The position numbers and the translations under genes are program-made. A DNA stretch of 64,000 nucleotides from Albibacterium bauzanense (GTDB taxonomy: Bacteria > Bacteroidota > Bacteroidia > Sphingobacteriales > Sphingobacteriaceae): contig NZ_SMGO01000001.1 in assembly GCF_004339765.1 (NCBI RefSeq), positions 1,240,001 to 1,304,000 on the forward strand, given 5' to 3'. This document shows, piece after piece, positions 1 to 64,000 of this stretch. Numbering within the stretch: position 1 is the first letter of the stretch; every line of letters begins with the position of its first letter. The notes beneath the pieces were generated by a model that saw only the letters and a program-made list of their open reading frames with translations, had not been told where the DNA came from and made no database searches.

Positions 1-272
1 ATATTAAAGAGAGTAGAATAGAAGAAATAATGGAAATTCAACAGGGGATTTCTTATGATATCAATCAACAAAAAATAGGCAAAACTTATAAGGTTTTGAT
101 TGATAGAGTTGAGGGTGATTATTTTGTAGGCAGAACAGAATTTGATTCACCAGAAGTTGATAATGAGGTATTAATTGAGAAGGCAGATAGCTATGTCACG
201 GTAGGCAGATACGCTAACGTTCTAATTAATCGAGCGGATGATTTTGATTTACATGGTTCAATTGTAAAATAA
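1..272 (+). CDS. rimO: Ribosomal protein S12 methylthiotransferase RimO, 3' end only
   Basis: This is the C-terminal end of the radical-SAM enzyme that adds a methylthio group to an aspartate of ribosomal protein S12. The reading frame is open from base 3 through the window edge with no stop before the ATG at 30, so that ATG is internal and the gene is cut by the window, not a small gene. The visible 90 residues match the TRAM RNA-binding domain of Bacteroidota RimO, with the typical stretch GDYFVGRTEFDSPEVDNEVL. The radical-SAM core with its CxxxCxxC motif lies outside the window. The assignment comes from recognising this C-terminus; the related MiaB also ends in TRAM but has a different sequence. 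Confidence 0.85.
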   Translation, partial: IKESRIEEIMEIQQGISYDINQQKIGKTYKVLIDRVEGDYFVGRTEFDSPEVDNEVLIEKADSYVTVGRYANVLINRADDFDLHGSIVK

Positions 273-305
273 TCATTATAAACTTTTTACTCACCCCCAG
301 AATAC

Positions 306-313
306 TACTTTTG
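306..313 (+). promoter_or_regulatory. -7 promoter box for bshC
   Basis: TACTTTTG matches the Bacteroidota -7 consensus TAnnTTTG and ends only 4 bases before the bshC ATG. Transcription from it would begin at or next to the start codon, giving a leaderless or nearly leaderless mRNA. No clear TTTG -33 element is seen at the usual 19-21 nt spacing. Confidence 0.4.
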
Positions 314-317
314 CAAT

Positions 318-1901
318 ATGAAGGCAACTTATATTGATTATAGCGATACTCTCAGCTTTTCGTCCTTACTAATCAACTATTTCGAGAATAATGAACAACT
401 AGGAGATTTTTATGGTAACAGACCAGATGAAGCAGGTTTCTCTAGGCAAATCAATAGCAGGAGCTTTTCACATAGAAAAGTATTAGTTAATACCCTTCTG
501 GCACAACAAAAAAACAGTGAAACATCAGAAAAGTCTTTAGCGAATATTAATTTACTAAACGATCCCAATTCTTTTACGATTACAACCGGTCATCAATTAA
601 ATATCTTTACAGGTCCTTTATATTTTATTTTCAAAATAGCTACTGCTATCAAATTGTCAATGGATTTAAAGGAAAAATTTCCATCTAGCAATTTCATCCC
701 TGTTTATTGGATGGCGTCTGAGGATCATGATTTTGAGGAGATTAATCATACCCATATTTCCAAACATACTATAAAGTGGAATAAAAGCGCTACTGGAGCC
801 ACTGGACGTTTGTCTACTGCTGATATTAAGGAAGCAGTACAAACCTATCAGAAAATATTAGGGCTATCAGACAATTCTAATAAATTATCTAAGATAATAG
901 AAAAGGCTTATCTGGGACAATCGAACCTCGCTGATGCCACTCGCAGTCTGGCTAATCAACTATTTGGCGATTATGGACTAGTAGTAATAGATGCAGATCA
1001 GATTGAATTAAAGAAGCTTTTTATCCCTGTAATTAAACAGGATATCCTTGAACAAAACAGTTCTCGTGAGGTTGAGAAAACCTCGAAAGAACTTTCAGAC
1101 GCTGGGTTCAAAACACAGGTTCATGGAAGAGATATCAACTTTTTTTATTTAAAAGATAATTATAGAGAACGGCTTATTCTAAATAAAGAAGGGAAGTATG
1201 AGGTGCTTAATCAACAACGATATTTTTCAGAAGATGAACTTCTTAAAGAAATAGATAAACATCCTGAGCGCTTCAGCCCAAATGTTATTATGCGCCCTGT
1301 CTATCAAGAAATTATCCTTCCTAATTTAGCTTATATTGGCGGTGGTGCAGAAATAAACTATTGGATGCAATTAAAGGGTGTATTTGATTATTACCAACTA
1401 AATTTTCCTATATTAATACCTCGCAACTCTGCAATGATAGCAGATGGCAAATTAGGTGAAAAGATATATCGGCTTAATTTTACTTATAAAAGCATTTTTA
1501 AAAACACCGAAGTTCTTAAGAAAGAATATGTACGGGTGCATAGTAAGCATCGTTTAAACTTAAATGATGAGTGGTTGGAGTTTACCTCCTTATTTGAAAA
1601 AATCAAACTTAGAGCTTATAAAATAGACCCTACTTTAGGTCCAAGTACAGATGCAATTGAAGCTCGTTTAAAGAAAGCCCTCGACCGTCTGGAAAAGAAA
1701 CTTTTAAAGGCAGATCAGAGTAATTACAAAGAAGCTCTAAATCAAATTGAACGAATAAAAGAAAAGCTTTTTCCTGGTGGAGTTCTACAAGAACGTATAG
1801 AGAATTTCGGTCCTTATTATGTAAAATATGGTGATAGCTTTATTGAGGAATTGGTTCATAAATTTAAACCTCTAGAGTTTAAATTCACGGTGTTATATTA
1901 G
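318..1901 (+). CDS. bshC: Bacillithiol biosynthesis cysteine-adding enzyme BshC
   Basis: BshC is thought to attach cysteine to glucosaminyl-malate in the last step of making bacillithiol, the low-molecular-weight thiol used by Firmicutes and many Bacteroidota. The 527-residue length is typical. The family signature is visible around residues 93-140: GHQLNIFTGPLYFIFKIATA followed by VYWMASEDHDFEEINH. The last ~100 residues are Lys/Glu-rich and should form the coiled-coil tail. No bshA or bshB is in the window. Its TAG stop overlaps the hemJ stop on the other strand by 3 bases (1898-1901), a tight convergent arrangement. Confidence 0.93.
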   Translation: MKATYIDYSDTLSFSSLLINYFENNEQLGDFYGNRPDEAGFSRQINSRSFSHRKVLVNTLLAQQKNSETSEKSLANINLLNDPNSFTITTGHQLNIFTGPLYFIFKIATAIKLSMDLKEKFPSSNFIPVYWMASEDHDFEEINHTHISKHTIKWNKSATGATGRLSTADIKEAVQTYQKILGLSDNSNKLSKIIEKAYLGQSNLADATRSLANQLFGDYGLVVIDADQIELKKLFIPVIKQDILEQNSSREVEKTSKELSDAGFKTQVHGRDINFFYLKDNYRERLILNKEGKYEVLNQQRYFSEDELLKEIDKHPERFSPNVIMRPVYQEIILPNLAYIGGGAEINYWMQLKGVFDYYQLNFPILIPRNSAMIADGKLGEKIYRLNFTYKSIFKNTEVLKKEYVRVHSKHRLNLNDEWLEFTSLFEKIKLRAYKIDPTLGPSTDAIEARLKKALDRLEKKLLKADQSNYKEALNQIERIKEKLFPGGVLQERIENFGPYYVKYGDSFIEELVHKFKPLEFKFTVLY

Positions 1902-2437
1902 GAAGTTTTATTACGATACCGTTTATAGATCTTTACGGCTATCATTAACAGAACGGATAAAGCAATCAAACCCATCAGCCCGTAAATCCAGTTAACAGCA
2001 CTCTTTAATACTACAATAAACACAATTGCAAACAGTATAATCGTGGCAACCTCATTCCATAATCGGAGCTGCGTTGAAGTCCATTTGCTTGCCTCTTCTT
2101 TTAAAGACCTCATAACACGCTGACAAATGAAATGATAGACAAGCAAGGCTAATACAAAAGCAAGTTTTATATGCATCCATGGTGTCTGTAAGAGCGCAGG
2201 ATTAATGTAAAACATTACCAGCCCAGCCGCTACTGTTAAATACATTGCAGGTGTTGTTATTATCCACCACAGCTTACTCTCCATAATTATGAATTGTTTA
2301 TGAAGAATTGTGTACTCGTCTCTAGATTTCAGTTTTGCTTCGGTATGATAAACGAATAGCCGGACTATATAGAAAAGCCCGGCCATCCAACAAATGACAA
2401 AAATGATATGAATAGATTTAGCGTATAGGTAAATCAC
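1898..2437 (-). CDS. hemJ: Protoporphyrinogen IX oxidase HemJ
   Basis: HemJ is the membrane-bound, haem-containing protoporphyrinogen oxidase that replaces HemG/HemY in many bacteria. The 179-residue protein has four to five hydrophobic helices, a conserved early histidine (His10, in KSIHIIFVICWMAGLFYIVR), the motif PWMHIKLAFVLALLVYH and a late LWNE segment, all typical of the UPF0093/HemJ family. It lies 8 bp downstream of hemE in the same direction, which fits a haem-synthesis operon. The older name for related proteins is CopD-like, but the length and the hemE neighbour favour HemJ. Confidence 0.9.
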   Translation of the reverse strand: MIYLYAKSIHIIFVICWMAGLFYIVRLFVYHTEAKLKSRDEYTILHKQFIIMESKLWWIITTPAMYLTVAAGLVMFYINPALLQTPWMHIKLAFVLALLVYHFICQRVMRSLKEEASKWTSTQLRLWNEVATIILFAIVFIVVLKSAVNWIYGLMGLIALSVLLMIAVKIYKRYRNKTS

Positions 2438-2445
2438 GATAATAA

Positions 2446-3483
2446 TTAATATCTAAATTCTTTAATCAAATCTACAGCGTATTTTACTTTATCGAATGAA
2501 AAATCGGGCATAATACCATGACCAAGGTTAAAAATATACCCGTCTACACCACGCATGCTTTCAAATAGCTGTTCAATACGTTTCTTTATCACCGACTTAT
2601 CTGCATAAAAGATATACGGATCCAAGTTTCCTTGAACGGCAATGCCGGCTGGTAAGGAATCTTTTAAACTTCTCAAGTTTGCATTCCAATCAACAGAGAT
2701 CACATCTGGATTTGACTCAACCATCAAAGGATAAAAAACAGAGCTTCCCTTTGCAAAAGAAATGATTGGAACACCTTTACGGTTCAATTTAGAAATTATT
2801 TCTTTATTATACTGATGGGAAAACTCATTATAATCATCCCATGAAAGTGCTTGGGCCCAGCTATCAAATAATTGCAAAGCATTTACTCCGGCATCTATCT
2901 GCATATTTAGATAATCGACCGTTACCTTGGTTATCTTTGAAAGAATAAAATGGGCCAATTCAGGGTCATTATGTAAAAGATATTTCGTCTTCTTAAAATC
3001 TTTGGAAGATCCTCCTTCAATTAAATAACTCAACACAGTAAACGGAGCACCGGCAAAACCTATTAACGGAATTGAGCCATTTAATCTGCTTTGAATTTCT
3101 TTAATTGCTTCTGCAACATATTGGAGCTTATCAACAACATCGGTTCCTAAAGCTTCAGCATCTGCTCTGTTACGCACAGGATTCGAGAATCTTGGACCTA
3201 CTCCTTCCTTGAAACTTAAATCACCGCCCATTGCTTCTGGAGTAACCAATATATCTGAAAACAGTATTGCAGCATCAATTCCTAACAAATTAACCGGTAA
3301 CATGGTTACATCGGCAGCAATTTCAGGAGTTTTGCACATTTCAAGAAAAGAGTATTTATTTTTGATTTCCCAATACTCGGGCATAAACCTCCCTGCTTGA
3401 CGCATCATCCACACTGGAGGACGCTCAGTTTGCTGCGAAAGCGCAGCACGAATAAACAGACTGTTTTCTACGTTTTGATTCAC
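2446..3483 (-). CDS. hemE: Uroporphyrinogen decarboxylase HemE
   Basis: HemE removes four carboxyl groups from uroporphyrinogen III to give coproporphyrinogen III in the cytoplasm. The protein has the usual length (345 residues) and the N-terminal signature RPPVWMMRQAGRFMPEYWE (residues 21-39), plus the internal GFAGAPFTVLSYLIEGG loop and the C-terminal NLGHGIMPD. Its ATG overlaps the stop codon of the upstream TPR gene (3480-3483), so the two are translationally coupled. hemJ follows at once. hemD is nearby at 7555-8322 but in a separate unit. Confidence 0.97.
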   Translation of the reverse strand: MNQNVENSLFIRAALSQQTERPPVWMMRQAGRFMPEYWEIKNKYSFLEMCKTPEIAADVTMLPVNLLGIDAAILFSDILVTPEAMGGDLSFKEGVGPRFSNPVRNRADAEALGTDVVDKLQYVAEAIKEIQSRLNGSIPLIGFAGAPFTVLSYLIEGGSSKDFKKTKYLLHNDPELAHFILSKITKVTVDYLNMQIDAGVNALQLFDSWAQALSWDDYNEFSHQYNKEIISKLNRKGVPIISFAKGSSVFYPLMVESNPDVISVDWNANLRSLKDSLPAGIAVQGNLDPYIFYADKSVIKKRIEQLFESMRGVDGYIFNLGHGIMPDFSFDKVKYAVDLIKEFRY

Positions 3484-3995
3484 TTCTTTGGTATTTCGTT
3501 TTCTATTCTATTAATAATCTGTGCAATTCTTGAACTGACTTCTAATTCAGAAGCTCTGGCTAAATAAGCTCTTACGCGTTCATAATCTTTTTTTCTCAGG
3601 TTTATATTTGCCAAATGCACAAATACAATAGCCTTATCGTTTGGTCTTCGGAACGGCAAACGAGATGCTATCTGAAAATGTCGTTCAGCCGAATTATCAT
3701 CTAGAAGCTGCAGGTATAAATTACCGTTTATAAACTCGTAATAGCTTCTTCTTTTCTTCCTAAGATATTCAGGATTTTTAATATCAGCCAGAAGTCTTCT
3801 AGCTTTATCATATTCTTTTTTTTGGAAGGCTTCTGAAGCTAATACAACGGTTCCTTCTTTAAAATGAGACCAAACCATGTATGCCACAATAGCTATCAAT
3901 AAAGAACTTACTTGATATGACCTATGATATATCGACCATGCTAATAGCATCATTGCGATAACAATAATTACCCATCGCCATCTAGATGTAATCAT
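3480..3995 (-). CDS. Membrane-anchored TPR-like protein of unknown function
   Basis: The 171-residue protein begins with two hydrophobic segments (about residues 8-24 and 29-44), then a soluble helical domain whose pattern (EAFQKKEYDKARRLLADI; NLYLQLLDDNSAERHFQIA; HLANINLRKKDYERVRAYL) fits tetratricopeptide-type repeats. The soluble part is therefore probably a protein-interaction module held at the inner membrane. It sits between the response-regulator gene (10 bp upstream) and hemE (4-bp overlap), so it is co-transcribed with both. I do not recognise a specific function. Confidence 0.7.
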   Translation of the reverse strand: MITSRWRWVIIVIAMMLLAWSIYHRSYQVSSLLIAIVAYMVWSHFKEGTVVLASEAFQKKEYDKARRLLADIKNPEYLRKKRRSYYEFINGNLYLQLLDDNSAERHFQIASRLPFRRPNDKAIVFVHLANINLRKKDYERVRAYLARASELEVSSRIAQIINRIENEIPKK

Positions 3996-4005
3996 TTAAT
4001 ATGGG

Positions 4006-4713
4006 TTACGTGTGATCCGTAAATTTATATCCTACACCGCGAATCGAATGAAAATAAATAGGATTCTTCTGATCAGGTTCAAAATATTTACGGAATGTTA
4101 GAATAAAGTTATCAATAGTACGGGTAGATGGATATACATCATAATTCCACACCGTTTCTAATATCTGCTCTCTTGACACAGCTTCATTTTTTCGCTCTAC
4201 GAGTAACTTTAACAACATCGTTTCCTTTTTTGTCAGAGCTGTAATACTACCATCAGCATGGTGCAATTCAAATGAATTAAAATGAATGGTTTTATCACCT
4301 ATTTTAAAAGAATTTACCTCTTTTAAATCATTTCCTGTCAAGCCTCTACGAACAAGGATTCCAACACGAAGGATTAACTCCTCTAAATTAAATGGTTTAA
4401 CCAGATAATCGTCGGCACCCTTTTTCAGGCCCATTACCCGATCTTCACTCGTGTTTTTTGCTGTCAGGAACATAATTGGAACCTCACTATTTTCAAGGCG
4501 GATTGTTTCAGCAACCTGGAAACCATCAATCTCAGGGATCATTACATCCAGAATAATTAGGTTAAACCGTTCTTCTTTAAATATCTTCAACGCCTTTTTA
4601 CCATCTGTTGCAGTACTAACTTTGTAGCCCTCCATTTCCAGGTTTAACTTAATTGCTTCGAGTAAATGTTCTTCGTCTTCTACGAGAAGAATACGTTGTT
4701 TAGCTTGCTGCAT
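4006..4713 (-). CDS. OmpR/PhoB-family response regulator
   Basis: A two-component DNA-binding regulator of 235 residues. The receiver domain spans about residues 6-120, with the acidic pair EDE at 12-14, the phospho-acceptor Asp56 (LIILDVMIPEIDG) and the conserved lysine in DDYLVKPF (Lys106). The C-terminal winged-helix domain (about 135-232) carries LTKKETMLLKLLVE and RTIDNFILTFRKYFE, typical of the OmpR/PhoB branch. It overlaps the upstream histidine-kinase gene by 14 bp, so the two form a cognate pair. It shares a transcript with the TPR gene, hemE and hemJ, but its targets cannot be read from the sequence. Confidence 0.92.
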   Translation of the reverse strand: MQQAKQRILLVEDEEHLLEAIKLNLEMEGYKVSTATDGKKALKIFKEERFNLIILDVMIPEIDGFQVAETIRLENSEVPIMFLTAKNTSEDRVMGLKKGADDYLVKPFNLEELILRVGILVRRGLTGNDLKEVNSFKIGDKTIHFNSFELHHADGSITALTKKETMLLKLLVERKNEAVSREQILETVWNYDVYPSTRTIDNFILTFRKYFEPDQKNPIYFHSIRGVGYKFTDHT

Positions 4714-5593
4714 AATGATTAAATGTTATTTCAAAAATAGTTCCGGTAGGTTTATTATCCTTTACCTTAATCTGTGCCTGGTGTTTATCAAGCACACTTT
4801 TAACTATATATAATCCCAAACCGGTGCCTTTTGTTTTACGAGTATTTTCACTTCCAACACGGTAGAATTTATTAAATACGTTCCTTTTCTCTTCATCTGG
4901 AATACCAATACCGAAATCAGCTATCGACAAGATAACCTCATCCTTTTCCCGGTATAATTTAACAGATACCTGCTCACAAGGAGGTGAATATTTAATAGCG
5001 TTTTCCAAAAGATTAGTCACGACCGAAGATAGTGCAAAACTATCACCCTTCAAATAGATATCGTTTTCAACATTTAACTTTATACTTTGTGTTGTACAAG
5101 AGTAAACCTGTAAGCGATCTGCTATTTTAGTTATTGCTTCAGAAAAATCAAATGATTCCTTTTGCATCTGAACCTGTACGCTATCCAGTTTAGTAGCAAT
5201 TAAAACATTTTCTACCAAATCATCTAAGCGCTCAATATCTTTTAACGAATTTTTCAAAAACTGTTGCTGTTGTTCTTTATCCAATTCCCTTTTTAAAATT
5301 GTTTGGATATAAAGCTTTATAGATGCAAGTGGTGACTTTAGTTCATGTGTTACAGAAAGCATAAAATTATGTTGCTGCTGATGAAGCTTTTTTTCACGTT
5401 CAAAGGCTTGCTTCAGTTTAATAGCACCAAAAATGAAGATGATAAAAAAGAAAATTGCTTCTCCAATAAACATACCTTTTCTTTGCGGTGCAATCTGAAT
5501 AAGAAGTACACCCCACCAAATAAGCTGCGTTACAGCATAAAAGAAGAGGAAATAAAAAAGAAAAAGCGGTTTACGCAACATAGAATTTAACAA
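4700..5593 (-). CDS. Membrane sensor histidine kinase
   Basis: A 297-residue kinase with two N-terminal membrane helices (about residues 9-33 and 42-59) separated by only a few residues, so it has almost no periplasmic sensor loop. The DHp domain carries the phospho-accepting histidine in MLSVTHELKSPLASI (His83). The ATPase domain shows the N box NLLENAIKYSP, the G1 box DFGIGIP and the G2 box GTGLGLYIVK. The lack of an extracytoplasmic domain suggests intramembrane or partner-mediated sensing. It is the first gene of the leftward operon that ends with hemE-hemJ. Confidence 0.92.
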   Translation of the reverse strand: MLNSMLRKPLFLFYFLFFYAVTQLIWWGVLLIQIAPQRKGMFIGEAIFFFIIFIFGAIKLKQAFEREKKLHQQQHNFMLSVTHELKSPLASIKLYIQTILKRELDKEQQQQFLKNSLKDIERLDDLVENVLIATKLDSVQVQMQKESFDFSEAITKIADRLQVYSCTTQSIKLNVENDIYLKGDSFALSSVVTNLLENAIKYSPPCEQVSVKLYREKDEVILSIADFGIGIPDEEKRNVFNKFYRVGSENTRKTKGTGLGLYIVKSVLDKHQAQIKVKDNKPTGTIFEITFNHYAAS

Positions 5594-5604
5594 ATTGAAC
5601 TCTA

Positions 5605-5612
5605 CAAAAATA
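5605..5612 (-). promoter_or_regulatory. -7 promoter box for the histidine kinase operon
   Basis: On the minus strand these bases read TATTTTTG, a full match to TAnnTTTG, ending 12 bases before the kinase ATG. It would drive the leftward kinase-regulator-TPR-hemE-hemJ operon. It lies in the 139-bp divergent space shared with uvrC. Confidence 0.4.
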
Positions 5613-5708
5613 TCAATACTATTCGATAGTAAGTAAAAGGAAGCGAATTATGACACTAATGCGAAGAATTTTAAACACAAATCACTCTTTAATTCAAAAT
5701 GAGCTCCC

Positions 5709-5716
5709 TAACTTTG
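5709..5716 (+). promoter_or_regulatory. -7 promoter box for uvrC
   Basis: TAACTTTG matches TAnnTTTG and lies 16 bases before the uvrC ATG at 5733. A purine-rich GGAGAG at 5722-5727 could act as a ribosome binding site. No clear -33 TTTG is seen. Confidence 0.4.
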
Positions 5717-5732
5717 GTAACGGAGAGAACAT

Positions 5733-7550
5733 ATGACATCATTCAATTATCGCGAAACAATTAATAACATTCCGCATAAACCTGGAGTTTATCAATATTG
5801 GGATGCAAAGAATAATTTGATCTATATTGGGAAAGCCAAAGATCTTAAGAATCGCATCAATTCTTATTTTGTAAATGACCTGAACCTTAATACTAAAACC
5901 CGGGTTTTAGTTAAAAAGATCCATAAAATTACCTTTACGATTGTAGATACTGAAATTGATGCCTGGTTACTTGAGAATAGTCTTATCAAGAAACATCAGC
6001 CTCGGTATAATGTAATGTTGAAAGATGACAAAACATATCCATGGATTGTCATCAAAAATGAACCCTTTCCAAGAATTTTCTGGACGAGAAAAATCATTAA
6101 AGACGGGTCAAAATATTATGGCCCCTACGCTTCTGTAAGTATGATGCATGCCATACTGGGAGTTATAAAAGAGCTTTTCCCATTACGAACATGCAACTTA
6201 AGACTATCAGAAGAAAATATATTAAAAGGTAAATTCAAAGTTTGCTTAGAATATCAGATTGGAAACTGCATGGGACCTTGCGAGAATCTTCAATCAGAGG
6301 AAGATTATATGGCAAATATTGAACAGATCCATAATATCCTGGAAGGAAAGATAGCAGTAGTTCTTAATCGTCTAAAACAAGACCTTGAGGTGTCAGTTGA
6401 GAATCTGCGTTTTGAAGATGCTCAAAGGATCAAACAGAAACTTGAATTACTGTCAAATTATCAAAGTAAATCGACCGTCGTAAATACTTCTCTAAGCAAT
6501 CTTGATGTTTTTAGTATTGCATCTGAACAAGAACTAGCATTTGTTAATTTCCTTAAAGTAATGAACGGAACTATTATTCAGACCCAAACCATGGAGATCA
6601 AGAAGCGCTTAGATGAAAGTGATGAAGAGCTTCTTGCACTTGCAATTCCTGAATTAAGAAACCGCTTTGAGAGTGACTCTAGAGAAATAATTGTACCCTT
6701 TAAACTGGAGATAGAAAATACTGAGGACTTAAAGTTTACCATACCAAAGCAGGGTGATAAAAAGAAACTTTTAGAACTTTCTCAAAAGAATGTGATGTAT
6801 TTCAAAAAGGAGAAGCTGGAACAATATGAAAAACTAAATCCTGAAAGCCGCACTAACCGTATTTTGGAAAAGATGCAAAAGGATTTACGCATGAATCAAC
6901 TTCCTCAATATATTGAATGTTTTGACAACTCAAATTTCCAAGGTAAATACCCTGTATCAGCCATTGTTGTATTTAAAGATGCTCGTCCATCAAAAAAAGA
7001 TTACCGGCATTTCAATGTAAAAACCGTGGAGGGGCCTGATGATTTTAAAACCATGGAAGAAGCTGTTTACAGGCGGTACAAACGACTATTAGCAGAAGAA
7101 CAACCATTGCCACAGCTTGTTGTAATAGACGGTGGCAAAGGCCAACTGTCTTCAGCTATGAAAAGCTTAAAGAAATTAGGAATAGAAAAGGAAGTTACAA
7201 TCATAGGAATTGCAAAAAGGCTGGAAGAAATTTATTATCCAGGCGATCAATTCCCACTATACCTGGACAAAAAATCGGAAACCTTACGGATTATTCAACA
7301 ACTGAGAGATGAAGCACATCGTTTCGGCATTACCTTTCATAGAAATCAACGAAGCAGGAAAACTTTTCAGACTGAACTTACATTAATACCTGGAATAGGT
7401 AAAATGAGTGCAGAAAAGCTTTTGCAAACTTTTAAGTCAGTTAAAAGGATTCGTGAATCTTCTGAAGATGATTTACTTAAAGTATTGAACCGAGGTCAAG
7501 TAGAGAAACTTCTTCATTTCTTCAATGAACAAAAGTCCCAACAACAATAA
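5733..7550 (+). CDS. uvrC: Excinuclease ABC subunit UvrC
   Basis: UvrC makes the two incisions either side of a DNA lesion in nucleotide excision repair. The 605 residues show the family order: an N-terminal GIY-YIG nuclease (PHKPGVYQYWD and LIYIGKAKDLKNRINSYF, residues ~15-50), a cysteine-containing linker (CLEYQIGNCMGPCENL), a UVR motif (FEDAQRIKQKLELL), the RNase-H-like second nuclease with ECFDNSNFQG and VVIDGGKGQLS, and a C-terminal helix-hairpin-helix (LTLIPGIGKMSAEKLLQTF). It ends 4 bp before the convergent hemD gene. Confidence 0.97.
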   Translation: MTSFNYRETINNIPHKPGVYQYWDAKNNLIYIGKAKDLKNRINSYFVNDLNLNTKTRVLVKKIHKITFTIVDTEIDAWLLENSLIKKHQPRYNVMLKDDKTYPWIVIKNEPFPRIFWTRKIIKDGSKYYGPYASVSMMHAILGVIKELFPLRTCNLRLSEENILKGKFKVCLEYQIGNCMGPCENLQSEEDYMANIEQIHNILEGKIAVVLNRLKQDLEVSVENLRFEDAQRIKQKLELLSNYQSKSTVVNTSLSNLDVFSIASEQELAFVNFLKVMNGTIIQTQTMEIKKRLDESDEELLALAIPELRNRFESDSREIIVPFKLEIENTEDLKFTIPKQGDKKKLLELSQKNVMYFKKEKLEQYEKLNPESRTNRILEKMQKDLRMNQLPQYIECFDNSNFQGKYPVSAIVVFKDARPSKKDYRHFNVKTVEGPDDFKTMEEAVYRRYKRLLAEEQPLPQLVVIDGGKGQLSSAMKSLKKLGIEKEVTIIGIAKRLEEIYYPGDQFPLYLDKKSETLRIIQQLRDEAHRFGITFHRNQRSRKTFQTELTLIPGIGKMSAEKLLQTFKSVKRIRESSEDDLLKVLNRGQVEKLLHFFNEQKSQQQ

Positions 7551-7554
7551 ATAT

Positions 7555-8322
7555 TTATTTAACGGCCTGCGTTACATATTGCTCAACTGCCATGGTCATG
7601 CTTGGTGCTTCCGAGGTTGGTGCTGCAATATCTAAGATCAGTCCTCTATCTAAAATTGCCTGGTGGGTACTTGCTCCAAAAGCTGCCAAACGTGTGTCTT
7701 TTTGTTCAAAATCAGGGAAGTTCTCAAAAAGAGATTGAACACTTGATGGGCTAAAGAAAACAATAATATCGTAAAAAACATCCTTCAAATCAGATAAATC
7801 GCTCACTACTGTTTTAAACAAAACAGCTGGAGTGAAATTATACCCATTCTCTGTAAGCCAATTTTGGGTTTCTTCACCGGCAACATTTGAACATGGGAAA
7901 AGGAACTTTTCTTTAGCGTGTTTCTTAAGAATATCTTCTAAATCTTGTGCAGTTTGCTTACCAAAAAATATTTTACGCTTACGATATTGAATATACTTTT
8001 GAAGATAGAGAGCTATTGTTTCAGAAAGACAGAAATATTTTAAATCAGCAGGAACATCATAACGCATTTCTTCACATATTCTGAAAAAATGGTCTACGGC
8101 CGTTTTACTGGTAAAGATGATACTTGTAAAACTAGCAAGATCTATTTTTTCTTTCCTAAAGTCTCTTGCAGGAACGCCTTCTACATGAATAAAGGCTCTA
8201 AAATCTAGTTTTAAATTATATTTCTTAGCAAGTATAAAATATGGAGATTTTTCATTTTCAGGTTTTGGTAAAGTTACCAAAATGCTTTTTACTTTCTTTG
8301 CTCTATCTACTGGTTCTTGCAT
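7555..8322 (-). CDS. hemD: Uroporphyrinogen-III synthase HemD
   Basis: HemD closes and inverts ring D of hydroxymethylbilane to give uroporphyrinogen III. The family is weakly conserved, but the 255-residue length, the two-lobed alpha/beta pattern, the segment FTSIIFTSKTAVDHFFRIC, the motif IIVFFSPSSVQSLFENF and the C-terminal LAAFGASTHQAILDRGL are the usual marks. It follows the DUF4271 gene by 14 bp, a pairing I recall from other Bacteroidota. hemE is 4 kb away in a separate operon. Confidence 0.85.
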   Translation of the reverse strand: MQEPVDRAKKVKSILVTLPKPENEKSPYFILAKKYNLKLDFRAFIHVEGVPARDFRKEKIDLASFTSIIFTSKTAVDHFFRICEEMRYDVPADLKYFCLSETIALYLQKYIQYRKRKIFFGKQTAQDLEDILKKHAKEKFLFPCSNVAGEETQNWLTENGYNFTPAVLFKTVVSDLSDLKDVFYDIIVFFSPSSVQSLFENFPDFEQKDTRLAAFGASTHQAILDRGLILDIAAPTSEAPSMTMAVEQYVTQAVK

Positions 8323-8336
8323 TTTTATAATTTTTA

Positions 8337-9326
8337 TTAAAAACCTAATACTTTCACTAAAATTAGAATAGGACCTATTTCAAGGGTGCAAAGATACAGA
8401 AATAAATAAAACTTTGAAAGAGAATACGTTTTAAATATTGAGGTCCCTGCTCGTAAAAACTGCGCAAAGAAAATAATAGCAAGGATAAGAACCCCAAATA
8501 TTATAAAAGAGCCTACCGAATTTTTAGGTGAAAAAGCCATAATAATTACGACTGGTAAAAACATCAGAGCCGTATTAAAATAACTTAAATAAAGAATGGA
8601 AACATACTCTCTTACCAATCTTGGAACATCAAATAAAAACCCTATAAATCTTAAGGTAACAATCTTCAAAGTAAATAAAACAAGAATACTCAAAGAGAAT
8701 ATAAGATACAGGTTAAACCCCTCTGCTATACCCCCTAATTGAGTGAATGTGCTCACTAGATAAAGAAAAAGTCCTATTGTAAATCCAAACAACAAGTATA
8801 AAAAAATAAATGGCCAAGAGTTAAACAGATTCTCTTCCTTACTGATTTGAGTCAATACCCTGTTATTAAAAAAACCTTGAATCATTACCATTATTTCATT
8901 AGGATAGCTGACCCTAATGACCGCAAAAAACAAGAGCAATGCAATTATAACTCCCATGATCCAATTGTCGCGATCGTGTTTTGGAGCTCCAGCCTTAAAA
9001 TGTTCTATTGTATCTTTAAACTGGTTATGCCAAGTGAAAAAATCACCATTTTTAACCGTATAGAGATCTTTTAAACTATCCAAAAAGAGATTAGGGCGAT
9101 TTGCATCAGGCATTTTAACCCACTGCATCTGGAGAGAATCCTGAACATGCTTCACCGAATCGTCAATTCGTTTTTTTTCTAAAGCATTTGCAACACGAAT
9201 AGAATCTAGACGTTCACGATAGGTTAGCGGTTTTACTGGTTCTATTTCATTCTGAGTACCATCGTTTTGGGCATATATGCCGAGCGACAGGAAACAAAAA
9301 ACGAATAAAAACAAATACTTAATCAT
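8337..9326 (-). CDS. DUF4271 polytopic membrane protein
   Basis: The 329-residue protein has a signal peptide-like N-terminus ending near residue 19 (SLGIYAQ), a charged extracytoplasmic stretch rich in Lys/Asp/Arg to about residue 120, and then roughly seven membrane helices (from IMGVIIALLLFFAVIRV through the C-terminal FYLFLYLCTLEIGPILILVKVLGF). This layout fits the Bacteroidota-specific DUF4271 family. It is co-directional with hemD, 14 bp upstream of it. The function is unknown; a link to haem metabolism or envelope assembly would be an inference from position only. Confidence 0.8.
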   Translation of the reverse strand: MIKYLFLFVFCFLSLGIYAQNDGTQNEIEPVKPLTYRERLDSIRVANALEKKRIDDSVKHVQDSLQMQWVKMPDANRPNLFLDSLKDLYTVKNGDFFTWHNQFKDTIEHFKAGAPKHDRDNWIMGVIIALLLFFAVIRVSYPNEIMVMIQGFFNNRVLTQISKEENLFNSWPFIFLYLLFGFTIGLFLYLVSTFTQLGGIAEGFNLYLIFSLSILVLFTLKIVTLRFIGFLFDVPRLVREYVSILYLSYFNTALMFLPVVIIMAFSPKNSVGSFIIFGVLILAIIFFAQFLRAGTSIFKTYSLSKFYLFLYLCTLEIGPILILVKVLGF

Positions 9327-9434
9327 GAATGTTTGAAATGAAAACGCTGTAAAGTTATTGGTTTAAATTAGTAAATTTAACCTTTCTCAAAAAATTAGAA
9401 GAATCCCTCTTCTTCAATAGAAATAAAAAGCAGA

Positions 9435-10874
9435 ATGAAAGCAATAAATAATCTTCTCATTACCGAGTCATTAGTAGATGGAAAATGGATAAGCGGCAAG
9501 AATACATTTGATGTGGTTAATCCAGCTAATGGTAAAACTATTGCCAAAGTAGCTGACTTAACTGTAAGTGAAACAAAGCAAGCAATAAAAGCTGCTGATA
9601 AAGCATGGAGAGTCTGGAAAAATACTACTGCTGAAGAAAGAGGGAATTTGCTATATTCTTGGTATAAGCTTATTATCCAAAACAAAGACCAGCTTGCTGA
9701 AATTATGACTTTAGAGTGTGGGAAACCAATAACCGAAAGCTATAGTGAGATCAATTATGGAGCTTCTTTTATATCTTGGTTTTCAGAAGAAGGAAAACGT
9801 GCTTATGGAGAAACAACACCATCTTCTAATCCCGCAAGTCGCATTGTAACTATTAAACAAAGTATAGGCGTTGTTGCTGCTATTACTCCATGGAACTTTC
9901 CGCTGGCTATGATTACAAGAAAAGTGGCACCTGCACTTGCCGCAGGATGCACAGTAGTACTTCGACCTGCTTCAGAGACTCCACTTACAGCTTTAGCTTT
10001 GGGCAGACTTGCTCAAGAAGCGGGTTTTCCTAAAGGAGTTTTCAATGTAATCACTGGGAAAGACAGTTCAGGCATGGGGAAAGAATTAAGTACCAATGCA
10101 TTGGTGCGAAAAATCTCTTTTACCGGCTCAACACAGGTTGGACGAATTTTAATGTCGCAAGCTGCTGAAACCATCAAAAAGGTATCTCTTGAGTTAGGAG
10201 GTAATGCCCCATTCATAGTTTTTGAAGATGCCAATATTGATGAAGCAGTAAAAGGGGCTATCGTCGCAAAATTTAGAAATTCAGGTCAGACCTGTGTTGC
10301 CGCAAATCGATTTCTAATTCAGGATTCCATATTCGAAGAATTTACAAAAAAGCTTACAATAGCAGTAGGCAAATTAAAAACGGGGAATGGTTTAAAGAAA
10401 GATGTAACAGTTGGTCCACTAATCAATAAGGCAGGACTAGAAAAGGTTCAGCAACATCTAAAAGATGCAACTGCAGGTGGAGCAAAAATACGCATAGGGG
10501 GCCATGTCATTAAAGATCTATTCTTCGAACCAACGGTTCTTTCTGATGTTTCTATTCAATCACTTATTGCTCACGAGGAAACGTTTGGTCCAGTGGTGTC
10601 CTTATTTCGATTTAAAGATGAAAAAGACGCTATAAATCTAGCTAATGATACAGAGTTTGGTTTAGCAGCCTATTTTTATAGTCAGGATGTTCATCGTTGC
10701 TGGCGAGTTGCAGAACAAATAGAATCAGGGATGGTTGGGATAAATACAGGAATGGTATCAACTGCATCAGCTCCATTTGGAGGGATAAAACAATCTGGAA
10801 TTGGTCGCGAAGGCTCTAAACATGGTTTAGAAGAATTCATGGAAATAAAATACCTTAGCTTTGGTGGAAACTAA
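9435..10874 (+). CDS. NAD(P)-dependent aldehyde dehydrogenase, succinate-semialdehyde dehydrogenase type
   Basis: A 479-residue aldehyde dehydrogenase that oxidises an aldehyde to a carboxylic acid with NAD(P). The catalytic glutamate is in SLELGGNAPFIVFEDA and the catalytic cysteine in NSGQTCVAANRF; the coenzyme-binding region has ITPWNFPLAMITRKVAPALAA and FTGSTQVGR, and the C-terminus has APFGGIKQSGIGREGS. These spacings and motifs are those of GabD-like succinate-semialdehyde dehydrogenases. No gabT or other GABA gene is nearby, so the true substrate is not fixed. It stands alone, divergent from DUF4271. Confidence 0.88.
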   Translation: MKAINNLLITESLVDGKWISGKNTFDVVNPANGKTIAKVADLTVSETKQAIKAADKAWRVWKNTTAEERGNLLYSWYKLIIQNKDQLAEIMTLECGKPITESYSEINYGASFISWFSEEGKRAYGETTPSSNPASRIVTIKQSIGVVAAITPWNFPLAMITRKVAPALAAGCTVVLRPASETPLTALALGRLAQEAGFPKGVFNVITGKDSSGMGKELSTNALVRKISFTGSTQVGRILMSQAAETIKKVSLELGGNAPFIVFEDANIDEAVKGAIVAKFRNSGQTCVAANRFLIQDSIFEEFTKKLTIAVGKLKTGNGLKKDVTVGPLINKAGLEKVQQHLKDATAGGAKIRIGGHVIKDLFFEPTVLSDVSIQSLIAHEETFGPVVSLFRFKDEKDAINLANDTEFGLAAYFYSQDVHRCWRVAEQIESGMVGINTGMVSTASAPFGGIKQSGIGREGSKHGLEEFMEIKYLSFGGN

Positions 10875-10891
10875 ATTTCTCCTTAGCCAAA

Positions 10892-11191
10892 TCATTCGTA
10901 AACACGAAGTTTTTCTTTAAGATGCAAAACTTCAGATTGTAATTGCTCAAGGTTAGCAAGCATGTTTCGTAAGGCATCAATTCCCTCAATGTTAATATCC
11001 ATATCATAATGCCAGATAACATATCGTTCTAAATCTTTTAGCTGCTCTTCATGAATAAAGCGTTCCCCTTCAATTATTAACGTTTCAATAAGCCCTACTC
11101 CTTCCAAAGAAATTACAAAATCAGGCTCTATTTCATAATAACTACAATATTCTGTGATTTTAATTACTGAGCTATCCATATTATGTCTCAT
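10892..11191 (-). CDS. CbpM-like chaperone modulator
   Basis: A 99-residue protein of the CbpM/MerR-like HTH type, which in E. coli binds the J domain of CbpA and blocks its co-chaperone activity. The visible pattern is [20 protein letters not shown], a central [20 protein letters not shown] and a C-terminal leucine-rich helix ([19 protein letters not shown]). It overlaps the end of the cbpA-like gene by 11 bp. A second in-frame ATG four codons in (11179) would avoid the overlap. The pairing with CbpA is the best support. Confidence 0.8.
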
Positions 11192-12098
11192 TAGCTAATT
11201 TCCTAAATATTTCTTTTTGCTTTTCGTTTAAACCAGTCGGAATCTTTACCTGATAGGTAATAATCAGATCTCCAAACTCTCCTTCTTTTTTATAAATAGG
11301 AAAACCTTTACCTTTTAATTTCACTTTAGTACCATTCTGAGTCTCTGGTTTTACTTTAAGCTTTACCTTTCCGGAGAGCGTATTAACATATAATTCACCA
11401 CCAAGAACGGCTGTGTATAAATCAATTTCTTCTGTAGCATATAAATCATTACCTATACGCTTAAAATCAGGATCATCGGCAATAACGAAAGTTATATACA
11501 AGTCTCCATTAGGTCCATTATTTATACCTGCACCTCCATAACCTTTTAACTTAATTTCTTGCCCATTTGATACTCCCGCAGGAACAGTGATACGAATTGT
11601 TTTTCCGTTAACTGTTAAACTCTGTTTATGTGTTTCTGCTGCTTTCCGAAAGTTGAGATGCAGTTCTGCTTTAAGATCATTACCGCGAAATTGTGTTTGT
11701 CTTGCCCGAGAACCTCCCCCTCCACCAAACATCGAAGAAAAGAATTCAGAGAAGTCTTGTCCGCCGCCCCCCCCAGCACCAGAATAGCTTTCAAATGGGT
11801 TTCTTGATCCTCCTTGATAGCCTTGTCCCTGATAAGCTCCTTGCGACTGTTTAGCTTGTTCGTAAGCATCAGCATGTTGCCAATCTTTGCCATACTCATC
11901 GTACTTTTTCCGCTTCTTAGGATCACTTAGAACTTCATTGGCTTCATTAATTTGCTGGAACTTCTTTTCAGCTTCTTTATTATTTGGATTTAAATCTGGG
12001 TGATGTTTTCGAGCCGCCTTACGATAAGCTTTCTTAATATCTGCAGTGGTAGCAGATTTGTCAAGGCCTAAAATTTTGTAATAATCTATAAATTCCAT
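11181..12098 (-). CDS. cbpA: DnaJ-family co-chaperone, CbpA type
   Basis: A type-II Hsp40 that stimulates DnaK ATPase. The J domain (residues 4-68) carries the HPD tripeptide in [12 protein letters not shown] Gly/Gln/Ser-rich linker follows (about 75-135), then two beta-sandwich client-binding domains ([20 protein letters not shown] onward) without the zinc-finger CxxCxGxG repeats of true DnaJ. At 305 residues it has CbpA length. In the glycine linker the gene has a run of eight C on the plus strand (11767-11774), unusual in this AT-rich DNA. The cbpM-like modulator gene follows. Confidence 0.92.
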
Positions 12099-12116
12099 GT
12101 ATCAAAATGCTTATAC

Positions 12117-12143
12117 CAATTTAAGGATAATCTACCTAAATTG
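12117..12143. terminator. Weak hairpin between the ABC importer and cbpA
   Basis: CAATTTAAGG (12117-12126) pairs with CCTAAATTG (12135-12143) with one bulged A. It lies between the end of the ABC ATPase gene and the start of cbpA, both leftward. There is no strong T-run, so termination is only possible. Confidence 0.3.
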
Positions 12144-12154
12144 TTTTCATAATC

Positions 12155-12904
12155 TCAGATAAACCATTCGTACATATCTGCATAACTCAATGATTCTTTC
12201 TTATCCTTTTCAATATCTCTTACAATTTCACCGTTATGTAATTGTATAATTCGAGAGCCATATTGATGAGCATCTTTAAGATTATGAGTAATCATGATGG
12301 CTGTTATTGAATAATCCTTAATAAGTTTATTGGCAGTCTTGAGAACAATTTCTGCTGAACGAGGATCTAATGCTGCTGTAGGTTCATCTAGCAATAAAAT
12401 CTTAATATCAGCCATCACAGCCATCAATAAACTAAGAGCCTGCCGTTGTCCTCCTGAAAGACTACCCATAGCTTGTTGCAATTTATTCTCTAAACCAAGA
12501 CCCAACATTGCAACACGGTCACTTATTTCTTTTTTAAAATCAGCAGTCAAACCAATCTTTAATGTCTTAGGTGATGTTCGCAGAGAAGCTAAACGGAAAT
12601 TCTCTACAATGCTCAGTTCAGGGGCTGTACCTTGAAGTGGATTTTGAAAAACTCTTGCAAGCCACTGGCTGCGCTTATATTCTGGCAGTTTATTCACATT
12701 CTGACCTGCAATCTTAATTTCACCACTTGTAGGAAAAACATTCCCTGCAATGAGGTTCAATAAAGTGGATTTACCTGAACCATTTGAACCCACCAATATC
12801 AAGAACTCTGAGGCTGCAATATGTAAATTAACATCTTGCAAAGCAGTGACCTCATTAGGTCTGCCAACATGAAAGCTTTTATAAATATGATTAAATTCAA
12901 TCAT
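12155..12904 (-). CDS. ABC transporter ATP-binding protein, TrpZ-like
   Basis: This is the ATPase of a three-gene importer. The 249 residues hold Walker A (VGSNGSGKSTLLN, about 39-51), a Q-loop (VFQNPLQGTAPELS), the signature LSGGQRQALSLLMAV, Walker B (ILLLDEPTAALDP) and the H-loop (ITHNLKDAHQYG). It begins directly after the permease gene with no spacer (12904/12905). The partner substrate-binding protein is of the DUF534 type, which pairs with this ATPase class in tryptophan/tyrosine importers. The substrate is inferred, not shown. Confidence 0.88.
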   Translation of the reverse strand: MIEFNHIYKSFHVGRPNEVTALQDVNLHIAASEFLILVGSNGSGKSTLLNLIAGNVFPTSGEIKIAGQNVNKLPEYKRSQWLARVFQNPLQGTAPELSIVENFRLASLRTSPKTLKIGLTADFKKEISDRVAMLGLGLENKLQQAMGSLSGGQRQALSLLMAVMADIKILLLDEPTAALDPRSAEIVLKTANKLIKDYSITAIMITHNLKDAHQYGSRIIQLHNGEIVRDIEKDKKESLSYADMYEWFI

Positions 12905-13771
12905 CTAATTCCTCGTTAAATTAAGCCTTGGCAAACTAACAATTGATAGAACAAACAAGGCAGTAATTAATTTTAGTAAGGTCGGATCAATCCCTATACT
13001 CAATGTAAATGCAAGAACCAATTGAAAAAGAATAGCACCCAAGCAAACCAATATTAAACTTATCCAAATTGAGCTTATATTCATCCAATTAATAAAAGTA
13101 TCGGCGATTATTACAGACCCTAGTCCGACGATTACAATACCTATACCCATATTAATATCTGTAAAACCCTGAAATTGTGTCATTAAGAAACCACTAACTG
13201 CAGTAAGCGCATTTGCAAAACCAAGTCCAACTATTTTTATTCTATCAATATTAACTCCCAATGCACTTACCATTTTTTCACTGTTTCCAGTCGCTCGCAT
13301 TGTTATACCATAGTCTGATTTCAAAATATAACCAATCAAAAGGATTAACAATGTTCCTATGAATAAAAGAACGATCAGGCTATTCCAATTCAGATCTGCA
13401 ATAAAATGAAAGCTATCAAAAAGGGTTGTATAATTAAGTAAAGGTATATTAGAACGTCCCATTATGCTGAGATTGATTGAATACAAACCTGTCATTACCA
13501 ATATACCTGAAAGTAGGGGGTTGATCTTTAGCTTTGTATGAATCAGACCGGTAAATACTCCTGCCAGTCCGCCAGCTATGATCACAACAGGAAGAACAAT
13601 TCCTATTGGCAGATGATTAGACAATAACATACCTGTAACAGCACCACCAAGTGTATAACTTCCATCTGTTGTAATATCCGGGATATTAAATATCTTCATG
13701 GAAATGTAAATACCAAGGGCAATTCCTGATAAGCATAATCCTTGAAGAAGTGCTGTAAGATAAAAATCCAT
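12905..13771 (-). CDS. ABC transporter permease, TrpY-like
   Basis: A 288-residue inner-membrane permease with about eight to nine hydrophobic helices, of the branched-chain-amino-acid-type fold (BPD_transp_2). The opening LLQGLCLSGIALGIYISMKI and the segment FNIPDITTDGSYTLGGAV are the hallmark of permeases paired with DUF534 binding proteins. It overlaps the binding-protein gene by one base and abuts the ATPase gene, so the three are one operon. Confidence 0.87.
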   Translation of the reverse strand: MDFYLTALLQGLCLSGIALGIYISMKIFNIPDITTDGSYTLGGAVTGMLLSNHLPIGIVLPVVIIAGGLAGVFTGLIHTKLKINPLLSGILVMTGLYSINLSIMGRSNIPLLNYTTLFDSFHFIADLNWNSLIVLLFIGTLLILLIGYILKSDYGITMRATGNSEKMVSALGVNIDRIKIVGLGFANALTAVSGFLMTQFQGFTDINMGIGIVIVGLGSVIIADTFINWMNISSIWISLILVCLGAILFQLVLAFTLSIGIDPTLLKLITALFVLSIVSLPRLNLTRN

Positions 13772-14742
13772 TATTCAATCATCTCAAAATTCTCAGGAAA
13801 GGTTAGATTATAATGTTTTGCAACTTCAGGGTTGTAAACTCTTTTACGCAATTTAACCGATTCTATGTGCAGTCCTGTTGTATCTCCCTTTTTTAAGAAC
13901 TCAGCAGCCTGTTCACCAGCCTGGTATCCCCACTTATAGATATCAGCTCCGAAAGCAGCAACAGCTCCTCTTTTAACTAAACCGGCTTCACTGGTGAAAA
14001 TGGGAACGCCCTTTTGATTACAGTTCTTCAGAATAGTCTCAAAAGATGCAAAAACTGTATTATCAGGATTAGCAAAGAAAACATCTATTCCTTTATTCAA
14101 TAAGGATTGGGTAACCAATTGTGCATCTGCCGAGCTATTAATAGGCATAGCTTCAACCAGTATATTTAATTTGTCTGCTATTGCCTTTACTCTTTGAAGA
14201 GCATCTTGAGATTGGGGTTCTGATTGATTATAGACCATTCCGACTACAATTCTATCTCCTTTTGGCTTAACAAACTTAGGTATCAATGCAAAAGAGGTAT
14301 CAATATAGGCAAGCGATTCAGACACCCCAAACAAATTATCAGGAGCCTCACCTTTATCATTAAGTACGCCCATTCGTTCTGGCTCAGATGAAACCATCAT
14401 AAAAACAGGGGTAGTCTTTGCACGTTGAATTGATGTAATGGTAGCTAATGTAGTATTAGCTCCAATCAAAACAACATTTTCAGAAACGAAATAATTGACA
14501 ATCTGTGTTAAAGTAGGAATATCACCTTGTGCATTCCTATAGAGTACTTTTAAGGTATTATCGTCTTCACTAAACCCTTGTTTTTTTAATGCATCGACAA
14601 AACCGTCGTGAGCCTGAGATATAGTAGCATCTTCAAAAGCATCTACAAAACCTATGGTAGGAATAGAATTATCAGGGGATTTACATCCTACTAAAAACAA
14701 GAATATTATTATACAGCTAGGATAGATATATTTAGCAATCAT
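13771..14742 (-). CDS. ABC transporter substrate-binding lipoprotein (DUF534/TrpX family)
   Basis: A 323-residue periplasmic binding protein with a lipoprotein signal (IIIFLFLVGC, lipid Cys near residue 20). The mature part fits the ABC_sub_bind (DUF534) fold, with IGFVDAFEDATISQAHDGFV at the start, a two-lobed pattern and VPIFTSEAGLVKRGAVAAFG near the end. Family members carry aromatic amino acids or related small ligands. It is the first gene of the importer operon, 48 bp after prfC; no leader structure such as a T-box was recognised. Confidence 0.87.
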   Translation of the reverse strand: MIAKYIYPSCIIIFLFLVGCKSPDNSIPTIGFVDAFEDATISQAHDGFVDALKKQGFSEDDNTLKVLYRNAQGDIPTLTQIVNYFVSENVVLIGANTTLATITSIQRAKTTPVFMMVSSEPERMGVLNDKGEAPDNLFGVSESLAYIDTSFALIPKFVKPKGDRIVVGMVYNQSEPQSQDALQRVKAIADKLNILVEAMPINSSADAQLVTQSLLNKGIDVFFANPDNTVFASFETILKNCNQKGVPIFTSEAGLVKRGAVAAFGADIYKWGYQAGEQAAEFLKKGDTTGLHIESVKLRKRVYNPEVAKHYNLTFPENFEMIE

Positions 14743-14790
14743 ATTGCTAAGTTATTATATATTTATCATAGGAAAAATAGGGACTAGAAT

Positions 14791-16389
14791 TTAAACTTTA
14801 ATCTCAGCTCTATCCCATTCTGAATTCTCATGAAATTGCATTTTAGGATATTGTCCTAAAGCATAATCAATATCCCATTGCGAACCTGCTAAAAACACCG
14901 GACGATCCTCTTTATCATATGCAATTTTTGATGCATTACTATAAAGGAATTTCTTTAAAACCTCAGGGTCTTCAGAAGATACCCAATTTGCTTTGCGCGT
15001 ATTCATTGGCCTAAAACGACAAGAAGCGCCATATTCTTGCAATAATCTAAATTGAATAACCTCAAACTGAAGCTCTCCAACCGTACCAATGATCTTTCGA
15101 TTGCCTGGATTCTGAACAAATAACTGTGCGACACCTTCATCACTCAATTGAGCGATTCCTTTTTCAAGCTGTTTAGTTTTAAAAGGGTCTGCATTTTCTA
15201 ACTCCTTAAATATCTCTGGAGAGAAGCTAGGAATCCCCACAAAATTCATTACTTCACCTTCTGTTAAGGTATCTCCTATTTTAAAGTTTCCAGAATCATA
15301 TAAACCTATTACATCTCCTGGCCATGCTTCATCAACCAAGCTCTTATTATCTGCCATAAAACTAGTTGGCGATGCAAATTTTAAGTTTTTATTTGATCGA
15401 ACGTGATGATAAAAAGTGTTACGTTCAAATTTACCCGAACAAATTCTACAAAAAGCAATACGGTCGCGATGCTTTGGATCCAGATTGGCATGAATTTTAA
15501 AAACAAAGCCTGTAAACTTCTTTTCGTTCGGCTCAACGAATCTGGTATCTGTTGCTCGTCCTTGAGGTTCAGGCGCTATTTCAATAAATGTTTCAAGCAA
15601 TTCTTGAACACCAAAATTATTAATTGCACTACCAAAAAACACAGGGGCTAAATAACCGGAACGATATAAAGGTATGTCAAAAGGTTCGTAAACTGAATCT
15701 ACTAACTCCACCTCATCACGTAGTGTATTAGCTGCTTTCTCTCCTAATATAGTATCTAACTGTGTATCCGCTAAATCATCTATAGGTATATAATCACCTG
15801 AAATACTTTTCTTATTTGCACTATAAAGATTTAGCTTATGTTTATGAAGATGATATACTCCCTTAAAGCTACTGCCTATACCTATTGGCCAACTTAGCGG
15901 ACGTACGGAGATATTTAACTCTTTCTCTATTTCCTCAAGAAGTTCAAAATGCTCCCTTCCCTCACGGTCCATTTTATTGATAAAAACAATCACGGGTGTA
16001 TGACGCATTCTACAAACCTGCATCAATTTTCGAGTTTGTTCTTCTACCCCTTTAACAGAATCTATCACCAAGATTACGGAATCGACGGCTGTTAAAGTTC
16101 TATATGTATCTTCAGCGAAATCTTTGTGTCCGGGTGTATCAAGAATATTGATTTTATGATTCAAATACTCAAAGCCCATAACAGAAGTGGCAACTGATAT
16201 ACCACGCTGTTTCTCAATTTCCATAAAATCGGAAGTCGCCGTTTTCTCTGCTTTATTACGCTTTACTGTACCTGCCTTTTGGATAGCACCTCCAAAAAGC
16301 AAAAGCTTCTCTGTTAATGTTGTCTTTCCAGCATCGGGGTGACTAATAATTCCAAAAGTTCTTCTTTTCTTTATTTCGCGGTTCAGCAT
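14791..16389 (-). CDS. prfC: Peptide chain release factor 3 (RF3)
   Basis: RF3 is the GTPase that releases RF1/RF2 from the ribosome after termination. The 532-residue protein has the G1 loop [15 protein letters not shown] (residues 17-31), the switch II motif DTPGHKDF, G4 NKMDR, the second beta-barrel domain, and the RF3 C-terminal domain with [20 protein letters not shown]. Length and order distinguish it from EF-G. It is preceded by its own promoter box. Confidence 0.96.
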
Positions 16390-16416
16390 CGTTCGTCTTT
16401 ATTTTTTTCAGAACTG

Positions 16417-16424
16417 CAAAAGTA
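16417..16424 (-). promoter_or_regulatory. -7 promoter box for prfC
   Basis: The minus strand reads TACTTTTG here, a full TAnnTTTG match, 28 bases upstream of the prfC ATG. No convincing -33 element is visible. Confidence 0.4.
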
Positions 16425-16473
16425 CGGAAAATAAATTCTTAGATATACTCCTTGCTATAAGTGAAAAATATGA

Positions 16474-17610
16474 TTAACACAGGGTCATTTCTGACTGTTT
16501 CAATAAGATCTCAAAGCGGTCGTATAATGTGGCATCAAAATCAGTATCATACTTTGCATTCAGTGGAATGGTATAGTATTCTCCGATCAAACTCAACTTC
16601 GTTTCAGTCCTAACAATTCTTATCTTAAGGAAGCCGTATTGTTCAAAACAATACTTTTCTAGCTTAACGTCCTTAAAAAGATCAGAATCAGTACTAATCA
16701 TTTGATCTCCCTCTTTTGCCAAAGGGTGCAAAAGAGCATACCCACCAGCACCAGCAACAATGTAAGGAGTTCTTGTGCCATCCGGATAGCTGCGTATAAA
16801 ACGTTGATAATTATGAACATGTCCACTGAAAACAATATCAGGTTTAACTCCAGCTGCTTTGTAAGCACTATCAAGAAATTCAATCATTGCTAAACTCGAA
16901 CCATGATTAAGGTCGGCAGAGAAAGGAGATTGATGCAAACAAACGATCAATACTTTCCCATCCATATCCAAAGCATGCCTTTTCAATTCCTCAATAAACC
17001 ACTGTTTCTGTTCATCGGTAATAACACCAAACTTGGCGACATTCCCATATAAACCGATTATAGTTGCGACCGATGTATTCAATGTCCAATATACATTGGG
17101 TTGAATCATACTTTTACGCTCACTTCCCTCAGAAAACTTAACATAACGCTGTCTCGAATCACAAAAAACATCCATATAGCCGTCTAAACTCTGATAAGGC
17201 GACTCATTTAAAAGATTAATTTCTGCATCGTGATTACCCGGAATGGAAAATATTGGTCCAGGATAATCCTCAAAAGGTTTGAAAAATTGAGCAGGGTACT
17301 CATCCTTCTCTCCATGATCATAAACAATATCACCTAAATGATATAGAAACTGCGGTCTATTTTCACCCACTTTTGCTTGCTTTATTAATTGCTGCGCTAA
17401 TAATCGTTGAAAACTTAAGTCTTTTGCACTCCCTGTATCTCCCACCATATGGAAAACTAACTCATTTTCTTTTCCTGCAATAGCAGGCTCTACTTCTCCT
17501 ATATCTAAATTATAGGGCCACTTGCCTACCGGGGGAGGTAAAGGTCTAAATTTATTTGCATCAGCAAATTTTCCTTTCAGCAATAATGGCTTGTCAACTA
17601 TTTTATTCAT
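16474..17610 (-). CDS. Calcineurin-like metallophosphoesterase, acid-phosphatase type
   Basis: A 378-residue phosphoesterase with the dinuclear-metal motifs in order: GDTG, YHLGDIVYDHG, IPGNHDAEI, a lone His in VCLHQSPF and the final SGHVHNYQRF. The arrangement resembles purple acid phosphatases. No signal peptide is visible at the start (MNKIVDKPLLLKGKFADANK), so it is probably cytoplasmic. It stands upstream of prfC on the same strand and is divergent from the TauE-like gene. The substrate cannot be inferred. Confidence 0.85.
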   Translation of the reverse strand: MNKIVDKPLLLKGKFADANKFRPLPPPVGKWPYNLDIGEVEPAIAGKENELVFHMVGDTGSAKDLSFQRLLAQQLIKQAKVGENRPQFLYHLGDIVYDHGEKDEYPAQFFKPFEDYPGPIFSIPGNHDAEINLLNESPYQSLDGYMDVFCDSRQRYVKFSEGSERKSMIQPNVYWTLNTSVATIIGLYGNVAKFGVITDEQKQWFIEELKRHALDMDGKVLIVCLHQSPFSADLNHGSSLAMIEFLDSAYKAAGVKPDIVFSGHVHNYQRFIRSYPDGTRTPYIVAGAGGYALLHPLAKEGDQMISTDSDLFKDVKLEKYCFEQYGFLKIRIVRTETKLSLIGEYYTIPLNAKYDTDFDATLYDRFEILLKQSEMTLC

Positions 17611-17803
17611 TATTAAAAATTATTCTTAAATATGTTCAAAAAGGATACCAATTAAATCAATAAATGTCATATAATTATTAAGAATAAGTTAAGAGTCAGA
17701 ACTATTACAAAAAATACCGCAAAAAAAATATTTAAAATCTTGTGTTTAAAAAAACAAAAACGTATTATTGTCGACTGATTTAATAGACAATAATATCTAG
17801 CAG

Positions 17804-18805
17804 ATGCCTGAAAAGACTCAGCCCATAATAAGGGAAACAAATCTAAATGACAATCCACCCCCTCTTGAGGTAAAAACTCAAGAAAATGGTATAATTAATA
17901 AAACACATACTAAAGTAAACACGCAAGAAAAGAAATGGAAACGTATTGCTAATTGGAGTTTAATTATTCTGGCTTTATTATTCATTATTTTTGCAGTGCT
18001 TGCATACATTCCAGGCGATAGAGTTATTACCTACCTTCAGGCTTTACCTGGTAAAATCGATGAACAATTCTTTTGGATGTTGGCAATAGGTTTTGCTGCA
18101 CAAATGGTTGACGGGGCCTTAGGAATGGGCTATGGAGTGATTTCAACAACCCTTCTTCTATCAGGAGGAGTAAATCCAGTTGTTGTAAGTGGAAGCATTC
18201 ATACTGCAGAAATGTTTTCTAGCGGCGCTTCCGGATATAGTCACTATAAATTCGGGAATGTAAATAAAAAACTCTTTAAAACCCTATTAATTCCAGGGGT
18301 AATAGGAGCTATTTGCGGTGCTCTACTTCTAGGCTTTTTTGGAGAAAAGTATGCTGGGTGGCTTAGACCTATATTGTCTATTTATACGCTTATTCTAGGG
18401 ATTCGGATTCTTATAAATGCTTTTAAGAAACAAATTAAGTCTCAAAAAGTAAAGCATGCCGGCTGGCTGGCTGGAGCCGGAGGGTTTTTAGATTCTTTTG
18501 GAGGCGGAGGCTGGGGACCGCTTGTTACTAGTACTTTAATATCAAAAGGTAGAAGTCCGAAATATGTTATAGGCTCTGTCAGCTTAACCGAGTTTTTCGT
18601 AACCTTCTCAAGTGCCATTACATTCTTTCTAATTCTTGGGGTAAGCCATATAGATACAGTTTTAGGATTAATTCTTGGAGGATTAATTGCAGCTCCTTTA
18701 GCTGCCAAACTAGTAGGAAAGCTTCCTATCAAAAAGATGTTTCTGGGAGTAGGAATTATTGTTATTATTTCTAGTATTCGGATTATTTGGAATTCAATAT
18801 TTTAA
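17804..18805 (+). CDS. TauE/SafE-family membrane permease
   Basis: A 333-residue inner-membrane protein of the TauE/SafE family, whose members are proposed exporters of sulfite or organosulfonates. A hydrophilic N-terminus (about 45 residues) precedes about eight helices. The two family half-repeats are visible as FAAQMVDGALGMGYGVISTT and FLDSFGGGGWGPLVTSTLIS, each with its conserved Asp-Gly region. The last codons (WNSIF-stop) lie inside a 42-bp perfect palindrome that serves as the terminator. Confidence 0.88.
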   Translation: MPEKTQPIIRETNLNDNPPPLEVKTQENGIINKTHTKVNTQEKKWKRIANWSLIILALLFIIFAVLAYIPGDRVITYLQALPGKIDEQFFWMLAIGFAAQMVDGALGMGYGVISTTLLLSGGVNPVVVSGSIHTAEMFSSGASGYSHYKFGNVNKKLFKTLLIPGVIGAICGALLLGFFGEKYAGWLRPILSIYTLILGIRILINAFKKQIKSQKVKHAGWLAGAGGFLDSFGGGGWGPLVTSTLISKGRSPKYVIGSVSLTEFFVTFSSAITFFLILGVSHIDTVLGLILGGLIAAPLAAKLVGKLPIKKMFLGVGIIVIISSIRIIWNSIF

Positions 18806-18824
18806 AATATTGAATTCCAAATAA
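18783..18824. terminator. 42-bp perfect palindrome, bidirectional terminator
   Basis: Two 21-base arms (18783-18803 and 18804-18824) are exact reverse complements with no spacer; the centre is TTTTAAAA and the arms contain GGAATTC. The left arm is the end of the TauE-like coding sequence and the structure ends 2 bp before the stop codon of the convergent TonB receptor gene. Placement and A/T-rich ends suit termination from both sides. Confidence 0.75.
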
Positions 18825-18826
18825 CA

Positions 18827-20923
18827 TTATATACTTATAGTTACTCCCACATTGAAATTACGTAATGCTGCAGCATTATAAAATCTATTGCCAAAAGCAT
18901 TAATATCATTTCCTAAACTATAAGTCTCATTTAACAAATTATCTCCACCTAAAAATACTCTCATACCAGTCTTCTTACCAACAATTCCCTGCCAACTTAT
19001 ACTAGCTTCTAACAAATTGTAGTCAGCCGCAAACACACTATTTGCATCATTTAAAGGAATTCTGCTTGTATAATTATATTGTGAGAAAAATGAAAAGCCT
19101 TTAGGGAAACGAATAGTAAAATTAGAAACTAATGAATTTCTTGGGACACCTGTAAGTCTATTACCTGAATAATCCTGATCTGCATTACTATAATCTCTAA
19201 ACTCAAAAAGACTATACGTATAGCTTGATCTAACAACCAGCCCGCGAACAAACTTTGAGTTATTGGCTGGAAGAAGCCAAGCCGATACTAAGGCCTCTAC
19301 GCCTGTTTGCTGTGTACCACCGGCATTGGTAAAAAACTCATTTCCACCATCATCTAACCGCCTGACAATCGCACTCTTCATCCGATAATTAAATACAGAT
19401 GCATCTACCTGAACACGGTTATTACGCGTCTCTAAACGAAATCCGGTCTCATAATTCCAACCCGTTTCAGCATTTAAATCTGTATTGATAATGGTATTTG
19501 ATGGTCTGATTTCTGCCGTAGTAGGCGTTGAATAACCACGACTAACAGAAGCTCGCCATGCAAATTGAGGAGTCACTAAATAAGATAATGCAAATCTGGG
19601 CATCCATTGTGAAGGAAAATCTCTTTTACCTTTTTTAGTATCATCAGAAGGGATACTTTCAAATATATATTTATAATAATTAAGACTTACAGCACCCTCA
19701 ACCATAAGTCTATCGGCTACATTTAAATTTACCCGTGTAAAATAAAAATGTTGATCAGAATTAATTCCATCGGCGGTTTGCAATGATCCGCGGTCGCCGC
19801 CATTATTATCATAATTATAGATATCCTGATACGATTTCTGCCATTCTAAACCAAGATTCCACTTCCATGAGACAGCATCAGAAAGTGCCTTCCCTGAATA
19901 ATCAATATAACTGCGCAATCCAATATTATTTTCATCTCTCATTTCATAATTTGTAATAAAAGGATTTGTAAAATCAGTATGCGTACCAAATATTGAAATT
20001 ATATATTTTAAGTTGCTCTTAATCTGAGTTTCATTCGAAATCCCCCCAAAAAAGGTTTTATTATCAATCTGAGCATGTTGAGACACCGCTCCCGGATTTG
20101 GACCAGCAGCTGGTCGAGCCTGTCTTGGATCTGCTAAAAACTGAGCCTCATTCAATCCACCCGGCGTCTGATAATTCATATCTGAATATAAAGCTAATAT
20201 CTTTAACCGGCTGCTTGGAGCATATTGCCACTGTTGAGCAGCCTGTAAATAATAACGTCTCATCGCCGAATTCTCCCGATAACCGTCAGACCGCTGTATC
20301 CCTTGATTAATATTTAATTGCGAACCATTCCACTTCTTTTGAAAGAATGCACTTTCATGAAAAAGTCCATATGAACCTCCGTTAACATCCACAGATAAAA
20401 TCCTATCTTCTGACTGTCTTCCAGTAACATCTACTACAAGCACTCCTCCTGAATTTGCTCCAAATAAACTACCATCAGGTCCCTTCAATACCTCCAGACC
20501 TTGCATTGATTTACTATCTATTAAGTTCAAATAGGTATTCCCCCCTGCATCCGTCAAAGGAAACTCATCTAAATAAACCTTTACATTTCTTACTCCAAAA
20601 GGAGAACGCAATAAACTTCCTCTCAAAGATAGCCGATAACTTCCTGGAGATCTTTCTTCCATACGAACACCAGGAATTGTATTTATAGCCGGCAAGGCTG
20701 ATTCGCCAGAATGATTAATAAGCTGATTTTTACTTACTAATCCAACCGATGCGGGAGCTTGTAACAGAGGTTGCTGCGACATATATCCTCTTACAATAGT
20801 CTCATCCAATCGGATAGCCGAATCTACTGGTGTTGAAACTGTTTGCCCTTGAGCAATAGAGAATAGCAAACAAATACTTCCTGTTACGGTAGCACAATGC
20901 AAAAATATTTTTTTCTTGAACAT
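18827..20923 (-). CDS. TonB-dependent receptor resembling the PQQ importer PqqU/YncD
   Basis: A 698-residue outer-membrane receptor: signal peptide ending near residue 26 (SIAQGQ), plug domain (about 40-170) and a 22-strand barrel closing with FNVGVTISI. Three plug and early-barrel segments resemble what I remember of E. coli YncD/PqqU: SLRGSLLRSPFGVRNVKVYL (residues 99-118), LEVLKGPDGSLFGANSGGV, and PGGLNEAQFLADPRQARPAA (254-273), which parallels a PGGLTKAEW...ANPQQAPRA stretch. It has no STN or carboxypeptidase-regulatory extension, so it is not a SusC. It lies 85 bp downstream of a PQQ-dependent dehydrogenase gene, with a strong hairpin between. PQQ as ligand is inferred; a siderophore or other small ligand remains possible. 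Confidence 0.8.
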   Translation of the reverse strand: MFKKKIFLHCATVTGSICLLFSIAQGQTVSTPVDSAIRLDETIVRGYMSQQPLLQAPASVGLVSKNQLINHSGESALPAINTIPGVRMEERSPGSYRLSLRGSLLRSPFGVRNVKVYLDEFPLTDAGGNTYLNLIDSKSMQGLEVLKGPDGSLFGANSGGVLVVDVTGRQSEDRILSVDVNGGSYGLFHESAFFQKKWNGSQLNINQGIQRSDGYRENSAMRRYYLQAAQQWQYAPSSRLKILALYSDMNYQTPGGLNEAQFLADPRQARPAAGPNPGAVSQHAQIDNKTFFGGISNETQIKSNLKYIISIFGTHTDFTNPFITNYEMRDENNIGLRSYIDYSGKALSDAVSWKWNLGLEWQKSYQDIYNYDNNGGDRGSLQTADGINSDQHFYFTRVNLNVADRLMVEGAVSLNYYKYIFESIPSDDTKKGKRDFPSQWMPRFALSYLVTPQFAWRASVSRGYSTPTTAEIRPSNTIINTDLNAETGWNYETGFRLETRNNRVQVDASVFNYRMKSAIVRRLDDGGNEFFTNAGGTQQTGVEALVSAWLLPANNSKFVRGLVVRSSYTYSLFEFRDYSNADQDYSGNRLTGVPRNSLVSNFTIRFPKGFSFFSQYNYTSRIPLNDANSVFAADYNLLEASISWQGIVGKKTGMRVFLGGDNLLNETYSLGNDINAFGNRFYNAAALRNFNVGVTISI

Positions 20924-20940
20924 AGTTTATTACTAATAAT

Positions 20941-20980
20941 AGCTCCCGATAGAATAAAATATTTTATTCTATCGGGAGCT
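20941..20980. terminator. 40-bp perfect palindrome between the PQQ dehydrogenase and receptor genes
   Basis: AGCTCCCGATAGAATAAAAT (20941-20960) is followed directly by its exact reverse complement (20961-20980). The GC-rich outer stem and A/T core would fold into a long hairpin in RNA of either strand. It follows the dehydrogenase stop by 28 bp and precedes the receptor ATG by 17 bp, so it could terminate most dehydrogenase transcripts or set the ratio of the two proteins. Confidence 0.65.
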
Positions 20981-21008
20981 GCGCCTAATATACTAAATCT
21001 GATTTACT

Positions 21009-23171
21009 TCAATTGTCAGGTAAAGCAAATGCAATATACTGAGTTCCTGATTTAGCACCAAGTTTTCCACCACCTGCGGCAATTACAACATATTGTTTTT
21101 TATTAATTGTGTAAACTGCCGGTGTAGCAAAGCCAGCTGCAGGTAACTTAGCCTCCCATAATACCTTACCGTTATCTTTGTCAAAGGCACGTATTTTTTC
21201 ATCTTCTGTAGAAGCAACGAACACTATGCCTCCTTTTGTAACTACTGGGCCTCCATATACTTGTGTTCCTGTATTAGGCATACCTTGCGCTTTCAATTCT
21301 TCAAATTCTCCTAATGGAACTTTCCAAAGCAATTTCCCAGTGCTCAAATTCACCGCATTTAATGTTCCCCATGGTGGTTTTATTCCTGGATATCCATCAG
21401 CATCCATAAAACGGTGATAACCCGTCATAGAAAATGCAGGAACAATGTCTCTCGGCGGGCTTTGCGAAACACCTGCTCTGCCAGGATTAGCTGGCATGGC
21501 TTCTTTATCTTCCAAATCAAGTAAGAATGTTATCAACGGAGCTTTTTCCGATTCTGGCATTTGCTTAAATGCAGGCATCATATTTCTGCCATTATCAAGT
21601 ATCAATCGCACTTCCTGCTCATTATATTTTTTATTGAGATTAACTAATGAAGGGAAGGCTGTCCCAATGCCTTCTAGTTCAGCTCCATGACAACTAGCAC
21701 ATGATTTGGCATAAACACTTTTTCCTATTTCTTTAAATGTAGTACCAACAACACGATTTAATGCAGGATTAGGAATCATCTGGGTCCACCACGGCAATTC
21801 AGTTGTATTAATATACATAATCTCCGTTTCAGGATCAACCGCAGAGCCACCCCATTCTCCTCCTCCATCAAAACCAGGAAAAGTAAAATGACCTTGCAAA
21901 CTAGGTGGAATAAATAAATTATTATTCCTGTATTTGTAATACTGATTTAACAAGTCTCTCTGAATTTCAGGGGTACGATCACTAACATCTTCAGGACCAA
22001 ATTTCTGACGGGCAAAAGGTTCTGGAAGAACGGGAATTGGTTGTGTAGGCCATGCTACTTCACCCGGTAAATCAGATGGAGGAACAGGAACCTCGTTAAT
22101 CGGAAATATGGATTCTCCTGTAACCCGATCAAACATAAATATATAGCCATGTTTGGTAATTTGAGCAACTACATCTATCGATTTCCCATCTTTCTTTATA
22201 GTAAGTAAATTCGGATTTGCAGGCAAGTCTCTATCCCATATATCATGATGAACAACTTGATAATGCCAAATATATTTACCTGTTGCAGCATCCAAAGCAA
22301 TCAAGCTATTAGCAAATAAATTAGATCCTAATCGATTACCGCCATAAAAATCCGGCGTTGCCGAACCTGTTGGAACATAGACTATACCTCTTTTTTCGTC
22401 CAAGGCCATTCCTCCCCAATTGTTAGCTCCACCTACTCGTTTCCATGCATCTTTATCTTCCCATGTTTCATATCCCAATTCTCCGGGATGAGGAATAGTA
22501 TGGAATATCCATTTTCTTTCTCCCGTTAATATATCAAATCCACGTATATGTCCAGGTGCGGCATCGTTCCCTTCTCCAACACGCATGGATGTAATCAATA
22601 AGTTCTTATAAATAATTGGGGCTGCATTGCCTGCGGCAGAAGCATTTGCGAAATCTCCATCTAGATTTTCACGTAAATCAATAAACCCACCTTTACCAAA
22701 ACTCTTTATAACTGTACCATCATTAGCGTTTACTGCATATAAATAAGGTCCAGTTGAATAAACAATACGTTTATCTTTACCATCTTCACTTTGCCAATAA
22801 GATATCCCACGAATAGAACCTCTGGCATTTGGGTCTAATGGCTTAAAAACCCACTTTTCAACTCCTGTTGCTGCATCAAGGGCAAAAAGATTTAATTGAG
22901 GAGACACACCGTATAATACTCCATCCAGCATTAATGGTGTCGTGGGAATCGTAGTACGCTGTGCTTCATCATGTGTATCATATACCCATGCTACTTCTAA
23001 TTGTGCAACATTTTTTTTCGTAATATTATCACCTGATGAATACCTTATTCCATCATTAGATCCAGTCATGGTTGTCCAGCTACTATAATCTATTTTTGTA
23101 GGGGGGGCTATGATCATGCTGATCGAAAGCACCGCAACAAGAATACCACTAAGCCAAGTAATTTTTTTCAT
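21009..23171 (-). CDS. PQQ-dependent dehydrogenase with inserted cytochrome c domain
   Basis: A 720-residue periplasmic quinoprotein dehydrogenase of the glucose/alcohol dehydrogenase class, oxidising a sugar or alcohol and passing electrons to its own haem. An N-terminal hydrophobic signal (ITWLSGILVAVLSISMIIAP) leads into beta-propeller blades with PQQ-repeat motifs such as LFALDAATGVEKWVFKP and LIALDAATGKYIWHYQ. A c-type haem site CASCH (491-495) with a methionine-containing segment NMMPAF lies between blades, and the last blades follow to residue 715. The propeller-cytochrome-propeller order is known for this family. A run of seven G on the plus strand (23101-23107) falls at the end of the signal region. 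No PQQ biosynthesis gene is in the window. Confidence 0.9.
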   Translation of the reverse strand: MKKITWLSGILVAVLSISMIIAPPTKIDYSSWTTMTGSNDGIRYSSGDNITKKNVAQLEVAWVYDTHDEAQRTTIPTTPLMLDGVLYGVSPQLNLFALDAATGVEKWVFKPLDPNARGSIRGISYWQSEDGKDKRIVYSTGPYLYAVNANDGTVIKSFGKGGFIDLRENLDGDFANASAAGNAAPIIYKNLLITSMRVGEGNDAAPGHIRGFDILTGERKWIFHTIPHPGELGYETWEDKDAWKRVGGANNWGGMALDEKRGIVYVPTGSATPDFYGGNRLGSNLFANSLIALDAATGKYIWHYQVVHHDIWDRDLPANPNLLTIKKDGKSIDVVAQITKHGYIFMFDRVTGESIFPINEVPVPPSDLPGEVAWPTQPIPVLPEPFARQKFGPEDVSDRTPEIQRDLLNQYYKYRNNNLFIPPSLQGHFTFPGFDGGGEWGGSAVDPETEIMYINTTELPWWTQMIPNPALNRVVGTTFKEIGKSVYAKSCASCHGAELEGIGTAFPSLVNLNKKYNEQEVRLILDNGRNMMPAFKQMPESEKAPLITFLLDLEDKEAMPANPGRAGVSQSPPRDIVPAFSMTGYHRFMDADGYPGIKPPWGTLNAVNLSTGKLLWKVPLGEFEELKAQGMPNTGTQVYGGPVVTKGGIVFVASTEDEKIRAFDKDNGKVLWEAKLPAAGFATPAVYTINKKQYVVIAAGGGKLGAKSGTQYIAFALPDN

Positions 23172-23196
23172 ACTTTTGAATTTACAATTTAAATAT

Positions 23197-23241
23197 AATC
23201 AGGCGAATCGTGACCTCTATGAAAATCACGATTGCCCGATT
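23197..23241. terminator. Hairpin between susD-like and PQQ dehydrogenase genes
   Basis: The arms at 23197-23213 and 23226-23241 pair through AATCGTGA/TCACGATT and an outer, slightly imperfect AATC-GGC/GCC-GATT part. The structure lies between the end of the SusD gene and the start of the dehydrogenase gene, both leftward. It could end or attenuate the SusCD transcript. Confidence 0.5.
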
Positions 23242-23260
23242 AAGGTAATTAACCACTAGA

Positions 23261-25054
23261 TCAATAACCAGGGTTTGGTTCTAATGTATTCTTTGAGTCT
23301 TTGAGACTATTATCAATTGCAACTTGTGGAATTGGCAAGAGCATATCTGGAATCCTAGTGTAAACTGCTCCCTTAAGGAAAGTTCTTGCATTAGATTCAA
23401 ACTTCAAGTAAGCATTGAACTCTTCAACATCTTTACCGAAACGAATTACATCATAGAAACGATGTCCTTCCATTCCAAGTTCTAACGAACGTTCATAAAG
23501 AATAGCATCCAATGCATTTTCCCGACTTGCAAAGGCAGGAGACCCTGCCGGATACAAACTAATTTTATAATTAGCAGCATCTGTACCATCATCTTTCTTA
23601 ACCCAATTGGTTGGACTTGTAGAATTAGAAGCCATTCTGTCTCGAATTTGATTTACATAACCTCTAGCCTTATTTAAATCGCCAATACGAGCCTCCAATT
23701 CAGCAGCCCATAAAAGCACATCTGCATAGCGAATAATATAAGCGTTCAAAGCATTCTGTGGACGACCTGGATAAGCGTATGCTGCATCTTCAGATTTTTT
23801 TATCCATATTTTCTTCATTACATACGGTCCTGATTCGACAGGTGTATAAACCCAGTCTGCGCCAGGATTTACACCATAATCCAAAAATGGGATACCTCTA
23901 CGACCCACACTCCAATCTAATCTTGGATCAACTGGAGCAGTATCAATTGTAAAAGGATCGGATGATTTTAATAAGTCATCATTTTTCACACTATTGGGGT
24001 TGGTTGCATACATATCCAAATAAGGTAATCCATCTGCATTTACTCTAAAATGATCAACAAACCACTGAGTAGGCGAATAAAAACCAGAACCTCTTCCCAT
24101 ACCCGGAGATGCAGAGTTTTTACCAGCAGCTGCTTGCAATTCTACATTTCCGTTTGAATTATTATTAGTTCCATCGTTAACAGAATGTTGTACAGCAAAT
24201 ACAGTCTCTGAATTATTCTCTTTCGTTACATCAAAGTTGTCATAATAGTTTTTTGACAAAGCGTATTTTTCTCCTTTATTATTAACTCCATCTGCTATAA
24301 TATCATTTATCACACTAAGCGCCTCGGTATAAGCATCTGATTTTTCTCCTTCATTTCCTCTATAAATAAGCACCTTTGCATAATAAGCAGAAGCAGCCCA
24401 ACTATTAGGTCTCCCTAAATCCTTTTGTGTAGGAGGTAAATTTTTTCTGGCAAAATCAAAATCTGCTTGTATCTGAGGCCAGATATTAACATAATTACCA
24501 GACTCATCTACATTGGGAACACGTACATCTGTTGCTGTTTCATCAATCCAGGGAATATTCTTAAACCATCTCTTTAACCAAAAGTAATAGTGTGCGCGAA
24601 GAAAACGTGCCTCAGCTTCCACTTGCGTCTTTTGAGCATCTGTCATGTCAGTTACATTTGGCAGAATCTTTAAAACACTATTTGTACGATCTACCGCATC
24701 ATAAAGAAATCTCCAAGCCCGTAAAGCTCCATCACTTGCCGTAGGAATTTCATAACGCTCAAAATAATTCATCCAAGGTTGGTCAGTTAGCGTTGAACCC
24801 TTATGAGCTTCACCACCCATAATATTTGCCATCCCCCCACCAGGCGTTGTGGTGCCAAAACTACTCCATTGACCTTGAAGATCTCCATTCAATTGAGCAT
24901 ACGCACCTATTAATAATTGTTGTACACCAGATGCATTTGAAAGTGCGGACTCCCCATACGAACCTACAGGTTTCTGCTTTAAAAAATCGTCTTTACAGGA
25001 TGCGAAAACACCACACATTATAAAAACTGTTGCTATTATTTTAATATTTTTCAT
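23261..25054 (-). CDS. SusD/RagB-family outer-membrane nutrient-binding lipoprotein
   Basis: A 597-residue surface lipoprotein that lids the partner SusC channel and binds the glycan or other nutrient. The lipobox GVFASC puts the lipidated Cys near residue 20, followed by the family start CKDDFLKQKPVGSYGESAL. Helical TPR-like regions include AEARFLRAHYYFWLKRWFKNIPW, and the C-terminus has ERSLELGMEGHRFYDVIRFG and a final NPGY. It follows the susC-like gene by 30 bp. The cargo cannot be read from sequence; the GH5 and esterase genes upstream suggest a plant-type glycan. Confidence 0.93.
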   Translation of the reverse strand: MKNIKIIATVFIMCGVFASCKDDFLKQKPVGSYGESALSNASGVQQLLIGAYAQLNGDLQGQWSSFGTTTPGGGMANIMGGEAHKGSTLTDQPWMNYFERYEIPTASDGALRAWRFLYDAVDRTNSVLKILPNVTDMTDAQKTQVEAEARFLRAHYYFWLKRWFKNIPWIDETATDVRVPNVDESGNYVNIWPQIQADFDFARKNLPPTQKDLGRPNSWAASAYYAKVLIYRGNEGEKSDAYTEALSVINDIIADGVNNKGEKYALSKNYYDNFDVTKENNSETVFAVQHSVNDGTNNNSNGNVELQAAAGKNSASPGMGRGSGFYSPTQWFVDHFRVNADGLPYLDMYATNPNSVKNDDLLKSSDPFTIDTAPVDPRLDWSVGRRGIPFLDYGVNPGADWVYTPVESGPYVMKKIWIKKSEDAAYAYPGRPQNALNAYIIRYADVLLWAAELEARIGDLNKARGYVNQIRDRMASNSTSPTNWVKKDDGTDAANYKISLYPAGSPAFASRENALDAILYERSLELGMEGHRFYDVIRFGKDVEEFNAYLKFESNARTFLKGAVYTRIPDMLLPIPQVAIDNSLKDSKNTLEPNPGY

Positions 25055-25084
25055 CTCTATATTTTTGAGTTCTTTTGAACAATG

Positions 25085-28000
25085 TTAAAAACCAAAATTA
25101 ATTCCAAATAAGATCTGCCTAGGAGTAGGCACTGAATTATTTACTACACCCATTGAAGTATCTCCTCCAGACGATAAACTATTATCAGGATCCAATAAGG
25201 TCGATTTTGAAATTGTTAACAGGTTCTGCCCTTGAACATAAATTCTTAAATTATCCAATTTAATTTTACTTATTATAGACTTAGGAAAAGTATATCCCAG
25301 TTGAAGTGTTTTCAACCGAAGGAAAGAAGCATCTTCTAAGAAATAGTCAGTAACATTTGAAGAAGAATATGTATCGTTCAAATCTAATTTTGGAAGTTTG
25401 GCATTATCTCCTAATTCAGGTGTCCAAGATTCATAAAGCATGCGTTTACTGCGACCATAAGTAAACGTATTAAAATCAACATTATAACGCGCTCCATTAA
25501 ATACCTTACCACCCTGGCTCCAAAAAACAAAGCCAGTAAAATCAAAATTCTTATAATTTAATGATAAATTTAAACCTGTTTGAAAATCAGGATGTGGTGA
25601 TCCTAAATAAGTTCTATCATCAGCATCTACCTTACTATCTCCATTAATATCTTTTATCTTCCATCTACCAACTGCAGGAGTTAACCAAGTACTATTATCT
25701 TCATTATAAGAATCAACCTCAGCTTGGGTATTAAAGAACCCATCAAGTTGATAACCATAAAAGAAGGATATTGGATAACCACTTTTTGTAAGCGTAGCAT
25801 TACCTGCCCTGGTATTACCACCAGTTAAAGACGCTGCAGGGTTATTCAAAATATTATCAACCATGTTTTTATATTTGGTAAACGTTAGTCCTACCTCATA
25901 TCTAAAATCATCAACAATCATCCCTCGTTTAGTGATGCCAAGATCAATTCCTTTATTAGTCATATCACCAATATTAACACTTGGTTGAGAAGCACTTGTA
26001 CCAGTTAAAGGAGCCTGATTTTGTACTAACAAATCACTCGTTTTTCTATTAAACAGGTCGACTGCAATAGTTAAACTATTAGAAAATAAAGTAGCGTCAA
26101 ATCCAATATTTGTAGTAGTCGATTTTTCCCATCTAGCATCCATATTACCTACGCTTGACAGTATAAAACTTGTAGCTCTCGAATTATTAGCTCCACTAAT
26201 ACTATACGTATTGGTTTCATTCTGAGAATAAACATTATATTGATTATCATAAGCTAATCCGGTTTGGTTACCAATGATACCCCAGCTACCCCGCAATTTT
26301 AAATCATTCAGCCAACTAATATCTTTCATAAAATTCTCTGAAGAAATACGCCATCCTAATGCTGCAGAAGGAAAATATCCTACCCGACTATTCGTACCAA
26401 ACTTTGATGATTCATCACGACGTACCGTTGCATTAAACAGATAACGATCATTATAGGTATAATCTACTCTTGAGAATAAAGAGAACAAAGAATTTCGGAC
26501 AAAGGAACCTGAATTTGTTTGCGCTCCAATACCAGCACTCAGTACCAAAAAGTCAGGATCATCATCAATTACAAAATTCTGTCTTGAAGCTTGACTATTT
26601 TCAAAATATGACTTAATAGCTTCAGAACCCAATAATACCTTAAATGTATGTTTATCTATTGTTTTATTATAGGCTAAGGTATTAGTCCAAGTCCATGTAT
26701 TGTTATTATTATAATTAAATGATAAAGAATTAGGAGGGTTTCTATTTTCAGCATGTTCATAAGTTGATTGTGTCAAATTACGATTTGTGCTATTCATATA
26801 ATCAATACCAAAAGAAGTACGCGCTGTAAGTCCCTCTATAAGATCCGCTTCTAGATAAGCATTTCCCATAATAGCATAGGCAGTCTGTAAATCAAACCGA
26901 TCACGCCAGGCTTCTGTTACAGGATTTTGACCAGTAGATGCAACGCCTACTAAACCAGGAGCAGCAGCACCTGCTGGGTTTCCATACTCATCCCAAACAG
27001 GAATTAAAGGATGCATTGTCCAAGCAGTGGCAACATAGTTATTGTTATCTTTATTTTTACGATAAGCTACTTGTATGTTTTCTCCTATACGTACATTTTC
27101 TGCAACATTATAACTTGTATTAGCTCTTAAAGTATAGCGATCAAACTTACTATAAGCATTTGCTGTATTGCCTTGTGAAAAGACATTCAATCCCAAAGAA
27201 TAAACTCCCTGGTCAGATCCACCGGATGCACCGATATTATAGCTTTGCATTGGAGCTGGATTAAACACTTCATCAAACCAATTTGTATTTGACGATCTAA
27301 CGATCTGATGTGTTTTAAAATCATAGTTATTAGGGTCTGTCAATTGAGAAAAAAGAGCAGGGTTGGTCGTTTTATACTGTTCTAATACAGTACCTCCTAT
27401 TTTTGGTCCATTATTATTTACCAAAATATATTCAGGAATAACCGGGGTAGCACCTGTACCATACTGAGGATGTGTCCAATTAGCATCCCCTACTTTCCAT
27501 CCTGCACCAGTCATCGACTTCCAATACAAGTCACCATTTTCTTGCGCACTCAATAGTTCTGGAAAATCATTTGAACTCACATAGTTAGTAGCATAGTACG
27601 AATTAACAGTAATTTTAGATTTACCCTCTTTTCCTTTTTTAGTAGTAATGATTATTACACCATTAGCTGCACGTGCTCCATAAACAGAAGCAGAAGCAGC
27701 ATCCTTTAATACTTGAACAGACTCAATATCATTTGGATTCAAATCATCTACGCTTGACGGAACACCATCTACAATATATAATGGGTCAGAACTTCCAAAA
27801 GAGCCAAAACCTCTAATTCTTACCTTTCCACTGTTACCTGGCTCACCACTAGAACTAACTGTTACGCCAGAAGCACGACCTTGCAATTGATTAGTAACAT
27901 TTCCAGATGGAGTCGACAACATGTCTTCTGTATTAACAACAGCAACGGAACCAATAATATCTTTCTTTTGTTCCGTTGTATAACCTGTTACTACAACTTC

Positions 28001-28636
28001 ACTTAGTGTCTGTGTATCTTCTTCAAGCTGGACCTGCAAAGTAGTTTGGCTCGAAACGGAAACTTCTTTGGTAATAAATCCAATATAAGAAAAGACTAGC
28101 GTACCGTTCTCAGGTGTTTCAATTGAAAAATTGCCATCAATATCCGTCGTGACACCTGTACTAGTTCCTTGCAGTCTGATGCTTACTCCTATTAAAGGTT
28201 CTCCTTGCACATCGCTTACCTTTCCTCGTACAATAATATCTTGCACTACAACACCTTGTGGAGAAATGATAACTACCAACCCATCACCAAATACACGATA
28301 ATTAAGATCTGTTTCTTTCAATATTTCAGAAAGGGCATCCAATACAGGCATATCTTTACTTACTAAAGATACATCCTTCTTAGGCAGGAATTCTTCACTA
28401 TATAATAATCTGATATCACCTCTCTGTTCAAGCACAGATAAGGCTTTCTTTAAACTAGTTGACTTTAAATTTAAGTCTACACGAGCGGTTTGAGGATAAC
28501 TAACCGCATAAACCTGCGTACAGAGCAGAAAGGTTAGAATCAAACTCCAATTAAACATTATTAAGGCACGTTTTAAAAATGGATGAAATAATGGGTCCTT
28601 GGGAAGAACTTTTTTGTAGAGTTCTTTCTTTTTCAT
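25085..28636 (-). CDS. SusC/RagA-family TonB-dependent transporter with STN signalling domain
   Basis: The outer-membrane pore partner of SusD. The start is taken at the ATG at 28636 (MKKKELYKK); a TTG 15 bases upstream is less likely. The 1183 residues hold a long signal region, an STN domain (about 50-115, LNLKSTSLKKALSVLEQRGD), a carboxypeptidase-regulatory beta-sandwich (VRGKVSDVQGEPLIGVSIRL), the plug with SusC motif GFGSFGSSDPLYIVDGVPSS and AANGVIIITTKKGKEGK, and a barrel ending RQILFGINFGF. The STN domain is what anti-sigma FecR proteins contact, and a FecR/sigma pair lies directly upstream, so substrate binding probably signals to transcription. Confidence 0.95.
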   Translation of the reverse strand: MKKKELYKKVLPKDPLFHPFLKRALIMFNWSLILTFLLCTQVYAVSYPQTARVDLNLKSTSLKKALSVLEQRGDIRLLYSEEFLPKKDVSLVSKDMPVLDALSEILKETDLNYRVFGDGLVVIISPQGVVVQDIIVRGKVSDVQGEPLIGVSIRLQGTSTGVTTDIDGNFSIETPENGTLVFSYIGFITKEVSVSSQTTLQVQLEEDTQTLSEVVVTGYTTEQKKDIIGSVAVVNTEDMLSTPSGNVTNQLQGRASGVTVSSSGEPGNSGKVRIRGFGSFGSSDPLYIVDGVPSSVDDLNPNDIESVQVLKDAASASVYGARAANGVIIITTKKGKEGKSKITVNSYYATNYVSSNDFPELLSAQENGDLYWKSMTGAGWKVGDANWTHPQYGTGATPVIPEYILVNNNGPKIGGTVLEQYKTTNPALFSQLTDPNNYDFKTHQIVRSSNTNWFDEVFNPAPMQSYNIGASGGSDQGVYSLGLNVFSQGNTANAYSKFDRYTLRANTSYNVAENVRIGENIQVAYRKNKDNNNYVATAWTMHPLIPVWDEYGNPAGAAAPGLVGVASTGQNPVTEAWRDRFDLQTAYAIMGNAYLEADLIEGLTARTSFGIDYMNSTNRNLTQSTYEHAENRNPPNSLSFNYNNNNTWTWTNTLAYNKTIDKHTFKVLLGSEAIKSYFENSQASRQNFVIDDDPDFLVLSAGIGAQTNSGSFVRNSLFSLFSRVDYTYNDRYLFNATVRRDESSKFGTNSRVGYFPSAALGWRISSENFMKDISWLNDLKLRGSWGIIGNQTGLAYDNQYNVYSQNETNTYSISGANNSRATSFILSSVGNMDARWEKSTTTNIGFDATLFSNSLTIAVDLFNRKTSDLLVQNQAPLTGTSASQPSVNIGDMTNKGIDLGITKRGMIVDDFRYEVGLTFTKYKNMVDNILNNPAASLTGGNTRAGNATLTKSGYPISFFYGYQLDGFFNTQAEVDSYNEDNSTWLTPAVGRWKIKDINGDSKVDADDRTYLGSPHPDFQTGLNLSLNYKNFDFTGFVFWSQGGKVFNGARYNVDFNTFTYGRSKRMLYESWTPELGDNAKLPKLDLNDTYSSSNVTDYFLEDASFLRLKTLQLGYTFPKSIISKIKLDNLRIYVQGQNLLTISKSTLLDPDNSLSSGGDTSMGVVNNSVPTPRQILFGINFGF

Positions 28637-28698
28637 AATTTTAGGGTTCAAAGTTTAAAAATCTGTTATGGGCTTTCAATAGCCCTAATGGTCTTGGT

Positions 28699-28720
28699 GA
28701 GAAGTGTTGGCGCACTTCTC
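28699..28720. terminator. Hairpin after the fecR-like gene
   Basis: GAGAAGTG (28699-28706) and CACTTCTC (28713-28720) form a perfect 8-bp stem with a 6-nt loop, 7 bp beyond the FecR stop in the leftward direction. On the minus strand the stem is preceded, not followed, by the T/A-rich run, so full termination is doubtful; it may lower or process the transcript that continues into susC. Confidence 0.45.
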
Positions 28721-28727
28721 ATTTTTT

Positions 28728-29852
28728 TTAGTAAAGAGTTACGTCATCGTTTTGAATTTTAAAGTGAAAAGGTTTAATTAATTGCATCGCTGTAAGCACC
28801 TGGTCTATATTCTCTTTTGTTATTGTCCCAGTATACCTATATGTTTTTAATTTTATATCGGTTATTTCAATATCTAAATCATACCATCTTTCAAGCTTAG
28901 GAACAATTTCCTCTAATGTTTCATCTTTAAAAACTAATTTATTATCAATCCATGAAGTTTCTTGAATATATTCATGATTATCTACATTTACCTTAGAAAG
29001 ACTACCAATGGTCAATGTTATATTGTTTGCTAAAGTGATTTCACTATAGACAGAATCACTTATAATTCCTTGTTCGACTTCTTGAACTATTTTATTTTTC
29101 GTAACGGCTAGTTTCTCATTTGGTTTAAGCAAAAACTTCTCCTTAGGCCTCTCATTTACAACCAATTCAATTGAACCTCTCAAAAGCGTAGTTTCAGTTT
29201 TATTTTCCTCTGGATAAGCTTTTACATTAAAAGCCGTTCCTAATACTTTAATAGAGATATCTTTTGTTACTATATAAAATGGTCTGTTCACATCTTTAAC
29301 CACATCAAAAAAAGCCTCCCCTTCTAGATTCACAGAACGCATATCACTATCATTCATCAAATTATCATAAGAAAGTTTACTATCGGCATTCAGCCACACC
29401 TTGGTACCATCCGGTAGAACTAATTGCTTTCTCACTCCCTTTTGGGTCATAATTTCGATTCTATTAACAATGGCATTATCTTTTGCAGAAAACAAATCAG
29501 GATTCCATTTAAAAAGCAAGACCCCTAAAACGACAAAAAGCCCCACAGCAAAAGCATATTTAAAGTACATTGGGTTTCTGTTAGTCTCTTTATTTTCTTC
29601 ACTATCTACCAATTCACTTTTATTAAATTTCAGACGCTGGCCATATCTCAATCTATGTTCCTCATATTGGCTATCAATATCTACCTCTAATTTCATCGCA
29701 TCCTCTTCTTGCCAAATCTCTTTTAGATATTGTTCATAATAAACGATATCTGGATTTTTCTCAAAAAGACTCTTTAACTCCTCTAGCTCCTCTAAAGATA
29801 TCTCCTCCGCAATCTTTCGCGTCAATAATTCTAATACTCTTTTATCATTCAT
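28728..29852 (-). CDS. FecR-family anti-sigma factor
   Basis: A 374-residue transmembrane regulator. The cytoplasmic N-terminus (residues 1-~95) holds the sigma-binding region, one helix spans the membrane (YFKYAFAVGLFVVLGVLLF), and the periplasmic part has the FecR domain (about 130-230, VRKQLVLPDGTKVWLNADSK and GEAFFDVVKD) followed by the DUF4974 domain (about 300-374, FKDETLEEIVPKLERWYDLD). The DUF4974 end is the part thought to touch the STN domain of SusC. It lies 44 bp after the sigma-factor gene and 76 bp before the transporter stretch. Confidence 0.94.
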   Translation of the reverse strand: MNDKRVLELLTRKIAEEISLEELEELKSLFEKNPDIVYYEQYLKEIWQEEDAMKLEVDIDSQYEEHRLRYGQRLKFNKSELVDSEENKETNRNPMYFKYAFAVGLFVVLGVLLFKWNPDLFSAKDNAIVNRIEIMTQKGVRKQLVLPDGTKVWLNADSKLSYDNLMNDSDMRSVNLEGEAFFDVVKDVNRPFYIVTKDISIKVLGTAFNVKAYPEENKTETTLLRGSIELVVNERPKEKFLLKPNEKLAVTKNKIVQEVEQGIISDSVYSEITLANNITLTIGSLSKVNVDNHEYIQETSWIDNKLVFKDETLEEIVPKLERWYDLDIEITDIKLKTYRYTGTITKENIDQVLTAMQLIKPFHFKIQNDDVTLY

Positions 29853-29896
29853 TTGATGTCAATCATATATATAGACAACGATAATTAAAAAACTCC

Positions 29897-30469
29897 CTAA
29901 TTATATTTAATATTAAATTCAGTTTTTAAAATAGCTGATAGTTTTCTGACAGCATTTACTAAATGAGCATCAACCGTCTTTGGCGATATATCAAGCATTT
30001 CAGCTACTTCCTTGTAAGAGAAACCTTCTTCTTTTATTAATTTAAAAACAAGTTTACATTGTTTGGGTAATGTTTTAATAGCAGTCTCCAGTTGTAGCTT
30101 TAACTCTCCTTGCAGAAGTATTAATTCAGGATTTGAATAATCTATATGAATATCTACATCAACCTCGTCAAGAGAAATTACTTGCTTTCCTGAATCTTTT
30201 TTAAGAATATTTAATGACTTATTCTTAGCAGCAGTAAAAGCATAATACTTTATGTTTTTTACTTCGCATAACTTTTCACGATTATACCATAGCATAAACA
30301 GAACATCACTAGCCACTTCTTCTGCTAACTCAGATGATTTAACGATACTAAAAGAAAAGTTTCTTATCGGATTAAACAAAGTCCTAAAAAGTGCTTTATA
30401 TGCACTCTCAGAATTTGTCATCGCCATTTCTTGAATCAGAGCAGCTAACTCCAACTGATTTTTAGGCAT
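29897..30469 (-). CDS. ECF RNA polymerase sigma-70 factor
   Basis: A 190-residue extracytoplasmic-function sigma factor of the Bacteroidota FecI-like group. Region 2 covers about residues 20-85 (ELAEEVASDVLFMLWYNREK), region 4 about 125-180 (KTLPKQCKLVFKLIKEEGFS and YKEVAEMLDISPKTVDAHLV). It is the first gene of the sigma, FecR, SusC, SusD series and presumably directs transcription of susCD when its anti-sigma is relieved. Confidence 0.94.
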   Translation of the reverse strand: MPKNQLELAALIQEMAMTNSESAYKALFRTLFNPIRNFSFSIVKSSELAEEVASDVLFMLWYNREKLCEVKNIKYYAFTAAKNKSLNILKKDSGKQVISLDEVDVDIHIDYSNPELILLQGELKLQLETAIKTLPKQCKLVFKLIKEEGFSYKEVAEMLDISPKTVDAHLVNAVRKLSAILKTEFNIKYN

Positions 30470-30490
30470 AATATTATAAATTGGTTATCT

Positions 30491-30498
30491 CAAATATA
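30491..30498 (-). promoter_or_regulatory. -7 promoter box for the ECF sigma gene
   Basis: The minus strand reads TATATTTG, a full TAnnTTTG match, 21 bases before the sigma-factor ATG. It would give a leader of about 15 nt. No clear TTTG is seen 19-21 nt further upstream. Confidence 0.45.
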
Positions 30499-30606
30499 GG
30501 ATTTTAGTTTATACGAAAGAATAAGCCTTAACTTTGAATATGATACCCTCAAATTCAACTCGAATACGTCACACTGTACTTTTTAAACTAAAATATAGAA
30601 ACTAAA

Positions 30607-30637
30607 ACTTCGTACAACAAGTATGGTTGAACGAAGT
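30607..30637 (-). terminator. Intrinsic terminator after the GH5 gene
   Basis: ACTTCGT (30607-30613) pairs with ACGAAGT (30631-30637); an inner CAAC/GTTG adds 4 bp after one A/A mismatch. In the leftward transcript the stem is followed by TTTAGTTTCTATATTTTAG, a T-rich tail. It would separate the dehydrogenase/GH5 cluster from the sigma-susCD unit. Confidence 0.6.
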
Positions 30638-30685
30638 CGAGGATTTCGTGGAAATCAATTACATTGTGATGCAATAATTGATATA

Positions 30686-31744
30686 TTATTTATTGGCATC
30701 AAAGTTTCGCAAAACTGTGCGAATATAATCTCCAGCAGGCGTAAGATTTGAAGTATTCCAACCACCATTTACAGGAGCTCCGGGCTTTAACAGTGCAGTT
30801 GTTTCTTCTTTATCTGTAATATTCCAATTCACCCAACTCAATTTATGCTTCTCCATCCAACGAACCCACCTATCTGTTTTTTCCAAATTAAATTCACCAT
30901 CACCATTTGATTCACCAACTCCCCATTCTGTAATAAACAATGGCAATCCCAATCCGATAGCTATCTCGGCTTTCTCTCTTAACTTTTCTTGATGCCCAGG
31001 GTCACTTGCATAAAAGTGAAATGAATAAACTAAATTATCAGACAAATTTATGGGGTCTTTTGCTGTAACATCTACATCCTGATCCCAGTGCGGACTACCG
31101 ACAACAATAAGGTTTCTCTTATCATAAGTTCTGATAGCTGATATAATTTTTTCCGAATACGCTTTTATTTCCGGCCATGTTTGTCGCTCTGGTTCATTCC
31201 ATATCTCATAAATTACATTGGGGACGTGCTGATATCGTTTTGACATCTCTTGAAAAAAAGCTGCAGATTCCGTTTGATTTTTATTTGCATTATGGTCGTG
31301 CCAATCAATTATCACATAAACACCTCTCTCAATTCCCTGATCAATTAAGCTAATTATTTTTTCTTCTTGTTTTTTAGGGCTTTGCAAATAGCCACCATCA
31401 GGTTCTATTGCCATTGAAAGACGGATTAAATCGACTTTAAAATCATCTACCAGCCAATCTACTACCTCTTTATTATAATATTTCTCTCCCTCCCATATAC
31501 TCCAGGAAAAACTTATTCCCCGAAGTTGAGGTTGAAAACCATGTTGATCTACCATTTTTCCATTCTGTACTGATAAGTAGCCATGGCGCTCAACTGAGGT
31601 CTGTTTTGCTGATGCCTTTCCTTCCAGATCCCCATTATTATGTGACTTTGATTGTGAACCTTGCATTTTATGATCAGCAGATCTAGCTTTAGTAAAACTA
31701 AAAGAGACGAAAATTAAGAAGAGGAATATTAATAATCTTTTCAT
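30686..31744 (-). CDS. Glycoside hydrolase family 5 endoglucanase
   Basis: A 352-residue secreted cellulase-type hydrolase. A signal peptide ends near residue 20-23, and a low-complexity Ser/Lys/Asn/Gly linker runs to about 50. The catalytic (beta/alpha)8 barrel starts at HGYLSVQNGKMVDQHGFQPQ and LRGISFSW. The acid/base is Glu184 in VIYEIWNEPE and the nucleophile Glu273 in LFITEWGVGE. The pattern fits subfamily GH5_2 (beta-1,4-glucanases). It is the last gene before a terminator, 37 bp after the rhamnose isomerase gene, and would cut beta-glucan chains at the cell surface or in the periplasm. Confidence 0.92.
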   Translation of the reverse strand: MKRLLIFLFLIFVSFSFTKARSADHKMQGSQSKSHNNGDLEGKASAKQTSVERHGYLSVQNGKMVDQHGFQPQLRGISFSWSIWEGEKYYNKEVVDWLVDDFKVDLIRLSMAIEPDGGYLQSPKKQEEKIISLIDQGIERGVYVIIDWHDHNANKNQTESAAFFQEMSKRYQHVPNVIYEIWNEPERQTWPEIKAYSEKIISAIRTYDKRNLIVVGSPHWDQDVDVTAKDPINLSDNLVYSFHFYASDPGHQEKLREKAEIAIGLGLPLFITEWGVGESNGDGEFNLEKTDRWVRWMEKHKLSWVNWNITDKEETTALLKPGAPVNGGWNTSNLTPAGDYIRTVLRNFDANK

Positions 31745-31781
31745 ACGAATAATTAAATAACAGAATTTTTTATTTTGAAAA

Positions 31782-33056
31782 CTACAATCCAGTTGCTATG
31801 GTTTTTGATCCTCTTTCTTTAATCAATTGGTTACGCACACCAATCTCACGAAATAATTTCAACGGACTCAACGCACCTCCCGATCTAAACCTTGCTTCAG
31901 CAACCAATGCTCGTACGTCTGTCCGAAAAGCATTTTGTAATATTTCTTGTGCGCTTGTTACATCATTACTTAATTGTGCTTCTTTCAATGCGGCTCTATC
32001 TATTAATAATGCTTGCGCATAAGCAATCATTATAGCTTCAACCGACTGAAGAATATCTTCTAAAGGATCCTTTAAATTATGGGATGCATCAATCATCCAT
32101 CCCAAACCTGAAGCATGATTCATATTACGTTCATCCATCCCATCAATCAACTCATTAAATATTAAAAAAAGCTGATATGGTTTAATACTACCAGTAGTAA
32201 GATCATCATCGCCATATTTCGAATCATTAAAATGAAAACCACCAAGTTTGCCTTCCATCAATAAAAGCGAAACAATTTGTTCAATATTAGCATTCGGCAA
32301 ATGGTGACCAAGATCTACCAAAGTATATGCCTTTGGTCCCAACTTACTTGTAAACAACAATGACTGTCCCCAGTCTCCAACAGTTGTTGAATAGAAATTC
32401 GGCTCATAAGCCTTATATTCAACAAACATTTTCCAATCATCCGGCAATGCCGCATAGATCTCTCTCAAACTTTCCAACGTATTCTGAAAGGCCTTTCGAA
32501 AATTTAACTGCCCTGGAAAACATGAACCATCAGCCAACCAAACTGTTAATGATTTAGAACCTAACTCTATACCATGTTTTATTACTTCAATATTATGTTC
32601 TATCGCTTGTTTCCTTACAGCTTTATTTACATGTTGTAATGAACCGAATTTATAGCTCTCAACCTGCTCCTCTTGATCCTGAAAAGTATTAGAATTCATG
32701 GCATCAAAACGTAAACCATATTCAGCCGCTAAGTTTTTAATGGCCCGATAATCTTTCGGCACGTCCCAGGGAATATGTAATGAAATAGCCCCACTCGAGC
32801 AGTTCAATTTATGAAGCAGTCCTACATCTTCAATCTTCTCCTCTAAATTCCGAGGTTCTCCTCCTCCTGGAAAACGGCCAAATCGAGTTCCACCACTACC
32901 CAATGCCCAACTTGGTATTGCAATCTGAAAATTAATTAATTTAGAAATAATGGATTCGCTTTCAGGAATTAATTTACTTAAAAAATCAAATCTGACTTTA
33001 TGTGATCCTTTTAATAGATTATTGTGATCATTAATCTCATTCTCTCTTAGTTTCAT
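31782..33056 (-). CDS. rhaI: L-rhamnose isomerase, RhaI type
   Basis: A 424-residue TIM-barrel sugar isomerase that converts L-rhamnose to L-rhamnulose. The sequence resembles the Pseudomonas stutzeri-type enzyme, not E. coli RhaA: IAIPSWALGSGGTRFGRFPG near residue 50, then metal-site regions with FVEYKAYEPNFYSTTVGDWG, YTLVDLGHHLPNANIEQIV and GGFHFNDSKYGDDDL. It has no signal peptide. It follows the RhaT-type symporter gene by 26 bp. The rhamnulose kinase and aldolase genes that usually complete the pathway are not in the window. Confidence 0.92.
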   Translation of the reverse strand: MKLRENEINDHNNLLKGSHKVRFDFLSKLIPESESIISKLINFQIAIPSWALGSGGTRFGRFPGGGEPRNLEEKIEDVGLLHKLNCSSGAISLHIPWDVPKDYRAIKNLAAEYGLRFDAMNSNTFQDQEEQVESYKFGSLQHVNKAVRKQAIEHNIEVIKHGIELGSKSLTVWLADGSCFPGQLNFRKAFQNTLESLREIYAALPDDWKMFVEYKAYEPNFYSTTVGDWGQSLLFTSKLGPKAYTLVDLGHHLPNANIEQIVSLLLMEGKLGGFHFNDSKYGDDDLTTGSIKPYQLFLIFNELIDGMDERNMNHASGLGWMIDASHNLKDPLEDILQSVEAIMIAYAQALLIDRAALKEAQLSNDVTSAQEILQNAFRTDVRALVAEARFRSGGALSPLKLFREIGVRNQLIKERGSKTIATGL

Positions 33057-33082
33057 CTGATTTATTTTATAAGTGAAGTTTA

Positions 33083-34156
33083 TTATAAACTTTTCGAAAA
33101 ACCTACTATTATCACTGATATCACAATTAAGGCTATCCCACCAATAATAGTTGCATAAGTCTTTCTACTTACCCCTTTCCATTCCTTCAGTAGAACTCCC
33201 CATAAATTTGCTATTAGAATAATGAAAGCCATATGCAAAATCCAAGAACTAGCTCCATTACCCATCTTGCTTTCCCCCATCCCATAAAAAAAGAATTGCA
33301 AATACCAGGTAGTGCCAGCGAGGGCACATAACAAATAATTAATAGTTAAAGGGTTCTTAGTGTTTATATAGTCTTTAAAGGTTTTATTTTTCAAATTGAG
33401 AATAAAACACCATAAAAAATTGGTTGTCAAACCACCCCATAATAGAACGACATAAGTAACATTGTTCTGAAACAGAAACTCGCCTTTTGTCATATCTCCT
33501 GCTTTCCAAAGATCATTCGCCACATTAGCCATCGGCTTACCTGCTTCTATTCCAAAGTTAAAACAAGCACTTAAAACTCCAGCGATGATAGCAACCAATA
33601 ACCCTAATCCGAATTTATATTCATCATTAACGCTTTCCTTCTTTCCTTTATCTAGCTCTCTTTCTTTAAGCACAGCTGCTTTTCCACAAAGAACAATTCC
33701 CATTATACAAATCGCCAAACCGCAAAGCATAATAATTCCCCATCTGGAATTAAGATAGAGCTCAAAAGCTTCTTTCCCTTCAGCCGGGTTAAATTGATAA
33801 TAGATAGAAGGAATTAAAGAGCCAAAAACCATGGTAAGGCCCAACATAATACTACTGCCTAAACCTACTCCCAAATACCTGACACCAAGCCCATAGGTTA
33901 ATCCTCCAATCCCCCATAAGAGCCCAAACATATATGTAAAGGCTAATGTCGACGTATCCGATTGCTTTATTATATCAATAAAATCGGGTATAGTAAGCCA
34001 TGCTGCAATTGGCGGAACTATTAACCATGAAAAAAGTCCACCTATAATCCACAAGCTTTCCCAAGCCCAGCCTTTAACCTTTTTATAAGGCACATAAAAA
34101 CTACCAGAGGCTACACCTCCAATAAAATGAAAAAATACACCCGCGAGTAATTGCAT
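33083..34156 (-). CDS. rhaT: L-rhamnose/H+ symporter, RhaT family
   Basis: A 357-residue inner-membrane protein with about ten hydrophobic helices. The beginning (GVFFHFIGGVASGSFYVPYK) and the segment GLLWGIGGLTYGLGVRYLGV are characteristic of RhaT. The adjacent rhamnose isomerase supports L-rhamnose as the transported sugar. It lies 33 bp after the gene for the large haem-binding dehydrogenase-like protein, so rhamnose import is co-transcribed with the oxidative genes. Confidence 0.92.
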   Translation of the reverse strand: MQLLAGVFFHFIGGVASGSFYVPYKKVKGWAWESLWIIGGLFSWLIVPPIAAWLTIPDFIDIIKQSDTSTLAFTYMFGLLWGIGGLTYGLGVRYLGVGLGSSIMLGLTMVFGSLIPSIYYQFNPAEGKEAFELYLNSRWGIIMLCGLAICIMGIVLCGKAAVLKERELDKGKKESVNDEYKFGLGLLVAIIAGVLSACFNFGIEAGKPMANVANDLWKAGDMTKGEFLFQNNVTYVVLLWGGLTTNFLWCFILNLKNKTFKDYINTKNPLTINYLLCALAGTTWYLQFFFYGMGESKMGNGASSWILHMAFIILIANLWGVLLKEWKGVSRKTYATIIGGIALIVISVIIVGFSKSL

Positions 34157-34189
34157 AATGAGAACTTAATTTAACTCGATTATTCACAA

Positions 34190-37100
34190 CTATTTACTCT
34201 TCAAAGAAGAAAGATATTCGAGTAAATCAGCAAATTCTTGGTTAGTAAACGTTTGCGCCATCTCTGGCATTAATGATCCAGGCAATTTTTTAATCTCTTT
34301 CACATCACTGGTCTTAATCTTCTGAGTTGCCCCACCCGAATATTTAATTTCTATATCAGTCTCTGTCCTGCTGGAAATAATTCCAACCAAGATTGATCCA
34401 TCTTTCATCTCTATCTGCCAGCCTTCGTAACCAAAACTAACTCCAGATGATGGATGAACTATTGCATCATAAAGTCCTTGTTTAGGTAATTTAGATCCAA
34501 TCTCGGATAAAGCCGGACCAAAATCTAAACCAGCACCGTTCACTTGATGGCATACAAAACAGGCTCTGCTAAATACAGCTTGTCCGTTGACAGAATTCCC
34601 CGTTAAGGCAAGTAATTGATCAAGACTTACTGAACTATTGCTCGTCGATTCTGTTGTTGATACCCCAGGCAAGAATGTTTTCGCTTCTTCATATAATCCT
34701 GGAGTACGGCTTCCACTTAAACCAGCAACAGCCGATGATATTAAATCTGCCGGCAATTTACTACTCTTAAGTAATTCCATTACACGCGATTGCCCAACAC
34801 GACTTTTACCAATCATTTCTACCGCTTTATTGCGAACAGTCATACTGTAGGATTCAGATAACGCTACTTGCGATAATATTTCAACCGACTCAGTATTACC
34901 AACCATTCCAAGCGCCTCCAGAACATTTAACGAACCTTCTGTTTCATTAACACTAACAGCATTTTTCAGATCCTGCCCTTTCTCTAATTGAAATAATAGC
35001 CTCGCAGCATTAACACCTACAGGCGTATCTCCATTACTCACAACCATATTCAAAACCTGTGCATTTTCTGTAGTAATCTCGTATTGTCTCAATAAATTAA
35101 GATACTCTTGAGTACCTACAGATGTCTTTAAAACATCTTTAATGGCATTCTTGGCAATTTCAGAATTAGCTACATCCTTAACAGTCAATAACCGTAAAAC
35201 CAATGCACTAAGATTAACATCTTTACCATTATTTTCCTCTAAAAGCGCCAGCAACGTTTTAACTTTCTCCTCACCAGGAATAAAATCAAAAGCACGGAAA
35301 TACCTTAAACGTGACTTTAAAGGAACATTAGCATCAATAGCAAGTTTCTTAAGAAAAGGAAGGGTACTGTTAGTACGTGCACGCCACACAATATCTCTTC
35401 CAGCTGCAGTTGTTAAAGGATTTTTAACTTCCTTTAAATATGCAGAAAAATAACTATCCCATTGTCCATCTGCTCCAATACCTAACGCTTCCAGATACCA
35501 TCTATCGTTACCATTATGCTGCATTGCAAGAGTTGCCCATAAACCAGGAGCGTCAGCTAATTTGCTATGTCTAAGTGCTATAGCACTCTCTCTTCTTACT
35601 TGAGGATCCTGATCTTTTACTAATAACTTAACATACATAGTAATATCAATATCTAATTGACGAGCGGCCCTTAAGCCTGTTATTCTCAAATCAGGATTAC
35701 GGTCTTTAATTGCCTCAGCTATATATTTCTCTCCATTTGGAGTTTTAGATAATATCCATAAAGCCCTTGCACGCATACGAGGATCAGGAGCTGATTTCCA
35801 TTGTTTCTCTAAGGCTGAAATTGCTTTACTTCCCATTGCCTGTAAGGCAAGAAAGGCATGACGACGAATAGCATTATTCGGATTTTGCAAAGCAATAAGG
35901 GCACCTTCCGGCGTAGTATAATCCTGCGTAGGAACTGTATATTTATCCTTTAAAGCACTTGGAGCAATACGATAAATCCGACCGCGCTGCAAATCCCCTA
36001 CTTGATGCCCACCTACTCCCGGATCATACCAATCTGCAATAATTAACGATCCATCAGGAGCGACACTTACATCTGATGGACGAAACCATTGATCGTCATC
36101 TCCAGTTAAGATATTTAAAACCTCTGCACTATAACCAGCTCCGTTCTTTTTAACAGGATACGAACGAATAACATTATGACCCGGCTCAGCATGGATCATC
36201 TGACCTTGAAATTGCTTAGGCAATAAAGATCCTTCATAGATCACCATACCGGTTGGAGATCCTGAACCCGTGTATAAGAGATTAGGTATTACACCTGGAT
36301 CATTTTGATGCCAATGTCTGACAGGAATTGAATCTTCAATATTTATGCGGTTAGCTCCCCAAGCTGCACCTGTCATCTCATCTTTAAACCCGAAGTTACC
36401 AAACTCCATAACATAATTAATCCTAACGGCTTTATTCCCATCATCATCATTATCACTCTGCCATACAGTACCATAACTATCTACCGCAGGTTCATATGGA
36501 TTCCTGAAATTATATCCCATAACTTCAACATTAGAACCATCCGGATCAGAGCGGAATACCATACCATCTGTATATTTATCCGGGCCAATTTCATCTCCAT
36601 CTTGATCTAATACTACGTTGTTGTTTTTATCTTTTAGTGTTGTTCCTGAATTACCAAAATTAAAGTACAACTTACCATCCGGACCAAAAATAAACGAGTG
36701 CATCCCATGATCGTGCTGATCGCCACCTATTCCCTGAAATAATATCTCCTTCCGGTCCGCTTTACCGTCATTATTATCATCAAAAAAAGCCCATACATAA
36801 GGGCTTTGCGATACAAGTACCCTATCTCCTAATACAGTAATACCTAATGGAGCATTAATCTCTGGTCCTTGATAAAATACGGTGCTTGTTTCAAGCACAC
36901 CATCACCATCTTTATCTTCTAATATCAAAATCCTATCTCCTTCAGGCCGCGCTTTATTTCCGTTTATCTCAAATCTGTAATTATAAGCTTCAGTAACCCA
37001 AACCCGGCCTCTTTCATCAACGTCAATATTAGTAGGATTAATAAGCATCGGTTCAGAAGCCATAAGCTTCACATCTAATCCGGGTAAAATCTTAAGTCCC

Positions 37101-37291
37101 CGTACTGCATTTTCAGGCAAACGTTTTTGGGCTTCTGTTAATAAACTATCAGCAAAGAGCTCTGTATGATCGCTTTCTTTACTGGATGCTGTTGTACAAG
37201 CTTTCAAAAACAACCCTACCGGGAGCAATACCACAGCAATTTTAGCCAATAATAAATATCTTCTTTTGTTGATTTTCATCTTCTTATTCAT
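34190..37291 (-). CDS. Large haem-binding beta-propeller dehydrogenase-like lipoprotein with HEAT repeats
   Basis: A 1033-residue protein of the kind named for Planctomycetes/Verrucomicrobia (membrane-bound dehydrogenase plus haem-binding domain). A lipobox (GLFLKAC) gives a lipid Cys near residue 32. A beta-propeller with NHL/sorbosone-dehydrogenase features covers about 60-430 (DVDERGRVWVTEAYNYRF; LLYTGSGSPTGMVIYEG; SLIIADWYDPGVGG). HEAT-type helical repeats follow to about 880 (ALIALQNPNNAIRRHAFLAL). A c-type haem site CFVCH is at 911-915, then a domain with HPSSGVSFGYEGWQIEMKDG. The substrate is unknown; an envelope sugar dehydrogenase is the likely role. Confidence 0.85.
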   Translation of the reverse strand: MNKKMKINKRRYLLLAKIAVVLLPVGLFLKACTTASSKESDHTELFADSLLTEAQKRLPENAVRGLKILPGLDVKLMASEPMLINPTNIDVDERGRVWVTEAYNYRFEINGNKARPEGDRILILEDKDGDGVLETSTVFYQGPEINAPLGITVLGDRVLVSQSPYVWAFFDDNNDGKADRKEILFQGIGGDQHDHGMHSFIFGPDGKLYFNFGNSGTTLKDKNNNVVLDQDGDEIGPDKYTDGMVFRSDPDGSNVEVMGYNFRNPYEPAVDSYGTVWQSDNDDDGNKAVRINYVMEFGNFGFKDEMTGAAWGANRINIEDSIPVRHWHQNDPGVIPNLLYTGSGSPTGMVIYEGSLLPKQFQGQMIHAEPGHNVIRSYPVKKNGAGYSAEVLNILTGDDDQWFRPSDVSVAPDGSLIIADWYDPGVGGHQVGDLQRGRIYRIAPSALKDKYTVPTQDYTTPEGALIALQNPNNAIRRHAFLALQAMGSKAISALEKQWKSAPDPRMRARALWILSKTPNGEKYIAEAIKDRNPDLRITGLRAARQLDIDITMYVKLLVKDQDPQVRRESAIALRHSKLADAPGLWATLAMQHNGNDRWYLEALGIGADGQWDSYFSAYLKEVKNPLTTAAGRDIVWRARTNSTLPFLKKLAIDANVPLKSRLRYFRAFDFIPGEEKVKTLLALLEENNGKDVNLSALVLRLLTVKDVANSEIAKNAIKDVLKTSVGTQEYLNLLRQYEITTENAQVLNMVVSNGDTPVGVNAARLLFQLEKGQDLKNAVSVNETEGSLNVLEALGMVGNTESVEILSQVALSESYSMTVRNKAVEMIGKSRVGQSRVMELLKSSKLPADLISSAVAGLSGSRTPGLYEEAKTFLPGVSTTESTSNSSVSLDQLLALTGNSVNGQAVFSRACFVCHQVNGAGLDFGPALSEIGSKLPKQGLYDAIVHPSSGVSFGYEGWQIEMKDGSILVGIISSRTETDIEIKYSGGATQKIKTSDVKEIKKLPGSLMPEMAQTFTNQEFADLLEYLSSLKSK

Positions 37292-37330
37292 TTTATGATA
37301 ATCACTAGATGCGCAATAAACGCAACCTAT

Positions 37331-38449
37331 TTAACGGAATAACAATGGGGCAAAGTCAGCAACATATCTGCGCCATACCATAAAGGTATGTCCACCAGGT
37401 GTCTCAACATCTGTAAAATTCACGTCTTTAGACTTCAGCCACTTTTTAAAATTTCTATTGGTCTCTAACAGAAAATCAGAGGTGCCGATACCAATCCAAA
37501 ATAGCTTTAGTTGAGAGTTTACTGAAGAATTTAAATTAGGGAAAGTCTTCTCATAAGCATCAGCAGGATTAGGTGCTGGCTGACCTTGAACAGGTCTGGC
37601 ACCATACATAACAGCACTACTAAAACCTCCTATCCATGCAAACTTATCTACATTGCTTAATCCTGCATATATTGCTGTTCCACCACCCATAGATAATCCG
37701 GCAATTGCACGTTGATTACGATCTTTTGATGCATGATAGGTCTTTTCAATCTGAGGAATAACTTCTTGTAAAAGAGCAGCAGTATATTTTTCATTTCCTC
37801 CATAGCCCAATGTATTAACCATAATCATTGGCTTAGCTTTCCCTTGGGTAATAAGATTATCCAATGTAATATTTGCCTGTCCGTTTACAGTCCATGAAAG
37901 TGCATTTCCTCCGGCGCCATGAAGTAAATATAAAACCGGATAAGGCTCTGCTCTATTAGGATCATAATTAGGAGGAAGATATACATAATAGTCTCTGCTA
38001 TCTCCAATAATTCCTGATTTATAGAAATGATGATTTACTGAACCATGTGCAATATTATCATTCATTTCCCAAGGAAGAGAAGCCGGTCCGGGAACATGAA
38101 GCAGGCTTTGTGTAGAGTTTTGATAGCTAGGTTTCGCTACCGGATTAGATGGATCAGGAATAACTAAACCATCTAAAACAAAAGAATAATCGTAAATATC
38201 TGGATCCAGTTGCTTTGTAGCACTCCACACTCCATTTGCATCCTTTTGCATAGTTTCTTTTGATATCCCCTCAATATCAACAATTACCTGCTCTGCATTG
38301 GGTGCTCGTAAACGAAAAGTAACCAGACCACCTTCTTTCACTTCTGGCGACTTAACAGAAGGCTGCATCACCGGAATTGTATTAACAGGTGTTTGAGCAT
38401 TAACACTCGTCAATAAAAAACAAAAAATAATTAGTAATAATCGATTCAT
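37331..38449 (-). CDS. Secreted esterase, CE1/esterase D type, with N-terminal E-set domain
   Basis: A 372-residue secreted alpha/beta hydrolase. The signal peptide ends near residue 18 (SVNAQ). An N-terminal immunoglobulin-like E-set/CBM48-type domain (about 30-120, VTFRLRAPNAEQVIVDIEG) precedes the esterase domain (about 140-372). The nucleophile is Ser253 in AIAGLSMGGG, the oxyanion region YLLHGAGG is at 174-181 and the likely catalytic His is in GGHTFMVWRRY. Such proteins remove feruloyl or acetyl groups from xylan and related glycans. It follows the DUF1080 gene by 18 bp. Confidence 0.88.
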   Translation of the reverse strand: MNRLLLIIFCFLLTSVNAQTPVNTIPVMQPSVKSPEVKEGGLVTFRLRAPNAEQVIVDIEGISKETMQKDANGVWSATKQLDPDIYDYSFVLDGLVIPDPSNPVAKPSYQNSTQSLLHVPGPASLPWEMNDNIAHGSVNHHFYKSGIIGDSRDYYVYLPPNYDPNRAEPYPVLYLLHGAGGNALSWTVNGQANITLDNLITQGKAKPMIMVNTLGYGGNEKYTAALLQEVIPQIEKTYHASKDRNQRAIAGLSMGGGTAIYAGLSNVDKFAWIGGFSSAVMYGARPVQGQPAPNPADAYEKTFPNLNSSVNSQLKLFWIGIGTSDFLLETNRNFKKWLKSKDVNFTDVETPGGHTFMVWRRYVADFAPLLFR

Positions 38450-38467
38450 AATTTATGGTTTTATATT

Positions 38468-39160
38468 CTAAGGTAATTCTTTTATTGCAATATTTCTATA
38501 CCGATGCATAGCACCTGGTTGCCATGAGCCCAAGCCATTCCAATCACCCGCAGCAGAGGAAAACAAAGCGGTCCAGTGAGATTGCAAACCAATCATTCCC
38601 TCTGTTACACCAGCAATAAAGTCATTCTTTGGCTGTGTAACATCCCACATTTGAACTCCATTAATCCAAAGTGTAATATGGGGTATTTCTCCTTCCATCC
38701 GAATCCTAAAAGAATTCCAGTCATTTTCTTTCCATACTTTTTCTCGCCCTTCTGTTTTCGCTTGCTTACTGATCGGCATTCGTTCACTCAATAAATTACC
38801 CGTACTTCCAACCGATTCATCAAACTCAACTTGATAGGCAACTCCGCTTTCTGAAGAACGGATAAAGATGCCTCCATTTGAAAATGAATCTATTTTGGCT
38901 TCTAAATAAAGATCAAAGTTCTTATACTTCTTATCTGTTAAGAGAATACCACCTTGTCCATAAGGGTTCTGCGAAACAACAATCATCCCATCTTCAGCTC
39001 TAAAATTAGGTGTGGTTCCTTGATGTGTAGTGCGACTAATATGCCACCCTTTAAGATTTTTACCATTAAAAATAGGTTTAAAGCCGGCAGGTATCTGTGC
39101 ACTTGCAAAACTGGTAATCATTAAAAGCAGAGCTATATTTAATATGTATTTGAAACTCAT
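38468..39160 (-). CDS. DUF1080 (3-keto-disaccharide hydrolase) family protein
   Basis: A 230-residue secreted protein with a signal peptide ending near residue 21 (SFASAQ). The jelly-roll DUF1080 domain fills the rest, with FKPIFNGKNLKGWHISR at the start, GGIFIRSSESGVAYQVEFDE in the middle and WNSFRIRMEGEIPHITLWIN late. Characterised members of the family act on 3-keto-glycosides by lyase or hydrolase chemistry. It lies between the esterase and FGE-fold genes with gaps of 18 and 23 bp. It is one of two DUF1080 proteins in the cluster. Confidence 0.87.
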   Translation of the reverse strand: MSFKYILNIALLLMITSFASAQIPAGFKPIFNGKNLKGWHISRTTHQGTTPNFRAEDGMIVVSQNPYGQGGILLTDKKYKNFDLYLEAKIDSFSNGGIFIRSSESGVAYQVEFDESVGSTGNLLSERMPISKQAKTEGREKVWKENDWNSFRIRMEGEIPHITLWINGVQMWDVTQPKNDFIAGVTEGMIGLQSHWTALFSSAAGDWNGLGSWQPGAMHRYRNIAIKELP

Positions 39161-39183
39161 AATTATCTTAAATTAATTCCTTA

Positions 39184-39996
39184 TTAATTACTCTCCATCA
39201 CGATACGCAATCCAATATCATACCCATTGCCCCGACCGGCAGCATGCGTCATATACGTTGCATTCTTCACATCGCCAACAAAAGATGCACCCTTTAAAAC
39301 ATGCTCTTTTCCTGATTTAGGAGGAACCGGATCTGCAAATATCCTTTCATTATAATAATCCTGAGTCCACTCCCATACATTTCCTAACATATCATACAAG
39401 CCCCAAGCATTAGGCTTCTTTTGCCCAACCGCAATTGGATTTACACCTCCTAACACAGCAGAAGCTCTAATCTCTGTCCAGGGAATATCATCTACTGCTC
39501 CTGCCCGAGCCGCATATTCCCATTCAAATTCTGTTGGGATACGGTACTTATGAGCTTTATCTAATTTATTTAACTTCTTGACAAAAGCCTGCGCATCTTT
39601 CCAGCTTATATTATCTACAGGGTGATTATCTGTACTTTCAGCTACTTTATCTCCTTGAAAAATTGAAGGATTATTCCCCATTACTTTTATCCACTGCTCT
39701 TGAGTAACTTCAAATTTGCCAATATAGTAGGGTTGATCTATAGTAACTTTGAAACCCGACATATAGGCTTCCTTAGCCATTTTCTCTGCCAGCTCATATG
39801 CAGAAGCAGGAAGTGCGCTTCTCCCTCCCGGCTTTCCAACCGTTGGTTCAAACTTACCGACAGTCATTGATCCTGGTTTAATTAACACGAATTCCATGCC
39901 TATACTATTCGTATAAGTATCTTGTGCACTCACGATACCAGAAAGAAATACCAATAAAAATACGGGTAAAAGCTTTCCTATCATTTTATTAATCAT
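39184..39996 (-). CDS. FGE-sulfatase-fold (SUMF1-like) protein lacking all cysteines
   Basis: A 270-residue secreted protein (signal ending IVSAQ near residue 24) with the formylglycine-generating-enzyme fold: NSIGMEFVLIKPGSMTVGKF, YYIGKFEVTQEQWIKVMGNN, PVDNISWKDAQAFVKKLNK, YRIPTEFEWEYAARAG and AWGLYDMLGNVWEWTQDYY. True FGE needs two cysteines near its C-terminus to bind copper; here the region is LKGASFVGDVKNATYMTHAA and the whole protein has no cysteine. No sulfatase gene is in the window. It is more likely a binding or accessory protein of the dehydrogenase cluster. Confidence 0.85.
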   Translation of the reverse strand: MINKMIGKLLPVFLLVFLSGIVSAQDTYTNSIGMEFVLIKPGSMTVGKFEPTVGKPGGRSALPASAYELAEKMAKEAYMSGFKVTIDQPYYIGKFEVTQEQWIKVMGNNPSIFQGDKVAESTDNHPVDNISWKDAQAFVKKLNKLDKAHKYRIPTEFEWEYAARAGAVDDIPWTEIRASAVLGGVNPIAVGQKKPNAWGLYDMLGNVWEWTQDYYNERIFADPVPPKSGKEHVLKGASFVGDVKNATYMTHAAGRGNGYDIGLRIVMESN

Positions 39997-40033
39997 CTTT
40001 ATTTATTTAGGTTTATTAATTATAACCATTCAA

Positions 40034-42328
40034 TTATTTACCTATAAAATTATTATTCTCCGCTCTTCCAAGCTTCATAATTTCGAGGGTTCTTAATGTC
40101 ATACCTCCACGAGGCACTCCTGTTATAGCACGAACTTCCTTCACTTCTTCAGGCGTAACAACTGATGCATTATTACCCAGATCGCCGCTATTACGTACAT
40201 AACTCAATACTGCAGCAATCCATTCATCATCCTGTGCAGCCATAGATGGCATTGCATCTGCATATTCTTTCCCATCCACTGGTCCGGTCAATCCACTTAA
40301 TAGTAGTTGAATCGTTAATATTTTATCTCCTTTTAAGCGTGGAGAACCCGCCAATGGAGGAGCAGGCATATCTGAACTGCCCGCAACTGTAATACCTCTA
40401 CCTTTGGGGCCATGGCAAGAAGCACATAATTGGTTATAAATAGTTGCACCCTTCAATACTAAAGCCCTATGCTCGGGACTCAAATTCTTAACTCTTGCAA
40501 GCTCTTCTTCCAGCGCCCTTTGTTTATCTAAAAATGTTTTATAAGACACCTGCATCAATTCATTATCAGGATTAGCTGCCAGCAATTCTGACACAGTTTG
40601 TTGAGCCGTCTCCGTTTTATTTGTTCTCAATGTTAAAAATAATTGAATGCGTACATCTGCACTGGTATCATTTTTTAAGGATGCTAATTTATCGATCACT
40701 TCCGCATCATTCTTTTTAACATACATCTCACTGATCCAGATTGCTGCCTTTCTAACCTGAGGGTCAGCATCTTCCATTGCACTGTATAGCGTTCCTTTAT
40801 CAATCGCATTCATGCCCTCCAATGTCCACAATGCATGAATACGCGCTAAATTACTAGGTTTAGATTTCAAACCGCCTTGCTCTCCCAAGGCTATTTTCTT
40901 TAAATCCGGAACAGCAGATTGATCATTTAAAACAATAAGTTGCTTTTGAGCATTATCACGCCACCATCCGTTTGGATGATCCAGATAAGTAACCAGCTTC
41001 GCTGCCGATTCATTCAACATATTTGGCTTAGTTGTGTCCCTCTCAAAATCATCATGAACAACCCGGTATATCCGCCCCATTCCTTTATTCTTATCTAAAC
41101 CTTTTTCAGCAATTACCTTTCCCAAATATGAATCAGGGCCTGTCCATTCACTTTCCTGGATAATTCCATGATACATATCCACAATATACATTGTTCCATC
41201 CGGAGCGGTATAGGTATTTAAAGGTCTGAAATTCATGTCAGCAGAAGCTAACCAATCCTTTTCCTTATAAACATCTTCAATGATTATCTTTCCATCTTTA
41301 TTTAGAACCTTACCACGCTTAATAATCCTTCCCACCATTTCAGGAATAAAATAATCACCCTGCATATCAGCAGGAAGGCGATCTCCCCTAAATATTGATT
41401 GTCCGGCACCCGATGTAAATCTATTCAACGTATTATCTTCCGGACGAAGAGCCTTCTCTCCTCCTTGCGCATCCAGGTTACCAATAATTGGCCAGGGTAT
41501 CGTGAAATCAACCGTATACTGATCGATAAAATTCAAGGCACCATAAGCCGGCATTTGTTGAATCTGCACAGCAGGCAAGCCCGGCCCTGCCTCTGAATAA
41601 AATAAGCGGCCATAATTATCACTGGTAATCCCCCACTGTCCGATCATGTTATCCACTAAGGTATCAGCAACCAAAACTCCGTCTTTATATTTATAGCGTA
41701 AATTATCCCTTGTAGGATAGATCCAATTATCCATATTCCAGATAAGCCCACCATTTTGATGCTCCAGATTTCTTGAATCTACCGCATCATTTCGGAAAAC
41801 CATTTTCTTGGTATCTGCTACGCCATCACCATCTGTATCCCCATAGCTCCATATATGTTGAACATTAGTTTCCTGAACTAATAATTGATCTCCAATTGTA
41901 AGAATAGCGCGAGGCAACACAAGACTATCAATGTATACAGTAGATTTATCCATCACACCATCTCCATCTGTATCTTCTAAAAGCTTGATCTTACTAACCG
42001 GTTCATATTGGCCAGTACCACTGGCATCAAGCATATAAGTATTCATTTCAGCAACAAACATCCTTCCATTGCCATCCCACGTAAGAGCTACAGGCTCTTG
42101 GATCATGGGCTCACTGGCAACCAATTCAAGATGATATCCCGGCGGCAATTGAACTTTCTCCATACTCTCTTCCGGAGATAAAGGTTTAACAGGAGGGTCG
42201 GTGTCAACTACAACCCTTACAAAATCATCATCGTTAGAAGGGTTTTTTGATTCGTTACAGGCAGACACAAATAGTGCAACTAGTACAGCACTAACAACCC
42301 AACTGCCATATAATAGATTTCTTCTCAT
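40034..42328 (-). CDS. Haem-binding beta-propeller dehydrogenase-like lipoprotein with C-terminal cytochrome c
   Basis: A 764-residue relative of the 1033-residue protein downstream. A lipobox (VALFVSAC) marks a lipid Cys near residue 24. The propeller (about 50-420) has VALTWDGNGRMFVAEMNTYM, LLEDTDGDGVMDKSTVYIDS and NTYTAPDGTMYIVDMYHG. A short HEAT-like region (about 440-600) follows, then a cytochrome c domain with CASCH at 635-639 and a later methionine segment DAMPSM that could give the axial ligand. It is the first gene of the main cluster and likely oxidises a sugar or polyol in the periplasm. Confidence 0.86.
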   Translation of the reverse strand: MRRNLLYGSWVVSAVLVALFVSACNESKNPSNDDDFVRVVVDTDPPVKPLSPEESMEKVQLPPGYHLELVASEPMIQEPVALTWDGNGRMFVAEMNTYMLDASGTGQYEPVSKIKLLEDTDGDGVMDKSTVYIDSLVLPRAILTIGDQLLVQETNVQHIWSYGDTDGDGVADTKKMVFRNDAVDSRNLEHQNGGLIWNMDNWIYPTRDNLRYKYKDGVLVADTLVDNMIGQWGITSDNYGRLFYSEAGPGLPAVQIQQMPAYGALNFIDQYTVDFTIPWPIIGNLDAQGGEKALRPEDNTLNRFTSGAGQSIFRGDRLPADMQGDYFIPEMVGRIIKRGKVLNKDGKIIIEDVYKEKDWLASADMNFRPLNTYTAPDGTMYIVDMYHGIIQESEWTGPDSYLGKVIAEKGLDKNKGMGRIYRVVHDDFERDTTKPNMLNESAAKLVTYLDHPNGWWRDNAQKQLIVLNDQSAVPDLKKIALGEQGGLKSKPSNLARIHALWTLEGMNAIDKGTLYSAMEDADPQVRKAAIWISEMYVKKNDAEVIDKLASLKNDTSADVRIQLFLTLRTNKTETAQQTVSELLAANPDNELMQVSYKTFLDKQRALEEELARVKNLSPEHRALVLKGATIYNQLCASCHGPKGRGITVAGSSDMPAPPLAGSPRLKGDKILTIQLLLSGLTGPVDGKEYADAMPSMAAQDDEWIAAVLSYVRNSGDLGNNASVVTPEEVKEVRAITGVPRGGMTLRTLEIMKLGRAENNNFIGK

Positions 42329-42354
42329 AATAAATGAAATTTAAACCACTCACT

Positions 42355-42362
42355 CAAATATA
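42355..42362 (-). promoter_or_regulatory. -7 promoter box for the oxidative gene cluster
   Basis: The minus strand reads TATATTTG, a full TAnnTTTG match, 26 bases before the ATG of the first dehydrogenase-like gene. Four bases further upstream on the same strand is ATTAATCTAAA (42377-42367), the core found twice at the haem-operon promoter. Confidence 0.5.
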
Positions 42363-42403
42363 TGATTTTAGATTAATACCTTATCTATCATTGCTTTATA
42401 AAG

Positions 42404-42513
42404 AACAGTGGTCAAACAGTGGTTGAACAGTGGTTGAACAGTCCTCAAGCAGTGGTAAAAGGACTGTACATCCACAGTTCAACTACTGTTTAATTATAGT
42501 TTAATTACAGTAT
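42404..42513. repeat. Ten-unit, 11-bp tandem repeat array
   Basis: The 110 bp divide exactly into ten 11-mers. The first five are AACAGTGGTCA, AACAGTGGTTG, AACAGTGGTTG, AACAGTCCTCA and AGCAGTGGTAA. The last five keep the 11-base phase but carry the core mostly inverted: AAGGACTGTAC, ATCCACAGTTC, AACTACTGTTT, AATTATAGTTT, AATTACAGTAT. CAGTCC (42439-42444) and GGACTG (42461-42466) form an inverted pair at the turning point. The array sits 42 bp upstream of the -7 box of the oxidative cluster, in the 273-bp gap after the second DUF1080 gene. An 11-bp period places each unit on one face of the helix. Confidence 0.85.
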
Positions 42514-42601
42514 GGTATATACGTGTTTATACTAATAGATAAATGACAGCAGTCAGTTCTAGTAATTAAAGGGAAAGAAAAGTAAAGGTGTTTTAGAAAC
42601 C

Positions 42602-43321
42602 TTATAAAGGACGGATCTTAATATTTCTCCATTGGCTAGAGCCAGGATGTTGTTGCAAGGCAATTTTTCCTTTGGCAACTTTAGCAAAGTTCGCGAACTC
42701 CTTGGCATTAAATTTACTATTTGCTACCAATTTATTCCATTCATCGCTTCCTATTTGCCCATCAAAGGTTTGTATGCCATTCAACCAAAAGGTCAGGTGT
42801 CCTTTATTCTGTAAGATTCTTACTTGATTCCATTCACCAACTGGTTTTGGTTTCGACACTTCAGGGCCTCCAACCATATCGTATAAGGAACCGGCAAGTC
42901 GGCTTTCTTTTTTATTATCTGCAGCATCGATGTTATCCAACACTTGCATTTCAGGGCCCGTTAAATAGGTGTTTTTAAATTCCGGTTTTTCTTGTATGTC
43001 AAAAATAATTCCGCTATTTCCTCCTTTAGAAATTTTCCATTCTAAACGAAAATCGAAATTCTCATATTCATCGTTGGTAACAATGTCACCTCCTCCTTCT
43101 TCTGGTCCATTTGGATCAAAAGTTAGTACTCCATCTTTCACTTGCCATCTAGAACCCACGGTATCTTTCAAGTAGGTATGCCAGCCGTTAGTTGTTTCAC
43201 CATCGAATAATAGCTTCCAACCTTCTTTCTTTTCTGCGTCAGTAAGCGTGTTTGGTTTTTGTGCTATTGCCACACTGCTTAGCATAGCAAATACTGTAAA
43301 AGCGATCAGAATTCTTTTCAT
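42602..43321 (-). CDS. DUF1080 (3-keto-disaccharide hydrolase) family protein
   Basis: A 239-residue secreted protein; the signal peptide ends near residue 20 (SVAIAQ). The DUF1080 jelly roll shows WKLLFDGETTNGWHTYLKDT, FDFRLEWKISKGGNSGIIFD and GHLTFWLNGIQTFDGQIG, ending ALQQHPGSSQWRNIKIRPL. It is a clear paralogue of the 230-residue protein at 38468-39160 but is only distantly similar. The 11-bp repeat array separates it from the rest of the cluster, so it has its own transcript. Confidence 0.88.
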   Translation of the reverse strand: MKRILIAFTVFAMLSSVAIAQKPNTLTDAEKKEGWKLLFDGETTNGWHTYLKDTVGSRWQVKDGVLTFDPNGPEEGGGDIVTNDEYENFDFRLEWKISKGGNSGIIFDIQEKPEFKNTYLTGPEMQVLDNIDAADNKKESRLAGSLYDMVGGPEVSKPKPVGEWNQVRILQNKGHLTFWLNGIQTFDGQIGSDEWNKLVANSKFNAKEFANFAKVAKGKIALQQHPGSSQWRNIKIRPL

Positions 43322-43406
43322 ATTTTTTGATTTTTGAGGAGGTAAGGTAAGAAATATCTGAGAAAGCTGCGAAATTTATATAATAATTTATGTAGCAATT
43401 GATAGC

Positions 43407-43414
43407 TATATTTG
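43407..43414 (+). promoter_or_regulatory. -7 promoter box for the VOC gene
   Basis: TATATTTG matches TAnnTTTG and lies 40 bases before the ATG at 43455, giving a leader of roughly 33 nt. No -33 TTTG is seen at the usual distance. Confidence 0.4.
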
Positions 43415-43454
43415 TTATGATATATGGTTTATAAAAATTCTAAAAAGATGATTT

Positions 43455-43817
43455 ATGGAATATAAAATAACTCGAGCAGTCCCCCAGCTTCCCTCTATTG
43501 ACTTTGAAAGATCAAAGAAATTCTATATAACGGAATTGGGTTTTAGGTTACATGCAGAATATGATGACCTTCTTATCCTTTTCTTAGACACGATGGAATT
43601 ACATTTATGGCAATGTTTCGATCAGAATATACCTGATACTTCAAGTTGTTATATACGGGTAAACCACATTGAAATACTCTATGAAAAATATAAACATTTA
43701 AACAGCATTTGTGTTCCTTTAAAAATGCAGCCTTGGGGAGTAAAAGAGTTTTATATTAAAGATGACAGTGGAAATCTGCTAAAATTTGGAGAAGAAAAGC
43801 TTTTATCCCTGGAATAG
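43455..43817 (+). CDS. VOC-superfamily protein resembling bleomycin resistance proteins
   Basis: A 120-residue glyoxalase-fold protein. The opening VPQLPSIDFERSKKFYITEL and the layout of acidic and aromatic residues (LILFLDTMELHLWQCFDQ; PWGVKEFYIKDDSGNLLKFG) follow the small drug-binding Ble/BLMT proteins, which sequester bleomycin as dimers and lack the metal site of glyoxalase I. Drug binding here is an inference from family likeness. The TspO-related gene follows 15 bp downstream on the same strand. Confidence 0.78.
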   Translation: MEYKITRAVPQLPSIDFERSKKFYITELGFRLHAEYDDLLILFLDTMELHLWQCFDQNIPDTSSCYIRVNHIEILYEKYKHLNSICVPLKMQPWGVKEFYIKDDSGNLLKFGEEKLLSLE

Positions 43818-43832
43818 CAATAATCTACCTCT

Positions 43833-44624
43833 ATGAAAAAGACATTACAGATATCAAATATCATTGCTTTAATTGTTACGATAATAATTAATTATTTGTC
43901 TAATACTGGTGTATTTAACGGAAGTACAATGGCATCCGTTTCTGCAGAATATCAAAATTATTTTACACCGGCGGGGTATACATTTTCTATCTGGGGACTT
44001 ATTTATATTGGGTTAATTGCATTTGTTGTTTACCAAAGTAAAGGATTATTCAAAAAAGCAGAAGTACCTTCCGTTGTTCTTGAAGTTGGGTGGTTATTCG
44101 TTATATCCTGTGCAGCTAACTGTCTTTGGATTCTGGCATGGCTTTATGAATATACAGGCACTTCTGTACTTATAATGATACTACTTCTTTTCTCATTAAT
44201 GCGGATTGTTATCAGCACTCGCATGGAGCTGGATGAAGTGCCATTAAAGAAAATTGTCTTTGTATGGTGGCCTTTTTCTCTCTACGTTGGTTGGATCACA
44301 GTAGCTCTACTAGCAAATATTGCTGCATATTTAGCTAAAATGCAATGGGATGGATTTGGAATATCAGGTATTAGCTGGACTATCCTTTTTATATGTATTG
44401 CAGGCATTGTAAATGTATTTTTAACCTGGGGTAGAAACATGCGGGAAGCGGCAATTGCCGCAGCTTGGGGATTAATAGGAGTAGCGGTGGCTAATTCCCC
44501 TTCATTTCCGTCGATTGTATATACTGCAATTACTGTAGCTATTCTTCTTTTAATAAGCAGTGTAGTTCATGCTTATAGAAACAGACCAAAGTCTCTTAGA
44601 AGAATCAACTCAATGAAAATCTAA
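43833..44624 (+). CDS. TspO/MBR-related tryptophan-rich membrane protein
   Basis: A 263-residue membrane protein with about seven hydrophobic helices and many tryptophans. The start NIIALIVTIIINYLSNTG and the motif FTPAGYTFSIWGLIYIGLIA match the TspO/MBR-like family. The classical TspO is about 160 residues with five helices, so this is the longer form often found in Bacteroidota. Family members bind porphyrins or other ligands; no ligand can be assigned. It shares a transcript with the VOC gene. Confidence 0.75.
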   Translation: MKKTLQISNIIALIVTIIINYLSNTGVFNGSTMASVSAEYQNYFTPAGYTFSIWGLIYIGLIAFVVYQSKGLFKKAEVPSVVLEVGWLFVISCAANCLWILAWLYEYTGTSVLIMILLLFSLMRIVISTRMELDEVPLKKIVFVWWPFSLYVGWITVALLANIAAYLAKMQWDGFGISGISWTILFICIAGIVNVFLTWGRNMREAAIAAAWGLIGVAVANSPSFPSIVYTAITVAILLLISSVVHAYRNRPKSLRRINSMKI

Positions 44625-44634
44625 AACAAACAGG

Positions 44635-44668
44635 AATGCAGATAAGCATACATATGCTCACCTGCATT
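44635..44668 (-). terminator. Terminator between convergent genes, G-U pairs on the minus strand
   Basis: Arms 44635-44650 and 44653-44668 give a 16-bp stem. In plus-strand RNA two positions are A:C mismatches; in minus-strand RNA the same two are G:U pairs, so the stem is complete only there. In the leftward direction a T-rich CCTGTTTGTTTTAG follows. It should terminate the nitroreductase gene. Confidence 0.65.
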
Positions 44669-44685
44669 TCGCATCATTACTTCAA

Positions 44686-45318
44686 TTAATTTAATTCTGT
44701 AATAAACTCTTCTCTACGTTTACGAACTTTCTTAAGATTCACTAACCAATCATTTGATTCGTCGCGGTATCCTAAAGGCAATAAGGTTACACTTTTCAAT
44801 CCTTTTTCACTTAAATTTAAAAGAGAATCTAAAGCACTGCTATCAAAACCTTCCATTGGCGTGGCATCAACTTTTAACTCTGCTGCAGCTGCAATTGCGG
44901 TTCCAAAAGCAATATAAGCTTGACGCGCTGCATGTTCGAAGTTTTGTTGAGATGTTTGGTTCGTATATAAATCTATTAGCCTGGTTCGATAATCAGCCGT
45001 TGATGAATCAGGTAAGCCTCTCTCTGCATTTAAATGATCAAATATGCTGTTAATACGTACGTCAGTATATTTATCCCATGCCGCAAATATCAATAAATGC
45101 GAAGAATCTGTTACTTGACTTTGGTTATAAGCAATTGCTTGGATTTTTTCTTTTAATTCAGGATTCGTTACTACAATTACCTCAAAAGGTTGTAGACCAG
45201 ATGATGTTGGCGCTAAGTGTGCTGCCTCTAAAATTTTCTCAACTTTATCTTGCGGAACAGTCTGCCCATTCATCTTTTTTGTGGCGTATCGCCAGTTCAA
45301 TGCGTCTAATAATTCCAT
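44686..45318 (-). CDS. NAD(P)H-dependent nitroreductase, NfsB-like
   Basis: A 210-residue flavin oxidoreductase of the nitroreductase family. The N-terminal RYATKKMNGQTVPQDKVEKI and the FMN-site segment AAHLAPTSSGLQPFEVIVVT are typical, as are YIAFGTAIAAAAELKVDATP and the C-terminal LLPLGYRDESNDWL. Such enzymes reduce nitroaromatics and quinones with NAD(P)H. It is divergent from an HxlR regulator gene with two palindromes between, so it is the likely target of that regulator. Confidence 0.9.
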   Translation of the reverse strand: MELLDALNWRYATKKMNGQTVPQDKVEKILEAAHLAPTSSGLQPFEVIVVTNPELKEKIQAIAYNQSQVTDSSHLLIFAAWDKYTDVRINSIFDHLNAERGLPDSSTADYRTRLIDLYTNQTSQQNFEHAARQAYIAFGTAIAAAAELKVDATPMEGFDSSALDSLLNLSEKGLKSVTLLPLGYRDESNDWLVNLKKVRKRREEFITELN

Positions 45319-45353
45319 TATTTTTATGTTTTATTTTGCAAATTTCAATAATA

Positions 45354-45372
45354 TAGTTTACTTTAGAAACTA
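45354..45372. promoter_or_regulatory. HxlR operator 1 (imperfect palindrome)
   Basis: TAGTTT and AAACTA flank 7 central bases (ACTTTAG). The site lies 36 bp upstream of the nitroreductase ATG and would overlap the -33 region of its promoter; a near-match to the -7 box (GAAATTTG on the minus strand, 45339-45346) lies just downstream. Confidence 0.6.
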
Positions 45373-45388
45373 ATTACCAATAATAAAG

Positions 45389-45408
45389 TAGTTTCCTTTT
45401 GGAAACTA
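45389..45408. promoter_or_regulatory. HxlR operator 2 (perfect palindrome)
   Basis: TAGTTTCC (45389-45396) and GGAAACTA (45401-45408) are exact reverse complements around TTTT. The outer six bases are the same as in operator 1, and the two centres are about 35 bp apart. It lies 11 bp before the HxlR start codon, suited to autoregulation. Confidence 0.7.
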
Positions 45409-45419
45409 TTAATAATGCG

Positions 45420-45800
45420 ATGGAAAACAAGAATACAAAGATCTCTATTCATGATGAAGGCTGTAAAGTAAAGCTACGTGCTGTACAAGACACGTTGGAT
45501 ATCCTTAAAGGGAAATGGAAAATTTCTATTATTAGTTCCCTAAGTTTTGGAAAGCGACGCTTTATGGAATTACAAAGAGAGGTAGATGGTATTGGTGCTA
45601 AAATGCTATCAAAAGAATTACAAGAATTAGAAATTAACGGGTTAATCTCTAGAACAGTTTGTGATACGAAACCAATAACGGTTGAATATGAGCTCTCTGA
45701 TTATGGGAAAACCTTACAGAATATCATCAACGAAATGATTAATTGGGGTCTGAACCACCGTGTTAATATTGTTGAGAATTATAAATCTCACGCCAAATAA
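45420..45800 (+). CDS. HxlR-family winged-helix regulator
   Basis: A 126-residue repressor or activator of the HxlR (MarR-like) family. The start is taken at ATG 45420; an in-frame TTG at 45399 would lie inside the operator. The family start DEGCKVKLRAVQDTLDILKGKWK has a conserved cysteine at residue 15, the position used as a redox switch by B. subtilis HypR and YodB. The winged helix follows (GKRRFMELQREVDGIGAKML, then SKELQELEINGLISRTV). It is divergent from a nitroreductase, the usual target of such redox-sensing regulators. Confidence 0.9.
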   Translation: MENKNTKISIHDEGCKVKLRAVQDTLDILKGKWKISIISSLSFGKRRFMELQREVDGIGAKMLSKELQELEINGLISRTVCDTKPITVEYELSDYGKTLQNIINEMINWGLNHRVNIVENYKSHAK

Positions 45801-45885
45801 AATTATTTATACTTTCTTAACAGTATAATTTAGGGCATTTATCTGGCTTTATCCGATCCTATTCCCCTTATTTATATAATTTTTT

Positions 45886-45910
45886 TCATAAGGCATCTAT
45901 CGCCTTATGA
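45886..45910. terminator. Hairpin after the HxlR gene
   Basis: TCATAAGGC (45886-45894) and GCCTTATGA (45902-45910) are perfect 9-base arms around a 7-nt loop. A T-run precedes and GATTTATTTTGCTTTTT follows. It lies 85 bp past the HxlR stop and would isolate it from the haem operon. Confidence 0.6.
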
Positions 45911-45938
45911 GATTTATTTTGCTTTTTCTATTTCTTTA

Positions 45939-45970
45939 TTTGTAATTAATCTAAATAAATATTAGGTTTA
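45939..45970 (+). promoter_or_regulatory. Promoter of the haem-uptake operon
   Basis: TTTG (45939-45942) and TAGGTTTA (45963-45970) are separated by 20 nt, the Bacteroidota -33/-7 spacing, with one mismatch in the -7 box. The duplicated 18-mer lies partly inside this promoter. Confidence 0.6.
45943..45960. promoter_or_regulatory. Putative iron-regulator site, copy 1
   Basis: TAATTAATCTAAATAAAT lies between the -33 and -7 boxes of the haem operon. An exact copy is found 40 bp downstream. The core ATTAATCTAAA resembles one half of a TTTAGATTAATCTAAA-type palindrome, which would suit a Fur-like repressor; the identity of the regulator is inferred. Confidence 0.5.
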
Positions 45971-45982
45971 CAACGTTATTTT

Positions 45983-46000
45983 TAATTAATCTAAATAAAT
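45983..46000. promoter_or_regulatory. Putative iron-regulator site, copy 2
   Basis: This is an exact second copy of the 18-mer at 45943-45960, offset by 40 bp (about four helical turns). Its last two bases are the first two bases of the receptor start codon, so a bound protein would cover the transcription or translation start. Confidence 0.5.
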
Positions 46001-48068
46001 GGAAAAAAGCATACCTCTAATGCTGTTATTATGCATCTTATTTGCGCGACAGCTTCAGGCACAGGAAAACACCTTCTCCACGAATGACTCCCTAAAAAAC
46101 ACTTCTCTCCAGGAAGTAGTGATCACCGGCCAATTTGAACCTCAATCCATAAAAAATTCAGTCTACAAAGTGCATACAATCAGCAATGATCAAATCCGTT
46201 TACGTGCATCCACTACTGTTGAGAATATTTTGAACACTCAGTTAGGTATGCGATTTTCCAACGATCTGACTTTAGGAGAATCTGATGTTCAGTTAATGGG
46301 AATGTCGGGGCAGAATGTAAAGGTTTTAATAGACGGAATACCTTTAATAGATCGCGGAGCTACAAAACAGAGTCTTAGCCAAATTGATGTTAATAATATT
46401 GAACGTATTGAAGTAGTTGAGGGACCGATGTCTGTAATGTATGGTACAGATGCTCTTGCAGGGGTTATCAATATCATCACTAAGAAAAACAAAAACGCTA
46501 ATAATCTAATCGTATCGGCACGCTTGCAGGAAGAAAGTGCAGGAAGTGAATACAATGCTTTTCGTAAAGAAGGCACACATAATGGTAATCTCTCAGTCGA
46601 CTGGCAAAAGGATGGGTGGCAAGTGAAGGCATCTGGCACAAGAAATAATTTTGGAGGCTGGCAAGGCACTAGCACCAATCGTGCATTAGATTGGAGTCCG
46701 AAAGATCAATGGCTGGCGTCAGGAACGTTAGGCTATCGAAACTCAAAAACAAATACCTGGTATCGATTGGATTATCTCGATGAAGATATCTATACTCCCG
46801 GCCCTCTAAATCAAAGTAATTTAAGAGCTGTAGATAAAAATTATCTTACCTCCAGGTATAATCATGTGCTACAATCTGAATGGAAAATAAATGAACGATT
46901 AAGTCTTTCTACAGCCGCTTCTTACCAGAACTATCAACGTGCCACTAAAACTGTAAGGCATGATTTCAAAAATGGCACCTCAGAATTAACTACCGGAATA
47001 GGAGAACAAGATATAGCTAAATTTAATTCGGCTGTGTTTCGGGGAACCTTTCAATATAAAATTTCCGATCAAATCTTCTTACAACCTGGAATAGAATTTA
47101 ATAGCAATAGGGGTACCGGAGAACGGATAGCAGGAGAGCCAACAATTAATGACTATGCCTTCTTTATTTCTTCTGAATTAAAACCTTTAAGCTGGTTAAA
47201 TATCAGACCCGGGTTACGTTTTATAAAAAATTCAGTTTATGATGCCCCTCCTGTAATCCCTTCATTGAATACAAAATTTAAATTTAACGATTCATTTGAT
47301 TTACGAGCAGCTTATGCAAGAGGATTCCGTTCGCCGGCATTACGCGAACTGTATTTCACATTCTTCGATGCGAATCACTCCATTCAGGGTAATGAGAAAT
47401 TAGAAGCAGAATATTCAAATAGCTTTAATACGTATTTAAGTTGGTATAGCAATCCGTTAAATGCTGTAAGAATTACCAGCACGCTTGGTGGATTTTATAA
47501 CGAGTTTAATAATTTAATAACGGTAGGTGCCAGTCCTGAAAACCCTGCAGTAAGTACTTATATAAACATTGACAAATTCAGAACAACTGGTGCGACATTC
47601 GAAAACACCCTTCAATGGGAGAATCTGACTTCCACCTTCGGATTTTCTTATATAGGCAGATACAATCAACTTTCTGCAACAGAAAATAACATCCCGGACA
47701 TGGTATGGTCTCCTGAAATCACTAGCAATATGATGTATGTGATACCTAAATGGGGTGCGGGAATCAATGTATTTTATAAGTTCAATGGAAAGCGTCCAAG
47801 TTATGAAGCAAATCCTCAACCCAATGGAGATATCTCAATTAACAGAGCTTCGATCAGTTCATTTCACACCGCGGATATAAGCATTAATAAAAATATTACC
47901 CGTTATGTAACTCTTGTAGGAGGTGCACGTAATCTTTTTAACGTAACTCAAATTCAGAATACATCATTAGGCGGTGGCGAAGCACACAGCACTGCTAATG
48001 GCTATTTGCCAGTAAGCTATGGCAGGTCTTTCTTTTTAGGGTTAACTCTTCAATGGTCAAAGAATTAA
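45999..48068 (+). CDS. TonB-dependent haem receptor (HmuR-like)
   Basis: A 689-residue outer-membrane receptor: signal peptide ending near residue 21 (RQLQAQ), plug (about 35-160; VKVLIDGIPLIDRGATKQSL; VEGPMSVMYGTDALAGVINI) and a barrel ending SFFLGLTLQWSKN. In the barrel, the segment AYARGFRSPALRELYFTFFD contains the FRSPALRELY motif common in haem/vitamin receptors of this group. It is first in the operon with HmuY and an HmuTUV importer, so haem or a related porphyrin is the most likely ligand. It has no STN or regulatory domain. Confidence 0.88.
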   Translation: MEKSIPLMLLLCILFARQLQAQENTFSTNDSLKNTSLQEVVITGQFEPQSIKNSVYKVHTISNDQIRLRASTTVENILNTQLGMRFSNDLTLGESDVQLMGMSGQNVKVLIDGIPLIDRGATKQSLSQIDVNNIERIEVVEGPMSVMYGTDALAGVINIITKKNKNANNLIVSARLQEESAGSEYNAFRKEGTHNGNLSVDWQKDGWQVKASGTRNNFGGWQGTSTNRALDWSPKDQWLASGTLGYRNSKTNTWYRLDYLDEDIYTPGPLNQSNLRAVDKNYLTSRYNHVLQSEWKINERLSLSTAASYQNYQRATKTVRHDFKNGTSELTTGIGEQDIAKFNSAVFRGTFQYKISDQIFLQPGIEFNSNRGTGERIAGEPTINDYAFFISSELKPLSWLNIRPGLRFIKNSVYDAPPVIPSLNTKFKFNDSFDLRAAYARGFRSPALRELYFTFFDANHSIQGNEKLEAEYSNSFNTYLSWYSNPLNAVRITSTLGGFYNEFNNLITVGASPENPAVSTYINIDKFRTTGATFENTLQWENLTSTFGFSYIGRYNQLSATENNIPDMVWSPEITSNMMYVIPKWGAGINVFYKFNGKRPSYEANPQPNGDISINRASISSFHTADISINKNITRYVTLVGGARNLFNVTQIQNTSLGGGEAHSTANGYLPVSYGRSFFLGLTLQWSKN

Positions 48069-48105
48069 TAACACAATTATATAAATCAACAATTAATAAA
48101 AACAC

Positions 48106-49206
48106 ATGAAAACAACAATTTACACGTCCAAGTTCTTTTTCTTGGCTTTATTAGGAATTACTACGGCAATATCATCTTGTTCTCGCGATAAGGATACAGT
48201 TCCTGTTATTCCTCCTTCTGATGGTACTGAAATGACGCTTGATGGAGGAGAAGGAGGAAGTAGTGCTGAAAATACAGTATTTGTAGACTTAAGCACAGAT
48301 ACACAAAAATCTATAAAACGGACAAGCTGGAGTTTAGGTTTTTATAACGGTAGTCAGTTTCGCGTTATATTAAATAATACTGCGGGTGCATCTGCGCTAA
48401 AAGTGAATAAGACAGATTTAAATGCAGTTTCAGAAAGCGATATTAATCTGGATGATTTGGCTATATCATTGGGTACTCCTGGTGCATTCGACAATATTGA
48501 TGACTTAACAGGCGATTTAACTAAAACATTAATACCTGAAATATCTGCAACAGAAAGCAGCAATCAAGTATTTGTTATCAATCCGGTTGGGGGAAGTCAT
48601 GGAGCAACTATTTCTGCCGACAACTTATATAAAGTAAGGATACTTCGTTCTGGAAACGATTATACTTTACAATATGCTCAGTTGAATGCAACAACCTTTC
48701 AAAGCTTAACTATCAAGAAAGATGATACTTATAACTTCAATTATATATCATTGGAGAATGGCCCTATTACAATAGAACCTAAAAAAGCTGATTGGGACAT
48801 TGAATGGACATGGAGCTTATATTTTGGTGGAGCAGGTGCTAATAGTTTTCCATATGGCTATTCTGATCTAATATTCATTAACTATTTAGGAGGAACAACA
48901 GCAGCCGAAGTAGTATTTAAGGATGCTGAAGGCAATGATAATGGGAAACCATCTTTTGCTGATTTCAGCGAGTCAGATTTAGCTGGAATTAGCTTTAGTG
49001 GTTCAAAAGGTGTAATGGCTTCTGACTGGAGAAAGACAACTGGTACCCCACTTGGAGCACAAAGTGATCGCTATTACCTTATTAAAGACTCATCTGGCAA
49101 CATCTACAAATTGAGATTCACAAGCATGGGAGCAGGGAATCCTCCTACAGATGGAGGTACGCGTGGCTATCCAGAATTGGAATATAAATTAGTAAAACAA
49201 GGCTAA
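48106..49206 (+). CDS. HmuY-family haem-binding lipoprotein
   Basis: A 366-residue lipoprotein. The signal ends in AISSCS (lipid Cys near residue 26). Two HmuY-type halves are suggested: residues ~40-200 with ENTVFVDLSTDTQKSIKRTS and WSLGFYNGSQFRVILNNTAG, then ~210-366 with DWDIEWTWSLYFGGAGANSF and YYLIKDSSGNIYKLRFTSMG. Porphyromonas HmuY, about 216 residues, takes haem from host proteins and hands it to HmuR. The protein here is longer than that; the added length is described in the findings. It sits 37 bp after the receptor gene. Confidence 0.85.
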   Translation: MKTTIYTSKFFFLALLGITTAISSCSRDKDTVPVIPPSDGTEMTLDGGEGGSSAENTVFVDLSTDTQKSIKRTSWSLGFYNGSQFRVILNNTAGASALKVNKTDLNAVSESDINLDDLAISLGTPGAFDNIDDLTGDLTKTLIPEISATESSNQVFVINPVGGSHGATISADNLYKVRILRSGNDYTLQYAQLNATTFQSLTIKKDDTYNFNYISLENGPITIEPKKADWDIEWTWSLYFGGAGANSFPYGYSDLIFINYLGGTTAAEVVFKDAEGNDNGKPSFADFSESDLAGISFSGSKGVMASDWRKTTGTPLGAQSDRYYLIKDSSGNIYKLRFTSMGAGNPPTDGGTRGYPELEYKLVKQG

Positions 49207-49227
49207 TTAATTAAGAAAAAAACAATC

Positions 49228-50091
49228 ATGAATAAAAACACTTTTTTAGGTGGTATAATATTATTACTAATATCAGCAGTTAGTGCCTGCAATGTAGATA
49301 CTCAATCAGAAGCAACTTTTGTTGATTCTACTAAAATTGTATCTATCAACGGCACAGTTTCAGAGATATTAGTAGACCTTGGTTTTGAAGACAATATTGT
49401 TGGTGTGGATGTGGCAAGCACATACCCGGCCAGTTTAAATTCAAAGCCCAAAGTAGGACATAGTCAGCAAATGGCGGCAGAAGGGATAATTGCCCTTGGG
49501 CCCGATGTAGTGATTGGAACTAGTAAAGATGTTAAACCCGAATTAGCAGATCAGATTCGAAATGCGGGCGTTAAACTACTTCTTTTTGATCAGGAATATT
49601 CACCAGAAGGAACCAAGAAACTTATTAAATCTATAGCGGATAGTCTTAATAGAACAGCTAAAGGAGATTCTATTATTTCGATTGTAGAAGCAGATCTTGC
49701 AAAAGCCAATGCTGCAGAAAAAACTGATCCTAAACCCAAAGTCCTATTTATATATGCTCGTGGTACAGGAACCATGATGGTGGCTGGTAATGGCACCCAG
49801 GTAGAGAAAATAATTGAACTTGCTGGAGGTCAGAATGCTGTAAGTGGGTTTACAGATTACAAACCTCTTACAGCTGAAGCACTTGTAGCCGCTAATCCGG
49901 ACGTTATTTTACTATTTGACAGTGGACTTTCGAGTCTCGGAGACATAGATGGTTTATTGGAAGTTCAGGGAGTAAAGGAAACCAATGCTGGGAAAAATCG
50001 CAAAATAGTAGAAATGGACGGGCAATTTCTAACAGGATTCAGTCAACGATTGGGTAAGGCTGTTTTGGAACTGGCGGAGAAAATCCATTAA
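49228..50091 (+). CDS. hmuT: Haem ABC transporter periplasmic binding lipoprotein HmuT
   Basis: A 287-residue helical-backbone binding protein (cluster A-II). A lipobox (AVSAC) gives a lipid Cys near residue 21. The mature part has the typical VSINGTVSEILVDLGFEDNI and GVDVASTYPASLNSKPKVGH opening and the second lobe with PKVLFIYARGTGTMMVAGNG and PLTAEALVAANPDVILLFDS. It would carry haem across the periplasm to HmuUV. It follows the HmuY gene by 21 bp. Confidence 0.9.
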   Translation: MNKNTFLGGIILLLISAVSACNVDTQSEATFVDSTKIVSINGTVSEILVDLGFEDNIVGVDVASTYPASLNSKPKVGHSQQMAAEGIIALGPDVVIGTSKDVKPELADQIRNAGVKLLLFDQEYSPEGTKKLIKSIADSLNRTAKGDSIISIVEADLAKANAAEKTDPKPKVLFIYARGTGTMMVAGNGTQVEKIIELAGGQNAVSGFTDYKPLTAEALVAANPDVILLFDSGLSSLGDIDGLLEVQGVKETNAGKNRKIVEMDGQFLTGFSQRLGKAVLELAEKIH

Positions 50092-50101
50092 TATACAATA
50101 C

Positions 50102-51148
50102 ATGAGAAACTACAGTTTTGTGCTCAGTGTCCTTATTATCATACTTTTAGTGGCTTGTCTATTATCGGTTTGTATTGGAGCAGTTAAGATCAGTGCTTCT
50201 GAATTATGGTCAATCATTGCATACCGGATAGGATTAAGCAAGGAGATGAGTTTCACTTCGCAACAAGAAGCTGTTCTTATTACATTACGTTTACCTCGAG
50301 TAGTGTTGGGAGCCTTGGTGGGTAGCACTCTGGCAATTGCCGGAGCTGCTATTCAAGGCTTGTTTCGTAATCCACTTGCTGAGCCAGGATTAATTGGTAT
50401 TTCATCAGGTGCATCATTCTTTGCTGTATTAATGATTGTGCTAGAAGCCCGATTCTTTAGTTTTCTGACAGATGCATTTGGCTATTATGCTCTTTCATTT
50501 GCAGCTTTTACGGGGGCCTGTATCACAACATTCATTGTTTATAATCTGGCAATGCGTAAAGGCAAAGCCGATATAACGACTTTACTTTTAGTAGGTATAG
50601 CCATCAATGCTTTAGCCGGCTCATTTACCGGGCTACTTACTTATATCGCAACAGATGAGCAATTAAGAAACATTACATTCTGGAGCTTGGGTAGTTTAGG
50701 TGGTGCAAACTGGAAAAGTGTTACCGGTATTTTACCTTTTGTACTTATACCCTTAGTAGCATTGCCATTATTTAGCAAATCACTTAATACACTTTCTTTA
50801 GGAGAGTCTCAGGCCGGACATATGGGTATTAATGTGAACCTGCTTAAAAAGATAGTGATTGTTTTAGCGACACTTGGTGTAGGTGCGTCAGTAGCTGTAT
50901 CAGGTATGATTGGGTTTATCGGATTAGTTATCCCGCATATTCTTAGGATAGCATTTACAGCAGACAACCGACTTATTGTTCCAGGATCAGCTTTATTAGG
51001 AGCTGCGGTATTAATATTATCTGATTTAATTGCCAGAACACTTGTAGCGCCTGCTGAATTACCCATTGGTATCTTAACTGCTATTATTGGGGCGCCAATA
51101 TTCATCTATATAATTATGGCAGAAAGGCGGAAACGCGGGTTTGCATAG
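50102..51148 (+). CDS. hmuU: Haem ABC transporter permease HmuU (FecCD family)
   Basis: A 348-residue inner-membrane permease with about nine to ten helices. The FecCD/BtuC-family marks are LITLRLPRVVLGALVGSTLA, GAAIQGLFRNPLAEPGLIGI, and FIGLVIPHILRIAFTADNRL. The preceding HmuT and following ATPase assign it to the haem importer. It lies 10 bp after hmuT. Confidence 0.93.
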   Translation: MRNYSFVLSVLIIILLVACLLSVCIGAVKISASELWSIIAYRIGLSKEMSFTSQQEAVLITLRLPRVVLGALVGSTLAIAGAAIQGLFRNPLAEPGLIGISSGASFFAVLMIVLEARFFSFLTDAFGYYALSFAAFTGACITTFIVYNLAMRKGKADITTLLLVGIAINALAGSFTGLLTYIATDEQLRNITFWSLGSLGGANWKSVTGILPFVLIPLVALPLFSKSLNTLSLGESQAGHMGINVNLLKKIVIVLATLGVGASVAVSGMIGFIGLVIPHILRIAFTADNRLIVPGSALLGAAVLILSDLIARTLVAPAELPIGILTAIIGAPIFIYIIMAERRKRGFA

Positions 51149-51168
51149 AATATTAAAGAACATTGAAA

Positions 51169-51969
51169 ATGATTGAAATAAAAAATCTTAGTTATTCAGT
51201 AGGTAAGAAAAGGTTACTAAGCAATGTTGGTTTTGATGTACAGCCTGGAGAGCTGTTGGCGATTATTGGAGCCAATGGTGCGGGTAAAAGCACTTTACTA
51301 AAATTGCTCTGTAAAGAAATCCCAAGCGAATCTGGTGAAATATTAATACGTGACAAACCTATTGAAGAATATAAGTTGGATGCATTAGCCAAATTCCGGG
51401 CTGTATTGGCTCAAAACAATACGATATCAGTATCATTTAGGGTACATGAGCTTGTAATGATGGGTAGATATCCTCATTTCGACAGTCAACCTTCTGAATA
51501 CGACATTCAAATTGTCAAAAATGTTATGGAAGAGACTGGTATTACAAGTTTTATGAATCGAGACTATAATACATTATCAGGAGGTGAGCAACAGCGCGTA
51601 CAATTAGCACGGGTTATTGCTCAAATATATGATCAGCCAGGCGGTTTATTGTTTTTAGATGAACCTACCAACGGCCTTGATTTGCTTTATCAACAACAGA
51701 TTATGCAATTAGCCAGAGAGTTAGCGGATCGAGGTTACTGTGTTATCAGCATACTTCATGATATCAATTTTGCGTCTCGCTTTGCAGACAAAGTACTTAT
51801 TCTTAAAAAGGGAGAACTGGTAGCTTTTGGCAAACCAAAAGATGTAATCAGTTGTGAAAACATTCATCGTGCATTCAATATAAGGGTTCGATTATTTACT
51901 GATGATGAATTTAAATGCCCATTAATCGTTCCCTCAATGATTTTAACAGAACAAAATAATAAAAGATAA
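51169..51969 (+). CDS. hmuV: Haem ABC transporter ATP-binding protein HmuV
   Basis: A 266-residue ATPase. The start is taken at ATG 51169; an in-frame TTG at 51163 is the alternative. Walker A is GANGAGKSTLLKLL, the signature LSGGEQQRVQLARVIA, Walker B GGLLFLDEPTNGLDLLYQQ, and the H-loop ILHDINFASRFAD. The sequence of motifs and the absence of a C-terminal TOBE region fit haem-type HmuV. It is 20 bp after hmuU. Confidence 0.93.
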   Translation: MIEIKNLSYSVGKKRLLSNVGFDVQPGELLAIIGANGAGKSTLLKLLCKEIPSESGEILIRDKPIEEYKLDALAKFRAVLAQNNTISVSFRVHELVMMGRYPHFDSQPSEYDIQIVKNVMEETGITSFMNRDYNTLSGGEQQRVQLARVIAQIYDQPGGLLFLDEPTNGLDLLYQQQIMQLARELADRGYCVISILHDINFASRFADKVLILKKGELVAFGKPKDVISCENIHRAFNIRVRLFTDDEFKCPLIVPSMILTEQNNKR

Positions 51970-51974
51970 AAATT

Positions 51975-53000
51975 ATGGAAAAGACAACTTTAAAATTAAA
52001 GGATCAATATGACGCTTTCAAAGCTGAGAATCCGAAAACACGTATACGAGATGCAGCTAAACAATTAGGTGTTTCAGAAGCTGATTTAGTAGCAATAGGT
52101 CATAATACTATTGCATTGAAAGCTGACTTCGAGAACATTCTTAAGGAAATAAAAACCTTAGGATATGTAATGGCACTTACGCGAAATGACCATGCGGTAC
52201 ATGAACGTAAAGGTGTTTATACAAAAGCTACTTTTAATGGGCACATTGGACTGGTGGTTAATCCTGATATAGACCTTAGATTATTTATGAATGCATGGCA
52301 CTTTGGATTTGCAGTTCATGAAGGTGAGCGACAAAGTCTGCAATTTTTTGATCAGGATGGCGAGGCTGTACATAAGATCTATCTTACGGAACAAAGTGAT
52401 TTGGAAGCATATGGAGCCCTGGTTTCAAAATACAAGTCGGATGTGCAAGGCGAACCACTACAAACTTCTGCACTAGATAAAACCATTATTGAGAAATCTG
52501 ATGATGAAATTGATATAGTTGGATTTCAACAAGCTTGGTTAAATTTAAAAGATACACATGAATTTTTTGGTCTTTTAGGAAAGTATGGTATCGCTCGCCG
52601 CCAAGCTATGCGCTTAGCTCCCGAAAAACATGCGACACAAATATCTGTTGATTCGTTAAAGCAGATAATTGAAAATGTATCAGAGCGTGAATTGGAAATC
52701 ATGGTTTTCATAGGTAGTCGTGGTTGTATTCAAATACATACAGGGAAAGCACAAAAACTATTACAAACCGGGCCATGGTTTAATATTCTTGATCCTGAAT
52801 TTAATATGCATCTGCGCGAGGACAGTATTGATAGCGTATGGCTGGTTAAAAAACCTACTACCGATGGCATTGTAACTAGTCTTGAGGCTTTCGATAAAAA
52901 CGGGAATATAATTGTGCAATTCTTTGGGAAGCGCAAACCACGTATACCTGAACGCGAGGACTGGAGACAAGTAATAGCAGATTTTGCTAAAGCTATTTAA
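51975..53000 (+). CDS. hmuS: Haemin-degrading factor HmuS/HemS
   Basis: A 341-residue cytoplasmic haem-handling protein with two similar halves, as in HemS/ChuS, which bind and may break down imported haem to release iron. The first half has RIRDAAKQLGVSEADLVAIG and VMALTRNDHAVHERKGVYTK; the second has VDSLKQIIENVSERELEIMV, FIGSRGCIQIHTGKAQKLLQ and FNMHLREDSIDSVWLVKKPT. It begins 5 bp after hmuV and ends the operon before the strong terminator. Confidence 0.92.
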   Translation: MEKTTLKLKDQYDAFKAENPKTRIRDAAKQLGVSEADLVAIGHNTIALKADFENILKEIKTLGYVMALTRNDHAVHERKGVYTKATFNGHIGLVVNPDIDLRLFMNAWHFGFAVHEGERQSLQFFDQDGEAVHKIYLTEQSDLEAYGALVSKYKSDVQGEPLQTSALDKTIIEKSDDEIDIVGFQQAWLNLKDTHEFFGLLGKYGIARRQAMRLAPEKHATQISVDSLKQIIENVSERELEIMVFIGSRGCIQIHTGKAQKLLQTGPWFNILDPEFNMHLREDSIDSVWLVKKPTTDGIVTSLEAFDKNGNIIVQFFGKRKPRIPEREDWRQVIADFAKAI

Positions 53001-53010
53001 AGTTGTTTTC

Positions 53011-53057
53011 TAATACAACAAAGGGTTTATCATATTGATAAACCCTTTGTTGTATTA
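53011..53057. terminator. Very strong bidirectional terminator of the haem operon
   Basis: Arms 53011-53032 and 53036-53057 are 22-base exact reverse complements around a TAT loop, with AAGGG/CCCTT in the middle. It lies 10 bp after hmuS and 24 bp before the end of the convergent pirin gene. The A/T-rich ends serve as U-runs for both directions. Confidence 0.85.
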
Positions 53058-53081
53058 ATGATATTCCTGTTATTTTCCTGA

Positions 53082-53966
53082 TTATTCTAAGTAACCAAAT
53101 TTACCTGTGTTGAATTCTTCAAATGCTTGCATTAATTCAGCTTTGGTATTCATCACAAAGGGACCATGTGCGGCTATAGGCTCCTTTATAGGTTCTCCAC
53201 TTAATATCAACACTACAGCATTTTCTAATGCTTCTACTGTGAATTCATCACCGTCTTTTTCAAATAATACAAAATGATCTGTTTCAACCTTTTCGACTCC
53301 GTTTACTTTAATGCTACCCTCTATAACCAACAGTCCTGTATTTTGACTTTTTGGGAAGGAGAAATCGACTAAAGCACCTTTATTCAATTTAGCATTTTGC
53401 AAATTGATAGGCGTGAAAGTGAAAGCAGAGCCTTTTACATCTTTATATTGGCCTGCAATTACTTCAATTATACCTCCATCGTTAGGAATTTGATATTTAT
53501 TGATTTTATCGTTAGTAAGCTCTTGATATTTTGGTGCAGAAGCTTTGTCTTTTGCAGGTAAGTTTACCCACAACTGTACCATATGAAAATCGCCCCCTGC
53601 TTTACTAAAATCTTCCTCGTGATATTCTTTATGCAAAATACCCGATGCAGCAGTCATCCATTGTACATCGCCTTCCTTAATTACCCCACTATTTCCTGCG
53701 CTATCGTTATGAGCTATCTTTCCTTTATAAGCAATGGTTACTGTTTCAAATCCTTTATGAGGATGCACACTCACTCCCCTTGGCTTATCTGATGGTGGAA
53801 AATAGAACTTCGAGTTATAATCTAACATAATAAATGGATCCATTCTCTGCATATCTAAACGATAAGCACTTGGAATAAAATTATGCACTCTAAAACCATC
53901 TCCCACATAATGGGGCTCACGAGGAGCTACTACCATTTCAATGTTTTTCGTTTCCATAATCATCAT
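53082..53966 (-). CDS. Pirin-family cupin protein
   Basis: A 294-residue double cupin of the pirin family. The N-terminal cupin has the metal-site stretch VSVHPHKGFETVTIAYKGKI and WMTAASGILHKEYHEEDFSK, with the conserved His and Glu residues, followed by the second cupin to the end (HGPFVMNTKAELMQAFEEF). Some pirins show quercetin 2,3-dioxygenase activity and others act as stress proteins; the substrate is not evident. Three in-frame ATGs at the start (MMIM) leave the exact start open. It is preceded by a palindrome at its -33 region. Confidence 0.88.
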   Translation of the reverse strand: MMIMETKNIEMVVAPREPHYVGDGFRVHNFIPSAYRLDMQRMDPFIMLDYNSKFYFPPSDKPRGVSVHPHKGFETVTIAYKGKIAHNDSAGNSGVIKEGDVQWMTAASGILHKEYHEEDFSKAGGDFHMVQLWVNLPAKDKASAPKYQELTNDKINKYQIPNDGGIIEVIAGQYKDVKGSAFTFTPINLQNAKLNKGALVDFSFPKSQNTGLLVIEGSIKVNGVEKVETDHFVLFEKDGDEFTVEALENAVVLILSGEPIKEPIAAHGPFVMNTKAELMQAFEEFNTGKFGYLE

Positions 53967-53977
53967 ATTTTATAACA

Positions 53978-53985
53978 CAAAAATA
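53978..53985 (-). promoter_or_regulatory. -7 promoter box for the pirin gene
   Basis: The minus strand reads TATTTTTG, a full TAnnTTTG match, 11 bases before the pirin ATG. The palindrome at 54000-54019 lies 14-34 bases upstream, over the -33 region. Confidence 0.45.
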
Positions 53986-53999
53986 AGACAAAGGAAGTG

Positions 54000-54019
54000 A
54001 CCCTACATTGATGTAGGGT
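54000..54019. promoter_or_regulatory. Palindromic operator or hairpin upstream of the pirin gene
   Basis: ACCCTACAT (54000-54008) and ATGTAGGGT (54011-54019) are perfect 9-base arms around TG. Its location over the -33 region of the pirin promoter suggests a regulator site. It could instead be the terminator of the GDPD gene, though no T-run follows on the minus strand. A separate short palindrome TAGGT-TAAC-ACCTA lies close by at about 54037-54050. Confidence 0.45.
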
Positions 54020-54086
54020 AAGAAAAAATAGTGATATAGGTTAACACCTAAAGGTTAAACTTGAAGCAACCTAACATTTTCATATA

Positions 54087-54965
54087 TTAGTGGGTACCTT
54101 CTTGATTTTTAAGGTATTGAACTGCTAATTCTGGCTCATCAGTCTGTACCACACTTACACTCTTCATTTTGTTAAAAAAGTTTTGATAATGTTGAAGGTC
54201 TGTTACAGCAGCTTTGTCAACATCTCCTAAGGTATTAGCCCAAAATCTGATTCCCTGACTCCTAAGCTTATTTAATTCCTTCTCATTATTAATAAATGAA
54301 TTATCAATATGAATAATTTTTGTCATGTTCATTTTGACAATCCCTTCCAAATCTTCCATATTATATGCTCTAGGCATAATCTTTATAAGAGGGTTTAGCC
54401 GATACAGCTGGGGCATTTGTTTGTAATCATATAGAAAAAACAGCACTTGCTCATCCATCTCTAATTCTGATATCAACTCATAAACACGTTTAGCTGTTTC
54501 AAAGCTTTCAGCTTTAAAGTCGATATCAATTAAAATATTCCCTTTAGTACGTAATAAAGCTTCTTTCAAAGTTGGTACATAAGAGGAGGTAGCTTGACCG
54601 TTTCTCGTTAAAAATAATTTTTGTAAATCAGAATATAAATATGAATCTATCGCACCAGTACCTGTTGTGGTTCTATCAACGGTTTTATCATGCATTATAA
54701 CCAATTCCCCGTCTTTCGTTTCTCTTACATCTAATTCTACAATATGTGCACCCACCCGAATGGCCTCATCAATAGCGGCCAATGAATTCTCTGGAAAATC
54801 TTTATGCCCTCCTCGATGTGAAGCAACTAATATAGTTTGGGGTTCATGATTATAAACTTCCAAAATTGTATCTACTCGCGAAGATTGAGCTTGAACCGTT
54901 GGTTTTGTTGCAAATACAACGAGGCTGAAAACGATAAAAACTCCTTTTAATCTAGAAAAAATCAT
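54087..54965 (-). CDS. Secreted glycerophosphodiester phosphodiesterase
   Basis: A 292-residue GDPD that hydrolyses deacylated phospholipids to glycerol-3-phosphate and alcohol. The signal peptide ends near residue 26 (TVQAQ). The catalytic TIM barrel opens with ASHRGGHKDFPENSLAAIDE (His and Glu of the active site) and IVELDVRETKDGELVIMHDK (metal ligands), then VDRTTTGTG. Its secretion suits scavenging of phosphate or glycerol from phospholipid head groups. It is on the same strand as the calcineurin-type gene, 85 bp downstream. Confidence 0.92.
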   Translation of the reverse strand: MIFSRLKGVFIVFSLVVFATKPTVQAQSSRVDTILEVYNHEPQTILVASHRGGHKDFPENSLAAIDEAIRVGAHIVELDVRETKDGELVIMHDKTVDRTTTGTGAIDSYLYSDLQKLFLTRNGQATSSYVPTLKEALLRTKGNILIDIDFKAESFETAKRVYELISELEMDEQVLFFLYDYKQMPQLYRLNPLIKIMPRAYNMEDLEGIVKMNMTKIIHIDNSFINNEKELNKLRSQGIRFWANTLGDVDKAAVTDLQHYQNFFNKMKSVSVVQTDEPELAVQYLKNQEGTH

Positions 54966-55050
54966 ACGGATTATTTTAGTGGTTCAAACAGATCAAATAA
55001 TTCTACAGAAACCTTAAATATAATACAACTATTTTATTTGTTATATTATG

Positions 55051-56631
55051 CTAATTAATATCCTTTGGTGTTTCAAGCCTATAAGAGCTTTTTTGAGTAA
55101 ACGTTCTGCCAAACATATCTGTAGCTCTTACTTCTATTTGATGATCGCCCAATGATAAGTTTGTCGGAATTCTACCCTGCCAAAGATGTGTACTATTCAC
55201 AGCATTAGATGGCCGACGACCTGGCACTAGCTCTTCAATGGTATCCCAACGATATAAAGATTCAACAAATGACGGATCAACTATTTCTACATAATTCATA
55301 GGGCTCCATTCTCCCTCATCGATGCGATATTCTACAGTATTCCCTTTTGTGCCCATAAAAAAGTTGGCAGAAATAGTAGCCTGTGTGCCACGCCCTTTAG
55401 CAACTACTTTGGGGTTAAAAATCTCTATTTGACAATCCTTTGTCTTACCTGCAACCTTATAATCAATCGTGTACTGATTTCCTGTAATATTTAAAAAGGC
55501 ATAACCTTTAGGTGTTCCATCACGCATTGTAGATGCCGGAACACCACTTTCATTTACTTCTCCAGAATACCAATCTCCGGATGTAGTGCCTGCATTGTAC
55601 TCATGATGAGGTTTTTCTTGATGCCAACCGTCTGCTTGTGTATAAAAATTTTGACGCTGAAGGTGTGTATGTGCCGACATTGATAAGGTATTTGGAAATT
55701 CTTTCAACAAATCAAATAAACGTTGACGATCTGCATTTCTAAAACTATTTTCTTTTTCATGCTGAAGAGGGATATGAAAAGCCAATACAATTAATTTATT
55801 TTTGTCGACATATTTCAAGTCATTTTCTACAAAGTCTAATTGATCTTTACGAAATCCACCCCAATACCCATTCTCATCTCTCGGATCTGGATAAAGAATA
55901 TTATCCAATATTATAAAATGCGCATTCCCATAATCGAAAGCATAATTTGCTGGTCCGAAGTTGGCTTCAAATGTTTCGTCGGATAGGGAATCTGATACCG
56001 CATCATAATTCATGTCATGATTACCCATCAAATTATACCAAGGTACACCTACTTCACTAACAGCCTGAATATAGGGACTATGCAATACTAGATCGTCGCC
56101 TACTAAATCACCGAGACTTAATCCAAATGCAATGTTCTCTACTCCTTTCAATTCTGACACAATTCCACGAGCGAAAAAATTCACTTCCTCTAGTGTGTAG
56201 GCTTGAGGGTCTCCAAATATCAAAGAAGTGAAATTAGTAGGCTCTTCAACTTTTATTAATCCAAAATCAACTGATTTCGGTAATTTCCCGGTAGGTTCTA
56301 CCCCTTTGTAAGTAAGAGATGGGGAACCTTCAGGTTTATGGATATAATAGTATTGAGGTTGATTAAATTCATTTACACCAACTTTATAATCAGCAGGCTT
56401 AATTACAAATAGGATATTATCTATTCCGACTGGTAATTCATATTGACCATCTTCGTCCGTTTGTACCACTTGCACACCATTACTTACTGATACACCACTT
56501 ATTCCCTTTTCTTTTCTCTCTTTCTTTCCGTTCCCATTTAAATCATGATAAACATAACCCTTTGCAATGGATTGTGCATGTACAGTGTAGTTAAAGAATA
56601 GGCTTACTAAAGTTACTAAAATGATTCTCAT
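55051..56631 (-). CDS. Secreted calcineurin-like phosphoesterase with N- and C-terminal beta domains
   Basis: A 526-residue secreted metallophosphoesterase. Signal peptide ending near residue 19 (VHAQ), then a SdrD_B/CNA-like beta-sandwich (about 25-115, GYVYHDLNGNGKKERKEKGI), the calcineurin domain (about 130-360) with IFGDPQAY, LSLGDLVGDDLV, NLMGNHDMNY, FHIPLQHE and MSAHTHLQRQNFY, and a C-terminal beta domain to residue 526 ending ATDMFGRTFTQKSSYRLETP. The three-part order is that of the calcineurin-like family with extra C-terminal domain. The AAAGGAG sequence directly abuts the ATG, unusually close for a Shine-Dalgarno site. Confidence 0.9.
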   Translation of the reverse strand: MRIILVTLVSLFFNYTVHAQSIAKGYVYHDLNGNGKKERKEKGISGVSVSNGVQVVQTDEDGQYELPVGIDNILFVIKPADYKVGVNEFNQPQYYYIHKPEGSPSLTYKGVEPTGKLPKSVDFGLIKVEEPTNFTSLIFGDPQAYTLEEVNFFARGIVSELKGVENIAFGLSLGDLVGDDLVLHSPYIQAVSEVGVPWYNLMGNHDMNYDAVSDSLSDETFEANFGPANYAFDYGNAHFIILDNILYPDPRDENGYWGGFRKDQLDFVENDLKYVDKNKLIVLAFHIPLQHEKENSFRNADRQRLFDLLKEFPNTLSMSAHTHLQRQNFYTQADGWHQEKPHHEYNAGTTSGDWYSGEVNESGVPASTMRDGTPKGYAFLNITGNQYTIDYKVAGKTKDCQIEIFNPKVVAKGRGTQATISANFFMGTKGNTVEYRIDEGEWSPMNYVEIVDPSFVESLYRWDTIEELVPGRRPSNAVNSTHLWQGRIPTNLSLGDHQIEVRATDMFGRTFTQKSSYRLETPKDIN

Positions 56632-56948
56632 CTCCTTTATTTTATTTTCTTACAAAACTTGTGTAAATATTTAATTATGCAAGGATAGTAGTATTACATT
56701 AATAAGTTATTAAGAACATGTTACGGATTCTTTAAGGTTCAGTAAATAATAATAAACAGATTATAACCTTTTAATAGAAAACCAAAGAATGAACGATTAA
56801 TAGCACAAATATTCTAAAAATTTGTTCGCTTAATTCTTCTAATAGGTTGTTTTTGGCTTTAAAATCTAATAACAATTTGATAATGCAGTAATTTCTGCTA
56901 TCTCAAAAATCGACTCTAGATTTGCAGCAATCTAAAAAAACATACAAA
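56632..56948. other. 317-bp divergent intergenic region
   Basis: This is the longest stretch without a gene. It separates the leftward calcineurin-type gene from the rightward Oar-like receptor gene and must hold both promoters. A near -7 box for the left gene, TATCCTTG on the minus strand (56680-56687), and a full one for the right gene at 56917-56924 are visible. No RNA gene, repeat array or long inverted repeat was recognised. Confidence 0.7.
56917..56924 (+). promoter_or_regulatory. -7 promoter box for the Oar-like receptor gene
   Basis: TAGATTTG matches TAnnTTTG and lies 24 bases before the ATG at 56949. The TTG within it is the alternative upstream start, which supports the choice of the downstream ATG. 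No TTTG is found 19-21 nt further upstream. Confidence 0.45.
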
Positions 56949-59900
56949 ATGAAGAAGTTTTTACTTTTATTTACCTTGCTATTTACCGCAGCAATTGTAA
57001 ACGCACAGGTGACTACCAGTAGTTTAACTGGGACAGTTTTTGAATCTAATGGCCAATCAGCTATTGGTACAAGCATTAAAGCTACTCACGTACCAACAGG
57101 ATCAACTTATTCAACTCTTACAAACGAAAGTGGGAGATTCACAATTTCTAATATGCGTGTGGGTGGCCCATACACGGTAGAAATTACCTACATCGGTTTT
57201 CAAAAAGAAACTTATGAAAACATCAATTTACAGTTAGGGCAATCTTTTGTATTAAATACAACACTTAAAGAAGGTGATACAGAATTGAGTGCGGTTGTAA
57301 TTACAGGAGATGGTTCAAAGTTAAATACCAACAGAACTGGAGCAAGTACGAACATTAGTACAGAAACCTTAACCACTTTGCCAACCATTAATCGTAGTTT
57401 GTTAGATTTTACTCGTCTAACCCCTCAATCGTCAGGAAATTCTTTCGGTGGACGTGACTCTCGTTACAACAACCTTCAAATTGATGGTTCAAACTTTAAT
57501 GATGGATTCGGATTGAGTGGAAATCCGCTTCCCGGTGGTAAATCTCAACCTATTTCATTGGATGCAATTGAAGAAATTCAAGTTAATATTGCTCCATTTG
57601 ACATTCGTCAAAGTGGATTTACAGGTGCGGGAATCAATGCAGTGACTAGAAGTGGTACCAATACTTTTACCGGTTCTGTTTATGGTTATCTTAATAACCA
57701 GAGTTTTCAAGGTCGTAAAGTAGGTGACTCTGAATTAGCTAAGAGTGAAGATGCTTCAACTAAAAACTATGGTTTTCGTTTGGGCGGACCTATTATTAAG
57801 GACAAATTATTCTTCTTTTTTAATGCAGAAAAAGTAGAAGAAACTGGGGCAAATGCTTCTGGTGCTAATCTTTGGAAAGCTTCTCAAAATGGCGTTGCTG
57901 ATCCTGACAATAATATTGCTAGAACAAGTGTTGCTGATTTAGATGCTGTAAAAAATCACTTAATAAATACCTGGGGATATAATCCGGGTCGTTATGAAGG
58001 CTATGCTAATGAAGCGAAACAGCATAGCACCAAATTCTTAGCTCGTATTGATTATAATATTAATGATATTCACAAATTAGCAGTACGTTATAATCAAGTA
58101 ATTGGTATTTCTAACCAATTAACAAATGGTGCTTCAGGACCATCTCCACGTACTCCTAATAGTGCACAGAGAGTAAGTTCTCAATCTATTGCTTTTGAAA
58201 ATGCGAATTATGGTTTTGAAAACTCGGTACGATCTTTAACAGCCGAATTATCTAGTAATTTTAATTCCAATCTATCTAATCAGTTCTTAGCAACTTATAG
58301 CCGTATTCAGGACAAAAGAACTTCAAAAAGCGATATCTTCCCAATGGTTGATATCTGGGATGGTAGTGCTACAGGTACTAATTACATGACTTTTGGATAT
58401 GAATTGTTCTCGTTAAACAACGATGTGGTTAATGATAATTACTCTTTTGTAAATAACTTAACCTATACTACAGGTAATCATACAATTACTGGAGGTGCTG
58501 CTTTTGAAATTCAAAAATTCGGCAATGCTTATGTGCGTATGGGAACTTCTTATTATCGTTATAAATCGGTCGAAGATTTCCTTACTACTGGTACCCCTAA
58601 TGAGGTAGCACCCGTTATGTTTGGAGTGACTTATCCATATGAGGGTCAAGACCCATATGCTCGCATTAATTTTGGACAAGCCTCTTTATATGTTCAAGAC
58701 CGTTTTGCAGTGAATGACAGGTTAGATATTACTGCTGGCTTGCGTGCTGAATTGCCTATCTATTTAAACGACCTTACTCCTAACCCGGGAATCAATAATC
58801 TTTCATTATTGGGTACTGATGGTAAACGTAAAAAATATGATTCAGGAAGCTGGCCAAAGTCACGCATTATGTTATCTCCAAGAATTGGTTTCAATTATGA
58901 TGTAGAAGGAGACAGAAGCCTTATTTTACGTGGAGGAACAGGAATATTTACAGGTAGAGTTCCTTTTGTTTGGTTAACAAACATGCCTTCCAATGCTGGA
59001 GTTCTGCAAAATACAGTAGAACCTACAAGTTATGATCAAGTTGTCCCATGGATTGGCGGTATTTCATTTAATCCGGACCCTTATCATTGGGTAAATAACC
59101 CTCCAGCCGGAGCAGAAAAGGTATTTATTAAAAGTCCTTCTGGTGGTAACCCAAGTACTTTTGCATTAGTAGATGATAATTTCAAAATGCCAAAGGTTTG
59201 GAGAACAAGCTTGGGTGTTGATTATCAAATTCCAAATACACCTTTAATAGCTACCGCTGATTTATTATATACTCGCGACATCAATGCAATTTACCAATTT
59301 GGAGCAAATCGTACTTTTACTGCTGACACAATGAGTTATTCGCCAGGTGATAATCGGGATTTTTATACATCTTCAACTGTAGCATTCAATCCGGCAATTG
59401 GTGCTAATAACGCAACGGTATTAACCAATACAAATAAAAAAGGAAGTTCATATAGCGCAACTTTTGGCTTGACAATGCCACGTAGAACAGCAGGATTTAC
59501 AGGAAGCGTGTTTTACACCTATTCTGGAGCAAAAGAAATCTCTGGTAACCCAGGTTCTAATGCTTCATCTGCATGGATAAACAGCCCTTCCATCAATAAT
59601 CCAAACGATCAGTTTCTATATAATTCTGCTTATGCAGTTCCACATCGTGTGAATGCAAATCTTTCGTATAGAATTGAGTATTTGAAAAACTTAGCTACAA
59701 CTTTCTCTGTTTATTATAATGGGGCGCATCAAGGTCGTTACTCGTATCAGTATAGTGCAGATTTTAATGGGGACGGAACTAATGCAGATTTAATTTTCCT
59801 ACCTTCAAATACTTCAGATTTAAAATTTGTAGCTATTACATCCGGATCAGGTGCTGATCAAGTTGTGTTATTTACTCCAGAAGAACAAGTTGTTGCATTT

Positions 59901-60290
59901 GATAAGTATATTGCAAATAACGATCTGGAACAATATAGAGGCCAATATCTAAAAAGAAATGATTTCTTAATGCCTTGGTTAAGTAGTTTTGATGTGCGCA
60001 TAGCACAAGAAATCATGGCACCTGTTGCTGGTCGTAAGCATAAATTAGAAATTAGTCTTGATGTAGTGAATTTTGGAAATTTATTAAATAAAGATTGGGG
60101 TGTGCAGCAAACATTAAATAATGCACAGAACCTGCTGACTCCGGTTACAAAGAGTGCAAGTGCTCCTACTTTCAAAATGATGACTGTATCTGAAAACGGA
60201 GAAGTTGTATTGCCTACAGCGCCATTCAGGGATTTAACCTCATATAGTTCTACTTGGAAAATGCAATTAGGACTGCGCTATTCTTTCTAA
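56949..60290 (+). CDS. Oar-like TonB-dependent outer-membrane receptor
   Basis: A 1113-residue receptor starting at ATG 56949 with a clear signal peptide (MKKFLLLFTLLFTAAIVNAQ). A carboxypeptidase-regulatory beta-sandwich (about 20-110, TSSLTGTVFESNGQSAIGTS) precedes an OmpA/Oar-type plug with ETLTTLPTINRSLLDFTRLT and NNLQIDGSNFNDGFGLSGNP, then a large barrel ending WKMQLGLRYSF. There is no SusD partner. Oar-like receptors are often found with secreted hydrolases, and the neighbours here are phosphoesterases. The ligand is unknown. An alternative TTG start at 56922 is inside the promoter box. Confidence 0.9.
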   Translation: MKKFLLLFTLLFTAAIVNAQVTTSSLTGTVFESNGQSAIGTSIKATHVPTGSTYSTLTNESGRFTISNMRVGGPYTVEITYIGFQKETYENINLQLGQSFVLNTTLKEGDTELSAVVITGDGSKLNTNRTGASTNISTETLTTLPTINRSLLDFTRLTPQSSGNSFGGRDSRYNNLQIDGSNFNDGFGLSGNPLPGGKSQPISLDAIEEIQVNIAPFDIRQSGFTGAGINAVTRSGTNTFTGSVYGYLNNQSFQGRKVGDSELAKSEDASTKNYGFRLGGPIIKDKLFFFFNAEKVEETGANASGANLWKASQNGVADPDNNIARTSVADLDAVKNHLINTWGYNPGRYEGYANEAKQHSTKFLARIDYNINDIHKLAVRYNQVIGISNQLTNGASGPSPRTPNSAQRVSSQSIAFENANYGFENSVRSLTAELSSNFNSNLSNQFLATYSRIQDKRTSKSDIFPMVDIWDGSATGTNYMTFGYELFSLNNDVVNDNYSFVNNLTYTTGNHTITGGAAFEIQKFGNAYVRMGTSYYRYKSVEDFLTTGTPNEVAPVMFGVTYPYEGQDPYARINFGQASLYVQDRFAVNDRLDITAGLRAELPIYLNDLTPNPGINNLSLLGTDGKRKKYDSGSWPKSRIMLSPRIGFNYDVEGDRSLILRGGTGIFTGRVPFVWLTNMPSNAGVLQNTVEPTSYDQVVPWIGGISFNPDPYHWVNNPPAGAEKVFIKSPSGGNPSTFALVDDNFKMPKVWRTSLGVDYQIPNTPLIATADLLYTRDINAIYQFGANRTFTADTMSYSPGDNRDFYTSSTVAFNPAIGANNATVLTNTNKKGSSYSATFGLTMPRRTAGFTGSVFYTYSGAKEISGNPGSNASSAWINSPSINNPNDQFLYNSAYAVPHRVNANLSYRIEYLKNLATTFSVYYNGAHQGRYSYQYSADFNGDGTNADLIFLPSNTSDLKFVAITSGSGADQVVLFTPEEQVVAFDKYIANNDLEQYRGQYLKRNDFLMPWLSSFDVRIAQEIMAPVAGRKHKLEISLDVVNFGNLLNKDWGVQQTLNNAQNLLTPVTKSASAPTFKMMTVSENGEVVLPTAPFRDLTSYSSTWKMQLGLRYSF

Positions 60291-60308
60291 AATATCTTCT
60301 GATTTAAT

Positions 60309-60340
60309 AAAAAGGATTGTTCTACAGAACAATCCTTTTT
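60309..60340. terminator. Terminator after the Oar-like gene
   Basis: AAAAAGGATTGTTCT (60309-60323) and AGAACAATCCTTTTT (60326-60340) are exact 15-base arms around AC. The T-run at the end suits rightward termination. It lies 18 bp past the receptor stop and 19 bp before the next ATG, so the pyrophosphatase gene needs its own start or read-through. Confidence 0.8.
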
Positions 60341-60359
60341 CAATTTAAACACTTTAATA

Positions 60360-61631
60360 ATGCATACAACAACTAAATTTCTAATTAAAAGTCTGCTTAT
60401 AATACAGATAGTATTGTTCGCTAATTTAACTCAAGCACAAACAGACACCACCCAACAAATTACTATTGGACGGACAAATACTCTCGAGCAACAACAGAAA
60501 CCATATGTAATTCTTATTTCTGCCGATGGTTTTCGTTATGATTATGCAAAAAAATATCGAGCAAAACACTTATTAGCATTAAGCCGTAAAGGGATACGAG
60601 CCAAATCTATGATTCCAAGTTATCCGTCAGTAACTTTTCCAAATCATTATAGTATTGTAACTGGTTTATATCCCTCACATCATGGTTTAGTAAACAATAC
60701 TTTTTTCGACAAGAAGTTAAATGCAAAATATTCAATAGGTTCTGATGTAGTTCGCGATGGTGAATGGTATAGCGGCACACCTCTCTGGGTTTTAGCTGAA
60801 CAGCAAGGAATGCTTGCTGCCAGCATGTTTTGGGTAGGTTCAGAAGCTGCAATAAAAGGTATCCGCCCCACTTATTATTATAATTATAATGAGCAAATGC
60901 CTATTTATGAAAGGATCAAAGTTGTGAAAGAATGGTTAAGCTTACCAGAAGATAAAAGACCTCATCTAATCACTTTTTATCTTTCAGAGCCCGATCATTC
61001 GGGTCACGGCTTTGGGCCGGAATCTATTGAAACAGAACAAGCTGTAAAAATGGTCGATTCTGCTATTTATCAATTAACAGAAGCAGTGAAATCAACCGGG
61101 CTTCCTGTAAACTTTATTTTTGCTTCTGATCACGGTATGACTAGTGTTGATAGAGAGAACCCGATTCCTACACCAAAAGCTATAGATACAGCGAAGTTTT
61201 TTATTCTATCTTCAGGTACCTTAATGGATGTACAGGCAAAAAACAAGGCCGATATTGTGCCTTTGTATGAACAACTTAAAAACACAGAAAAGGATTATAA
61301 AGTTTATTTAAAAACTAATATGCCAGAATATCTTCATTATAGTGATAAAGATGATAGAATGAACCGTATTGGTGATATTCTGTTGATACCGGAATGGCCA
61401 AAAGTATTTTCTAACCATAGACCTGGCATAGGTTATCACGGTTTCGATCCTGCAACTGTTAAAGACATGCATGCAACATTCTTTGCCTGGGGGCCTGCTT
61501 TTAAAAAAAGATTAAAAATACCTTCTTTCGAGAATGTCAATATTTATCCTCTCATAGCAGAATTATTAAATTTAACAATTACGGAAGAGATAGATGGCAA
61601 GAAAGAAATACTACATAAAGTTCTAAAGTAA
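60360..61631 (+). CDS. Ectonucleotide pyrophosphatase/phosphodiesterase (NPP/alkaline phosphatase superfamily)
   Basis: A 423-residue secreted enzyme that cleaves nucleotide phosphodiester and pyrophosphate bonds. The signal peptide ends near residue 26 (LTQAQ). Metal and catalytic residues are visible: Asp56 in LISADGFRYD, the nucleophile Thr92 in SYPSVTFPNHYSIVTG, Asp and His in LSEPDHSGHGFGPES, ASDHGM, and a final GYHGFDPA. The order is that of the NPP family. With the GDPD and calcineurin enzymes it could release phosphate from external nucleotides and lipids. Confidence 0.92.
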   Translation: MHTTTKFLIKSLLIIQIVLFANLTQAQTDTTQQITIGRTNTLEQQQKPYVILISADGFRYDYAKKYRAKHLLALSRKGIRAKSMIPSYPSVTFPNHYSIVTGLYPSHHGLVNNTFFDKKLNAKYSIGSDVVRDGEWYSGTPLWVLAEQQGMLAASMFWVGSEAAIKGIRPTYYYNYNEQMPIYERIKVVKEWLSLPEDKRPHLITFYLSEPDHSGHGFGPESIETEQAVKMVDSAIYQLTEAVKSTGLPVNFIFASDHGMTSVDRENPIPTPKAIDTAKFFILSSGTLMDVQAKNKADIVPLYEQLKNTEKDYKVYLKTNMPEYLHYSDKDDRMNRIGDILLIPEWPKVFSNHRPGIGYHGFDPATVKDMHATFFAWGPAFKKRLKIPSFENVNIYPLIAELLNLTITEEIDGKKEILHKVLK

Positions 61632-61647
61632 AACTTTATGTAGTATT
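61607..61647. terminator. Terminator overlapping the end of the NPP gene
   Basis: Arms 61607-61622 and 61632-61647 are 16-base exact reverse complements around a 9-nt loop. The left arm and loop are the last eight codons and stop of the NPP coding sequence. The convergent GH43 gene ends 34 bp further, so the structure may act for both. Confidence 0.75.
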
Positions 61648-61681
61648 GGAAAAAGAATATACTGTTTTGAACAAGTAATTC

Positions 61682-62713
61682 TTATCTATAAGGATCTATG
61701 GTATGGATATGACCAAATTCATCATAGGTCAATTCGATACATTTTATGGAGCGCAAATGAGTTACACCTTTGGACAAACTAGAGTCATGGTAAAACAGAT
61801 ACCACTTATTCTGAAACTCCACAATAGAATGGTGCGAAGTCCAACCAACTACAGGATTCAGTATTCTGCCTTTGTAAGTAAATGGACCATATGGATTATC
61901 ACTCATAGCATAGCAGATGTAATGCGTGTCACCCGTTGAATAGGAAAAATAATATTTCCCGTTGTATTTGTGCACCCACGGTGCTTCAAAAAACCTTCTT
62001 TCATTATCGCCTTGTAGTAAGGGCATACCTGCTTCATCTAATATGACCACATCTTTTGGTTCCTCAACAAACTCCAGCAGGTCATTACTTAGTTTAGCTA
62101 CTTTTGCACACAATGCTGGCTCATTGTCTTCTGGTAAATGAATAAATGGCCCTTCACCTTCGGCCTTGAAAGAGCCCGTTCGCCAACGCTGTAACTGTCC
62201 ACCCCATATACCACCAAAATACATCAAGTAATTGTCGTTCTCGTCTTCAAACACAGCAGGATCAATTGAGAAACTGTTTTTAATTGCCTGAGGCTGTGCA
62301 GTGAATGGCCCTCCAGGAGAAGTACTTATAGCTACGCCAATACGGAAAATGCCGTCATAGTCTTTTGCAGGAAAGAACAGATAATATGTTCCATTTTTAT
62401 GGGCTGCATCCGGGGCCCATAATTGCTTTTCGGCCCACGGAATGTCCTCAACACGCATGGCCACACCATGATCTATCGCTTCTGCCTCTGGATGAGCCAT
62501 TGAAAACACATGATAATCTTTCATGGCAAAATGACTACCTAAATCGTCAAAAGCGTCACCCTCATCAATGTCATGAGACGGGTAGATATAGATTCTTCCA
62601 TCGAAAACATGTGCAGATGGATCGGCTGTAAAAAGATGGGTCACTAATGGCTTTGAAATAGCTTTTGAGTTCAGTTCATCAAAATCAATGTGATCAATCG
62701 GTTTTTCAGGCAT
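61682..62713 (-). CDS. Glycoside hydrolase family 43 (arabinosidase/xylosidase type)
   Basis: A 343-residue five-bladed beta-propeller hydrolase. The catalytic acids are visible: the base Asp31 in LFTADPSAHVFDGRIYIYPS, the pKa-modulating Asp151 in FSIDPAVFED, and the acid Glu243 in RRFFEAPWVHKYNGKYY. The C-terminus has SHHSIVEFQNKWYLFYHDSS. No signal peptide is present, so it acts on imported oligosaccharides in the cytoplasm. It is 31 bp downstream of a sugar symporter gene. Arabinose- or xylose-containing oligomers are likely substrates. Confidence 0.9.
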   Translation of the reverse strand: MPEKPIDHIDFDELNSKAISKPLVTHLFTADPSAHVFDGRIYIYPSHDIDEGDAFDDLGSHFAMKDYHVFSMAHPEAEAIDHGVAMRVEDIPWAEKQLWAPDAAHKNGTYYLFFPAKDYDGIFRIGVAISTSPGGPFTAQPQAIKNSFSIDPAVFEDENDNYLMYFGGIWGGQLQRWRTGSFKAEGEGPFIHLPEDNEPALCAKVAKLSNDLLEFVEEPKDVVILDEAGMPLLQGDNERRFFEAPWVHKYNGKYYFSYSTGDTHYICYAMSDNPYGPFTYKGRILNPVVGWTSHHSIVEFQNKWYLFYHDSSLSKGVTHLRSIKCIELTYDEFGHIHTIDPYR

Positions 62714-62744
62714 AGTAATGAGTGATTAATAATAACTATATAAA

Positions 62745-64000
62745 TTATGAATTTCTTCTTTGTTTTAAATCTGTTTCTATCTGTACTTCTGTTTTCTTGT
62801 CTATTTTATAGAAGAAAAGTAGCCCGACAGCAATTAGAAAAGGAATTGATGGAAAAATGCTTACTAATAACTTTGTACCGTGTATCGCTGAGGCTGATTG
62901 TACCAAATCGCTACTGGGAATATAATTATAGAGCCCTAAAATCCATGCTAACAATGCACTACCAAAACTAAGCCCTACTTTCAGTCCTACCATCATGGCT
63001 GAAAATATAATGCCAGTAGCGCGGCGATTATTTTTCCATTCACTATAATCAGCAACATCAGCAATCATAGCCCAAAGTAAAGGTATGGTGATACCATAGA
63101 AAAAGCCATGTAAGATTTGTGAACCAAATATCAGTCCTACCGCCTTCGGTGGAAAGAAATAGAAAATGAATATAAAGAATGTTGAAAGAAGCAATGCGAT
63201 ACCAAATACATCCCTTTTACCATATTTATCGGCGAATCTTTTTGACAATGTAATACCTACAATCATGAAAATAATTCCTCCAGCATTAAACAATCCAAAT
63301 CCGGCAGAAGAAGGATCTTCTCCAAAAAAGTTAAGGTTAAGGTTTGCAAGACTGCCTGTTATTGGATTAACAAAGTTGGCCAAACTCTCGATATCTACAT
63401 AATTTTTAAAATAGTATACATAACTCCCACCTTTCATGGCTAAGGTCACAAAAACCAATGTCGTCGATATTAACATGATGATCCAGGACCTATTGCTAAA
63501 TAAGTCGCCTAAATCTTCTTTTATGCTTGATTTCTGTTCAGGTTTGGGTACGATCCGCTCATGAGTAGTAAAAAATGTAATTAATAACATGGCCGTACCA
63601 ATTACTGCCAACCACGTCATCACTTTTTCTATTCCTACAGCCTGATCACCCCCTCCGGCGGTTTCGATGATTGGGAGCATAAAGACCTGTACGAAAAACT
63701 GGGCAAACATCACTGCAACAAAACGATAAGACGACAGACTGTTCCGTTCCTTCATATCGCCAGTAATAACTCCGCTTAACGCAGAATAGGGAAGGTTGTT
63801 TGCCGCATACAACAGCAGCAACAAGGTATAGGTCACAACAGCATAAATTAGCTTTCCTTTGTATGAGAACTCTGGTGTACTGAAAGCTAATATTGCAACT
63901 ACGCCAAGCGGTATGGCCGTCCACAATATCCATGGTCTGAACTTACCCCACCTCGATTCTGTTCTATCTGCAAGTGCTCCCATAATTGGATTAAATCCAA
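62745..64000 (-). CDS. Sugar:cation symporter, GPH/MelB-type MFS, 5' end cut by window
   Basis: A transporter of the glycoside-pentoside-hexuronide family, with about ten hydrophobic helices in the visible 417 residues. The reading frame is open to the right edge: before the ATG at 63983 the codons read GFNPI, giving the family motif NPIMGALADRTESRWGKFRP. That ATG is therefore internal, and roughly 60-70 N-terminal residues lie outside. Other family-like parts are NNLPYSALSGVITGDMKERN and PLLWAMIADVADYSEWKNNR. It pairs with GH43 to import and cleave pentose-containing oligosaccharides. Confidence 0.9.
   Translation of the reverse strand, partial: GFNPIMGALADRTESRWGKFRPWILWTAIPLGVVAILAFSTPEFSYKGKLIYAVVTYTLLLLLYAANNLPYSALSGVITGDMKERNSLSSYRFVAVMFAQFFVQVFMLPIIETAGGGDQAVGIEKVMTWLAVIGTAMLLITFFTTHERIVPKPEQKSSIKEDLGDLFSNRSWIIMLISTTLVFVTLAMKGGSYVYYFKNYVDIESLANFVNPITGSLANLNLNFFGEDPSSAGFGLFNAGGIIFMIVGITLSKRFADKYGKRDVFGIALLLSTFFIFIFYFFPPKAVGLIFGSQILHGFFYGITIPLLWAMIADVADYSEWKNNRRATGIIFSAMMVGLKVGLSFGSALLAWILGLYNYIPSSDLVQSASAIHGTKLLVSIFPSIPFLIAVGLLFFYKIDKKTEVQIETDLKQRRNS

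Follow-up and report, generated by a model that had tools for sequence, protein, structure and literature searches.

A candidate polysaccharide-utilisation-type locus with an oxidative branch in Albibacterium bauzanense

Which enzyme could oxidise the sugar for DUF1080 proteins that are encoded without a Gfo/Idh/MocA partner? In the alternative glycan pathway of Bacteroides thetaiotaomicron, BT2157-type DUF1080 proteins act on 3-keto-glycosides and Gfo/Idh/MocA proteins are present. We propose the same kind of substrate for the DUF1080 proteins of a gene block of Albibacterium bauzanense, whereas neither Gfo/Idh/MocA (none among its nine ORFs) nor a TIM-barrel hydratase is found there. The block occupies positions 30686-43321 of the window, the whole stretch of 64,000 nucleotides that was analysed.

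Organisation of the locus and its rhamnose genes

All nine ORFs lie on the minus strand, and each was recovered at the coordinates expected from the initial annotation. Eight of them form a run from 42328 down to 30686, with intergenic gaps of 37, 23, 18, 39, 33, 26 and 37 bp: the close spacing noted before holds, but its exact range is 18-39 bp and not 17-38 bp. The run starts with a DUF7133 six-bladed propeller, HEAT and cytochrome c lipoprotein of small type (40034-42328), a secreted FGE-fold protein without cysteine (39184-39996; PF03781, 120.8 bits) and the secreted DUF1080b (38468-39160; PF06439, 112.8 bits, Pfam gathering threshold 26.8). It continues with a secreted CE1-type, feruloyl-esterase-like esterase (37331-38449; PF00756), whose top solved relatives are ferulic acid esterases (E 1e-56), and a DUF7133 propeller, HEAT and CxxCH lipoprotein of large type (34190-37291). 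A RhaT-type L-rhamnose/proton symporter (33083-34156), an L-rhamnose isomerase of the P. stutzeri type, RhaI (31782-33056), and a secreted GH5 endoglucanase-like protein (30686-31744; PF00150; nearest among solved structures to bacterial Cel5 endoglucanases, E 1e-84) complete it.

The ninth gene encodes DUF1080a, a secreted member of the 3-keto-disaccharide hydrolase family (42602-43321; PF06439, 161.1 bits against the same threshold of 26.8). Because it stands 273 bp upstream of the run, and thus ahead of where the eight genes probably have their promoter, DUF1080a is probably a transcription unit of its own. The single block first described is thus retained for eight genes only.

The eight-gene operon is closed by an intrinsic terminator (30602-30640, minus strand), placed at 30607-30637 by the initial annotation and confirmed here: a hairpin is followed by the T-run TTTTAGTTT, and the stretch folds 4.2 standard deviations better than its shuffles (MFE z -4.2). 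A consensus scan missed it; it was detected by folding against shuffled sequence.

At the other end, a genome pattern search placed the motif CTAAAATCATATATTTGAG at 42353-42371 (minus strand), which is probably the promoter region of the eight-gene operon. A second copy, CTAAAATCCTATATTTGAG, lies at 30489-30507 on the same strand. The 3.08 Mb genome contains the exact shared pattern at these two sites only, and none of 400 controls reaches the 18/19 identity between the copies. The motif includes TAnnTTTG, which we take to be a -7-like box; the housekeeping promoter pattern TTTG-N19-21-TAnnTTTG has no match upstream of the block genes.

The motif is common to the eight-gene operon and to a neighbouring minus-strand operon that runs from an ECF sigma gene to a PQQ quinohaemoprotein gene. 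It encodes a Bacteroidota-type ECF sigma factor (29897-30469; TIGR02985, 131 bits, over cut-off), a FecR-like anti-sigma factor (28728-29852; similarity to FecR below that model's cut-off), a SusC/RagA outer-membrane transporter (25085-28651; TIGR04056, 859 bits) and a SusD-like lipoprotein (23261-25054; PF07980). The dehydrogenase itself (21009-23171) is glucose/quinate-dehydrogenase-like with an internal cytochrome c domain (PF01011, 624 bits; TIGR03074, 469 bits, below cut-off) and carries HHDIWD and CASCH motifs.

Beyond it, on the same strand, lies a TonB-dependent receptor (18827-20923) nearest to the PQQ importer PqqU/YncD: NF041535 is by far its best model, at 163.7 bits under a cut-off of 1200. 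The signature residues of PqqU are Y/F/W99, R304 and R365 (PMC12124388); a low-identity pairwise alignment gives F at 99, T at 304 and I at 365 in the receptor. The proximity of the PQQ quinohaemoprotein and this receptor to the propeller operon was counted for the oxidative reading of the locus. A search for PqqC, of PQQ biosynthesis, returned no match, and neither did its control.

The rhamnose uptake assigned to the block stands: RhaT exceeds the NF010024 cut-off (507.7 bits against 468), and RhaT and RhaI are single copies, so that import and isomerisation are encoded nowhere else in the genome. RhaI misses the TIGR02629 cut-off (493 bits against 646.75). It is nonetheless likely an L-rhamnose isomerase, since its top solved relative is the L-rhamnose isomerase 2hcv (E 4e-136) and in 29/29 relatives the orthologous gene is flanked by rhaEW and rhaB; identity to RhaI of most family members is 69-81%. 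Compared with this canonical rhaEW-rhaI-rhaB operon of the family, A. bauzanense has the same RhaI, but rhaI has moved together with rhaT to the oxidative operon and rhaEW adjoins rhaB directly. With the usual rhaI slot empty, growth on rhamnose would now depend on expression of the eight-gene operon.

Haem propellers and their partner proteins

Both propeller proteins carry one CxxCH (CFVCH and CASCH in the two) and a lipobox-like signal. They were assigned with Pfam and NCBIfam models, and at 323.3 and 160.6 bits exceed the cut-off of TIGR02604, the PVC-type haem-binding model (122.2 bits). When searched with phmmer against solved structures, they match mainly through their cytochrome parts. 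The predicted structure of the small propeller (pLDDT 83) is a six-bladed fold, whose best solved match is the PQQ sugar dehydrogenase 3a9g (Z 23.9, rmsd 3.0, 278 residues aligned), followed by AA12 6i1q (Z 23.2) and Asd 2g8s (Z 22.9).

Aligned by profile on its own with E. coli Asd, the small propeller gave too weak a result, and a multi-family alignment was used instead; three homologues whose matched region contains in-frame stops were left out of the larger alignments. The column of the catalytic histidine (sGDH His144) holds His in both block propellers, with H190 in 35/35 sequences, and the first arginine of the sGDH RxR motif is kept as R368 (35/35). The Arg-Asn pair that contacts the PQQ quinone (sGDH Arg228-Asn229) persists in the large propeller as R263-N264, whereas the small one has an invariant Gln231-Trp232. 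Owing to this replacement, the cofactor of the small propeller may be other than PQQ, and we do not file this protein as a PQQ six-bladed sugar dehydrogenase.

By their predicted fold, catalytic His and one binding Arg, all shared with sGDH, Asd/YliI and fungal AA12, the propellers resemble sugar dehydrogenases of the quinoprotein type that are coupled to a c-haem. This part of the initial annotation is kept; its oxidation at C3 goes beyond these features. Identity to the PQQ six-bladed sugar dehydrogenases is 13-19%. Those enzymes oxidise C1, whereas C3 is proposed here, and only the present propellers have a HEAT linker. The AA12 enzyme CcPDH also bears a cytochrome domain, b-type rather than c-type. 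Its presumed site of oxidation is C1, and L-rhamnose is not among its substrates (PMC4332668).

The same order of propeller, HEAT and CxxCH is found in the PVC-type haem-binding proteins (TIGR02604/TIGR02603, including Lac161_ORF7). These have no agreed function: our literature search located no established one for propeller-HEAT-haem proteins, and initial searches on PVC haem proteins together with DUF1080 returned nothing. The sole reported activity that we found is lactose cleavage by Lac161_ORF7, an assay of which we know of no repeat. Purified Lac161_ORF7 (TIGR02604, HEAT_2 and cytochrome c) was reported as a beta-galactosidase that releases glucose from lactose with a Km of 1.8 mM and a kcat of 13.2 per s (PMC5342196). 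Proteins of this architecture might accordingly cleave glycosides themselves, their redox part being regulatory or incidental. We consider this very unlikely for the block: the fold is nearest to quinoprotein dehydrogenases, the catalytic His is conserved, and known glycosidases are absent from the best structural matches.

If the propellers are instead dehydrogenases, DUF1080b is a plausible partner. Its model (pLDDT 65.5, medium confidence) matches BT3469 (4jqt, Z 17.1), the 3-keto-glycoside eliminase/hydratase 9fbe (Z 16.3), and BT2157 and its relatives. On this model DUF1080b shares the fold of solved 3-keto-glycoside eliminase/hydratases, and its cleavage activity is predicted. Alignment by eye reveals an insertion ahead of the RNI motif conserved near the C-terminus, which, like the medium confidence of the model, weighs against the proposed role.

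Cysteine is entirely absent from the FGE-fold protein, and its orthologues have cysteines solely within their first 19 residues. It was ruled out as a formylglycine-generating enzyme, for the catalytic cysteines are missing. As part of the whole explanation, we put at just short of even the chance that it is a fixed accessory of the propeller/DUF1080 pair.

Conservation and genomic context

The small propeller and its orthologues form a fully supported clade of 9. In seven of eight close orthologous loci, spread over several families (Spirosoma, Ilyomonas, Ferruginibacter, Pontibacter, Pedobacter and one Chitinophagales bin), the propeller stays with the cysteine-free FGE-fold protein and DUF1080. 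None of the seven has a Gfo gene near this trio, and in the other loci examined the rhamnose genes, esterase, GH5 and large propeller never stand beside it. Conservation of the entire nine-gene set was thus rejected: of the co-occurrence looked for in other Bacteroidota, the trio alone recurs.

Could rhaT and rhaI be hitch-hikers, moved into the oxidative operon but functionally unlinked to it? The trio lacks rhamnose genes elsewhere, and a displaced rhaI is restricted to A. bauzanense in the set examined. Both genes are, however, sole copies and sit in the operon at gaps of 26-37 bp; we judge an accidental association quite unlikely.

The module is sparsely distributed. The FGE member was found in 1/395 sampled genomes of the class, namely A. 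bauzanense itself, and the small propeller at above 55% identity in 0/59 other close-relative genomes. These 59 carry a paralogous propeller type instead, often linked to ThuA, which with ThuB is part of a 3-keto-disaccharide pathway. ThuA lies immediately upstream of the paralogous propellers in 22/72 loci; at times these propellers adjoin Gfo genes.

The genome of A. bauzanense holds 18 DUF1080 matches and 12 DUF7133 propellers, 8 of which lie within 5 kb of DUF1080 or Gfo genes, more than expected by chance (circular-shift mean 0.92, P 0.0016). It also holds 13 Gfo/Idh/MocA genes that pass the cut-off, and several of these neighbour DUF1080 genes. The absence of Gfo/Idh/MocA first noted is therefore true of the block and not of the genome. 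The claim that the propellers replace these oxidoreductases is not supported as stated, given the many Gfo genes, of which some adjoin other DUF1080 genes, and the paralogous propellers sometimes found near Gfo. As for GMC flavoproteins, to which the LacABC oxidase belongs, no GMC/gluconate-2-dh3 (LacABC-type) gene is found in the block; two such pairs lie elsewhere in the genome, at 447 kb and 462 kb of contig C1.

With such enzymes at hand, the DUF1080 proteins might be fed by GMC or Gfo/Idh/MocA from elsewhere, the propellers being C1 aldose/alcohol dehydrogenases akin to sGDH, Asd and AA12 and gaining energy from the oxidation of freed reducing sugars. The top structural matches do act at C1, or are relatives of such enzymes. 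There is no evident reason, however, for a C1 oxidase to have DUF1080 fixed beside it without Gfo in seven loci, and C1 of glycosides is blocked. We regard this explanation as rather unlikely.

A possible oxidative route for glycosides

We tentatively propose, with a confidence that falls slightly short of even, that the roughly 24.5 kb from 43321 to 18827 form a locus of the polysaccharide-utilisation type to which an oxidative branch belongs. Controlled by the neighbouring ECF sigma/FecR pair, SusC/SusD would import oligosaccharides or glycosides to the periplasm, where the esterase and the GH5 enzyme would trim them. The periplasm-facing propeller-HEAT-cytochrome c lipoproteins would then draw electrons from a sugar hydroxyl to the respiratory chain, and once the sugar is oxidised, most likely to a 3-keto-glycoside, the partner DUF1080 would cut its glycosidic bond through elimination/hydration, the reaction known for DUF1080 enzymes. 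Freed L-rhamnose would enter via RhaT and pass to RhaI, its use being completed by RhaB and RhaEW encoded elsewhere. We infer each of the PQQ cofactor, oxidation at C3, the step order and the substrate; as to C3, the solved folds closest to the propellers belong to sugar dehydrogenases that act at C1.

Glycoside 3-dehydrogenases otherwise comprise NAD-linked Gfo/Idh/MocA and FAD-linked GMC enzymes. In the periplasm of Caulobacter crescentus, the lactose 3-dehydrogenase LacABC is encoded next to a DUF1080 putative 3'-ketolactose hydrolase, and LacABC-like genes also occur in Pedobacter and Indibacter (PMC9007349). A respiratory C3 route with DUF1080 has thus already been described, and the respiratory variant put forward by the initial annotation is not a new concept (PMC9007349). 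Both systems would pair periplasmic glycoside oxidation by a membrane-bound dehydrogenase with an adjacent DUF1080; LacABC is a three-component oxidase, whereas here a DUF7133 propeller is fused to a c-type cytochrome and accompanied by an FGE-fold protein. What would be new is a propeller-HEAT-cytochrome c oxidase in such a route. That these proteins amount to a third class of glycoside 3-dehydrogenase, feeding respiration together with a dedicated DUF1080 lyase and an FGE-fold accessory, is a proposal that we hold as doubtful.

Propeller-HEAT-haem proteins are numerous in A. bauzanense, with its 12 DUF7133 matches, and in several relatives. The conserved three-gene module, in pairing a propeller with DUF1080, offers a direct way to test their role, and it bears on how Bacteroidota deglycosylate compounds that ordinary glycosidases handle poorly.

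Layout and conserved core of the block

All nine genes of the block (minus strand, 43321 down to 30686) are present where the initial annotation had placed them, and domain searches recover the domains it had named; the FGE-fold protein, described there as cysteine-free, indeed contains no Cys. Eight of the genes form a run from 42328 to 30686 with intergenic gaps of 18-39 bp, and a hairpin followed by a T-run marks the 3' end of this run. The ninth, a DUF1080 gene (42602-43321), lies 273 bp upstream and beyond the probable promoter; it is therefore a neighbour of the eight-gene operon, its membership of the transcript not being proven. The 3.08 Mb assembly holds 18 DUF1080 and 12 DUF7133 matches, and 8 of the 12 DUF7133 genes lie within 5 kb of DUF1080 or Gfo genes, above the circular-shift mean of 0.92 (P 0.0016). 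The locus at the block is real and coherent. Close to these haem enzymes, at 45999-53000, reading of the sequence finds a TonB receptor, an HmuY-like lipoprotein and ABC-type haem/cobalamin uptake genes, a putative haem supply.

By sequence identity, the small propeller's closest homologues (query 40034-42328) fall into two tiers: eight at 65-74% identity and others at 55% or less. The eight form, with the small propeller itself, a single clade with full support, and their hosts come from different families (Spirosoma, Ilyomonas, Ferruginibacter, Pontibacter, Pedobacter and a Chitinophagales bin). In 7/8 of these loci the order propeller, Cys-free FGE-fold protein (here 39184-39996), DUF1080 protein (38468-39160) is preserved, and none of the other block genes accompanies it in the loci examined. 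As the order recurs without the remaining genes, this trio is the core unit of the block.

Predicted propeller structure and proposed mechanism

The predicted propeller (pLDDT 83) best matches PQQ sugar dehydrogenases: 3a9g (Z 23.9), AA12 (Z 23.2) and Asd (Z 22.9). Taking PQQ-site residues from PMC6881789, the catalytic His is kept in both window propellers and in 35/35 aligned small-type propellers, in whose alignment one PQQ-binding Arg is conserved as well. The large propeller (34190-37291) retains the Arg-Asn pair of PQQ enzymes; the small one has an invariant Gln-Trp at that position. The DUF1080 protein of the trio has the predicted fold of 3-keto-glycoside eliminase/hydratases. In the simplest reading, the propeller would oxidise the sugar with its fused c-haem as electron acceptor, the electrons would be handed to respiration, and the DUF1080 protein would cleave the oxidised sugar.

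Enzymes of the sGDH type act at C1. Fungal CcPDH is thought to act there too, and does not oxidise L-rhamnose (PMC4332668). For these reasons the oxidised position is the step most in doubt. We retain C3 as the most likely position, since a glycoside has its C1 blocked and the DUF1080 partner suits C3 best.

In the Bacteroides scheme, DUF1080 enzymes are partnered with Gfo/Idh/MocA oxidoreductases. Their reported absence is true of the block but not of the genome, where 13 matches exceed the cut-off. The initial interpretation, a respiratory variant of this scheme, is partly supported. Its general concept is not new, because such a version has been described, in which the LacABC dehydrogenase is paired with a DUF1080 protein in the periplasm; the pair is important when Caulobacter grows on lactose and also co-occurs in Bacteroidota (PMC9007349). 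Two GMC plus gluconate-2-dh3 pairs, of the general LacABC kind, lie elsewhere in the A. bauzanense genome. Purified Lac161_ORF7, which shares the propeller-HEAT-cytochrome architecture of the block's propellers, was reported as a lactose-cleaving enzyme or beta-galactosidase (PMC5342196); this is either a different activity or, as we suspect, one that may prove to depend on an acceptor. In the literature searched, no conserved trio is described whose oxidase is a haem propeller of quinoprotein-like type; relative to it, such an oxidase would be new.

Shared motif, downstream unit and paralogous propellers

One copy of the motif CTAAAATCNTATATTTGAG, at 42353-42371, lies immediately upstream of the propeller operon, and a second, at 30489-30507, immediately upstream of the next unit. 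The products of that unit are an ECF sigma factor, a FecR-like protein, SusC, SusD and a PQQ quinohaemoprotein that carries a cytochrome domain of its own. The two sites are identical at 18/19 positions, a level reached by 0/400 controls. They are the only exact matches in the whole genome, the next-best sites having three mismatches; as the motif was derived from these very sites, its rarity shows their likeness, not function. We infer co-regulation of the two operons, and the motif may be an ECF-sigma target.

The quinohaemoprotein and the TonB-dependent receptor that follows it occupy 18827-23171. Among proteins of solved structure, the receptor is closest to E. coli YncD/PqqU (E 4e-30; next protein 5e-6). 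Against the published PqqU signature (PMC12124388) it has F at 99, T at 304 and I at 365, a partial match in a low-identity alignment, so that PQQ uptake is no more than a lead here. The gene pair hints at possible scavenging of PQQ in a genome of the Sphingobacteriaceae type.

Among propellers of the paralogous tier, a ThuA gene lies immediately upstream in 22/72 loci. One ThuA-linked copy, at 8.7-11 kb of contig C2 of A. bauzanense, clusters with Gfo/Idh/MocA, TIM-barrel, DUF1080, xylose isomerase-like and xylulokinase-like genes, the last two named by reading sequences. Given these loci, the propeller family often neighbours 3-keto-glycoside genes. The C2 cluster (L076 2487-11735) adjoins SusCD and looks like the equivalent of the block for pentoses. 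Elsewhere, C2:757-765 kb (L084 7203-14820) carries a SusC/SusD pair similar to that of the window (1315 and 686 bits); a further haem propeller and a Gfo-like protein (Oxidoreduct_C) are encoded next to it. A tandem haem propeller pair (931 and 918 aa) lies at C3:247-253 kb (L083 7129-12847), where neither DUF1080 nor Gfo matches occur in the vicinity.

Rhamnose genes

RhaT and the rhamnose isomerase of the block are each the sole copy in the genome. In the 29 relatives examined, rhaI is located between rhaEW and rhaB; at C2:578-582 kb of A. bauzanense (L187 10276-13771), rhaEW is followed directly by rhaB and the usual slot is empty. Therefore, either rhaI was relocated to the oxidative operon within this lineage, or a second copy was acquired and the original then disappeared. 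The rhamnose link proposed initially thus gains stronger support than it first had, and the joining of rhamnose genes to the oxidative operon is specific to this genome. Under either history, rhamnose use in A. bauzanense depends on the propeller operon.
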